Source of the DNA: Acidobacteriota bacterium
GTDB taxonomy: Bacteria > Acidobacteriota > Terriglobia > Bryobacterales > Bryobacteraceae
Length of the DNA: 34,161 nt
Direction of reading: 5' to 3'
Assembly: GCA_016871015.1 (NCBI GenBank)
Contig: VFZX01000036.1
Coordinates: forward strand, 1-34,161
The notes beneath the pieces are model-generated. The model did not search any database, was not told the origin of the DNA, and was given only the letters and a program-made list of their open reading frames with translations. Both the position numbers and the translations under genes were made by a program. Positions 1 to 34,161 of the stretch are shown one piece after another. Within the stretch, counting starts at the first letter, position 1. Every line of letters starts with the position of its first letter.

Positions 1-128
1 CAAAATCCGAGTAGTCACCAGACGATCCTATGGCCTGCGCACTTACCGCGTCATGGAACTCTCGCTTTATCACAACCTTGGCTGCCTACCCGAGCCGCCA
101 GCTACCCACAGATTTTGCTGAGGAGGCC
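1..128 (+). mobile_element. 3' end of an insertion sequence (probably ISL3-like), cut by the window edge
   Basis: This is the terminal part of an IS that entered a TonB-receptor gene. It contains the end of a transposase frame and, overlapping its stop, a stretch (about 102-128) that read on the minus strand begins GGCCTCCTCAGCAAAATC and looks like a terminal inverted repeat. The receptor frame on the minus strand is recognisable down to about base 129 and loses family similarity beyond it, so the junction is placed at 128 plus or minus a few bases. If the element makes 8-bp target duplications, as ISL3 members do, the duplicated bases would be about 129-136. The left end and the rest of the element are outside the window. 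The family assignment comes from memory of transposase C-termini and IR style, not from a search. Confidence 0.62.
2..121 (+). CDS. Transposase, C-terminal 39 residues (partial)
   Basis: A frame open from the left window edge runs to TGA at 119-121. Its 39 residues include the pieces RVVTRRSYGLRTY, LSLYHNLG and LPEP, and end in THRFC. This basic segment, then an aromatic helix, then LPEP...H-[RK]-F before the stop matches the extreme C-terminus I associate with DDE transposases of the ISL3 (IS204/IS1001/IS1165) group. The catalytic DDE residues lie outside the window, so activity cannot be judged. The frame overlaps the false end of the interrupted receptor gene on the other strand, as expected when an IS end has landed inside that gene. 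The alternative is a chance ORF, but the residue pattern makes that less likely. Confidence 0.6.
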   Translation, partial: KIRVVTRRSYGLRTYRVMELSLYHNLGCLPEPPATHRFC

Positions 129-2732
129 GAAAGAGGAATTGTCGATGCCCTTCGAGAACGTATACGAGGCCAGGAAGTGGAGCCCCCGCGAGAAGCTCCG
201 CTCGAGGCGCGAGATGAAGGCGTGGTAGTTCGAAAACCCGTTGCGCGTGATGAGCCCGGCGCCTGGGGCGAAAGCCGGGAAGGGAAGGCGCGACACGATC
301 GAAGTGGGCCGCGCCGGATTGGCGTCGAGCGCGGCCTGGTTGGCGGTGGTCCGCCAGTCGAGCTTGGTTCCCTTGGTTCCCATGTAGCCGAGCTCGACGG
401 CCAGGTTCGGCCGGAGTTCCCGCTGCAGGTTCAGGCTCCATTGTTGGAGATATCCGGTCGGGAGGTTGGTGTCGAGCGAGCTGAAGCCGACGCTGCCGAC
501 AGTGACCTGGTCCGGAAACAGATTCGACCAGACAAACGAAGGCCGCGTGAGATCGTTGGTCAGGCTGTGGTTCAACACGTGGGGGAAATTGAAGCTGCCA
601 AACAGGACCTCGTTGTTGTTGTTCGACGCTTCGTAGAAAATGCCGTAGCTTCCGCGCACCGAATTGCGCGTGTTGCCGAACGGGCGCCAGGCGAATCCGA
701 ACCGGGGCGCGAGGTTGTTCTTGTCCTGGGGCACGAGTCCGCGCGGCGCCAGCGGCCGCTCCGTGGGAATGAATCCGCGTCCGGGCACGAAATAGTCGGC
801 CCGGCCTGGATAGATCAGGCGTCCGCCGGGAAACGTGGGATCAAACAGCGAGCGGCGGTCGCGGTCATTGGCGAACGGCGCGGCATATTCGTAGCGGAGC
901 CCGAAGCTGAGCGTCAGGTCGCCGGTCACCTTCCAGTCGTCCTGCACGAACCACTGCCACAGCGGCGACAGGTTGACGCCGTCCGGCCCCGGCGGCGCCG
1001 CGGCTCCCGCCGTCCGCGGAATTCCGAGCAGGTAGTCGCCGATCGCGCTGCGAGTGAAATTGCCCGCGAACCCGAACGACCCCTGCGTGCTGCCGATGTT
1101 GCGGATATCGAGCATCCGGTGCCGGATGTCGAAGCCAGCCTTCACGGTGTGCGACGAGCGGATCCAGGTGAGATTGTCGAGCCAGGACCAGGTGTTGACG
1201 CGTTGGGTGATGAGCGCGGGTCCGCCCAGGCCCGTGAATCCGGTGAGGTTGACGGCTGGCAGCGAGTTGAACGCGGGATCGGAGCGGCTGAGGAGGTTCC
1301 GCAGTCCCAGAACGTCGGCGAAGTTTTGCGGGTGGGGCTCAGGCGGACCCTGCAGCAGCTTGTGCCGGCTGAACGCTCCGCGGAATTCGTTGATCAGGTT
1401 TGGACGGAACAGGAAGTTGTGGCCGGCGACAATGTTGTATTGGCGTCCGCGCGGCGAATTGCGGTAGAGGGGATGGATGGCCGCGGTGATGTTCTGGGAC
1501 TCATTCGTTGTGTAACGCGCGAAGAACTGTCCCGCCCGGTTGAGTTGCTGATCGAACTTGAGTGTATGCTGATCCCAATCGTTCGCCGTGCTGACCGGGG
1601 TGAGCAGGTTGATTCCCGGCCCGAGCGATCCCCGCGGCGCCGAAACCACGGGCACGAACGGACGGTAGGCGCGAGTCGTTGGATCGACACGCGAGGCGGG
1701 AATCCGCGCACCCGGGAACGGCTGTCCTGCCGCGGCCGGATCGGTGACGCCGCCCGCGAGACTGGACAAGTCCCCATCGAGCTCGGCTTGCGTGGGAAGG
1801 CTCGAGAGCAGCGTGTTGGGTGCGCGCTGCCGGACTCCCTCGTAATTGAACAGCCAGAAGCTGCGGTTGCGTCCGTCGTAGAGCTTGGGCAGGTAGACCG
1901 GGCCGGACACGGTGCCGCCGAATTGGTTCCGGCGCAGTGCGGGCTTGCGCGCGCCGTCAAAGAAGTTCCGTGCCTGGATCTTCTCGTTGCGCAGGAATTC
2001 GAACAACACGAGCCGGAGTGAGTTCGTGCCGGACTTGGTGACCACGTTGATCTGCGCGGCGCCGTTTCCATATTCGGCGTTGAATGTGTTGCGCTGGATC
2101 TTGAACTCTTCGATGAGGTCGACGGAGGGGTCGATGAAGGTGCCGTTGGCGTTCGAATTGGTGTTGGTGGCTCCGTCGAGCATGAAGCTGTTGGACAGGC
2201 CGCGCGTGCCCGCAACCGAGAAGCGGCCGCCGGAACCCGCCACGGGCGCGATGACGCCGGGTCCCAGGATCGCGAGGGTCTGGAAGTTGCGGCCGTTGAG
2301 CGGCAACTGAACGATGCGGCGGTTGTCCACCACGGTGCCCTGGCTGGCGGTGTCGGTTTCGATAAGTGGCGTGGCTGAGGTGACCTCCACGACCTGGTCG
2401 ACCGAGCCGAGCTCCAGTTGAAAGTCGACGCGGGCGCGCTGGTCGAGCGTGAGGACGATGGCGGGTGCGAGTGCGCGTTTGAATCCGGCGGCTTCAGCCG
2501 TGATCTCATAGGGTCCGACCGCGAGTGATGGCGCCTGGTAGTCTCCGGCAGTGCTCGATCTGATTTCGCGGACGGCGTTGGTGGCGGTGTTGCGGATGCG
2601 AATGCGCGCTCCGGCAACCGCGCCTCCAGTGGAGTCGGTGACCGTCCCGAGGATGGTTCCGAACAGGGATTGGGCCGGGCCTGTGTTGGCCCAACCGAGA
2701 AGCAGGATTCCAAGCGAGGCGCGGAGTCTCAT
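102..2732 (-). pseudogene. TonB-dependent receptor (Oar-like, carboxypeptidase-regulatory domain), 3' end cut off by an IS
   Basis: This is an outer-membrane beta-barrel receptor of the Acidobacteria/Myxococcus Oar type. The start MRLRASLGILLLGWA is a signal peptide. Residues about 24-110 form a carboxypeptidase-regulatory-like domain (GTVTDSTGGAV, YEITAEAAGF). A plug domain follows (LPLNGRNFQTL, then FMLDGATNTN), then barrel strands (FNAEYGNGAAQINVVTKSGT, ARYTTNES, LSFGLRYEYAAPF). The frame stops after 876 residues at SYTFSKGIDNSSF followed by unrelated residues, whereas relatives usually reach about 1,000-1,200 and end in an aromatic strand. The missing end coincides with the IS end at about base 128. 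Without its C-terminal strands the barrel is unlikely to assemble, so the gene is probably non-functional. In intact form it would import a TonB-dependent substrate that I cannot specify. Confidence 0.88.
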
Positions 2733-2839
2733 GCCGCTCAGCGTATCATGGTCCGCCGGCGTGAAGGACTCGCCCTATCGTCGAAGTGACGGAGGCTTGC
2801 GCGGCCGCGAATCCGCCACCGGACACTCAATGGCTCGGG
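2733..2839. other. 107-bp spacer upstream of the TonB receptor
   Basis: Non-coding gap between the truncated CHAT-like gene and the receptor start. On the minus strand it carries CATGATACG about 10-18 bases before the receptor ATG, which could be a weak -10 region, but no convincing -35 box or Shine-Dalgarno was found. No continuation of the CHAT domain was found in any minus-strand frame here, so the short length of that gene is not explained by a simple frameshift within this gap. Confidence 0.35.
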
Positions 2840-3346
2840 TCATTTTGGATGCGCTCCGTTCCCGTCGACTGCCCCGTCTTTCTGCGGCGGCAACGCCTGC
2901 GTCACCCGGAAATTCCGCACCGTCTCGGCCAATACCTTTCCCGTCTTCGGATCTCTCAGAATCTCCCAAGGAATCGACATCCGGGCCGTTGACATGATCT
3001 CCACATCCGTCCGGTAGAGCTCGTCCTTCACTTCGTACCAGACCACCTGCGCCTCCGGGCTGAACTCGAAAATCCGGCGGAACAACTCCACTCCCGCCGT
3101 CAGCAACTGCCGGCCCACCTTGAGGCTCATCTGCGGACCCGGGTTCGAGGGAAACTGCTGGATATCGTCGATCATCTCCGGCAGCGCCGTTCGCAGCCAC
3201 TCCAACCGCTCAGCGTGCTGCGGAGTCCAGGGACTGGGAAACGTATTGGCGGCGACGAACACCACCCCATCCACGGCTGCGGTCGAGACAATCACCCGGA
3301 GCGTCCCCGGGACCGTTTCGCTCGCGTCGATTCGCAGGATGGGCAC
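2840..3346 (-). CDS. CHAT-domain protein, truncated at the start of the CHAT domain
   Basis: A 168-residue protein. Its layout matches the N-terminal region common in large bacterial CHAT (caspase-like) proteins: a short beta stretch (LRIDASETVPG), a helical region (ERLEWLRTALPEMIDDIQQF), the segment VGRQLLTAGVELFRRIF, then VEIMSTARMSIPWEILRDP and KVLAETVRNFRVTQ. The IPWEILRDP...FRVTQ part corresponds to the first strands of the CHAT domain (LPWELLRDP...FVR in relatives). The protein then ends in about 20 unrelated residues. The catalytic His and Cys of CHAT peptidases should lie further downstream and are absent. It starts 12 bases after the stop of the upstream cytochrome gene and is probably cotranscribed with it. 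It may be a decaying gene or a retained adaptor fragment. Start ATG at 3346, weak ribosome-binding site. Confidence 0.6.
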   Translation of the reverse strand: MPILRIDASETVPGTLRVIVSTAAVDGVVFVAANTFPSPWTPQHAERLEWLRTALPEMIDDIQQFPSNPGPQMSLKVGRQLLTAGVELFRRIFEFSPEAQVVWYEVKDELYRTDVEIMSTARMSIPWEILRDPKTGKVLAETVRNFRVTQALPPQKDGAVDGNGAHPK

Positions 3347-3358
3347 GGGATCTTGCTT

Positions 3359-6322
3359 CTAGCGCGAAGCCCTCCGGTCATCCCGAAGCGTGATCAGATA
3401 CTCCAACAGGTCGACGATTTGCTGCTCCGTCATCTTGGTTATTAAGTCCTCGGGCATCATCGACAGGTTGCTCTTCCTGCGGCTGGTGACGTCGGCGGGC
3501 TTCAGCCGCACCGTCTCGCCATTCTCGGTTTTGACCGAAATCCGCTGGGGCGTGTCCTCGGCCACAATGCCGATGACCTGCCCCTGGGACCGGGTCTCCA
3601 GAATCCACGTGACATACTCGTGCGCGATCCCGGCGCTGGGGTTCAGGATCGAGTCGAGCAGGGCTTGCTTTCCTAGTTTACCCCCGATGGCGGACAAATT
3701 GGGGCCAACAAGCGTCTTATTTGGATCCAGGCTGTGGCAAGAGGCGCAGTCGGCGCCCGTTTTCTGGTTGAACACCCGGCGTCCGGCTTCGGCGTTCCCC
3801 TGGCGGCTGGTCAGGCCGCGAGCCGGAGGCAGCCGGCTCCCCCGGGCTGCGGGTGGCGGCAAGATCTTGGCGGCGCGCGCCTGGACCGCCGGGGTCCGGA
3901 TCAGCGACACCAGGTTGGCGGCGAGGTTCTTCATCTCGGGCGGCAAGGTCTGCTTCTGCTCCATATCGAGGATGCGGTTGGCGCCCGGTTCGGTCCGGCC
4001 GAGGATGCGAAGGGCTTCGCTGCGGAGCTCGTTCGGCTCGGTGCTGGTGATGATGCGCTCAAGACTCGCGTCGAGTGCCGCCGGACGCAGCGATCCGAGT
4101 CCTCGCAGGGCGGCGATGCGGACCGGGATTGGACCGCCGCGGAAGAGTTGGTCGAGCAGCGTCGCGAATTCGAGGCTCTTCGTCTTGCCCAGGGCCTGGA
4201 TCGCCAGGATACGGGTCTCCTCGGGCGCCGCGGTATCACGGGCGACGGTGGCGAGCGCGGGTGCGAAGCGCGGGTCCTCAAGCTCGTCGGCAAGCCCGGC
4301 AGCGGACTTGGCGAGGGGCGGGGACTTGAGCGCTTCCTCGATTGCCGCTGCCACCTGCGGACTCCCGCGGTAAGGAGTCCATTCGGAGAAGATCCGCTTG
4401 CCCAGGCGTTGCAACGCGGCTTCACGCAACGGAACGGGAGCTGAGCCACTCGCCGCGATGCCGGCGACAGCGGCCATCGCCGCCTCCGACGGCTGTGCGG
4501 CAATAGCCTCCATGGCATCGATCCGTGCGCCGAGGGCGGCATCCTGCTGGGATGCCACCGCGGACAGTTCGGCGAGGCGCGGCTCGGGCCCCAGCCGCCA
4601 GTACAGACGCAGACGGCGCGGATCCGCGGGGTCCGGGAACAGGCGCGCGGTCTCCTCAACGGCGCGGTCCCCGCGGTTGCGCGCACCAAGTCCAAGGGCC
4701 TCGAGATACCAGCGGTCCTTGCCGTCGTACTGTGCGGCCAGGGCGCTCCACAGCGCATCACCCGCCGGGTAGTGCTGCAGCAGGACCGCGAGTTCGCGCC
4801 GCATCATCAGGCTCGAGTCCGCGGCCAGAGGCTTGGCCAGCTCCAGGAACTGATCGCTGAAATAGAGGTGCGCCGCACGCATCCCCGTCAGGCGGATCTG
4901 GGGATTCGAATCGGCCAGCGCGGCGCTGACGGCGGGCTTCCCTTCCGTGCCCAACGCGGCGATCACCCACAGGGCGCGCGCCCGGACCACGGGATCAGAG
5001 CTGTTCCATGCGGCATCCAGGGTGGGACGGGCGGCCGCGCCTTGCGACCGCAATTTCGAGTAGGCGAGATACCGTACCGACTGTGCCGGATTGCCGAGTG
5101 CGCTGAGGAGTCCCTCGTGCGAGTCCAGCGACACCGGAACACGCACCGCCTTGAATCCCCTCGGCGCGATCCGGTAGATGCGGCCCCGGGCGGTGTCGCC
5201 CATCTGGTGGCCGCCGACGCCGGGGTCGTACCAGTCCGAGACGTAGACCGCACCGTCCGGTCCCACTGCGGCATCCGACGGGCGGAACCAGGAATCCTCG
5301 GTCGAGACCACCGCTTCGGGCGTGAGCGAGTATCCGGCGCCCGCCTGCTCGATCATATACGCCCGGATTTCGCGTTTGCCCGCCTCGGCGTGGATGGGCA
5401 TATGGCGGTAGCGTCCGAGCAGCGTGCCCTCGTAGACCACGAGTCCGCACGGCGACCCGGCGCCGAGGCGCTCGATGTAGGGGACCACGCCCGGGTTTTC
5501 CTGGTGGAAATGCGTCCCGCGGTCCTCACGCCAGGAGCGTCCACCGGGACCCCAGTATCCGTAGTTGCCGCCTTCGAGGACGTAATGGAAACGGGTCCAG
5601 GCGTTGCCGTCGTCGTCGTTGTCGGACTGCCAGAGCGACCCGAACGAGTCCGTTGCGAGCTCGTATGGATTGCGGAAGTTATGGCCGAGGACGGTAAAGC
5701 CCGTGCCATCCGGATTCATGCGCAGCGCGGTTCCGGCGTAATACTCGCCCTTCCGTGAGCTTGTGAAGCGCTTGCCGGACTTGTCGGTGACGTCAAACCC
5801 CTGGTCGCCGGAATTGAAGTAGTAGCGGCCATCGGGCCCGAACGTGATCGCGTGGAGCCCATGGTCGTGATCGACGCCGCTCCAACCGGTGAGAAGGACT
5901 TCGCGGTTGAGCACCCGGTCGTTGGAGTCCTTGGTGTAGACCGTGATGCCGGGCGATTGCGACACGATCACCTTGTCGCCGAGGACCGAGATACCAAGGG
6001 GCGCCCGGAGAGACGGGTCTTCGTGGAAGATTTTCTTCGTGTCGGCGACGCCGTCGAGGTTGGTGTCTTCGAGGATGACGATGCGGTCGCCCTTGCGCAG
6101 GTCGGGCTGGTTCGTAAGTTGGCGGCGGTAGTTGACGGCTTCGAGGTACCAGATGCGCCCGCGCTCGTCGATGTCGATGTTGGTCGGGTTGACGACCTTG
6201 GGTTCGGCGGCCCAAAGGGTTACTTCGAGGCCCTGGGCGGGCCGGAGTCCTCTGACGGCCTGGGGGGCGGTCATCTGGGCGAAGGCGGGCAGGCACACAA
6301 GTGCCACGGTGATTGTACGCAT
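3359..6322 (-). CDS. Secreted PVC-type dehydrogenase: beta-propeller, HEAT repeats and cytochrome c
   Basis: A 987-residue exported protein of the class seen in Planctomycetes, Verrucomicrobia and Acidobacteria as membrane-bound dehydrogenase/heme-binding protein. I chose the ATG at 6320-6322 (MRTITVALVCLPAFA, signal peptide); the longer frame upstream encodes low-quality sequence overlapping the divergent cpaB gene. Residues about 20-400 form a sorbosone-dehydrogenase-like propeller (LEVTLWAAEP, GRIWYLEAVNYR, GRYYFNSGDQGFDV, NYGYWGPGGR, VSDWYDPG). Residues about 400-800 are alanine-rich HEAT-like repeats (SVRYLAYSKL, VVRARALWVIAALG, ILAIQALGKTKS). The C-terminal domain carries one heme c motif, CASCH at residues 859-863, followed by LDPNKTLVGPNLSAIGGKLG and MMPEDLITKMTEQQIVDLLEYL. 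The role is presumed to be periplasmic oxidation of a sugar or alcohol with electron transfer to heme; the substrate is unknown. Confidence 0.88.
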   Translation of the reverse strand: MRTITVALVCLPAFAQMTAPQAVRGLRPAQGLEVTLWAAEPKVVNPTNIDIDERGRIWYLEAVNYRRQLTNQPDLRKGDRIVILEDTNLDGVADTKKIFHEDPSLRAPLGISVLGDKVIVSQSPGITVYTKDSNDRVLNREVLLTGWSGVDHDHGLHAITFGPDGRYYFNSGDQGFDVTDKSGKRFTSSRKGEYYAGTALRMNPDGTGFTVLGHNFRNPYELATDSFGSLWQSDNDDDGNAWTRFHYVLEGGNYGYWGPGGRSWREDRGTHFHQENPGVVPYIERLGAGSPCGLVVYEGTLLGRYRHMPIHAEAGKREIRAYMIEQAGAGYSLTPEAVVSTEDSWFRPSDAAVGPDGAVYVSDWYDPGVGGHQMGDTARGRIYRIAPRGFKAVRVPVSLDSHEGLLSALGNPAQSVRYLAYSKLRSQGAAARPTLDAAWNSSDPVVRARALWVIAALGTEGKPAVSAALADSNPQIRLTGMRAAHLYFSDQFLELAKPLAADSSLMMRRELAVLLQHYPAGDALWSALAAQYDGKDRWYLEALGLGARNRGDRAVEETARLFPDPADPRRLRLYWRLGPEPRLAELSAVASQQDAALGARIDAMEAIAAQPSEAAMAAVAGIAASGSAPVPLREAALQRLGKRIFSEWTPYRGSPQVAAAIEEALKSPPLAKSAAGLADELEDPRFAPALATVARDTAAPEETRILAIQALGKTKSLEFATLLDQLFRGGPIPVRIAALRGLGSLRPAALDASLERIITSTEPNELRSEALRILGRTEPGANRILDMEQKQTLPPEMKNLAANLVSLIRTPAVQARAAKILPPPAARGSRLPPARGLTSRQGNAEAGRRVFNQKTGADCASCHSLDPNKTLVGPNLSAIGGKLGKQALLDSILNPSAGIAHEYVTWILETRSQGQVIGIVAEDTPQRISVKTENGETVRLKPADVTSRRKSNLSMMPEDLITKMTEQQIVDLLEYLITLRDDRRASR

Positions 6323-6406
6323 CGTCTCTATTTTGCACCAGTTCCGAACCTCAGCCCTTCTAAAGTGGCCGGTTGCTCCCGCCGATGGACGGCGTAGGCT
6401 CGATTC
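6323..6406. promoter_or_regulatory. 84-bp divergent spacer between the cytochrome gene and cpaB
   Basis: Both flanking genes start away from each other here, so promoters for both directions are expected inside or just beyond these 84 bases. I see no clear -35/-10 pair and no operator palindrome; the AT-rich stretch CTATTTTGCACC near the minus-strand start is the most promoter-like part. Confidence 0.3.
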
Positions 6407-7129
6407 ATGCGAAAAGATCTGACTCCTCTGATCGTGATCGCACTCGTGGTGGCCGGAATCGCCACGGGTATGTTTTACGTGTTTATGTCCGGAGGAGCCG
6501 CGCCCGCCGCGCAGGCCAACGCGCGTGGCGATGTGGTGGTGGCTCTGCGGCCCTTGGCAGCGGGCGAAACGATCCAGCGGACTCATTTGAAAACATCAAA
6601 GCTTGCGCTGTCGCAAATTCCCGCGGGTACGGCAGGGGACATCTCCCAGTTGGAAGGCCGTGTCGTGCTGGGCGCGATCGAACCGGGGATCCCGATCCCG
6701 CTCGAAAAAACGTCCGCGCCGGGAGGGCTTGGGGGTGTGGGAATCCCGGAAGGGATGCGCGCCGTGTCCGTCCACATCACAGACTCCTCCGGTGTGGTCG
6801 CGATGCTGAAGCCGGGCCACCGGATCGACTTGCAGTCCGTGCATGTAAAGTCCGAGCATTCCGTGGAGGTCCGCACCATCGCCGAGGACATCGAAATCCT
6901 GAACGTCTCGCGGCCCCAGGAAGGGGGCGGGAAACCGGGACTTCCGGTCGTGACCGTGCTGGTCGATCCGGCAACGGCAAACGCCGCCGGGCTCGCCGAT
7001 ACGTCCACCCGCGTGCGGGCGTCGCTGCGGAATCCGCTGGACCGGCAGCAGTTGAACCTGCCGGTGATGACGCTTGACCGGCTGCTGCATCCGGGCGCGA
7101 AACCGCAGCCAAAGCCCCAGCAACAATGA
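6407..7129 (+). CDS. cpaB: Flp pilus assembly protein CpaB/RcpC
   Basis: A 240-residue protein with one N-terminal membrane segment (residues about 7-30, LIVIALVVAGIATGMFYVF). A SAF domain follows at about 40-105 (VVALRPLAAGETIQRTHLKT, GRVVLGAIEPGIPIPLEKT), then the RcpC/CpaB C-terminal region (VGIPEGMRAVSVHITDSSGV, LKPGHRIDLQSVHV, VTVLVDPATANA). CpaB is an envelope component of the Tad (tight adherence) Flp pilus apparatus and works with the CpaC secretin. The length is normal for the family. Its stop overlaps the tadB start (ATGA at 7126-7129), so the two are translationally coupled. Confidence 0.9.
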   Translation: MRKDLTPLIVIALVVAGIATGMFYVFMSGGAAPAAQANARGDVVVALRPLAAGETIQRTHLKTSKLALSQIPAGTAGDISQLEGRVVLGAIEPGIPIPLEKTSAPGGLGGVGIPEGMRAVSVHITDSSGVVAMLKPGHRIDLQSVHVKSEHSVEVRTIAEDIEILNVSRPQEGGGKPGLPVVTVLVDPATANAAGLADTSTRVRASLRNPLDRQQLNLPVMTLDRLLHPGAKPQPKPQQQ

Positions 7130-8100
7130 CAATCGCGGCGACTCTCGCGGTACTTTTTGTTTTCGTCTTCCTGCTCGCCGCCGCGGCGGTGATCGGCGGG
7201 CGGCGGATACTGGATACCTGGGACGAGGTTCCGCGCATCGTTGAGGCAGAGGGTCCGGAGATTGATTGGAACAGTCCGGTCTCGCCTCTTCTGCTTAAGG
7301 AAGACGCCCTGAGCACGATCAGTTTCTGGCACCGGCTGCTGAACCGTGTCGACGGCATTGAAAGGATCAAGGTAAGTTTGGCTGAGTCCGGTTTGCCTTG
7401 GTCGGTGGGGCGGCTCACGGCGATGATGCTGTTCTGCGGCGCGTCGGCGTTTGCGGTCCTGTGGAAGCTGGCCTGGGTGAATTCCCTGGTCGCTCTCGGA
7501 CTTGCCTTGTTCGCCTCGCTGGTGCCGTATGCGGTAGTTGTCCGGCGGCGGTCAAAACGAATCAGACAGTTGGAGGAGCAGTTTCCCGAAGCCCTCGACT
7601 CACTCGCGAGAGCCCTCCGGGCGGGAAACACTCTCGCCGGCGGATTCGAGATGCTGGCACGCGAGACTCCCCAGCCGCTGGCGGGCGAGTTCCGCAAGAC
7701 TCTGGACGAGCGGAACTTGGGCACCAATTGGGACCAGGCGCTGGACCATCTGGCCCACCGGATCCCGGTCGTTGATGTCAGCCTGTTCGCCGCCGCGACC
7801 CAAATGCAGAGCCGGACGGGCGGAAAGCTGCATGAGGTGTTGACCAAGCTGGCGGAGAACATGCGCGAGTCGGCGGCGCTGAGACAGGAAGTCCGGGCGA
7901 TTTCGGCCCACGGAAAACTCACCGGACTGATCCTCACGCTTCTGCCTGCTGGAATCGGCGTAATGATGATGATCGTGAATCCAAGCCACATGATGGTTCT
8001 GTTTTACGATCCCACTGGACGCACGCTGTTGATCGCGGCGGCCTGCTGCCTCGTGCTGGCGCACTTTGTGATCGGCAAGCTGGTCGAGATCAAGATCTAG
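7126..8100 (+). CDS. tadB: Tad secretion system inner-membrane protein TadB
   Basis: A 324-residue type II secretion F-domain protein, TadB type. It has one membrane segment at the N-terminus (residues about 2-24), a pair at about 95-135, and two C-terminal ones at about 260-283 and 298-318. The cytoplasmic T2SSF domain carries the hallmark LEEQFPEALDSLARALRAGN and the RTGGKLHEVLTKLAENMRE segment. Together with TadC it forms the inner-membrane platform on which the TadA ATPase acts to assemble Flp pili. It starts within the cpaB stop (ATGA) and is followed after five bases by tadC. Confidence 0.92.
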   Translation: MTIAATLAVLFVFVFLLAAAAVIGGRRILDTWDEVPRIVEAEGPEIDWNSPVSPLLLKEDALSTISFWHRLLNRVDGIERIKVSLAESGLPWSVGRLTAMMLFCGASAFAVLWKLAWVNSLVALGLALFASLVPYAVVVRRRSKRIRQLEEQFPEALDSLARALRAGNTLAGGFEMLARETPQPLAGEFRKTLDERNLGTNWDQALDHLAHRIPVVDVSLFAAATQMQSRTGGKLHEVLTKLAENMRESAALRQEVRAISAHGKLTGLILTLLPAGIGVMMMIVNPSHMMVLFYDPTGRTLLIAAACCLVLAHFVIGKLVEIKI

Positions 8101-8105
8101 CCGCC

Positions 8106-8990
8106 ATGCCTGTAATGCTGATTCTCACCGGCCTGTTTCTCACGATCGCCCTGGCGGTAGTAGCAGCGGGACGTGTCTACCTTCGTAGCCGCGACCTGGC
8201 CGAAGCCTCCCCGGCGACAGGACCCTCGTCAGGATCCGCCGCCGTCCCCGAGATGCTCGCGCAGCTCGGCCAGCGTGTCCGCAGACCATCGACACGCACC
8301 GAACAGACGCGAAAGATGCTGTTCCGTGCTGGATACCGCGCACCGCGGGACCTCCACGTGTTCTATGGAATCCAGGTGTTTGGCTCGATGCTGACCGCCG
8401 GGCTGTTCGCCGCCCTCGCCGCCGGTTTCGGCCGGGACGCCACCATGGCTTGGTTGTGCGGACTCGGCTTCGGATTTCTGATCCCCCCGCGGGTTCTCGA
8501 CTGGCAGGTGCGGTCGCGAGCCCACCGGATCCGTAGCGCGGTGGCATCCGCTCTCGATTTGATGGTGCTTTCGCTCGAAGCCGGCCAAACGCTGGACCTT
8601 GCCCTGCAGGACGCCGCTGGCGCCTTGAACCAGGTCTTCCCCGACCTGAGCTCCGAACTCACCTTCTGTATTCTCGAAATGCGCGCTGGAACGAGCCGCC
8701 CGGATGCATTGCGCAGGCTCGCCGAGAGGTGCGGCGAGGAGGAAGTCAAGAAAGTCACCGGGATCCTCATCGACGGTGAGCGGTTTGGCACATCGCTTGG
8801 CCCGGCGTTGCGCGCGCACGCGCGGTATCTGCGGATCCGCTCGCGCCAGAAGGCGCAAGAAGCGACGCGGAAGGTCGGTGTCAAGCTCGTGCTGCCGATC
8901 TTCTTCCTGATTTTCCCGTCCGTGATGGTGGTGACGCTGGGTCCTGCGTACCTTCAGATGCGCAATTTTCTTGACAGCTTCGTGAAGTAA
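8106..8990 (+). CDS. tadC: Tad secretion system inner-membrane protein TadC
   Basis: A 294-residue second T2SSF protein, the partner of TadB. An N-terminal membrane segment (residues about 3-24) is followed by a soluble linker, two membrane segments at about 82-126, the F domain (SALDLMVLSLEAGQTLDLAL, then LRRLAERCGEEEVKKVTGIL and ERFGTSLGPALRAHARYLRI), and a final hydrophobic stretch (LVLPIFFLIFPSVMVVTLGP). The start ATG at 8106 lies five bases after the tadB stop without a good Shine-Dalgarno, consistent with coupling. No tadA, cpaC, tadZ, tadD or pilin gene follows; the next gene converges from the other strand only two bases after the stop. Confidence 0.9.
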   Translation: MPVMLILTGLFLTIALAVVAAGRVYLRSRDLAEASPATGPSSGSAAVPEMLAQLGQRVRRPSTRTEQTRKMLFRAGYRAPRDLHVFYGIQVFGSMLTAGLFAALAAGFGRDATMAWLCGLGFGFLIPPRVLDWQVRSRAHRIRSAVASALDLMVLSLEAGQTLDLALQDAAGALNQVFPDLSSELTFCILEMRAGTSRPDALRRLAERCGEEEVKKVTGILIDGERFGTSLGPALRAHARYLRIRSRQKAQEATRKVGVKLVLPIFFLIFPSVMVVTLGPAYLQMRNFLDSFVK

Positions 8991-8992
8991 GA

Positions 8993-9742
8993 TTACCGCG
9001 CCGCGATCTTCAGGTTCGCGAAGTGCGCGATCGTTGATCCCTCGATCCACAACGCCACTCCACCCTTGGCTGGCGCGCCCGATTTCACGTCATTCACGAT
9101 CAGCGTGGGCTGCGAGTTTCCGTTCACGAACAGGCGCGCCTTGTCACCCTCAACGTCAATCTTGAGCCGGATCCACTCCGCCGGACCGATGTCCACGTAA
9201 GACTCGTACTTGGACGGCGTCTCCTCCCGCAGCTTGAACCACGGAAATCCGGGATGCGACACGTACTGGGCTGTGTGGTTGCGCCGCTCCTGGTCCTCGG
9301 CCCGCCCGTTGGTGGGACGCACGTAGAAGCAGTCGTAAGTACTCAGGTCCGGCTGAACGCGGAACGCTACCCCCACAAATCCTCGCGCACCGCCCGCGGC
9401 TCCCGGGCCGGGCTCTCCTGTCAGGTCGACTTCGATCGTGCCGTTCCCAAACTCGACGCCGCCGGCGACAGCCAGATGCTCAGCCCGTGGGCCCTCGCCA
9501 GCGGGTCCGCCGCCCTTCTTGCCGCCTCCCTTCTTGGCCCCAGGATTTCCAGCGGGCGGAGGAGGCAGCGAACTGGTGAGCTTCAGGGCCTTCTTGCCCT
9601 TGAACGTGACAGGAGCGGCATTCAGGTTGTGCAGCGTGATTCCGTTCGGCGAATCGAGCGGGAAGACCTTGGTTTGCGCGATTCCGGCAGCCGGCATCAA
9701 TGCCAGGACGGCGGTCGTGAGGTAGACGGTCGGGGTGGGCAT
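8993..9742 (-). CDS. Secreted LamG / DUF1080-like (3-keto-disaccharide hydrolase-type) protein
   Basis: A 249-residue protein with a signal peptide (MPTPTVYLTTAVLALMPAAGIAQ). Residues about 95-249 have the jelly-roll pattern of concanavalin-like LamG/DUF1080 domains: EFGNGTIEVDLTGE, FVGVAFRVQPDLSTYDCFYVR, AEWIRLKIDVEGDKARLFVN, GGVALWIEGSTIAHFANLKI. Such domains bind or act on carbohydrates. A catalytic role is not visible and the usual Glu-containing DUF1080 signature is not obvious, so a binding module is also possible. A low-complexity Pro/Gly/Lys stretch (about residues 60-85) interrupts the N-terminal region. It lies 10 bases downstream of the HutI-like gene and is probably cotranscribed with it. 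It converges on tadC with a two-base gap, leaving no room for a dedicated terminator. Confidence 0.65.
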   Translation of the reverse strand: MPTPTVYLTTAVLALMPAAGIAQTKVFPLDSPNGITLHNLNAAPVTFKGKKALKLTSSLPPPPAGNPGAKKGGGKKGGGPAGEGPRAEHLAVAGGVEFGNGTIEVDLTGEPGPGAAGGARGFVGVAFRVQPDLSTYDCFYVRPTNGRAEDQERRNHTAQYVSHPGFPWFKLREETPSKYESYVDIGPAEWIRLKIDVEGDKARLFVNGNSQPTLIVNDVKSGAPAKGGVALWIEGSTIAHFANLKIAAR

Positions 9743-9752
9743 ACAACCGATT

Positions 9753-10805
9753 CTACGTACGTTCGATTCGTGGATGCACCTCTCGTCCCTGCCGCAGCAC
9801 CATGCCGACCAGCGACGCGCCCGTGTACCAGCAGAAATCCCGGTAGTCGCTCGTCTGTAGGATCACCAGGTCCGCGTCCTTGCCCGGCGCCAGCGAGCCA
9901 ACGCGTTTCTCCACGCCAAGTGCGTGCGCGGCGTTGATCGTGGCCGCGGTGATCGCCTCTTCAGGACTCAGCCCGCCGAATCTGCACGCAAGCCAGATCG
10001 CGGCCTGCATCCCCATCACCGGGCTGCTGCCGGAGTCGAATCCCGTCGTCAACGCCACCGGACCGTCCGGCAACGGGTGTCCCGGACGGATCGCTGTGAC
10101 GCCGTTCATCCGGATCCGTCCGTGACTATCGTGCACCCGTGTCGTGAACCCGAGCCTCGTGGCCGCCTCGATCAGTTCTGGCCAGTCCTGGCACTCGACC
10201 GTCCGGGTCAGGCGCCGCGTCTGGATCAGAGGCAGCAGCGTTCCGGCGATCCAACGCGTATAGTCCTCACGTCTATTTTCGAACTCCGGAGGCACCGCCA
10301 TTCCGCCCCGGTACACCGGCTCAATTGAGATCAGCAGGTTCGAGATCGCGCCCAACGCCCGTAGTGCTTTCAACTCGGCGGTCTCATCGAGTCCATATCC
10401 ACAACCCGCCGCCATGGTAGTGACACCACTGCGGACAAACTGCCGCAACCGCCGCCTTGCCTCCAACTCCATCCGCTGCGTCGACCAGCCGCGGACCTCG
10501 GCGACACGGCTCGACAGCGGTGCGCCATCGTGGCGCGTGGGGGCGCAGAGCAGTCCAACGCTGGCGTCAATGAAACCCGGGAGCACCACGCGACCGGTCG
10601 CATCGATCTCCTCCGCGTTGCGGGTGATGGCCAACCGGTCGAGGCGGCGGCAGACTCCAACCTCCTCGATTTTGCCGTCAATAATCAGAACGGCGCCGTT
10701 TTCGATAATCCTGAGAACGCCCAACGAAGGACAACGGTGGGGAGCCTGCTCACCAGACAAGGTGAGAAGCTGCCTCGCGCCCCGGACCAGCAAGATTCTG
10801 GACAC
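9753..10805 (-). CDS. Imidazolonepropionase-like amidohydrolase lacking metal ligands (probable pseudoenzyme)
   Basis: A 350-residue protein with a GTG start. It follows imidazolonepropionase (HutI) closely: RQLLTLSGEQ, IIENGAVLIIDGKIEEVG, GRVVLPGFIDA, SGVTTMAAGCGYGLDETAEL, TLLPLIQTRRL, SPEEAITAATINAAHALGV, VGSLAPGKDADLVILQTSDY. The metal site is missing. HutI has D-S-H-T-H after PGFI; here residues 80-84 read D-A-S-V-G, so both His are replaced. The later Asp of ATDFNPG is Gly (LTTGFDSG). The middle region carrying the remaining His ligands is shortened; relatives are about 400-420 residues. Histidine degradation by this protein is therefore unlikely. The intact frame and good conservation elsewhere suggest a selected non-catalytic or altered role. 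No other hut gene is in the window. Confidence 0.75.
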   Translation of the reverse strand: MSRILLVRGARQLLTLSGEQAPHRCPSLGVLRIIENGAVLIIDGKIEEVGVCRRLDRLAITRNAEEIDATGRVVLPGFIDASVGLLCAPTRHDGAPLSSRVAEVRGWSTQRMELEARRRLRQFVRSGVTTMAAGCGYGLDETAELKALRALGAISNLLISIEPVYRGGMAVPPEFENRREDYTRWIAGTLLPLIQTRRLTRTVECQDWPELIEAATRLGFTTRVHDSHGRIRMNGVTAIRPGHPLPDGPVALTTGFDSGSSPVMGMQAAIWLACRFGGLSPEEAITAATINAAHALGVEKRVGSLAPGKDADLVILQTSDYRDFCWYTGASLVGMVLRQGREVHPRIERT

Positions 10806-10817
10806 GCGATTTCAAGC

Positions 10818-10835
10818 TGCGGACGGCTGTCCGCA
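10818..10835. promoter_or_regulatory. Perfect 7-bp inverted repeat in a divergent promoter region
   Basis: TGCGGAC (10818-10824), a 4-base spacer GGCT, then GTCCGCA (10829-10835). It sits in the 59-bp spacer between the divergently oriented HutI-like gene (start 10805) and the pseudouridine synthase (start 10865). It may be an operator or a 5'-leader hairpin for either gene. In such GC-rich DNA a 7-bp stem can arise by chance. CATACT at 10841-10846 could be a weak -10 for the plus-strand gene, but no matching -35 is visible. Confidence 0.3.
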
Positions 10836-10864
10836 AGCCTCATACTGAACATGATAGCGCCCGG

Positions 10865-11695
10865 ATGCCGAATCGTCTCAAGAAAACGCTCGACCGCATG
10901 ATCTCAAAAGCGGGGAGTGGTTCGAGATCAGATGCCCAGAAATGGGTGAAGCAGGGCCGTGTCCGCATCAACGGCGTCATCGCTGAGTCGCCGGACCAAT
11001 GGGTGGATCCGGAGCGCGACCGCATCACCGTCGACGGTGCTCCGCTCCGTGCCGCTGAGCCGGTGTACGTGCTTCTGTACAAACCGAAAGGCTACCTGAC
11101 GACATATAGCGATCCGCAAGGGCGGCCCACCGTGTACGATCTCATCCAAGGCGTCGGCCAGTTTACCGGCACTGTCGGACGGCTGGACCTCGACACCAGC
11201 GGCCTGCTGCTCCTCACCAACGACACGGCTCTCGCCGACCGGCTGATGGATCCCGCCTGGCACGCTCCCAAGACTTATCTCGTGAAAGCTTCAACGCGGC
11301 TCGGCGACGCACAACTGGATCGCTTACGCACCGGCGTCGACCTCGACGACGGACCCACGCGTCCCGCCACTGTCCGCCGGATCCGCGACTCGGAGAAGTA
11401 CTCCTTCATCGAGATCACGATCACCGAAGGGCGCAACCGTCAGGTCCGGCGCATGATCGAAGCGTTGGGAAGCAAGGTGCTCAAGCTCGTGCGGACGCGG
11501 TTCGGGCCGCTCGAAATCGGCGATCTGGAGATCGGAAAGTACCGGCTTCTGGAACGCCGTGAAGTCACGGCGCTTCGCGATCTCGTAGGATTGAAGAACG
11601 ATGCTGATCAGGAATCCAAAAGGAAACTACTCGTTCCTCAAGGGAATCGCCCCATACTCGGCGGGCGCCGTGGCCGCCGCGGGCTTCGAGATTGA
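10865..11695 (+). CDS. Pseudouridine synthase, RsuA/RluB/RluE family
   Basis: A 276-residue rRNA-modifying enzyme that isomerises uridine to pseudouridine in 16S or 23S rRNA. It has an N-terminal S4 RNA-binding domain (residues about 5-60: RMISKAGSGSRSDAQKWVKQ, RVRINGVIAE). The catalytic domain carries GRLDLDTSGLLLLTND with the catalytic Asp at residue 108 in GRLD, plus KTYLVKAS and ITEGRNRQVRRMIEALG. Homology ends near residue 242 (LERREVTALRDLVG). The last 34 or so residues are basic and come from a 95-base overlap with the next gene, so they look like a read-through extension. Which rRNA and position are modified cannot be told from sequence alone; RluB-like is my best guess. Confidence 0.9.
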   Translation: MPNRLKKTLDRMISKAGSGSRSDAQKWVKQGRVRINGVIAESPDQWVDPERDRITVDGAPLRAAEPVYVLLYKPKGYLTTYSDPQGRPTVYDLIQGVGQFTGTVGRLDLDTSGLLLLTNDTALADRLMDPAWHAPKTYLVKASTRLGDAQLDRLRTGVDLDDGPTRPATVRRIRDSEKYSFIEITITEGRNRQVRRMIEALGSKVLKLVRTRFGPLEIGDLEIGKYRLLERREVTALRDLVGLKNDADQESKRKLLVPQGNRPILGGRRGRRGLRD

Positions 11696-12353
11696 ACACG
11701 CCCGGTTTTGGCAGCCGGTTCCGCTCAATACCGGTTTCGACCGTGTCGCGGCGCATTTCAAGGCCATCGGACGTCCACTCACGGCGCTGTGCGGCATGGA
11801 GTTGCGTTCGCCCAAGCCATTCACCTTCGCCGGATTCAACCAGTTCAACGGCGGATACGTGAAGGTGCTCGAGAGCTGGGGCATCATGCTCGACGGCATG
11901 AATCCTGTTGCGCGCACCAACATCGCGCCGGAAGTCAATCCGCCAGCGGAGCCGTCGCTGTACGGCTTTTCCTACACCGTGCCCTCGCGCATCAAGGCGC
12001 CGACTTTCGTGGTGGCGGGCGCGGGCGAGCTGCCCGAAGGATCGCTTGACCCGCATGATGTCGTGCGGCGCGGCGAAACCTCGCAGGAAGCATTGCGGGA
12101 GAAAGCGCGGTTTGTCATGGGGCTGATGAGCGGCCGGCTCAAGGGACTCGGCGTGAGCTGGGACCAGGTCACGGTGAGCGAGGTCTACACGGTGTTCGAC
12201 ATCCACGCCTGGCTTGTCCCGGAGGTCCTCCAGCCCGCGGGCAAGGGGCAGATCCACGGGATGACGTGGCACTACTCGCGTCCGCCGATCGAAAGCATCG
12301 AGTTCGAGATGGATCTGCGGGGCTGTGCGCGCGAGCTGGTTCTCGAAGCGTGA
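11601..12353 (+). CDS. CnbZ-like (2-amino-5-chloromuconate deaminase family) protein
   Basis: A 250-residue cytoplasmic protein. Recognisable features are the start NYSFLKGIAPYSAG, then RPLTALCGMELRSPKPFTF, the strongly conserved NPVARTNIAPEVNPP, YGFSYTVPS, FVVAGAGELPEGS, and the C-terminal HYSRPPIESIEFEMDLRG. I associate this pattern with proteins annotated as CnbZ-type 2-amino-5-chloromuconate deaminases, related in fold to RidA enamine/imine deaminases. The physiological substrate here is not known and chloroaromatic degradation should not be assumed. The start ATG at 11601 lies inside the 3' end of the pseudouridine synthase gene and is kept because family similarity begins within a few residues of it. 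The stop TGA shares one base with the next start (TGATG). Confidence 0.6.
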   Translation: MLIRNPKGNYSFLKGIAPYSAGAVAAAGFEIEHARFWQPVPLNTGFDRVAAHFKAIGRPLTALCGMELRSPKPFTFAGFNQFNGGYVKVLESWGIMLDGMNPVARTNIAPEVNPPAEPSLYGFSYTVPSRIKAPTFVVAGAGELPEGSLDPHDVVRRGETSQEALREKARFVMGLMSGRLKGLGVSWDQVTVSEVYTVFDIHAWLVPEVLQPAGKGQIHGMTWHYSRPPIESIEFEMDLRGCARELVLEA

Positions 12354-15300
12354 TGCAGCCGGCGCTCAGTCCGGATGAGGCCGCGCGCCACCGGATCCGC
12401 ACCTCGCTAGGAGAATCGCTCTTTGTCGAGGCCGCGGCGGGAACCGGCAAAACCACGGAGCTGGTGCGGCGCATCGTCGCCGTGCTGCAGAGCGGACTGA
12501 CGACGGTCGACAAAATCGCCGCGGTCACGTTCACGCACAAGGCGGCGGGTGAGCTGAAGTTGCGCTTGCGAGTGGGCTTGGACCGGACACGGCTGAAGTC
12601 CACTGATCCCGAAGTACAGGCGCATCTCGCCCACGCGCTCGCTCATCTGGAGGAGGCCTCGATCGGAACGATCCACGGCTTCTGCGCGCAGATCCTGCGC
12701 GAGCGCCCCGTGGAGGCCTGCGTCGATCCGGCGTTCGGTGAGCTTTCCGAGCTTGAGGCCGGCCATATCCGTAACCGCGCGTTCCGCGCCTGGCTGGAGC
12801 AACAGCTCAATCAGGACTCGCCGGCGTTGCGGCGCGCCTTCAGCCGGCTGGCGCATCGCGACTCCTGGGAGTCCGGCACACCGGTGGAACAGCTTCGTTA
12901 CGCGGGCAGGACGCTTCTTGAATGGCGCGATTTTCCAGCGCCGTGGGACCGCCGCATCTGGGACCGCGAGGGCGAGATCGACGCGCTGGTGGAACGGATC
13001 CGCGCCTCCGCGCCCCGCCTCGCGCAGACCGTGGCGCTACGCCCCGTGCACGACTTCGCCGCTGCCATCGATCGTGCCGAGCTCGTGCGCCGCCGCGACT
13101 ATGACGCGCTTGAGAGCATGCTGCTCAAGTTGCGCCGCGACCTGAATCGAGGCGGCGGAAAGAAGAAGGGAATCGAAGATCTGATCGGGCGTCTGGAGGG
13201 ATTCCGAGGAAGCGCCGATGCAGACCTGGCCGCTTCGCTGCGCATGGAAATGTCCGGCCTGGTCGAGCGCTATGACGAAGCCAAGCGGAAGGCGGGCAAG
13301 CTCGATTTCCTCGATCTGCTCATCCTGGCGCGAGACCTGGTGGCGCGCAACACGGAGGTTCGCGAGTACCTGCAGCGCCGCTACTCGCACATCTTCGTGG
13401 ACGAATTCCAGGACACCGATCCATTGCAGGCCGAACTCCTGCTGCTGTTGGCCGCTGACAATCCGCGGGAGGGCGACTGGCGCAAGGTGACGCCGGTTCC
13501 CGGCAAGCTGTTCGCCGTGGGCGACCCCAAGCAGTCGATCTACAAGTTCCGGCGCGCGGATGTGCTCCTCTACTCGGCAATCCGCGAGCGGCTGGAGGCC
13601 CGAGGCGTGGGAGTGGTGCGGCTCGGGAAGAGCCACCGCCAGACCGCCGGGATCCAACGGCTGGTCAACGCCGCGTTCGAGCCCGTGATGGATGGCTCCA
13701 CCGAAACAGGACAGGCCGCTTATGTTCCGCTCGAAGGCGACACTCCGGATCCGGATTCGCAGCCCTCGGTCGTGGTGGTGCCCGCTCCCGATCCCTACGG
13801 CCAGCGTTCCGTGTCCAAGCAGGCGATCAACAAGTGCCTGCCAGATGCCATCACCGCGTTCACGGCGTGGCTGATTCAGGAGAGCGGCTGGACCGTGCGG
13901 GATCCCGAACGGGGCGCGGCCGGAAGAGTGCCCATCACGCCGCGCCATGTGTGCATCCTGTTCCGGCGGTTTACCAATTTCGGAACGGATGTCACGCGCG
14001 AGTACGCCAGAGGTCTTGAGGCGCGGGGGATTCCGCACCTGCTCGCGGGATCCAAGTCGTTCCACAATCGCGAAGAGGTCGAGACGCTGCGGACCGCTCT
14101 GACCGCGGTGGAGTGGCCTGGAGATGAGCTCTCGGTGTACGCAACGCTGCGCGGCCCGATGGTAGCGTTCGAAGACACCGTGCTCCTGCGGTACCAGCAC
14201 GAAGTGGGACGGCTGCATCCGTTCGCGCCGCGGCCCCCGGAGATCGCCACGGAGTTCGCGCCGGTTGCCAACGCGCTCGACCTGCTGGCGGATCTCCACA
14301 AGATGCGCAACTGGCGTCCGGTGGCCGAGACCGTCAACCTGCTGCTCTCCAACACGCGTGCGCATGCCGGTTTCGCGCTCCGTCCCGCGGGACACCAGGT
14401 GCTCGCCAACGTGAACCGGATCGCCGAGCTCGCCCGCGCTTTCGAGCTCAGCGGCGGGATTTCGTTTCGCGGGTTTGTGGAGGAACTCGAACAGCAGTCG
14501 GAGAAGGCCGAATCCGCCGAAGCTCCCGTGCTTGAAGAGGGCGCCGAGGGTGTGCGCATGATGACGGTGCACGCCGCCAAGGGACTCGAGTTTCCGGTGG
14601 TGATCCTCGGCGACATGACCGCCAACATCGCCGCCACTGAACCCGAGCGCTACGTCGATGCCGCTCGCGGACTCTGCGCCACGCGGCTGCTACGTTGCGC
14701 GCCATGGGAGCTGTTGGATCACGAGGCGATGGAGCGGGAGCGTGAGAAGGCGGAAGGCGTGCGGGTCGCCTATGTGGCAGCGACACGCGCGCGGGACCTG
14801 TTGGTGGTGCCCGCGGTGGGCGACCAGCCGCTGGGCGACACCTGGATTTCGCCGCTCGAACGCGCTGTTTATCCCGATCCGATGCGGCAGCGAAAGCCAT
14901 CGCCCGCGCCAGGCTGTCCGCGGTTCGGCGATGTGACGGTACTATCGCGGCCGCCGGAATACCTGATGTCCGGCGAGGATCCGTCCGTCAAACCCGGCCA
15001 GCACCGTCCGCTTGCCGGCACACACAATGTCGTCTGGTGGGATCCCGCGCTGCTCATCCAAAAGCTGGATGCGAACTACGGCATCCGGCAGCAGACGATT
15101 CTCGCCGATGGTCCGGCGGCAATGCCGGGGATCGAGCGGTACAGGGCCTGGCAGGAAGCGCGCGCCGCCCGGATCGATGCCGGCCGCCATCCACGGTTTG
15201 ACGTGATCACACCGACGGACGGGCGTCCACTGCCGGAGGGTTTCACGTGCGAAGTGGATGTCGTCATGGTTGAGCATCCGCCCAACCGGCCCACCGGTCC

Positions 15301-15721
15301 ACGGTTCGGATCGCTGATCCACGGCGTGATGCGGGACGTGGACCTGGCTGGATTCCCGGAGAACATTCTAGCCGCGGTGCAACTCCATGCGCGCGTGCTG
15401 GGCGCGCCGGAGTATGAGGTGGAGGCCGCCGCGGACACCGTGGTCCGCGTGCTCGCGCATCCGTTGATCCGGCAGGCGGGCGCGGCCCAGCGCATGCACC
15501 GCGAGTGGCCGGTCATGCTCCACCTGGACGGCGGACAGGTCCTCGAGGGCCAGGTGGATCTCGCGTTTTTCTCCGGCGGTGTATGGCAGCTCGTGGATTT
15601 CAAAACCGACGCCGATCTTGCGGGAGGACTCACGCGGTACAAAACGCAGGTCCAGTGGTATGCGTACGCAATAGGAAAGCTGGCCGGCGCGCCCGTGCGG
15701 GCGTCGCTGATGGCGGTTTAA
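12353..15721 (+). CDS. UvrD-family helicase/exonuclease, AddA-like
   Basis: A 1,122-residue superfamily 1A helicase fused to a RecB-type nuclease. Walker A is at residues 30-34 (GTGKT, in FVEAAAGTGKTTELVRR). Also visible are FTHKAAGELK (motif Ia), GTIHGFCAQILRERP, the Walker B box DEFQDTDPLQ near residue 350, GDPKQSIYKFRRAD (motif III), MTVHAAKGLEFPVVILGD (motif V) and RVAYVAATRARDLLVVP (motif VI). The C-terminal PD-(D/E)XK nuclease has GQVDLAF with Asp1069 and VDFKTD with Asp1082 and Lys1084. This is the AddA/RecB arrangement used in double-strand break resection and foreign-DNA degradation. The partner AddB is not in the window. I chose ATG 12353, overlapping the previous stop by one base, over an upstream in-frame start buried in the previous gene. 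Confidence 0.88.
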   Translation: MQPALSPDEAARHRIRTSLGESLFVEAAAGTGKTTELVRRIVAVLQSGLTTVDKIAAVTFTHKAAGELKLRLRVGLDRTRLKSTDPEVQAHLAHALAHLEEASIGTIHGFCAQILRERPVEACVDPAFGELSELEAGHIRNRAFRAWLEQQLNQDSPALRRAFSRLAHRDSWESGTPVEQLRYAGRTLLEWRDFPAPWDRRIWDREGEIDALVERIRASAPRLAQTVALRPVHDFAAAIDRAELVRRRDYDALESMLLKLRRDLNRGGGKKKGIEDLIGRLEGFRGSADADLAASLRMEMSGLVERYDEAKRKAGKLDFLDLLILARDLVARNTEVREYLQRRYSHIFVDEFQDTDPLQAELLLLLAADNPREGDWRKVTPVPGKLFAVGDPKQSIYKFRRADVLLYSAIRERLEARGVGVVRLGKSHRQTAGIQRLVNAAFEPVMDGSTETGQAAYVPLEGDTPDPDSQPSVVVVPAPDPYGQRSVSKQAINKCLPDAITAFTAWLIQESGWTVRDPERGAAGRVPITPRHVCILFRRFTNFGTDVTREYARGLEARGIPHLLAGSKSFHNREEVETLRTALTAVEWPGDELSVYATLRGPMVAFEDTVLLRYQHEVGRLHPFAPRPPEIATEFAPVANALDLLADLHKMRNWRPVAETVNLLLSNTRAHAGFALRPAGHQVLANVNRIAELARAFELSGGISFRGFVEELEQQSEKAESAEAPVLEEGAEGVRMMTVHAAKGLEFPVVILGDMTANIAATEPERYVDAARGLCATRLLRCAPWELLDHEAMEREREKAEGVRVAYVAATRARDLLVVPAVGDQPLGDTWISPLERAVYPDPMRQRKPSPAPGCPRFGDVTVLSRPPEYLMSGEDPSVKPGQHRPLAGTHNVVWWDPALLIQKLDANYGIRQQTILADGPAAMPGIERYRAWQEARAARIDAGRHPRFDVITPTDGRPLPEGFTCEVDVVMVEHPPNRPTGPRFGSLIHGVMRDVDLAGFPENILAAVQLHARVLGAPEYEVEAAADTVVRVLAHPLIRQAGAAQRMHREWPVMLHLDGGQVLEGQVDLAFFSGGVWQLVDFKTDADLAGGLTRYKTQVQWYAYAIGKLAGAPVRASLMAV

Positions 15722-15728
15722 CGAAGGT

Positions 15729-17705
15729 CTATCGCTCGAACGCGACCAGACCGGCATCGCGTAGTGCGCTCATGCGCCGCGTGACCTGATCTAAAGTGAC
15801 GGGACCGTAGTAGGGCGATCCGCCGAACCAGCTCTCTGCCTGCGCGACACGGAAGATGTCGAGCGCCGTGCGCCGGCCGTCAATGAGCGAGTCGATCTCG
15901 AACAAGAGAGCGTTCGACGGGCGTGGATCGGCAAGTTGAATCCGCGGCCGCGCGTCGATGATCCGTGCAAGCGGCGCACTCCACCGGGGCCGGATCTCCG
16001 CCGCGCCGGTGGGGCCCGCGTCCCGGGCTGGACAGGCCTCGGAGATTTGATCGACTGCCAGCTTCCCTGCCTGCTCGAACCTTCGTGCCGCCGCTTCAGC
16101 GAGTGGACTCGCTCCGAAGTGGGCGGCCGACCGGATACAGGCTGCGCCGTAGCGAGCGGTTTCAGCGACAACGCTTCGGGCATCCGCGCACTCGCCCGTG
16201 CGGCGTCCTGCGATTCCCGCCATCCGCGCAAGCAGCGCGTGAGACCCGGCGCTCACTTCGTTGACCAGGCTCGGCACGCTGTCCGTGCCCGCGGCGGATG
16301 CGAAATATCCCGTTGCGGCGAAGATCAGCGCGATCCGGCGGAGCTGCGTGGCATCGACATTGACAATGGTGTCGCGATTGGTGTGGAGGTTGTAGTCGGG
16401 GAAGCACGTCGCGTGCACGGCGGGGATTCCAATCGGTCCGAACACAAAAGTCTCGTGGTCCGACGTGGGATAGAACGGAACCAGGAAGCTGAAGAAACGG
16501 TCGCGCGATCCAAGCGCGGAAAACAGCGGATCGCTGAATCTCTCGTGCTGGTTGATCGTACCGGTGTTGGTTTCGATCACGTGCTCGACGTAGTGGCGCA
16601 TCACGTCGTTGAGCCAGGTGGGCAGCGACCAGGGCGCGCGCTCGAAGATCGCTGCTGAGCCAAGCCGGGTTTGATCCTCGCCAACCATCTCCTGATTGAT
16701 GTTGATCAGGATCTTCTTGCGCTCTTCCGGGAACTTTGCGAAGTAGGCGTACTCACCCACGACTTCGGGAGTGAACCAGAACTGAATGTCGCGGTCCGGC
16801 GGCCGGATCTTGCCCTCGCGGATCAGGCGCGTCAACGCTCGCGCCATCTCGATCAGATTCCCGCACCCGGAGGCATCGTCGTTGGCGCCGCCGCGCATGT
16901 GATCGAGATGGGCGGTATACACGATCGCCTCATTTTGTTTTGACCGGCCTGGAATCGTGGCCATCAGGATCTGCATGGTCCCCGGCGTGCGGATCCGCGT
17001 CTCGATCTTCACGCGCGCCTGGACGCTACGCCCGGATAGAAGCAGGGCCCGCAACTCCTCGGCCGTGCGATAGGAGACAGAGAAGGCCCAGGTCGGCTCG
17101 CGTCCGTTCCCGCCCTGCGCCGGAATCGACTGCCACCCGATGTGGTCCGGAAACTCCCAGACCGCGCCCGGCCAACGCGGCGCGCAACTGATCACACCAG
17201 CGGCACCATGATGGAACACGGCGAGTGGATACACGCGGTCGAGCCGCCCGCAGGCGAGCACGATCTTTCCCGCTACGTCCTTGCCCGCGAAGTCCGCTGG
17301 AGTGTCGCCTGAGCCGGCATCAATGAGCGCCGCTGTAAGATCGGCGTTGCGGCTGTTGATCGCGATGGCTGTGCCCGAGTCGCCCCAACTGGCTATCTTG
17401 CGCTCGTGGGGCGAGGTGATCCAAAGCTCGCCCTCGACGCCGGTCCAGGACGGCTGGCCATACGGGAGATCCACCGTGCGGATGCGCGAGACGCCAGCCT
17501 TGCGCAACTCGGCTTCGACGTAGCGCATGGCTTCCACGTAGCCTTCGCTTCCAATGTTGCGGTCGAACTCGGCGATCCGGTTGGTCCAATGCCATGCGCG
17601 GTCGCCGGAGATCTCGTTGCGTAGCGCGTTCCACTCGGCCTCCGGCAGCAACGCCTGGCCGGCGTGAAGCCACGGCAGAATGATAACGGCTGCGCAAAGA
17701 CGCAT
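15729..17705 (-). CDS. Secreted M28-family metallopeptidase with PA-like and C-terminal extension domains
   Basis: A 658-residue exported peptidase. The signal peptide is MRLCAAVIILPWLHAGQA. Residues about 140-240 form a PA-like insert (FAGKDVAGKIVLACG, VFHHGAAGVISC). The M28 zinc-binding set is visible: H-x-D in YTAHLDH (His266, Asp268), DDASGCGNLIEMARAL with the bridging Asp, a Glu region in FTPEVVGEYAY, NQEMVGED, and final His residues in TSDHETF and NLHTNRDT. An aminopeptidase or carboxypeptidase acting on peptides outside the cytoplasm is expected. The last 180 residues are not typical M28: an alanine-rich helical part is followed by LLFEIDSLIDGRRTALDIFR...VTRRMSALRDAGLVAFE, which resembles a small winged-helix domain. 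It converges on the AddA-like gene with a 7-base gap. Confidence 0.85.
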   Translation of the reverse strand: MRLCAAVIILPWLHAGQALLPEAEWNALRNEISGDRAWHWTNRIAEFDRNIGSEGYVEAMRYVEAELRKAGVSRIRTVDLPYGQPSWTGVEGELWITSPHERKIASWGDSGTAIAINSRNADLTAALIDAGSGDTPADFAGKDVAGKIVLACGRLDRVYPLAVFHHGAAGVISCAPRWPGAVWEFPDHIGWQSIPAQGGNGREPTWAFSVSYRTAEELRALLLSGRSVQARVKIETRIRTPGTMQILMATIPGRSKQNEAIVYTAHLDHMRGGANDDASGCGNLIEMARALTRLIREGKIRPPDRDIQFWFTPEVVGEYAYFAKFPEERKKILININQEMVGEDQTRLGSAAIFERAPWSLPTWLNDVMRHYVEHVIETNTGTINQHERFSDPLFSALGSRDRFFSFLVPFYPTSDHETFVFGPIGIPAVHATCFPDYNLHTNRDTIVNVDATQLRRIALIFAATGYFASAAGTDSVPSLVNEVSAGSHALLARMAGIAGRRTGECADARSVVAETARYGAACIRSAAHFGASPLAEAAARRFEQAGKLAVDQISEACPARDAGPTGAAEIRPRWSAPLARIIDARPRIQLADPRPSNALLFEIDSLIDGRRTALDIFRVAQAESWFGGSPYYGPVTLDQVTRRMSALRDAGLVAFER

Positions 17706-17721
17706 GCTATGATCCTAGACC
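17706..17721. promoter_or_regulatory. 16-bp divergent spacer with overlapping -10-like boxes
   Basis: Only 16 bases separate two divergent start codons. TATGAT (17708-17713) on the plus strand and TAGGAT on the minus strand (17717-17712) lie within a near-palindrome, CTATGATCCTAG. Each is 6-8 bases from the start codon it faces, so transcripts would be leaderless or nearly so. No good -35 boxes were found at the right distance inside the coding sequences, so this is suggestive only. Confidence 0.3.
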
Positions 17722-18495
17722 ATGTTCGTGACAATCGGAGATTCCAGGATCTATGCGGAGTCGCGCGGTGAAGGACCCGAGATCGTGTTCATCCACGGTT
17801 TGGGCGGAACCGGATCCATCTATTTTCCAGTCGCCAATGAATTGAGCGATTCCTGCCGCACCGTGCTGTACGACTGGTCCGGGTCCGGCGCCTCGTCCCG
17901 GCCGCATCGAGAGTACTCGATTCCGGGCTGGGCTGACGAAGCAAAAGACTTGTGCGTGGCGCTCGGGATCGATTCGGCGGTCTTCGTGGGACACTCAATG
18001 GGCGCGGCCGTGGCCGTAACGCTTGCGGCGCGCTACCCGGAACTTGCGTTCGGCATCATCCTGCTGGGGCCGGTGACGAAACTCGCCGAAGCGGGGATGA
18101 ATGCGTTCCGTGACCGCGCCGCGAAGGTCCGCGCCGAGGGCATGGGTCCGATCGCGGATGTGCTGCCGAATGGCGCTCTGGCGGCCCGCACTCGTGAGTC
18201 GAATCCAGCGGTGCACGGGCTGTTCCGGGCCATGCTGCTGTCGAACGATCCCGAGTGTTACGCGCTGCATTGCGAAGCCCTCATGCGTTCCGGCGCGGAC
18301 ACGTTGATTCCCGAAGTTCAGTGTCCTGCGTTGTTGATCGCGGGCGAGGCGGATCCCACCGCTCCGCCGGCTGCGGTAGAAGCGATGAGCCAGAGGTTCC
18401 CCTCCGCGCGGACCGTGCTGATCGGGCAGGCGGGCCATGCCATGCAACTGGACCAGCCAGGGGCGGTGGCGGCGGCTATTCGCGAGTTCGTGTAG
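17722..18495 (+). CDS. Alpha/beta hydrolase
   Basis: A 257-residue cytoplasmic alpha/beta hydrolase of the enol-lactonase/esterase/epoxide-hydrolase type. The oxyanion segment is VFIHGLGGTGSIYFP. The nucleophile elbow is GHSMG with Ser92, the acid is Asp211 in GEADPTAPP, and the base is His239 in AGHAMQ, so the full triad is present. The length is standard and no signal peptide is seen. It is the first gene of the ten-gene plus-strand cluster, 11 bases upstream of the amidohydrolase. The substrate cannot be named; the context suggests hydrolysis of an ester, lactone or amide produced by the downstream degradative genes. The start ATG is fixed by the divergent neighbour 16 bases away. Confidence 0.88.
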   Translation: MFVTIGDSRIYAESRGEGPEIVFIHGLGGTGSIYFPVANELSDSCRTVLYDWSGSGASSRPHREYSIPGWADEAKDLCVALGIDSAVFVGHSMGAAVAVTLAARYPELAFGIILLGPVTKLAEAGMNAFRDRAAKVRAEGMGPIADVLPNGALAARTRESNPAVHGLFRAMLLSNDPECYALHCEALMRSGADTLIPEVQCPALLIAGEADPTAPPAAVEAMSQRFPSARTVLIGQAGHAMQLDQPGAVAAAIREFV

Positions 18496-18506
18496 AATGC
18501 TGAGGA

Positions 18507-19760
18507 ATGCCTTGGACGGAATGCGATCTCGCGATCGTTAACGGGCTGATCATCGACGCGACGGGTGCGCCCGCGCGGCCTGGCGCGGTGTTTATCACTG
18601 GCTCGCGCATCACTGAAGTGCGCAGCGGTACGGTGGCGGATTCGGAGTTCATCGCCCGGCGTGTGATCGACGCCAGGGGCGGCGCCGTGATGCCGGGGAT
18701 GACCGACGGCCACTGGCATCCGAGCTACTACAACGCCCGCACTATCGCGGACCTGGACATCCAGTCGCCGATCGAGGAGACGGTGATCCACGCGGTGCGC
18801 CACTGCCAAGTGATGCTCGAGTGCGGATTCACGATGGCCGTGTGCGCGGGTGCGCATCACCGGCTCGACGTCGCTTTGCGCAACGCGGTGAACGCGGGCG
18901 AGATTCCGGGTCCAAGGATGCTCGCCGCGGGCCGGGACATCTGCTGCACCGGCGGACTCACAGACTGGAATCCCGCCTGGTGGAAGCTTGGCCTGGAAGG
19001 ACTCACGATGATCGCGGACGGCGAGGACGAGATCCGCAAGGCGGTCCGGTTGAACGTGAAAGAGACCGCCGACGTCATCAAATTCTTCGTGTCAGGCGAA
19101 GGCGCCTCGTTCAACTGCAATCAGTATCAGACGACATGCACGCGCGCCGAGCTCGAAGCGTACGTCGATGAGGTCCACCGCCGCGGGCGCCTTGCATCGA
19201 CCCATGTGCGCGACCGCACCGGGACCCGCTGGTGTGCCGAGCTCGGCGTCGACATCATCAACCACGCCACCTATGCCGATGACCAGACGCTCGATCTGAT
19301 CGCGGAAAAGAACCTGACACTCGTTCCCGCGCTTGGCTACATCTTCGGCGTGTTCGAGAACGGGGAGCGCTTCGGACTCGACGAGGCTTTCCGCAAGGCA
19401 TCGTTCGCCGCCGAGGATCGTGAGTCCGGCTGCGAAGTGATTCGAAAGGCGCATAAGATGGGCATCCGCGTGGTTACGGGCGGAGACTACGGATTCGCGT
19501 GGGTTCCGCACGGCGAATATGCGAAGGACCTCGGCTACTTCGTCAGCCACATGGGATTCACGCCGATGGAGGCGATCATCGCGGCCACGCGGCACGGAGC
19601 CGAGCTGCTCCGCATGCAAGGCGACTGCGGAACGATCGAGCCGGGGAAGTATGCCGACCTGCTGGTGATTGACGGCAATCCGCTCGATGACATCTCGATC
19701 CTGTGCGACCGGTCGAAATTTGTATGGATCTTCAAGGGCGGCGTGGAAGTGCGCAGGTGA
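18507..19760 (+). CDS. Metal-dependent amidohydrolase (dipeptidase-like)
   Basis: A 417-residue amidohydrolase with a complete binuclear metal site: His69-x-His71 (DGHWHP), bridging Lys192 (VIKFF), His233 (STHV), His253 (NHATY) and Asp327 (GGDYG). The usual flanks are present: NGLIIDATG, GRITEV-like SRITEV, VIDARGGAVMPGMTDG, AATRHGAELL and TIEPGKYADLLVIDGNPLDD. Relatives include prolidase-like and Xaa-amino-acid dipeptidases as well as enzymes for N-acyl or cyclic amides. No signal peptide is seen, so it is cytoplasmic. GAGG occurs just 4-5 bases before the ATG. Its stop overlaps the next start as GTGA (19757-19760). Unlike the HutI-like protein at 9753-10805, this one looks catalytically competent. 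Confidence 0.88.
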   Translation: MPWTECDLAIVNGLIIDATGAPARPGAVFITGSRITEVRSGTVADSEFIARRVIDARGGAVMPGMTDGHWHPSYYNARTIADLDIQSPIEETVIHAVRHCQVMLECGFTMAVCAGAHHRLDVALRNAVNAGEIPGPRMLAAGRDICCTGGLTDWNPAWWKLGLEGLTMIADGEDEIRKAVRLNVKETADVIKFFVSGEGASFNCNQYQTTCTRAELEAYVDEVHRRGRLASTHVRDRTGTRWCAELGVDIINHATYADDQTLDLIAEKNLTLVPALGYIFGVFENGERFGLDEAFRKASFAAEDRESGCEVIRKAHKMGIRVVTGGDYGFAWVPHGEYAKDLGYFVSHMGFTPMEAIIAATRHGAELLRMQGDCGTIEPGKYADLLVIDGNPLDDISILCDRSKFVWIFKGGVEVRR

Positions 19761-22603
19761 TCCGCCTGGCCGCGTTGATTGCGACCGCGGCCGCGTCATC
19801 GGCGGCGCCGAACCGCGTGATCGACCTCAACGGCGTGTGGGAGTTCCAGCGGGGCGCGGCCCGGCAGTGGGTGCCGGTCCACGTTCCTCACAATCACCGC
19901 GAAGTGTCCGGCGAAGACCGGAAGTCCGGCCAGCCCCTCGTGCTCCGGCGGAAGTTCACGCTGGACGCACTGGAGCGCGGCGAACGTGCGCTGCTGCATG
20001 TCAGCAACGCGCCCAAGCCGCTTGTGCAAGTCAACGGCGCGGAAGCGGGCAAGGCCGGTGCGCTGAACTTCGGCCTCATCACGGAGATCACGTCGCACTT
20101 GCGCGAAGGCATCAATGAAATCGAGCTCGTGACGACGGTGCCCGGAGTGCAGGGAGGCGTTTCGATCCATGTTGTGGGCGAGGCCCATCTCGACATCGAG
20201 GGTCCGAGGGTGGACACTCCGGGATTCGCGGGTGGCGCTGCCGATGTGCGGCTCCGCACGCGGGTGACGGCGGCAACGAATAAGCCGATGCGGCTCCTGC
20301 TGCGGATCCATGGTCCCGACGGCCGCGAGCTGGGCCACGCGGATCGCGCGGTTGAACCAGGTGACGCGGAATTGACGATCCGCGGCATTGCGAATCCGCC
20401 GCTCTGGTCGGTGGCAACTCCACGCCTGTGCAAGGCAACGGCCGAACTCTCGGTGGCCGGTGTTGTGGTGGATCGATCTCAAACGGAATTCGGATTCCGC
20501 TGGTTCCGCTTCGATCCCGAAACGGGATTCCATCTCAACGGCGAGCCGCTCAAGCTCCGCGGCGTGGTCTACACAACGGTGGGTCCCAAAACATTTGCGT
20601 CCCGGCGTGCTCTATGGGACTACGAGATCGGACTCCTCAAAGGAATGGGCCTAAACTTCGTCCGCCCCACACCAGGAATGGACGACACGTTCCTCGCCGA
20701 GTGTGATCGAGCCGGACTCCTTGCCACGGTCCGTGTGCATGATTTCGGCGACGCAAGCGTGGAAGGCAATGCGGATGCGGTCCGTGAAAACATGCGCCGC
20801 GATGTTGCGCAGAAGTTCAATCATCCGTCGGTGATCGCATGGAACTTCGTCTCTGAAGGCGCCACGGGCGCGCGGCTGATCCTGCAGAACGAGGCCGCCC
20901 GGGCGTTGCGTGCACTCGATCCGGCGCGTCCCGTACTCTGCAATGAGCTCGGCTGGCGCTCACCCGGCACGGTGGGGCGCGTCGAGGCTGACGTGGCCGG
21001 ACAGGGTAACTACACGGGCTGGTATGAGGGCACGCTCAACCACATTGGTCCGTACATGGACCGCTACCGCGAGTTCTTGAAGGAACGCTACGGACGCCTG
21101 CTTCCCGTGCTCGTGTCCAATTACGGCGCTGCTGTCGACAACTCCGTGCGCGCTGCCGCGCCCCGGCGCAACGACTACTCGGTCGAATACCACACGGCGT
21201 TCCACCGGCGGTTCGAGCGCGAGATCGACGCCCGGCCCTGGATGTCCGGCGGTCTGCTGTTCTGCTTCCGCGATATCGATGGCGGACAGGCGATTCCGCG
21301 CCACACATGGAAAGGCGTGCTCGATCTGGAAGACCGCAAGCGCGATGCCTACTTCTATTGCCAAAGCAAGTGGACCACGGCTCCAATGGCGCACATCGTG
21401 GCCAGCGCCGTGTCGCGTGAGGTTGAAGTATTCACCAATCAGCCGGAAGCCGAGTTGTCCGTGAACGGACGCTCGCTCGGCAAGCGGACCCGTACGCAAG
21501 GCTTCCGTTGGACCGCGGATTGGAAACCCGGCGGCAACCATCTGGTGGTCCGCGCGGGATCCGTCACTGCCGAAGCGCATGTCACCTCCGCCAAGGCCGC
21601 GGCGCCCGCACGCCGTCCCGGCGAGTTCTTCACGAACGAAGGCTGGCTGTACGGGACGCCCGCCGCACTGGACCGCCGCGTGATCTTCGGCTCCTACGAC
21701 GGCAACGTCTATTCGGTGGATGCATTGGGCAAGGAGGTCTGGCGCTTTGCGACTGGCGAAGAAGTGTTCTCGACGCCGGTGATCAGCACGGACCGGATCT
21801 TCGTCCAATCCAGCAGGGCAGTCTACGCGCTCACCCACACCGGACAACTGAAGTGGAAGGTCTCCGGTGTGCGGACCATGGACCGCAACGCAAAGTCGCC
21901 GGTGCTTCACGCCGGCACACTCTACGCCACATCGGACACTGGAGAACTGCTGGCGATCAGTACTAACGGCGAGGTCCGGTGGCGCTATCGCGTCGGCGCG
22001 CTGTGTCTCACCAGCCCTGTCCTCGCGCGGGACAGGATCATTTTCAGCGCCGACGACGGCGTCCTGTACGTGGTTGGCGCGGATGGCAAGCTGGTGTGGC
22101 AAAAGGACAGTGGACTTGGGCCCGACGCCGCGGGTCCGCCACCGAACGCACTGCAGCCGGATGCGAACGATGCCATGATCGTCAGCGGAGCGGGCAGCCT
22201 CCGCACATGGGACCACACCGGCAAACTCCTCTGGGAGGACCGCACCGCACGTGGTCCGGTGCGTTTCATCGGCGACCGGATCGCGATCGTGATGCGCGAT
22301 GAACTGCGCGTCTACGATCCATCTGGACGCCAAGCCTGGAAGTACTCGCTCAATGACCGCCGGGACTTCTTTTCCGCGCCCCCGGTCGCGCTTCGATGGA
22401 ATGGGCGCGACATCCTGGCCGCGGGAACACGCGGCACCCGGCTGGTGGTGCTCGACACCAACGGACGGCTGGCAGCCAAGTTCGCGACCGAAGATGAAGT
22501 GTCCGGCTCGGCGGTGGTTGCCGACCTCAATGGCGACGGACGCCAGGAGTTGATCTTCGGCTCGCGCGACGGAATTCTGTACCGCATGGAGGACGCGCCG
22601 TGA
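19757..22603 (+). CDS. GH2-like protein with altered nucleophile, fused to a PQQ-type beta-propeller
   Basis: A 948-residue exported protein. I chose GTG 19757 (overlapping the previous stop as GTGA) because it gives a signal peptide, VIRLAALIATAAASSAA; the longer frame is inside the previous gene. The N-terminal part is a GH2 sugar-binding domain (VIDLNGVWEFQRG, VHVPHNHREVSG), then an Ig-like domain and a TIM barrel (GFHLNGEPLKLRGVVY, GLLKGMGLNFVRPT, KFNHPSVIAWNFVSEG). The acid/base Glu is kept at residue 367, although the usual Asn before it is Ser. At the nucleophile position, where GH2 enzymes have Glu in SEYG, this protein has VSNYG with Asn455. Residues about 610-948 are beta-propeller repeats (IFGSYDGNVYSVDALGKEVW, LLAISTNGEVRWRY) ending in VVADLNGDGRQELIFG. 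A glycan-binding or altered-mechanism role is likely. Confidence 0.82.
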   Translation: MIRLAALIATAAASSAAPNRVIDLNGVWEFQRGAARQWVPVHVPHNHREVSGEDRKSGQPLVLRRKFTLDALERGERALLHVSNAPKPLVQVNGAEAGKAGALNFGLITEITSHLREGINEIELVTTVPGVQGGVSIHVVGEAHLDIEGPRVDTPGFAGGAADVRLRTRVTAATNKPMRLLLRIHGPDGRELGHADRAVEPGDAELTIRGIANPPLWSVATPRLCKATAELSVAGVVVDRSQTEFGFRWFRFDPETGFHLNGEPLKLRGVVYTTVGPKTFASRRALWDYEIGLLKGMGLNFVRPTPGMDDTFLAECDRAGLLATVRVHDFGDASVEGNADAVRENMRRDVAQKFNHPSVIAWNFVSEGATGARLILQNEAARALRALDPARPVLCNELGWRSPGTVGRVEADVAGQGNYTGWYEGTLNHIGPYMDRYREFLKERYGRLLPVLVSNYGAAVDNSVRAAAPRRNDYSVEYHTAFHRRFEREIDARPWMSGGLLFCFRDIDGGQAIPRHTWKGVLDLEDRKRDAYFYCQSKWTTAPMAHIVASAVSREVEVFTNQPEAELSVNGRSLGKRTRTQGFRWTADWKPGGNHLVVRAGSVTAEAHVTSAKAAAPARRPGEFFTNEGWLYGTPAALDRRVIFGSYDGNVYSVDALGKEVWRFATGEEVFSTPVISTDRIFVQSSRAVYALTHTGQLKWKVSGVRTMDRNAKSPVLHAGTLYATSDTGELLAISTNGEVRWRYRVGALCLTSPVLARDRIIFSADDGVLYVVGADGKLVWQKDSGLGPDAAGPPPNALQPDANDAMIVSGAGSLRTWDHTGKLLWEDRTARGPVRFIGDRIAIVMRDELRVYDPSGRQAWKYSLNDRRDFFSAPPVALRWNGRDILAAGTRGTRLVVLDTNGRLAAKFATEDEVSGSAVVADLNGDGRQELIFGSRDGILYRMEDAP

Positions 22604-25600
22604 GATTCGCAGCTTGCATCTTCGGACTTGCCTGGGCGGCGAGCGCGGCGTCGCAACGGTTCGACTTCGGACCCACTGAGTCGCCACTCGAGCCGGGCTA
22701 CGTCGCGGTGACACCGGATCAGGCGTATTCAAAGTCCCGTGGCTACGGATTTCTCGCGCCGCCCGCCGAGTCCGGGGTGATCGACGCGTCCCTCACGCGC
22801 ACCGATGAACGATTCCGGAAGCCCTGGCGCGTTGAGCACGGCATCGCCTCGCTGAGCCCGCTGACCCGCGACTACGTGGCCGGACCCGAGATCCGTTTCC
22901 GCGCCGACCTTCCGAACGGCAAGTACGAGGTGACCGCGATACTCGGCTACAAGCACGGCATCCATCACGTGAACGCCGACGCGAATGGCGTGCGGGTCGC
23001 CTCTGATCTTTCGGTCTACACGCTCCACTACGCCTACCGCGGATTCCGCGAGGACACCTCCATTGGCGCAAGCTACCGTTTGCGTTTTCCCATTGAGGTC
23101 CGCGGTGGAAACCTGGAGTTGAGGCTTTCCGGCGATCAGTCCAGGGGGAAGCAGGCCCACGTGATTAAGACACGCGCGGGAACGGATCTCCGTTTTGAGA
23201 CGGGAGACTCATTTACGGTCGCCGGACTCATGGGACTCCGGATCCGTCCGTGGCAGGCTCCCTCTAGCGAAGCGTGGACCCTGTTCGAAAAGGCGGGCCG
23301 TGCGGACACTCCATGGCGCGAGGAAGCGCGGTTACTGGCGCTCGCCAGGCGCGCGGTGAAGCCAGGCGATGATCTGGCGGAAGAGATCGCCCTGGTGCAA
23401 GAGGCGCGTGGGCATTTCTATGAGCGGTCGAGCGGCAATAACGAGATGGGCACAATCGCCGGATTCTATAAGGCGCACTCAATCTGGCGCCAGTTCGGAC
23501 CCGGACATCCGTTCCACGACAAAGGACTCATCTATACGGGACGCATGTTCGCCGGATCATTCCCGTTTTCGCCAACGCCGACTTCGGAGTACGGCCGCGA
23601 ACTCCTGCGCGACGTCGAAAAGCGGCACCCGCGCGATCCGTACGTGCGCCTGTACCTGCACAACGAGTGGTCCCCGAAGGACTGGAAGCTGAACGAGTAT
23701 CCCGCGCCGCCGGACGCACCGCAGTGGGCGGCATTGCTCCGGCGCGCATGGAATCAGAATCTCGACTTTGCCGAGTACTGGGCGGACTTCCGCCAGCGCC
23801 CCGACGGGTCACTCGGCGGCGGATGGAACGACGACGTCGAGATCATGCCCGTGTGGGTCCTCAACTGGTTTGTAAACCCGGACGCGTCACCGAAGGTCGC
23901 GCGCATGCTGGAGCGTTTCACCGAAGGCTTCTGGACTTCCGGCAACCTCGATCACCGGCGTGTCTTCTCGGCGCATTTTTCCGATGCCGAGCACGCCGCG
24001 GAGGACCAGGGGAACTCCGTGCCTTACCTCATTGGTGTGCAGTACGGGAATCCGCGCTATCTCAATTGGAACCTGCGGACACTTCGCTTTTTCCGCGACT
24101 ACCTCACAGGTGTCAACGCCAATGGACGCCGCCATTTTCGCGGAAATCACTTCGACGCCACGCGTTACTCGATGGACCTGACTCCGGGCAAGGGCGCGGA
24201 AGACGTCGAGGCGGCGATCAACTACCGCGCCTTCGGCGGCGTGCCGTGGATGGTGTGGTACAGCGGAAATCCAGCGGCGCGAAAGCTGCTCATCGAGCAT
24301 GCGGACTCTTGGCACGCCGCGGCCATGTCCACGGCGAAAAGCAAGCCACGCGGCATCATGCCCTCGCAGGTTTCGTTCGCGGACGAAGTGGGCGGCGGGG
24401 AGGCATCCTGGCGCGGAAAGCCAGGACTTGGCGCCGGCGGGGATTGGCCGGATTACCTGTGGTACCTGCATTCGCTGATGCTGGCCGCGTATTCGGCTAC
24501 GGGTGACAAGAAATACCTCGAGCCCTTCGAGGCCACCCACGACTTCATCCGCGCGAATCCATCGGATCCGCTGACGGCGGAGATCCGCACGCACCAGCAC
24601 TTCGCTGACGCGTTCTTCGTCTTGCGGGATCTCACTGGCGACCGCCGCTACGACGAGTTCCTGATGCAGTCCGCGCGCCCTTACGTGAAGTGGCGGCTGA
24701 CGGGCGACAGGAAGTTCCTCGTTGAGGATCTGAGCGCCATCAACGCCAACGTCCGCCAGCGGTGGCCGCACATGACCACCGAGGCAGTGATGACCGACCG
24801 CATCGGATACAACCCGCGGATGGCTTCCTACATGACCGGTGCGCTGTCAGAAATCGGATTTCAGGGCTTCCCGCATCACGCGGTCACCTATGCGGGTGCC
24901 GGCCGTGACTTTGCCGCGCTCGTCGAACAGGCTTCGGACAACAGGCTGAGCATTTTATATTATTCGTTCGGCCCGCAACCGCGACCGGTGGGAATCAGGC
25001 CCTGGCGCCTGGCTCCCGATGCGCGCTACCGGATCACGGCAGGCGATTCCACGCAAGAGGTCTCGATTCGTGAGCGCGGACAAGTGATCCCCGTGCGCAT
25101 TCCGCCGATGCGCGAAGTCCGGATCGAAATCGAGCGGATCGGCGCACCAGCGCCCGCGTCGCCACGGCCCGATCTCGCGTTGACCGCGCGCGACATTCGC
25201 TGGAACGCAGCTTCCGATCAGATCGAGGCGACAATCCACAGCGTGGGTGCGGCGCCGGCGGAGAACTTTGAAGTCGCTTTCTTCCGGAAAGACGACAAAG
25301 GGCTCCACCTGCTGGAGCGCGCCGTGGTCTCACACCTTGCCGCCCCCAACGGACTCCAAGAGGAGAACATCACCGTGGGCACCTGGCTCCATCGCGACAC
25401 CATGATGGAGGGCGACACGGTTGAGGTCCGCATCGACCCGGATCGCAAGCTCAGCGAGATCACCACGACGAACAACGCCGCATCCTGGCGCCTTGAGCTC
25501 AGTGAGAAGCAGCGCGCGCAAATGGTGTCGAAGCGGCTCACCGAGCACGACCAACGGTTCCGGCAGGAGCGGCCGGGCGCGGCGATCGAGCGTCCGCGCC

Positions 25601-26349
25601 TGCGCACCATCTCCAACGTTCAATACGGTGGCGACGACCCCGTGATGCAGCGGCTCGATGCGTACCTGGTAGACTCCCCCAAGCCCACGCCGGTTGTGAT
25701 CGAGTACCACGGTGGCGGCTGGCGCAACGGGTGGAAGAGCGACCTCGATCAATACAACGGTTTCCTCCGTCAATTGATGAACGCTGGATATTCGCTGGTC
25801 TCGGCGGACTACCGCATGACGCCCAAACACGTGTGGCCGGTTCCAGGCGATGACGCCGAGGCCGTGCTGCATTTCGTCCTGGGGAAGGCCAAGGAGTGGA
25901 ACCTCGATCCGAAGCGCGTCGTGCTGCTGGGCGGCTCGGCTGGCGCGCACTTGGCCATGCACGTGGCGTTCAAGAATCCGTCGAAGGTGCGCGCCGTAGT
26001 GGACCTGTGGGGTCCGACGGATCTTCAAGCGATCAGCCCCCGTGTTCCGCGTGGCGAAGCATTGACCGCGCTGTTTGACACAACGGTTGACGAGTACGAG
26101 AAGCCCGCTGGATTCCTGCTGTCGCAGCTCCGTGATGCATCGCCGATCCACCGCGTGCAACGGACGGCACCGCCGGTTTTCATCGTCCATGAGAATCAGG
26201 AAGAGGGCGTCCACAAGGCGCCGTTCGGACGCGCTCTGGCCGCAAAGCTCAAGGATGCGGGCGTCGCGCACGACATCTATATCGCGCCCCGGGCGGGCGC
26301 GACCTTTCATACTCGCGCGTTCGCTTTCCTGGAGAAGCACGTCCGGTGA
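22600..26349 (+). CDS. Multidomain secreted protein: galactose-binding-like, alpha-toroid, CARDB and alpha/beta esterase domains
   Basis: A 1,249-residue exported protein, GTG start overlapping the previous stop (GTGA). The signal peptide is about residues 1-18 (RFAACIFGLAWAASAAS). Residues about 20-220 resemble the beta-sandwich found before rhamnogalacturonan esterases (FDFGPTESPLEPGYVAVTP, DLPNGKYEVTAILG). Residues about 225-850 are helical with aromatic and acidic motifs (GGGWNDDVEIMPVWVL, RNHF-like RGNHFDATRYS) and look like an alpha/alpha toroid of glycosidase or lyase type, family not recognised. Residues about 855-970 form a CARDB domain (LTARDIRWNAASDQIEATIH, ITTTNNAASW). Residues about 1010-1249 are an esterase: HGGGW oxyanion hole (His1037), GGSAG with Ser1113, and His1237 in TFHTR. 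The acid residue is unclear (VHENQEEGV). Likely a combined glycan-cleaving and deacylating enzyme. Confidence 0.75.
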   Translation: MRFAACIFGLAWAASAASQRFDFGPTESPLEPGYVAVTPDQAYSKSRGYGFLAPPAESGVIDASLTRTDERFRKPWRVEHGIASLSPLTRDYVAGPEIRFRADLPNGKYEVTAILGYKHGIHHVNADANGVRVASDLSVYTLHYAYRGFREDTSIGASYRLRFPIEVRGGNLELRLSGDQSRGKQAHVIKTRAGTDLRFETGDSFTVAGLMGLRIRPWQAPSSEAWTLFEKAGRADTPWREEARLLALARRAVKPGDDLAEEIALVQEARGHFYERSSGNNEMGTIAGFYKAHSIWRQFGPGHPFHDKGLIYTGRMFAGSFPFSPTPTSEYGRELLRDVEKRHPRDPYVRLYLHNEWSPKDWKLNEYPAPPDAPQWAALLRRAWNQNLDFAEYWADFRQRPDGSLGGGWNDDVEIMPVWVLNWFVNPDASPKVARMLERFTEGFWTSGNLDHRRVFSAHFSDAEHAAEDQGNSVPYLIGVQYGNPRYLNWNLRTLRFFRDYLTGVNANGRRHFRGNHFDATRYSMDLTPGKGAEDVEAAINYRAFGGVPWMVWYSGNPAARKLLIEHADSWHAAAMSTAKSKPRGIMPSQVSFADEVGGGEASWRGKPGLGAGGDWPDYLWYLHSLMLAAYSATGDKKYLEPFEATHDFIRANPSDPLTAEIRTHQHFADAFFVLRDLTGDRRYDEFLMQSARPYVKWRLTGDRKFLVEDLSAINANVRQRWPHMTTEAVMTDRIGYNPRMASYMTGALSEIGFQGFPHHAVTYAGAGRDFAALVEQASDNRLSILYYSFGPQPRPVGIRPWRLAPDARYRITAGDSTQEVSIRERGQVIPVRIPPMREVRIEIERIGAPAPASPRPDLALTARDIRWNAASDQIEATIHSVGAAPAENFEVAFFRKDDKGLHLLERAVVSHLAAPNGLQEENITVGTWLHRDTMMEGDTVEVRIDPDRKLSEITTTNNAASWRLELSEKQRAQMVSKRLTEHDQRFRQERPGAAIERPRLRTISNVQYGGDDPVMQRLDAYLVDSPKPTPVVIEYHGGGWRNGWKSDLDQYNGFLRQLMNAGYSLVSADYRMTPKHVWPVPGDDAEAVLHFVLGKAKEWNLDPKRVVLLGGSAGAHLAMHVAFKNPSKVRAVVDLWGPTDLQAISPRVPRGEALTALFDTTVDEYEKPAGFLLSQLRDASPIHRVQRTAPPVFIVHENQEEGVHKAPFGRALAAKLKDAGVAHDIYIAPRAGATFHTRAFAFLEKHVR

Positions 26350-27803
26350 CGCGCCGCGCGTTCCTTGCCTCTTCCGCGGGCACGGCGTTCGCGCAGTCCG
26401 GCGGCCGCAAGCCGAACTTCATCGTGATCCTCGCCGACGACCTCGGATACGGTGACCTCGGCTGCTACGGCTCACCCAACATCCGCACGCCAAACCTCGA
26501 CCGCATGGCGCGGGATGGAGTCCGGTTTACCAGCTTCTACGCGCAGCCAGTGTGCGGCCCGTCGCGGGCGGCCTTGCTCACGGGATGCTATCCGCCGCGC
26601 AATAGCCTGGCGTTCAACCATCTTCCTGGATTTGTGACCGGCATCCATCCGGATGAGGTGACGATCCCCGAAGTGCTCAAGCAGGCTGGCTATGCGACGA
26701 TGATGACCGGCAAGTGGCACCTGGGTGACGATCCCAAGTTCTCGCCGTTGCGCAACGGATTCGACCGGTACTTCGGAATTCCATTCTCGAATGACATGTG
26801 GCCCTACCATCCACGCATGCCGTTCGGACAGCAGCCGCATCCGATGCTTGCGGCGATACGCAAGCGCGCCGGATACACAGGGTACGCGGGCCAGGGCACG
26901 GAGTTCCCGCCGGGTGGCGGATTCCCGAAGGCCCTCCCCTTAATCGAGCAGGAGGAGGTGATTGAGCAGAATCCCGACCAGTCCCAACTCACCGGACGCT
27001 TCACCGATGCCGCGCTTCGATTTATTGAGTCGAACCGCGCGCGTCCGTTCTTCCTCTACATGGCGCACGTGATGCCGCATGTTCCGCTGTTCGCCAGTGC
27101 CAACTTTGCGGGCCGTTCGGCTCGCGGGCTCTACGGCGACACGGTGGAAGAGTTGGACGCCTCGGTTGGCCGGATCCTCGACCGCCTCGCTCAATTGGGT
27201 CTGGATCAGAACACGATGGTCGTGTTCGCATCGGACAACGGACCGTGGCTGCAGTACGGTGTCGACGGCGGCTCCGCGGGTCCGCTGCGCAACGGGAAGG
27301 GCACGCAGTGGGAAGGCGGCTCGCGTGTGCCGGCGATCATGCGTTGGCCAGGCCGGATCCCGGGCGGACGGGTCAACGGTGAGATCGTCACCACGATGGA
27401 TTTGCTGCCGACTTTCGCGGAGATCGCAGGCGCGCGGCTGCCTTCCGGCCGCGTGGTGGACGGCAAATCGCAGTGGCCGCTTCTGCGCCGCGCACCGGGA
27501 GCGAAGTCCGCACAGGACACGTTCTACTACTTCGGCGCGGACCTGTTTGGCGAGCCTGGATCCACGGAACCCACTCCCGGCTACGAGATCCCGAAACTCC
27601 AGGCGATCCGCGTCAACGAGTGGAAAGCCCACCTGAACGAGAAAACGCTTGAGCCCACGGCGCTGTTTCACCTGGGCGAAGACGTGGGCGAGTCGCACGA
27701 CCGCTTGAAGAGCAACGGTGGGGAGGCCGCACGGCTGGCTGCGCAGGCGAGGCGGTTCCGCGACACACTTGCCGCTCAAGTCCGGCCGCTTGGAAGGCGT
27801 TAG
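26346..27803 (+). CDS. Secreted S1-type sulfatase (arylsulfatase)
   Basis: A 485-residue sulfatase, GTG start overlapping the previous stop (GTGA). A short twin-arginine-like signal is present (TRRAFLASSAGTAFA). Metal-binding Asp31-Asp32 lie in LADDLGYGD. The formylglycine signature is CGPSRAALLTG with Cys70, which a formylglycine-generating enzyme must oxidise before the protein is active; no such gene is in the window. Further hallmarks are MTGKWHLGD, PFFLYMAHVMPHVP and the second metal site FASDNGPW, followed by RNGKGTQWEGGSRVPAIMRWPG. It removes sulfate from a sulfated glycan, mucin-type or aromatic ester outside the cytoplasm; context favours a glycan. A small insert begins right after its TAG stop. 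Confidence 0.92.
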   Translation: MTRRAFLASSAGTAFAQSGGRKPNFIVILADDLGYGDLGCYGSPNIRTPNLDRMARDGVRFTSFYAQPVCGPSRAALLTGCYPPRNSLAFNHLPGFVTGIHPDEVTIPEVLKQAGYATMMTGKWHLGDDPKFSPLRNGFDRYFGIPFSNDMWPYHPRMPFGQQPHPMLAAIRKRAGYTGYAGQGTEFPPGGGFPKALPLIEQEEVIEQNPDQSQLTGRFTDAALRFIESNRARPFFLYMAHVMPHVPLFASANFAGRSARGLYGDTVEELDASVGRILDRLAQLGLDQNTMVVFASDNGPWLQYGVDGGSAGPLRNGKGTQWEGGSRVPAIMRWPGRIPGGRVNGEIVTTMDLLPTFAEIAGARLPSGRVVDGKSQWPLLRRAPGAKSAQDTFYYFGADLFGEPGSTEPTPGYEIPKLQAIRVNEWKAHLNEKTLEPTALFHLGEDVGESHDRLKSNGGEAARLAAQARRFRDTLAAQVRPLGRR

Positions 27804-27809
27804 ACTGAA
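27801..27809 (+). repeat. Left 9-bp direct repeat flanking the MITE-like insert
   Basis: TAGACTGAA, which begins with the sulfatase stop codon TAG. An identical copy lies at 27991-27999. It is interpreted as the target-site duplication of the insert at 27810-27990. Confidence 0.6.
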
Positions 27810-27811
27810 GG

Positions 27812-27832
27812 TGGATATCCCTTTGACTCAGC
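27812..27832 (+). repeat. Left terminal inverted repeat of the insert
   Basis: Begins TGGATATCC and ends ACTCAGC, 21 bases. It matches the reverse complement of 27969-27989 with three mismatches. Confidence 0.6.
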
Positions 27833-27968
27833 GGGCTCGTGTCGTGGGATCCGCGACACTTGGGCAGCGCTGCTCAGCACAAGGCCTCGAGTAGCGTCTC
27901 GCGACCGAGACCGGCACCGGAAACCATCGAGACAACACGATCGCTTCGCGGGCGCCTCAGACGGTCTT

Positions 27969-27989
27969 GCTGAGTGAAGCGGATATCCA
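27969..27989 (-). repeat. Right terminal inverted repeat of the insert
   Basis: Read on the minus strand it begins TGGATATCC and ends ACTCAGC, 21 bases. It pairs with 27812-27832 at 18 of 21 positions. Confidence 0.6.
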
Positions 27990-27990
27990 G

Positions 27991-27999
27991 TAGACTGAA
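27991..27999 (+). repeat. Right 9-bp direct repeat flanking the MITE-like insert
   Basis: TAGACTGAA, identical to 27801-27809. It lies 4 bases before the DUF1501 start codon, so the insertion event also set the present leader of that gene. Confidence 0.6.
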
Positions 28000-28003
28000 T
28001 TCT

Positions 28004-29275
28004 ATGAACCGCCGCGATGTGCTGCAAATCGGATCGCTCGGATTCCTTGGTCTCACCCTGCCTGAGTGGAGCCGGGCGCGCGCAGCGGCAGCACTGCCGG
28101 ATACATCGTGCATTTTCATCTGGCTCGACGGTGGTCCGAGCCACCTCGAAACCTTCGACTTGAAGCCGGACGCGCCAGTCGAGGTGCGGGGCAGCTTCAA
28201 GCCCGTACGGTCGAAACTTGCTGGCGTGCATGTGTGTGAACACCTGCCGCGCATCGCCGCCATCATGGACCGCGTGACGCTGATCCGCACGCTCACATCG
28301 GAAATCGGCGAGCACGACCAGGCGGGCCACTACTGGATCACTGGATACAAGCCCACGCCCGCTATCGCCTTTCCGAGCCACGGATCCGCGGTGAGCAAGG
28401 AACGCGGTGGCCGCGGCGCAATGCCCGCCTACATCGCGGTCCCGTCGCCGCGTCCCTACATGGGATCCGGATATCTGCCCGGTGCGTATAGCCCGTTCAG
28501 TGCCGGATCGGATCCTTCGCGCCCGGACTTCAAGGTGCGCGACCTCGACCTGCCCATCGGTCTGAGCGAAGAGCGGCTCAGGGACCGGCGCGCCATGGTT
28601 GCCAAGCTCGACTCATTTGACCGCGCCCATCAGAATCACCCGAAGGGCGCCGATCGAGACAGCCATTTCGAGCAGGCGTTCCGGCTGGTGACCTCGCCCC
28701 AAGCCAAGGCCGCGTTTGACCTGTCGAAGGAGACGCCCGAAACGCGCAGCCGCTATGGCCGCTTCAAGCTCGGCCAGAGCCTTCTGCTCGCGCGCCGCTT
28801 GATTGAAGCTGGAACGCGTTTTGTCACCGTCTCCGACACAGGCTGGGACACCCACATTCAGATCGCCTACAACCTGACGTATGGATTCCCCGGTAAGCTC
28901 CCGGGACTCGATCAGGCCTACAGTGCCCTCATCGAGGACCTGGACCAGCGCGGGATGCTAAAGAACACGCTCGTCGTGTTGATGGGCGAGTTCGGACGCA
29001 CGCCCAAGATCAACCCCTCCGGAGGCCGCGATCACTGGCCGCGCGCCAACTCCGCGCTGCTCGCGGGTGCAGGTGTGTTCGCGGGACAGGTGATCGGACG
29101 CACCGATGCCAGCGGCGAGCTGCCCTCCGACGAGCCTGTGACACCCCAGGATCTGGCGCACAGTATCTTCACACACCTTGGCGTCGATCCCCACAAAACG
29201 TTCCAGTCACCGGACGGCCGCCCGATCCGTTTAGTGGACGGCGGCCGCTACCTCAGCAAGATCGCGGCGGGCTGA
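28004..29275 (+). CDS. DUF1501 family protein with Tat signal
   Basis: A 423-residue protein. I chose ATG 28004 (MNRRDVLQIGSLGFLGLTLP), which gives a clean twin-arginine signal; an in-frame GTG at 27974 would start inside the flanking insert. DUF1501 hallmarks are IFIWLDGGPSHLETFDLKP, FKPVRSKLAGVHVCEHLPRI, VTLIRTLTSEIGEHDQAGHY, TVSDTGWDTHIQ, DLDQRGMLKNTLVVLMGEFG and RDHWPRANSALLAGAGV. The fold belongs to the alkaline-phosphatase/sulfatase superfamily, with metal-binding Asp and His residues seen in WLDGGP, DTH and DHW. DUF1501 proteins are usually encoded next to DUF1549/DUF1553 proteins; here that partner is two genes downstream. Function is unknown. The length is close to the family norm of about 420-480. 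The next gene starts one base after the stop. Confidence 0.9.
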   Translation: MNRRDVLQIGSLGFLGLTLPEWSRARAAAALPDTSCIFIWLDGGPSHLETFDLKPDAPVEVRGSFKPVRSKLAGVHVCEHLPRIAAIMDRVTLIRTLTSEIGEHDQAGHYWITGYKPTPAIAFPSHGSAVSKERGGRGAMPAYIAVPSPRPYMGSGYLPGAYSPFSAGSDPSRPDFKVRDLDLPIGLSEERLRDRRAMVAKLDSFDRAHQNHPKGADRDSHFEQAFRLVTSPQAKAAFDLSKETPETRSRYGRFKLGQSLLLARRLIEAGTRFVTVSDTGWDTHIQIAYNLTYGFPGKLPGLDQAYSALIEDLDQRGMLKNTLVVLMGEFGRTPKINPSGGRDHWPRANSALLAGAGVFAGQVIGRTDASGELPSDEPVTPQDLAHSIFTHLGVDPHKTFQSPDGRPIRLVDGGRYLSKIAAG

Positions 29276-29276
29276 C

Positions 29277-30167
29277 ATGCGGCTGGTGGCGATTGTGCTT
29301 GCCGCGCCGCTGTTTGCGGACCACGCGATCACCTGCGTCCGATTCTCCCCCGATGGTTCGCGTCTGGCGGTGGCGGGCGGCAATCAGGTGCGCATCACAG
29401 GAACTGTGGAACAGCGGATCACATCCCGCCTCAGCCAGGTGTTCGGCGTCGCTTGGAGTCCCGACGGCAAGTGGCTCGCGGTTGCTGGGGGGACGCCGGG
29501 CGTCGCGGGTGCGGTGGAGCTGTGGTCCACCGGTACGTTCGTCCTGCAACAGACAATCGCCCGCGGTGGCGACGTGATGTACGGCGCGGCATTCTCACCG
29601 GACTCGAAATCGCTCGCCGCAGCCTCGGCGGACCACCGTGCCCACGTCGCCGATGTCTCGTCCGGTGGCACGCAGAAGCGGCTCGAAGGGCACGCGGGAC
29701 CCGTGATGGCGGTCGCGTGGGCTCACGACGGAGCAACCCTCGCATCGGCTAGTGCCGACCGCTCCGTGCGCCTGTGGAGCGCCACTGATGGCTCGCTTCT
29801 GCGCGCACTTACGAACCACAATGGCGCCGTCGAAGGTCTGGTCTTCTCAGCCGCTGGCGACGAGCTTTACACGGCATCGGCCGACGCGACAGTGCGCGTG
29901 TGGGTCCCATCAAACGGCCGGATGAAGCGGATCCTGCGCGGGTTCGATGCGCCGGTCCTGGCGCTGGACATCGGGCCGCGGGGACTCCTGGCCGCCGGTG
30001 TTGCGGACTCCACGGTGCGCCTCATTTCGCCAGCTTCGGGCGAAATGGTCGCGCGCCTGGCCACGCTTGAATCCGGCGCATGGCCGCAGGCTGTCGCCAC
30101 GAGCGGGTCCCGCGTCGCCTGGGGCAGTACTGACGGTAGATTCTCAATAAAGGAAATCGGGCAATGA
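29277..30167 (+). CDS. Secreted WD40-repeat protein
   Basis: A 296-residue beta-propeller protein with a short signal peptide (MRLVAIVLAAPLFA). Six to seven WD40-type blades are visible: ITCVRFSPDGSRLAVAGG, FGVAWSPDGKWLAVAGG, MYGAAFSPDSKSLAAASADH, VMAVAWAHDGATLASASADR followed by VRLWSATDGSL, VEGLVFSAAGDELYTASADA followed by VRVWVPSNG, VLALDIGPRGLLAAGVADS, and a closing AVATSGSRVAWGSTDG. There is no enzymatic domain, so it is presumably a protein-interaction scaffold or ligand sensor in the periplasm. It lies between DUF1501 and the first redoxin-like gene, whose ATG overlaps its TGA stop (30164-30167). Confidence 0.85.
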   Translation: MRLVAIVLAAPLFADHAITCVRFSPDGSRLAVAGGNQVRITGTVEQRITSRLSQVFGVAWSPDGKWLAVAGGTPGVAGAVELWSTGTFVLQQTIARGGDVMYGAAFSPDSKSLAAASADHRAHVADVSSGGTQKRLEGHAGPVMAVAWAHDGATLASASADRSVRLWSATDGSLLRALTNHNGAVEGLVFSAAGDELYTASADATVRVWVPSNGRMKRILRGFDAPVLALDIGPRGLLAAGVADSTVRLISPASGEMVARLATLESGAWPQAVATSGSRVAWGSTDGRFSIKEIGQ

Positions 30168-30997
30168 AGTACCTGAGCTGGCTTGCGGTCTGCACTGCGC
30201 CATTGTTCGCGCAGGAGCAAATCTTCTCCGGACCTCAGCCGGGCGAGCCGCTGCCGCCTTTCAAGGCGTTGGCAGCGTCGGGACCGGACTCCGGCCAGGA
30301 AGTGGACTTCATCGCGCGTTACGGCGACGCTCCCGTACTGCTCGTGTTCCTCCGCGACATTGACCGCAACGTGTATCGCACGCTGTGGCCGTGCGACCGC
30401 TACGCCGCTGGCCGCCCGGATCTCCGCGTGCTCTATGTCTACCTCGCGCCGGACCGCGTGGATGGCGAGCGGAGTATGCGGGCCGTGGCGAAGTCGCTGT
30501 CTCTCACCGTGCCCGTCGCGGTGTCGCTTGACGGCGTGGAAGGTCCAGGCGCGTACGGACTCAACAAGCAGGTCGCGGTCACGGCAATCGTGGCCAAGGG
30601 CGGCAAGGTGCTCTACAATCGCACGATCGTCCAGCCGGGAGCATCGGAAGCGCAAAAGATCATCGCCGAGTGCGTGAAACTGGTGGGCGGGCGCGTTCCG
30701 TCCGACCTGTGGCTTGCCCGTGGGCCTTCCCGCACGCTCTGGCTTACGCAGGAAAAGCTCGAGGAGACGCTCCAGCCCGATCCACCGCAGTTGGCGGAAG
30801 CGTTCGCGCGGATGACGCCGCCGCACGCGACCGGAATTGCCGCCAAGCGGACCACACAGGAGATTCGTGCCTGGGCCGCGGCATCCGGTGAGCGCAAGCA
30901 GTACGTCGTCAGGCGCATTCCCGCGGTGCTCGAGATCTGCGAATCGGACGAGGCGCGCCAGTTGCTCAACACTCTCCGTGAGGAACTGGCCCGGTGA
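30164..30997 (+). CDS. Secreted thioredoxin/redoxin-like protein without a Cys pair (copy A)
   Basis: A 277-residue exported protein (signal MKYLSWLAVCTAPLFAQ). The mature N-terminus has FSGPQPGEPLPPFKAL, as in redoxins, then VDFIARYGDAPVLLVFLRDI, where the thioredoxin CXXC or peroxiredoxin Cys would follow; here the residues are DRNV, with no Cys pair. The strongly conserved core is SLDGVEGPGAYGLNKQVAVT followed by AIVAKGGKVLYNRTIVQPG. I recall this motif set from a family common in Planctomycetes with no assigned function. The C-terminal third is helical and divergent. It is a clear paralogue of the gene at 33101-33934 and has the same length. Coupled at both ends: ATGA with the WD40 gene and GTGA with the DUF1549 gene. 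Confidence 0.75.
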   Translation: MKYLSWLAVCTAPLFAQEQIFSGPQPGEPLPPFKALAASGPDSGQEVDFIARYGDAPVLLVFLRDIDRNVYRTLWPCDRYAAGRPDLRVLYVYLAPDRVDGERSMRAVAKSLSLTVPVAVSLDGVEGPGAYGLNKQVAVTAIVAKGGKVLYNRTIVQPGASEAQKIIAECVKLVGGRVPSDLWLARGPSRTLWLTQEKLEETLQPDPPQLAEAFARMTPPHATGIAAKRTTQEIRAWAAASGERKQYVVRRIPAVLEICESDEARQLLNTLREELAR

Positions 30998-33090
30998 CAC
31001 TGCTGTTGGCCGCGGCGATGGCGGTGGGCACGGCTCCCGACTTCGTCACGCGCGTGCAACCGCGGCTGGTGAAGGCTGGATGCTTTTCCGGCGCCTGCCA
31101 CGGCTCGGGCAGCGGTCAAGGCGGATTCAAGCTGTCGCTGCTCGGCTACGATCCTGAGGCCGACTACGTGGCGATCGTTCGAGCCTATCGCGGCCGCCGT
31201 CTGAACCTGGTGAAGCCAGAGGACAGCCTGCTGGCCAAGAAGGCGTCGTTCCAGATCGCGCACGGCGGAGGCAAGCGGTTTGGCACCGATAGCGGAACCT
31301 ATCGCATGCTGGTCTCCTGGATCGCCGCCGGAGCGCCATACGGCAGCGGTCGCGGAAGGCGCATCGAGCGGCTGGAGGTGGCCCCGCTCTCGATCATGGC
31401 GCCGAACGTTTCGATGAAGATCCAACTCGCGGTGCGCGCGCACTTCAGCGACGGATCAATCGACGATGTCACGCCATTCGCTCTCTATTCCTCAAATGAT
31501 GACGGCATCGCGCAGGTGTCCGATGCCGGCTTGGTGACCGTGGTGCGCTCCGGAGAGACGGGAGTAACGGCGCGCTACATGGGCAAGTTCGCCGTCGCGC
31601 GCGCGGGGCTGACATTCGCGGGTCCCGTGAGCCGGGCCAGTCCGGCGGGGGCATTCATCGATCAAAGCATCAACCGGAAAATGAGCTGGCTGCGTCTGGT
31701 CCCCTCAGCGGACTGCACGGACTCCGAGTTCCTGCGCCGTGCATCGCTTGATCTCGCCGGCACCCTTCCCACGGCCGCTCAGGCGCGCGCCTTCGTCTCC
31801 TCACCCGATGCTCATAAGCGGGCCGCGGCTATCGCCGCGATGCTCGAAACCGAGGACTTCGCGAACTTCTGGACGATCTGGCTGCTCGACCTGTTCCGTA
31901 CGAGTTCGAAGCAGATCGGCGAGAGCCACCTGCTGCCCTTCGCGAACTGGCTCAAGGACCGCATCGCGCGCGACGCGCCGTTCGATGAGACAGTCCGCGA
32001 GATGCTGACGGCTTCCGGTGAAGCGGATGCGAATCCAGCGGTGAATTTTCTCCGCCAGGACTCGAATCCAAAGCTGCTCGCTGAGCTCGCCACGGAGTCT
32101 CTCATGGGCTCGCGATCCCGCTGCGCGCAGTGCCACGACCATCCGTTCGATAGTTGGACCCAGACGCAATACCACCAGTTCGTTTCGTTCTTCGTCCGCG
32201 TGAACCGCACCGAGACGGGCGTCAGGATCGCGGGACACGGTGAGATCGATCATCCCAAGACGATGAAGCCGGTCGTGCCGGGATTCCCTGATGGCAGCGC
32301 ATCCAACCCGGATCACTCCGACCGCCGCGCCGCGCTCGCCGCCTGGCTCACTTCTCCGTCGAACGCCTACTTTGCGCGCTCGTTCGCCAACCGTGTTTGG
32401 GCGCGGCTGATGGGACGCGGGTTGATCGAACCCGTGGACGGACTGAGTGTGAGCAACGCGGCATCGCATCCGGAACTGCTCGACGATCTGGCGGCCCACT
32501 TCGCGCGTAGCTACTCGCTGAAGTCGCTCATTCGCGAGATCACCGCGTCGCGCGCCTATCAACGCAGCGGGGTTGCGAACACGGTCAACGCCACGGACGA
32601 CCGCTTCTATTCGCGTGCTCTGGCCGCTCCGTTGGGTGCTTACGCCCTGGCCAACGCCATCAGCCAGGTGACCGGCGCACCGGACCAATTCGGGAAGCTC
32701 CCGCTGGGTGCGAAGGCGTCTGCGGTGTTTGACTCGCAGACCGAGTCCTACCTGCTCGATGTGTGTGGCCGCTGCCTGCGCGAGGGGAGTTGCGACGCGC
32801 CGAATCCCGCGGCCGGTGGTGTCCGGCAGGCATTGCACTTCCTGAACGGTCCCGTGATCAACGCAAAGCTCGCCGCCCCTGAAGGACGGCTGCGGAGTCT
32901 GAGGGCTCAGAACCACTCGCCCGCGCGGATCGCCGAAGAGTTCTATTGGGCCGCGCTGAGCCGTGCGCCTACGGGAGCAGAGCTGGACTTCTGGCTCAGC
33001 CGCATCGCCGCGGCTAAGGATCCGGATGCTGCCCTCGAGGACCTGGTCTGGAGCCTCCTCAACAGCCGCGCATTCGTGTTCGATCGATAA
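30994..33090 (+). CDS. DUF1549/DUF1553 (PSCyt2/PSD1) protein with Big_2-like domain
   Basis: A 698-residue exported protein, GTG start overlapping the previous stop (GTGA), short signal TLLLAAAMAVGTA. The N-terminal segment has CFSGACHG (Cys30, Cys35, His36), an expanded heme-like motif typical of this family, followed by GGFKLSLLGYDPEADY. A Big_2-like beta domain at about residues 125-210 (VRAHFSDGSIDDVTPFALYS, GETGVTARYMG) precedes DUF1549 (FIDQSINRKMSWLRL, FLRRASLDLAGTLPT). A canonical CXXCH is at residues 377-381 (CAQCHDHPFDSW). DUF1553 follows with AAWLTSPSNAYFARSFANRV and RLMGRGLIEPVDGLS. The protein may carry heme c, but its reaction is unknown. It normally pairs with DUF1501. Confidence 0.9.
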   Translation: MTLLLAAAMAVGTAPDFVTRVQPRLVKAGCFSGACHGSGSGQGGFKLSLLGYDPEADYVAIVRAYRGRRLNLVKPEDSLLAKKASFQIAHGGGKRFGTDSGTYRMLVSWIAAGAPYGSGRGRRIERLEVAPLSIMAPNVSMKIQLAVRAHFSDGSIDDVTPFALYSSNDDGIAQVSDAGLVTVVRSGETGVTARYMGKFAVARAGLTFAGPVSRASPAGAFIDQSINRKMSWLRLVPSADCTDSEFLRRASLDLAGTLPTAAQARAFVSSPDAHKRAAAIAAMLETEDFANFWTIWLLDLFRTSSKQIGESHLLPFANWLKDRIARDAPFDETVREMLTASGEADANPAVNFLRQDSNPKLLAELATESLMGSRSRCAQCHDHPFDSWTQTQYHQFVSFFVRVNRTETGVRIAGHGEIDHPKTMKPVVPGFPDGSASNPDHSDRRAALAAWLTSPSNAYFARSFANRVWARLMGRGLIEPVDGLSVSNAASHPELLDDLAAHFARSYSLKSLIREITASRAYQRSGVANTVNATDDRFYSRALAAPLGAYALANAISQVTGAPDQFGKLPLGAKASAVFDSQTESYLLDVCGRCLREGSCDAPNPAAGGVRQALHFLNGPVINAKLAAPEGRLRSLRAQNHSPARIAEEFYWAALSRAPTGAELDFWLSRIAAAKDPDAALEDLVWSLLNSRAFVFDR

Positions 33091-33094
33091 GGAG
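33089..33094 (+). promoter_or_regulatory. Strong Shine-Dalgarno for the last operon gene
   Basis: AAGGAG, six bases before ATG 33101, overlapping the TAA stop of the DUF1549 gene. It is the best ribosome-binding site in the cluster and fixes the start of the second redoxin-like gene against a longer in-frame ORF beginning at 32963. The other inner genes depend on stop-start overlaps instead. Confidence 0.8.
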
Positions 33095-33100
33095 ATATCA

Positions 33101-33934
33101 ATGAGGACCATGCTGTGCTTATTTGCCGGGGCGTTGGCCCTGCTGGCCCAGGGGACTCCCTTCTCCGGTCCACAGGCCGGCGAGCAACTGCCGCCGTTCA
33201 AGGTCCTGATGGTGAATACGGTGGACGCGGGAACAGAAGTGGATTTCATCGGCCGGCACGCGGGCGCGCCCACGATGGTTGTGTTCCTGCATCAGCTCGA
33301 CCGTAATGTCGCGGCCCTGATGCAGCCGGTCGAGACGTACGCGCAGGATCGCGCCGCGGCCGGACTCGCGACGCTTTGGGTCTACCTGTGTCCGGACAAG
33401 GTGGAGGGTGAGCGCCGCATGCAGGCTGTGATCAAGTCGCTGCGGCTTCAGTCGGCGGTGGGCGTGTCGGCCGACGGCGTCGAGGGCCCCGGGGCGTACG
33501 GGCTCAACAAGAATGTTGCGGTGACGGCGCTGGTCGCCAACAAGGGTGCCGTGACCGCGAATTTCGCGATCATCCAGCCGGGGATGGTGGATGCGCCCCG
33601 GATCCTGGCCGAAGCCGCGAAACACGTGGGCGGACGCGTGATGACGGTGGCCGAGCTGGAGGCCGGTCGCGAGCGGGCCCGGTCCATGGGCTCGATGCGC
33701 AGTACAGAGCCGGACCCGCCGGAGATGGTCGCGCTGCTGCGGCAGTTGATCCAGAAGTCGAATGATAATGCACGCGTCGATCAGACTGTCCAGGCGCTAC
33801 GGGAATGGGCGGGGACTGACGCGGTGCGCCGTGGCCAGTTAGCGGCGAAGTTGGGAGTGATCATTCCGCTGAAGTACGGCACGGAGTACGCGCAGTCGCG
33901 AATGCCAGTGCTTAAGGCGGAGTTGGAGAAGTAG
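33101..33934 (+). CDS. Secreted thioredoxin/redoxin-like protein without a Cys pair (copy B)
   Basis: A 277-residue paralogue of the protein at 30164-30997, same length and organisation. Signal peptide MRTMLCLFAGALALLAQ, then FSGPQAGEQLPPFKVL, VDFIGRHAGAPTMVVFLHQL with DRNV in place of the active-site Cys, ADGVEGPGAYGLNKNVAVTA and VTANFAIIQPGMVDAPRIL. No CXXC is present. The C-terminal part (PPEMVALLRQLIQKSNDN onward) is helical and differs from copy A. It is the last gene of the plus-strand cluster and the only one there with a strong ribosome-binding site, so it may be translated at a higher or independent level. A non-enzymatic or chaperone-like role is possible. Confidence 0.78.
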   Translation: MRTMLCLFAGALALLAQGTPFSGPQAGEQLPPFKVLMVNTVDAGTEVDFIGRHAGAPTMVVFLHQLDRNVAALMQPVETYAQDRAAAGLATLWVYLCPDKVEGERRMQAVIKSLRLQSAVGVSADGVEGPGAYGLNKNVAVTALVANKGAVTANFAIIQPGMVDAPRILAEAAKHVGGRVMTVAELEAGRERARSMGSMRSTEPDPPEMVALLRQLIQKSNDNARVDQTVQALREWAGTDAVRRGQLAAKLGVIIPLKYGTEYAQSRMPVLKAELEK

Positions 33935-33951
33935 CAGGCAATGGGACTGCC

Positions 33952-34017
33952 GTGCTTACTGCGGCCATGATGATGATAGCTGGGGCCGGTCCGGCGCTCG
34001 CCGGGCAGACCCAGTAA
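33952..34017 (+). CDS. Possible 21-residue peptide or decayed gene start resembling a signal peptide
   Basis: A GTG-started frame encodes LTAAMMMIAGAGPALAG and ends in QTQ before TAA. It has the hydrophobic core and A-L-A cleavage pattern of a signal peptide but no mature domain. There is no good Shine-Dalgarno. It could be the remnant of a truncated secreted protein or chance; I lean towards remnant or chance rather than a working peptide. Confidence 0.2.
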   Translation: MLTAAMMMIAGAGPALAGQTQ

Positions 34018-34108
34018 GCGGACCCTTCCTAATAGCACTTCACCGGGATCCGAAGCGGGAGACCGAGGCCACGGGGCTGAAACGGTTTGAGCGCCTGTAC
34101 GCGTGTTC

Positions 34109-34136
34109 TTGCTGCCGTAATCGAGTTGTGTATATT
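34109..34136 (+). promoter_or_regulatory. Candidate sigma-70-type promoter at the right edge
   Basis: TTGCTG (34109-34114), a 16-base spacer, then TATATT (34131-34136). The surrounding bases are noticeably more AT-rich than the rest of the window. Any gene it drives lies beyond the right edge. Confidence 0.35.
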
Positions 34137-34161
34137 TTCAACGGCCATGTAGTGTCAAAGA

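Follow-up and report, generated by a model that had tools for sequence, protein, structure and literature searches.

Redoxin-like proteins without a CxxC motif flanking a DUF1549/DUF1553 gene in an acidobacterial genome: possible binding subunits

What might two redoxin-like proteins without a cysteine pair do on either side of one DUF1549 gene? The arrangement occurs in a contig of an Acidobacteriota bacterium of the Bryobacteraceae (GenBank assembly GCA_016871015.1, contig VFZX01000036.1), of which positions 1 to 34,161 were analyzed as a whole and are here called the window. The original prediction held that the two copies, A and B, arose by duplication around a conserved partner gene and then diverged in their C-terminal parts, and that they work with the DUF1549 protein rather than as redox catalysts. 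Our preferred reading, to which we assign a probability of roughly 0.6, is that A and B, copies produced by duplication, belong to a family, RED, whose members have abandoned thiol chemistry and serve putative diheme DUF1549/DUF1553 proteins of a single clade as binding subunits.

Two copies around one gene

The genes concerned all lie on the forward strand. A DUF1501 gene (27974..29275; Tat-like signal assigned by eye) and a gene for a WD40 beta-propeller protein (29277..30167), both conserved members of the cassette, are followed by copy A (30164..30997), the DUF1549/DUF1553 (PSCyt2/PSD1) gene (30994..33090; 698 aa, with an Ig-like domain of Big_2 type) and copy B (33101..33934). The start of A overlaps the stop of the WD40 gene (ATGA at 30164), the start of the DUF1549 gene overlaps the stop of A (GTGA at 30994), and B begins 10 nt past the DUF1549 stop. 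The open reading frame list places the start of B at an upstream GTG (32963; 323 aa), but a Shine-Dalgarno-like AAGGAGATATC precedes the ATG at 33101, which we therefore prefer. A scan for promoters and terminators was uninformative. Read from their ATG codons, A and B both encode 277 residues and bracket the DUF1549 gene at these coordinates, as first proposed, and every motif attributed to them is present in both. Their equal length is nevertheless coincidental, since the pairs of relatives are unequal: 279 and 282 aa in genome G005, and in G041 and G045 a B of 225 aa alongside an A fused to DUF1549. Both products lack CxxC and are probably secreted, on signal peptides assigned by eye; A is a member of the predicted thioredoxin-fold family, and B, itself modeled with that fold, ends in a helical tail.

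A genome scan, of whose 99 confirmed matches the top 80 (77 loci) were kept, placed relatives in Planctomycetota, in Poribacteria and in a few Acidobacteriota. The family occurs in 4 of 61 related genomes, each time with its two copies separated by about 3 kb, and the window genome holds two RED genes only. In a sample of the phylum, 1 of 396 Acidobacteriota genomes carries RED, and three others give no more than weak matches to relatives.

A thioredoxin-like fold without its cysteines

The AlphaFold2 model of B (pLDDT 94.2) has 390 matches in the PDB at E ≤ 0.001 and falls within the thioredoxin-fold superfamily of TlpA/ResA/peroxiredoxin type; its best match is of ResA/DsbE/AhpE type (Z 17.9, rmsd 2.2 over 140 residues, span 24–178). 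The predicted fold resembles ResA, TlpA and DsbE (PDB 1st9, 4nmu, 3gl3) at Z 17.7–17.9 and rmsd 2.2–2.3 over 136–140 residues, with 14–15% identity to B in the structural alignments, and the peroxiredoxins AhpE and Bcp at Z 16–17.5. ResA is an apocytochrome c reductase. Unlike these proteins, the RED members scanned match no Pfam redoxin model, and unlike the ResA group the model of B has extra C-terminal helices. The description "redoxin-like" therefore holds for the predicted fold and not for profile matches: in Pfam and NCBIfam, no redoxin-type model matches A or B even at E ≤ 1, and seven RED relatives are likewise without such a match in Pfam. The sole hint of a redoxin-type model is that of one relative (L065) to the NCBIfam model deiodinase_rel (E 0.58), while the best Pfam match of A is to DUF1289, below threshold (17.1 of 27 bits). 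The members scanned fall under no Pfam or NCBIfam model, and the PDB holds no convincing sequence relative. HHalign against ten Cys-bearing open reading frames, drawn from twelve redoxin-family (PF08534) matches of the window genome, returned one weak but plausible alignment (L110, probability 26%).

The catalytic residues of both reference groups are missing. A CxxC motif occurs in 0 of 94 aligned RED members. (For alignment A2 of the family, 15 of 107 RED stretches were set aside, as was a row containing an unknown residue.) None of the 94 rows has a cysteine at residues 62–72, two having one at residue 61; no column, that of a peroxidatic cysteine included, shows a conserved cysteine; and in 69 members the domain is entirely free of cysteine. 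Residue 68 is Arg or Lys in 92 of the 94, a further departure from ResA, TlpA and DsbE. With neither CxxC nor any conserved cysteine, a redox enzyme is rejected, and the original argument against redox catalysis is upheld in the sense of no thiol catalysis. What is strongly conserved instead are the segments SGPQ-GE and G-EGPG-YGLNRN, though partly by construction, because FSGPQ and EGPG both served as patterns in the genome scan.

The nearest relatives found outside RED, at up to 72 bits, form an unnamed redoxin-like family with the motif [LFI]CYx[C/TGA] (L123–L125, L127–L134). This family has segments SGPQ-G and GP-NYG-N in common with RED but carries CYxC, or CYx followed by TGA, at the positions that D48 to residue 51 occupy in RED, and a DUF1549 gene is absent from all five of its neighborhoods examined. 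The weak matches considered comprised 8 of the 20 from one search and all three from the phylum sample; the latter (L123–L125) proved to be CYx-TGA proteins and were rejected as RED.

The DUF1549 partner and the poribacterial receptors

The gene between A and B carries both domains of the PSCyt2/PSD1 type above cut-off (PF07583, E 5e-39, 134.9 bits; PF07587, E 2e-33, 116.2 bits). Two putative heme c sites were identified: an N-terminal CX4CH motif, CFSGACH (residues 30–36; 31081..31101, forward strand), and a CXXCH motif, CAQCH, in the PSCyt2 domain (residues 377–381; 32122..32136, forward strand). In 54 aligned rows, including four that do not belong to the linked clade, C35 and H36 of the first are invariant and C30 nearly so, and C377, C380 and H381 of the second are invariant; before this alignment, three DUF1549 rows were dropped for unknown residues, and then 12 of the remaining 65. 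Both motifs occur in every RED-linked DUF1549 frame in which both sites are covered. Profile matches of the protein to FoxE and to a diheme cytochrome c are weak (E 0.03 and 0.5), and a fold search with the whole model clearly matched only the Ig-like domain, which does not imply that PSCyt2 and PSD1 are new folds.

The proposed partnership with DUF1549 is supported by a shared run of genes, a gene fusion, matched presence and absence, and a single linked clade. A DUF1549 gene lies on the same strand within 1.5 kb of 8 of 8 acidobacterial RED frames and of 28 of 35 well-flanked planctomycete ones, the other seven (L018, L034, L042, L050, L061, L063, L064) having none at that distance; in Poribacteria, 17 of 17 well-flanked RED frames have one within 8 kb. 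A single frame of 923 aa joins A to DUF1549 in G041 and G045, and in it, by eye, the DUF1549 signal peptide is missing. DUF1549 matches of at least 828 bits occur in the same 4 of 61 genomes as RED, the next best scoring 521 bits, with at most 18 candidates scored per genome. In a quick tree, the 45 DUF1549 proteins tested that are linked to RED group as a single clade (SH-aLRT 98) set against 28 others. Of 92 frames, 19 were left out of this tree (12 poribacterial, 4 near-copies, 3 truncated). Five poribacterial rows received the label "linked" by hand, as the DUF1549 gene there is within 8 kb of RED but not within 1.5 kb. At one locus (L047), RED sits in a cassette whose DUF1549 falls outside this clade. 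Taken together, flanking and fusion suggest that A and B serve the DUF1549 protein as binding or sensing subunits and not as redox enzymes.

DUF1549 genes are numerous. A paper that describes planctomycete-specific cytochrome genes of this kind calls their functions wholly unknown and suggests a role with carbohydrates (PMC5615132), and another source gives Rhodopirellula baltica 41 of each domain, DUF1549 and DUF1553 (PMC2754498). In the window genome DUF1549 is matched 103 times. Despite this abundance the link to RED is specific, with RED and the close DUF1549 orthologue found in the same 4 of 61 genomes. We compared 22 other DUF1549 frames from 20 stretches among the 103, most of them chosen near the score of the window gene. 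These proteins have the same kinds of heme-type motif, and their genes, like the partner gene of RED, keep company with DUF1501 in 16 of the 20 stretches; a WD40 match occurs in one of the 20, and RED is absent from all of them. This bears on the idea that RED is a chaperone or heme-maturation helper, holding the apocytochrome at CXXCH and CX4CH while a general thiol protein reduces it. The presence of ResA among the best fold matches, the CX4CH and CXXCH of the partner, and the specificity of the linked clade would all fit such a helper. However, other DUF1549 proteins with the same kinds of motif stand without RED in all 20 stretches examined, in a genome with only two RED genes, the peroxiredoxin-type folds match nearly as well, and fusion to a single client would be odd for a chaperone that must recycle; we consider this reading unlikely.

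It is also conceivable that the neighbors are joined only as a rare block that moves as a unit, with A and B having no function in common with DUF1549. The rarity of RED in Acidobacteriota makes horizontal transfer of a block plausible, and the seven stand-alone planctomycete genes point the same way. Yet cassette membership persists while gene order varies between phyla, A is fused to DUF1549, and RED is matched to one DUF1549 clade, all of which render mere co-transfer highly improbable. Under the preferred reading of RED as a binding subunit, the domain would dock onto the DUF1549 protein outside the cytoplasm, where it may position or gate that protein's substrate or electron partner. A would be the tightly held subunit, which could account for its fusion, and B a second or peripheral one. 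Weighing against this reading, the distances of RED at 32 loci track those of the cassette less well (r 0.47–0.65) than the distances of the other three genes track each other (r 0.80–0.82); the seven planctomycete frames without a DUF1549 gene close by, and locus L047, count against it too. DUF1549/DUF1553 genes being so highly multiplied, a small partner of predictable fold provides a concrete handle on them, the more so as RED goes with a single clade, is joined to it by fusion in two genomes, and recurs in a protease receptor.

That reuse is seen in Poribacteria, where RED domains follow a BlaR1-type peptidase. PF05569 (M56) was detected in three of five poribacterial RED frames tested, and four of four examined have an HExxH motif and a hydrophobic segment, the segment lying before the RED part. 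Inspection by eye places a BlaI-like frame upstream at 14 of 16 loci, and a match to PF03965 (E 6e-32) confirms it for one of these frames. This arrangement resembles BlaR1/MecR1-BlaI, but its C-terminal domains are RED and not penicillin-binding, and A and B of the window have no M56 match in Pfam. BlaR1-type proteins carry a sensor at the position that RED occupies here. RED might accordingly be a substrate-binding or sensor module for a small ligand, or for a cassette substrate processed by the DUF1549 and DUF1501 proteins, and not a protein–protein subunit. One to three RED domains per frame at the sensor position, and the conserved SGPQ-GE and G-EGPG-YGLNRN with the caveat on their selection given above, would suit a ligand; a protein partner would account no less well for the fusion and for the specific DUF1549 clade, and we hold a ligand-only role to be quite unlikely. 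In keeping with a binding subunit, the domain seems to have moved in Poribacteria onto a BlaR1/BlaI-type receptor, which could sense the state of the complex, or a ligand, and induce the cassette. A broader possibility, which we judge less likely than not, is that RED proteins are undescribed "pseudo-redoxins" whose ancestor was a (seleno)thiol redoxin and which have lost its CYx[C/Sec] motif. They would then be the dedicated module, for structure and for sensing, of an extracytoplasmic cytochrome-like machine in four or five parts (DUF1501, WD40, diheme DUF1549, RED-A and RED-B), watched in Poribacteria by a RED-bearing BlaR1-type protease.

Duplication and tails

The proposed origin of A and B by duplication is borne out by a tree of 110 RED domains from 86 frames, from which partial hits of fewer than 120 model positions had been dropped. 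The eight acidobacterial copies all group in a single clade (support 100/99), which implies duplication and leaves independent acquisition unsupported, and the four A copies likewise group together (100/97). When the four B copies are also constrained to one group, the tree improves slightly (lnL +2.9, p-AU 0.57), while restricting the duplication to the lineage of the window and G005 costs 22 lnL units without formal rejection (p-AU 0.13). Phylogeny and gene context were also searched for the contrary outcome, in which the copies were acquired independently and occur mostly without DUF1549; it was not found. Planctomycete loci usually hold one RED gene per cassette, so bracketing by two copies appears to be an acidobacterial elaboration.

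Overall, A and B are identical at 115 of 280 positions (41%; BLASTP, E 4e-67). Their C-terminal parts do differ, with 18 of 95 positions identical (19%) against 97 of 179 (54%) in the N-terminal 179 residues. Even so the tails are still homologous: their alignment scores 57, whereas shuffled sequences average −22 (sd 12), and 0 of 500 shuffles attain the observed score. The idea of C-terminal divergence after duplication needs correcting, however. The tail of A has diverged, while that of B keeps the form "-YGT--AQ"; the difference is not a simple gain, as long tails are common in planctomycete RED, where 43 of 58 frames, counted from the listing, have at least 85 residues beyond the domain and many of these tails can be aligned by eye with that of B. 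In G041 and G045 the tail of the B copy is shortened and that of the A copy replaced. A separate match on a viral contig (L012; E 4e-4) covers tail residues 207–271 only.

A cassette built around one type of DUF1549 protein

A compact run of five genes lies on the + strand of the window: DUF1501 (27974-29275), WD40 (29277-30167), the redoxin-like paralogue A (30164-30997, 277 aa), DUF1549/DUF1553 (30994-33090) and the second paralogue, B (33101-33934, 277 aa). The WD40 stop is overlapped by the start of A (ATGA) and the stop of A by the DUF1549 start (GTGA), while B follows after a gap of 10 nt and is preceded by a ribosome-binding-like sequence. The region 5' of this cassette (19703-27803) encodes a PQQ-type propeller with glycoside hydrolase family 2 parts, an esterase-like 1249-aa protein with a BD-FAE domain, and a sulfatase.

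Mere adjacency to some DUF1549 gene is unremarkable, since the 8.66 Mb genome of the window (G000) holds 103 DUF1549 (PF07583) matches. The one-to-one match of the A/B family, here called RED, with a particular DUF1549 type is remarkable. RED occurs in four of 61 related genomes, every time as two copies about 3 kb apart, and exactly the same four encode a DUF1549 protein scoring at least 828 bits against that of the window; the remaining DUF1549 matches, with up to 18 candidates scored per genome, reach at most 521 bits. The chance of such agreement is about 1 in 520,000 if every set of four among the 61 genomes is taken as equally likely; this figure is to be read in light of two of the four genomes, G041 and G045, sharing a genus and hence not being independent. 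A quick phylogeny of 73 DUF1549 proteins groups all 45 RED-linked ones in a single clade (SH-aLRT 98), apart from the remaining 28 (22 from the window genome and six more). Further, A and DUF1549 are fused in G041 and G045 into a single 923-aa reading frame, with loss of the second signal peptide (judged by eye).

A genome scan with an eight-row RED alignment recovered 77 loci (from the best 80 of 99 confirmed matches) in Acidobacteriota, Planctomycetota and Poribacteria. A same-strand DUF1549 gene lies within 1.5 kb of all eight acidobacterial RED ORFs (four genomes), of 40/58 planctomycete ORFs (28/35 where both flanks extend 2.5 kb or more) and of 2/20 poribacterial ORFs; within 8 kb, DUF1549 accompanies 17/17 well-flanked poribacterial REDs. 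DUF1501 and WD40 are also cassette members: together with DUF1549, both fall within 8 kb of well-flanked RED in 6/6 acidobacterial, 21/35 planctomycete and 11/17 poribacterial cases. Among 20 other DUF1549 stretches examined in G000, DUF1501 is present in 16, a WD40 match in one and RED in none. The partnership with DUF1549 put forward in the original prediction is thus upheld by matched presence and absence, a single linked clade, the fusion and the conserved context. RED distances track those of its neighbours across 32 loci (r 0.47-0.65; 0/999 permutations as high), although the neighbours track one another more closely (r 0.80-0.82). Given this weaker correlation, the seven of 35 well-flanked planctomycete RED genes with no DUF1549 within 1.5 kb, and locus L047, where RED sits in a cassette whose DUF1549 falls outside the linked clade, RED is a faithful yet separable companion.

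Duplication and divergence of A and B

A and B share 41% identity (E 4e-67), with 54% over the first 179 residues and 19% in the tails, which nevertheless align far above shuffled controls (0/500 as good). A tree of 110 domains unites the eight acidobacterial copies in a single clade (100/99), which bears out the proposed duplication, and the four A copies in one of their own (100/97). With the four B copies constrained to group, the likelihood is slightly above that of the free tree (p-AU 0.57); restricting the duplication to the lineage of the window and G005 lowers it by 22 lnL units, yet the AU test does not reject this alternative (p-AU 0.13). Most likely, therefore, the duplication took place before the two cassette-bearing acidobacterial families diverged. 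A second RED also follows WD40 in two planctomycete loci (L028, L043), and may be sister to the acidobacterial clade (weak support, 94/51). What had been observed of A and B was correct, but their equal length is a matter of chance, as the pair measures 279/282 aa in G005 and B 225 aa in G041 and G045.

The predicted model of B (mean pLDDT 94.2) places at residues 24-178 a domain that resembles structures of ResA/DsbE/TlpA proteins and of peroxiredoxins (Z up to 17.9, with rmsd 2.2 over 140 residues), followed by five further helices. Possession of a tail is probably ancestral, since 43/58 planctomycete ORFs carry at least 85 residues beyond the domain. B retains the '-YGT--AQ' form common in planctomycete tails, whereas that of A has diverged; in G041 and G045 the tail is shortened in B and exchanged for the fused DUF1549 in A.

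A putative binding subunit with a cytochrome-like partner

Neither A nor B matches redoxin-type Pfam or NCBIfam models, even at E <= 1, and the RED members scanned belong to no Pfam or NCBIfam family. The motifs FSGPQ and EGPG were used as search patterns, so their invariance is partly by construction. CxxC is absent from all 94 aligned members, confirming the missing Cys pair, and 69/94 have no Cys in the domain. None has a Cys at residues 62-72, a helix start that a single weak HHalign alignment equates with the TlpA-type WCxxC site. At residue 68, which is the R in the DRNV replacement noted originally, 79/94 have R and 13/94 have K.

The DUF1549 partner is likely a diheme c-type protein, judging from its motifs: every linked ORF covering both sites combines a CX4CH close to the N-terminus with a CXXCH inside PSCyt2, and five residues (C35, H36, C377, C380, H381) do not vary across 54 aligned rows, of which four lie outside the linked clade; C30 is almost as constant. 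Its predicted model (pLDDT 87.8, pTM 0.89) is of low confidence around the first motif, and its sole clear fold match is an Ig-like domain. RED would be a protein of thioredoxin fold that lacks the usual chemistry and is linked with a cytochrome-like protein.

In Poribacteria, ORFs carry one to three RED domains, the first starting at residue 399-459 in 16/20. An M56 peptidase (PF05569, BlaR1-type) precedes RED in three of five ORFs tested (L062, L065, L080; no match in L074 or L084), HExxH and a hydrophobic segment do so in 4/4 examined, and a BlaI-like ORF lies upstream in 14/16 loci by eye (one tested, PF03965, E 6e-32). RED thus occupies the sensor position of BlaR1-type receptors, an arrangement that argues for binding rather than catalysis. 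DUF1501, DUF1549 and WD40 genes lie near these loci.

The evidence favours RED as a putative non-catalytic binding or sensing subunit of one DUF1549 clade, in which A would be the more tightly bound subunit and B a second copy. In the open-access literature consulted, where one paper contained both DUF1549 and DUF1553, no established function for DUF1549/DUF1553 was found; excerpts of PMC5615132 call the function of such genes wholly obscure and propose a carbohydrate role, and those of PMC2754498 mention a stress-linked PSD1/PSC2 gene and propose redox reactions. RED offers no name to search by, and the literature covered was that on DUF1549, DUF1553, DUF1501, PSCyt and Poribacteria/BlaR1; a prior description elsewhere is possible.

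Relatives with a CYxC or in-frame TGA motif

Outside RED, the closest relatives identified carry [LFI]CYx[C/TGA]; they are short and probably secreted, and come from the same planctomycete genomes and another acidobacterial family. Their first Cys aligns with D48 of RED (D in 82/94), and none of five loci examined has a DUF1549 neighbour. The simplest story would be that RED lost a redox motif and gained its DUF1549 partnership.

Six of the 11 relatives (L131, L132 and L134 in planctomycetes; L123, L124 and L125 in acidobacterial family f89) have an in-frame TGA at the very position taken by the second Cys of [LFI]CYxC in the other five (L127-L130, L133). SelB scores above cut-off in 6/6 TGA genomes and 3/5 Cys genomes, and a selenoprotein family is predicted. 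The three Cys forms examined match no redoxin Pfam or NCBIfam model. No matching selenoprotein redoxin was found in the passages covered of a 2026 review (PMC13188914), which include a 'TonB-dependent receptor, FCYXU motif-type'. In two planctomycetes, a similar beta-propeller-like gene sits beside the relative (L135 2654-4603, L137 5938-7746; by eye), and a WD40 profile matches one of the two.
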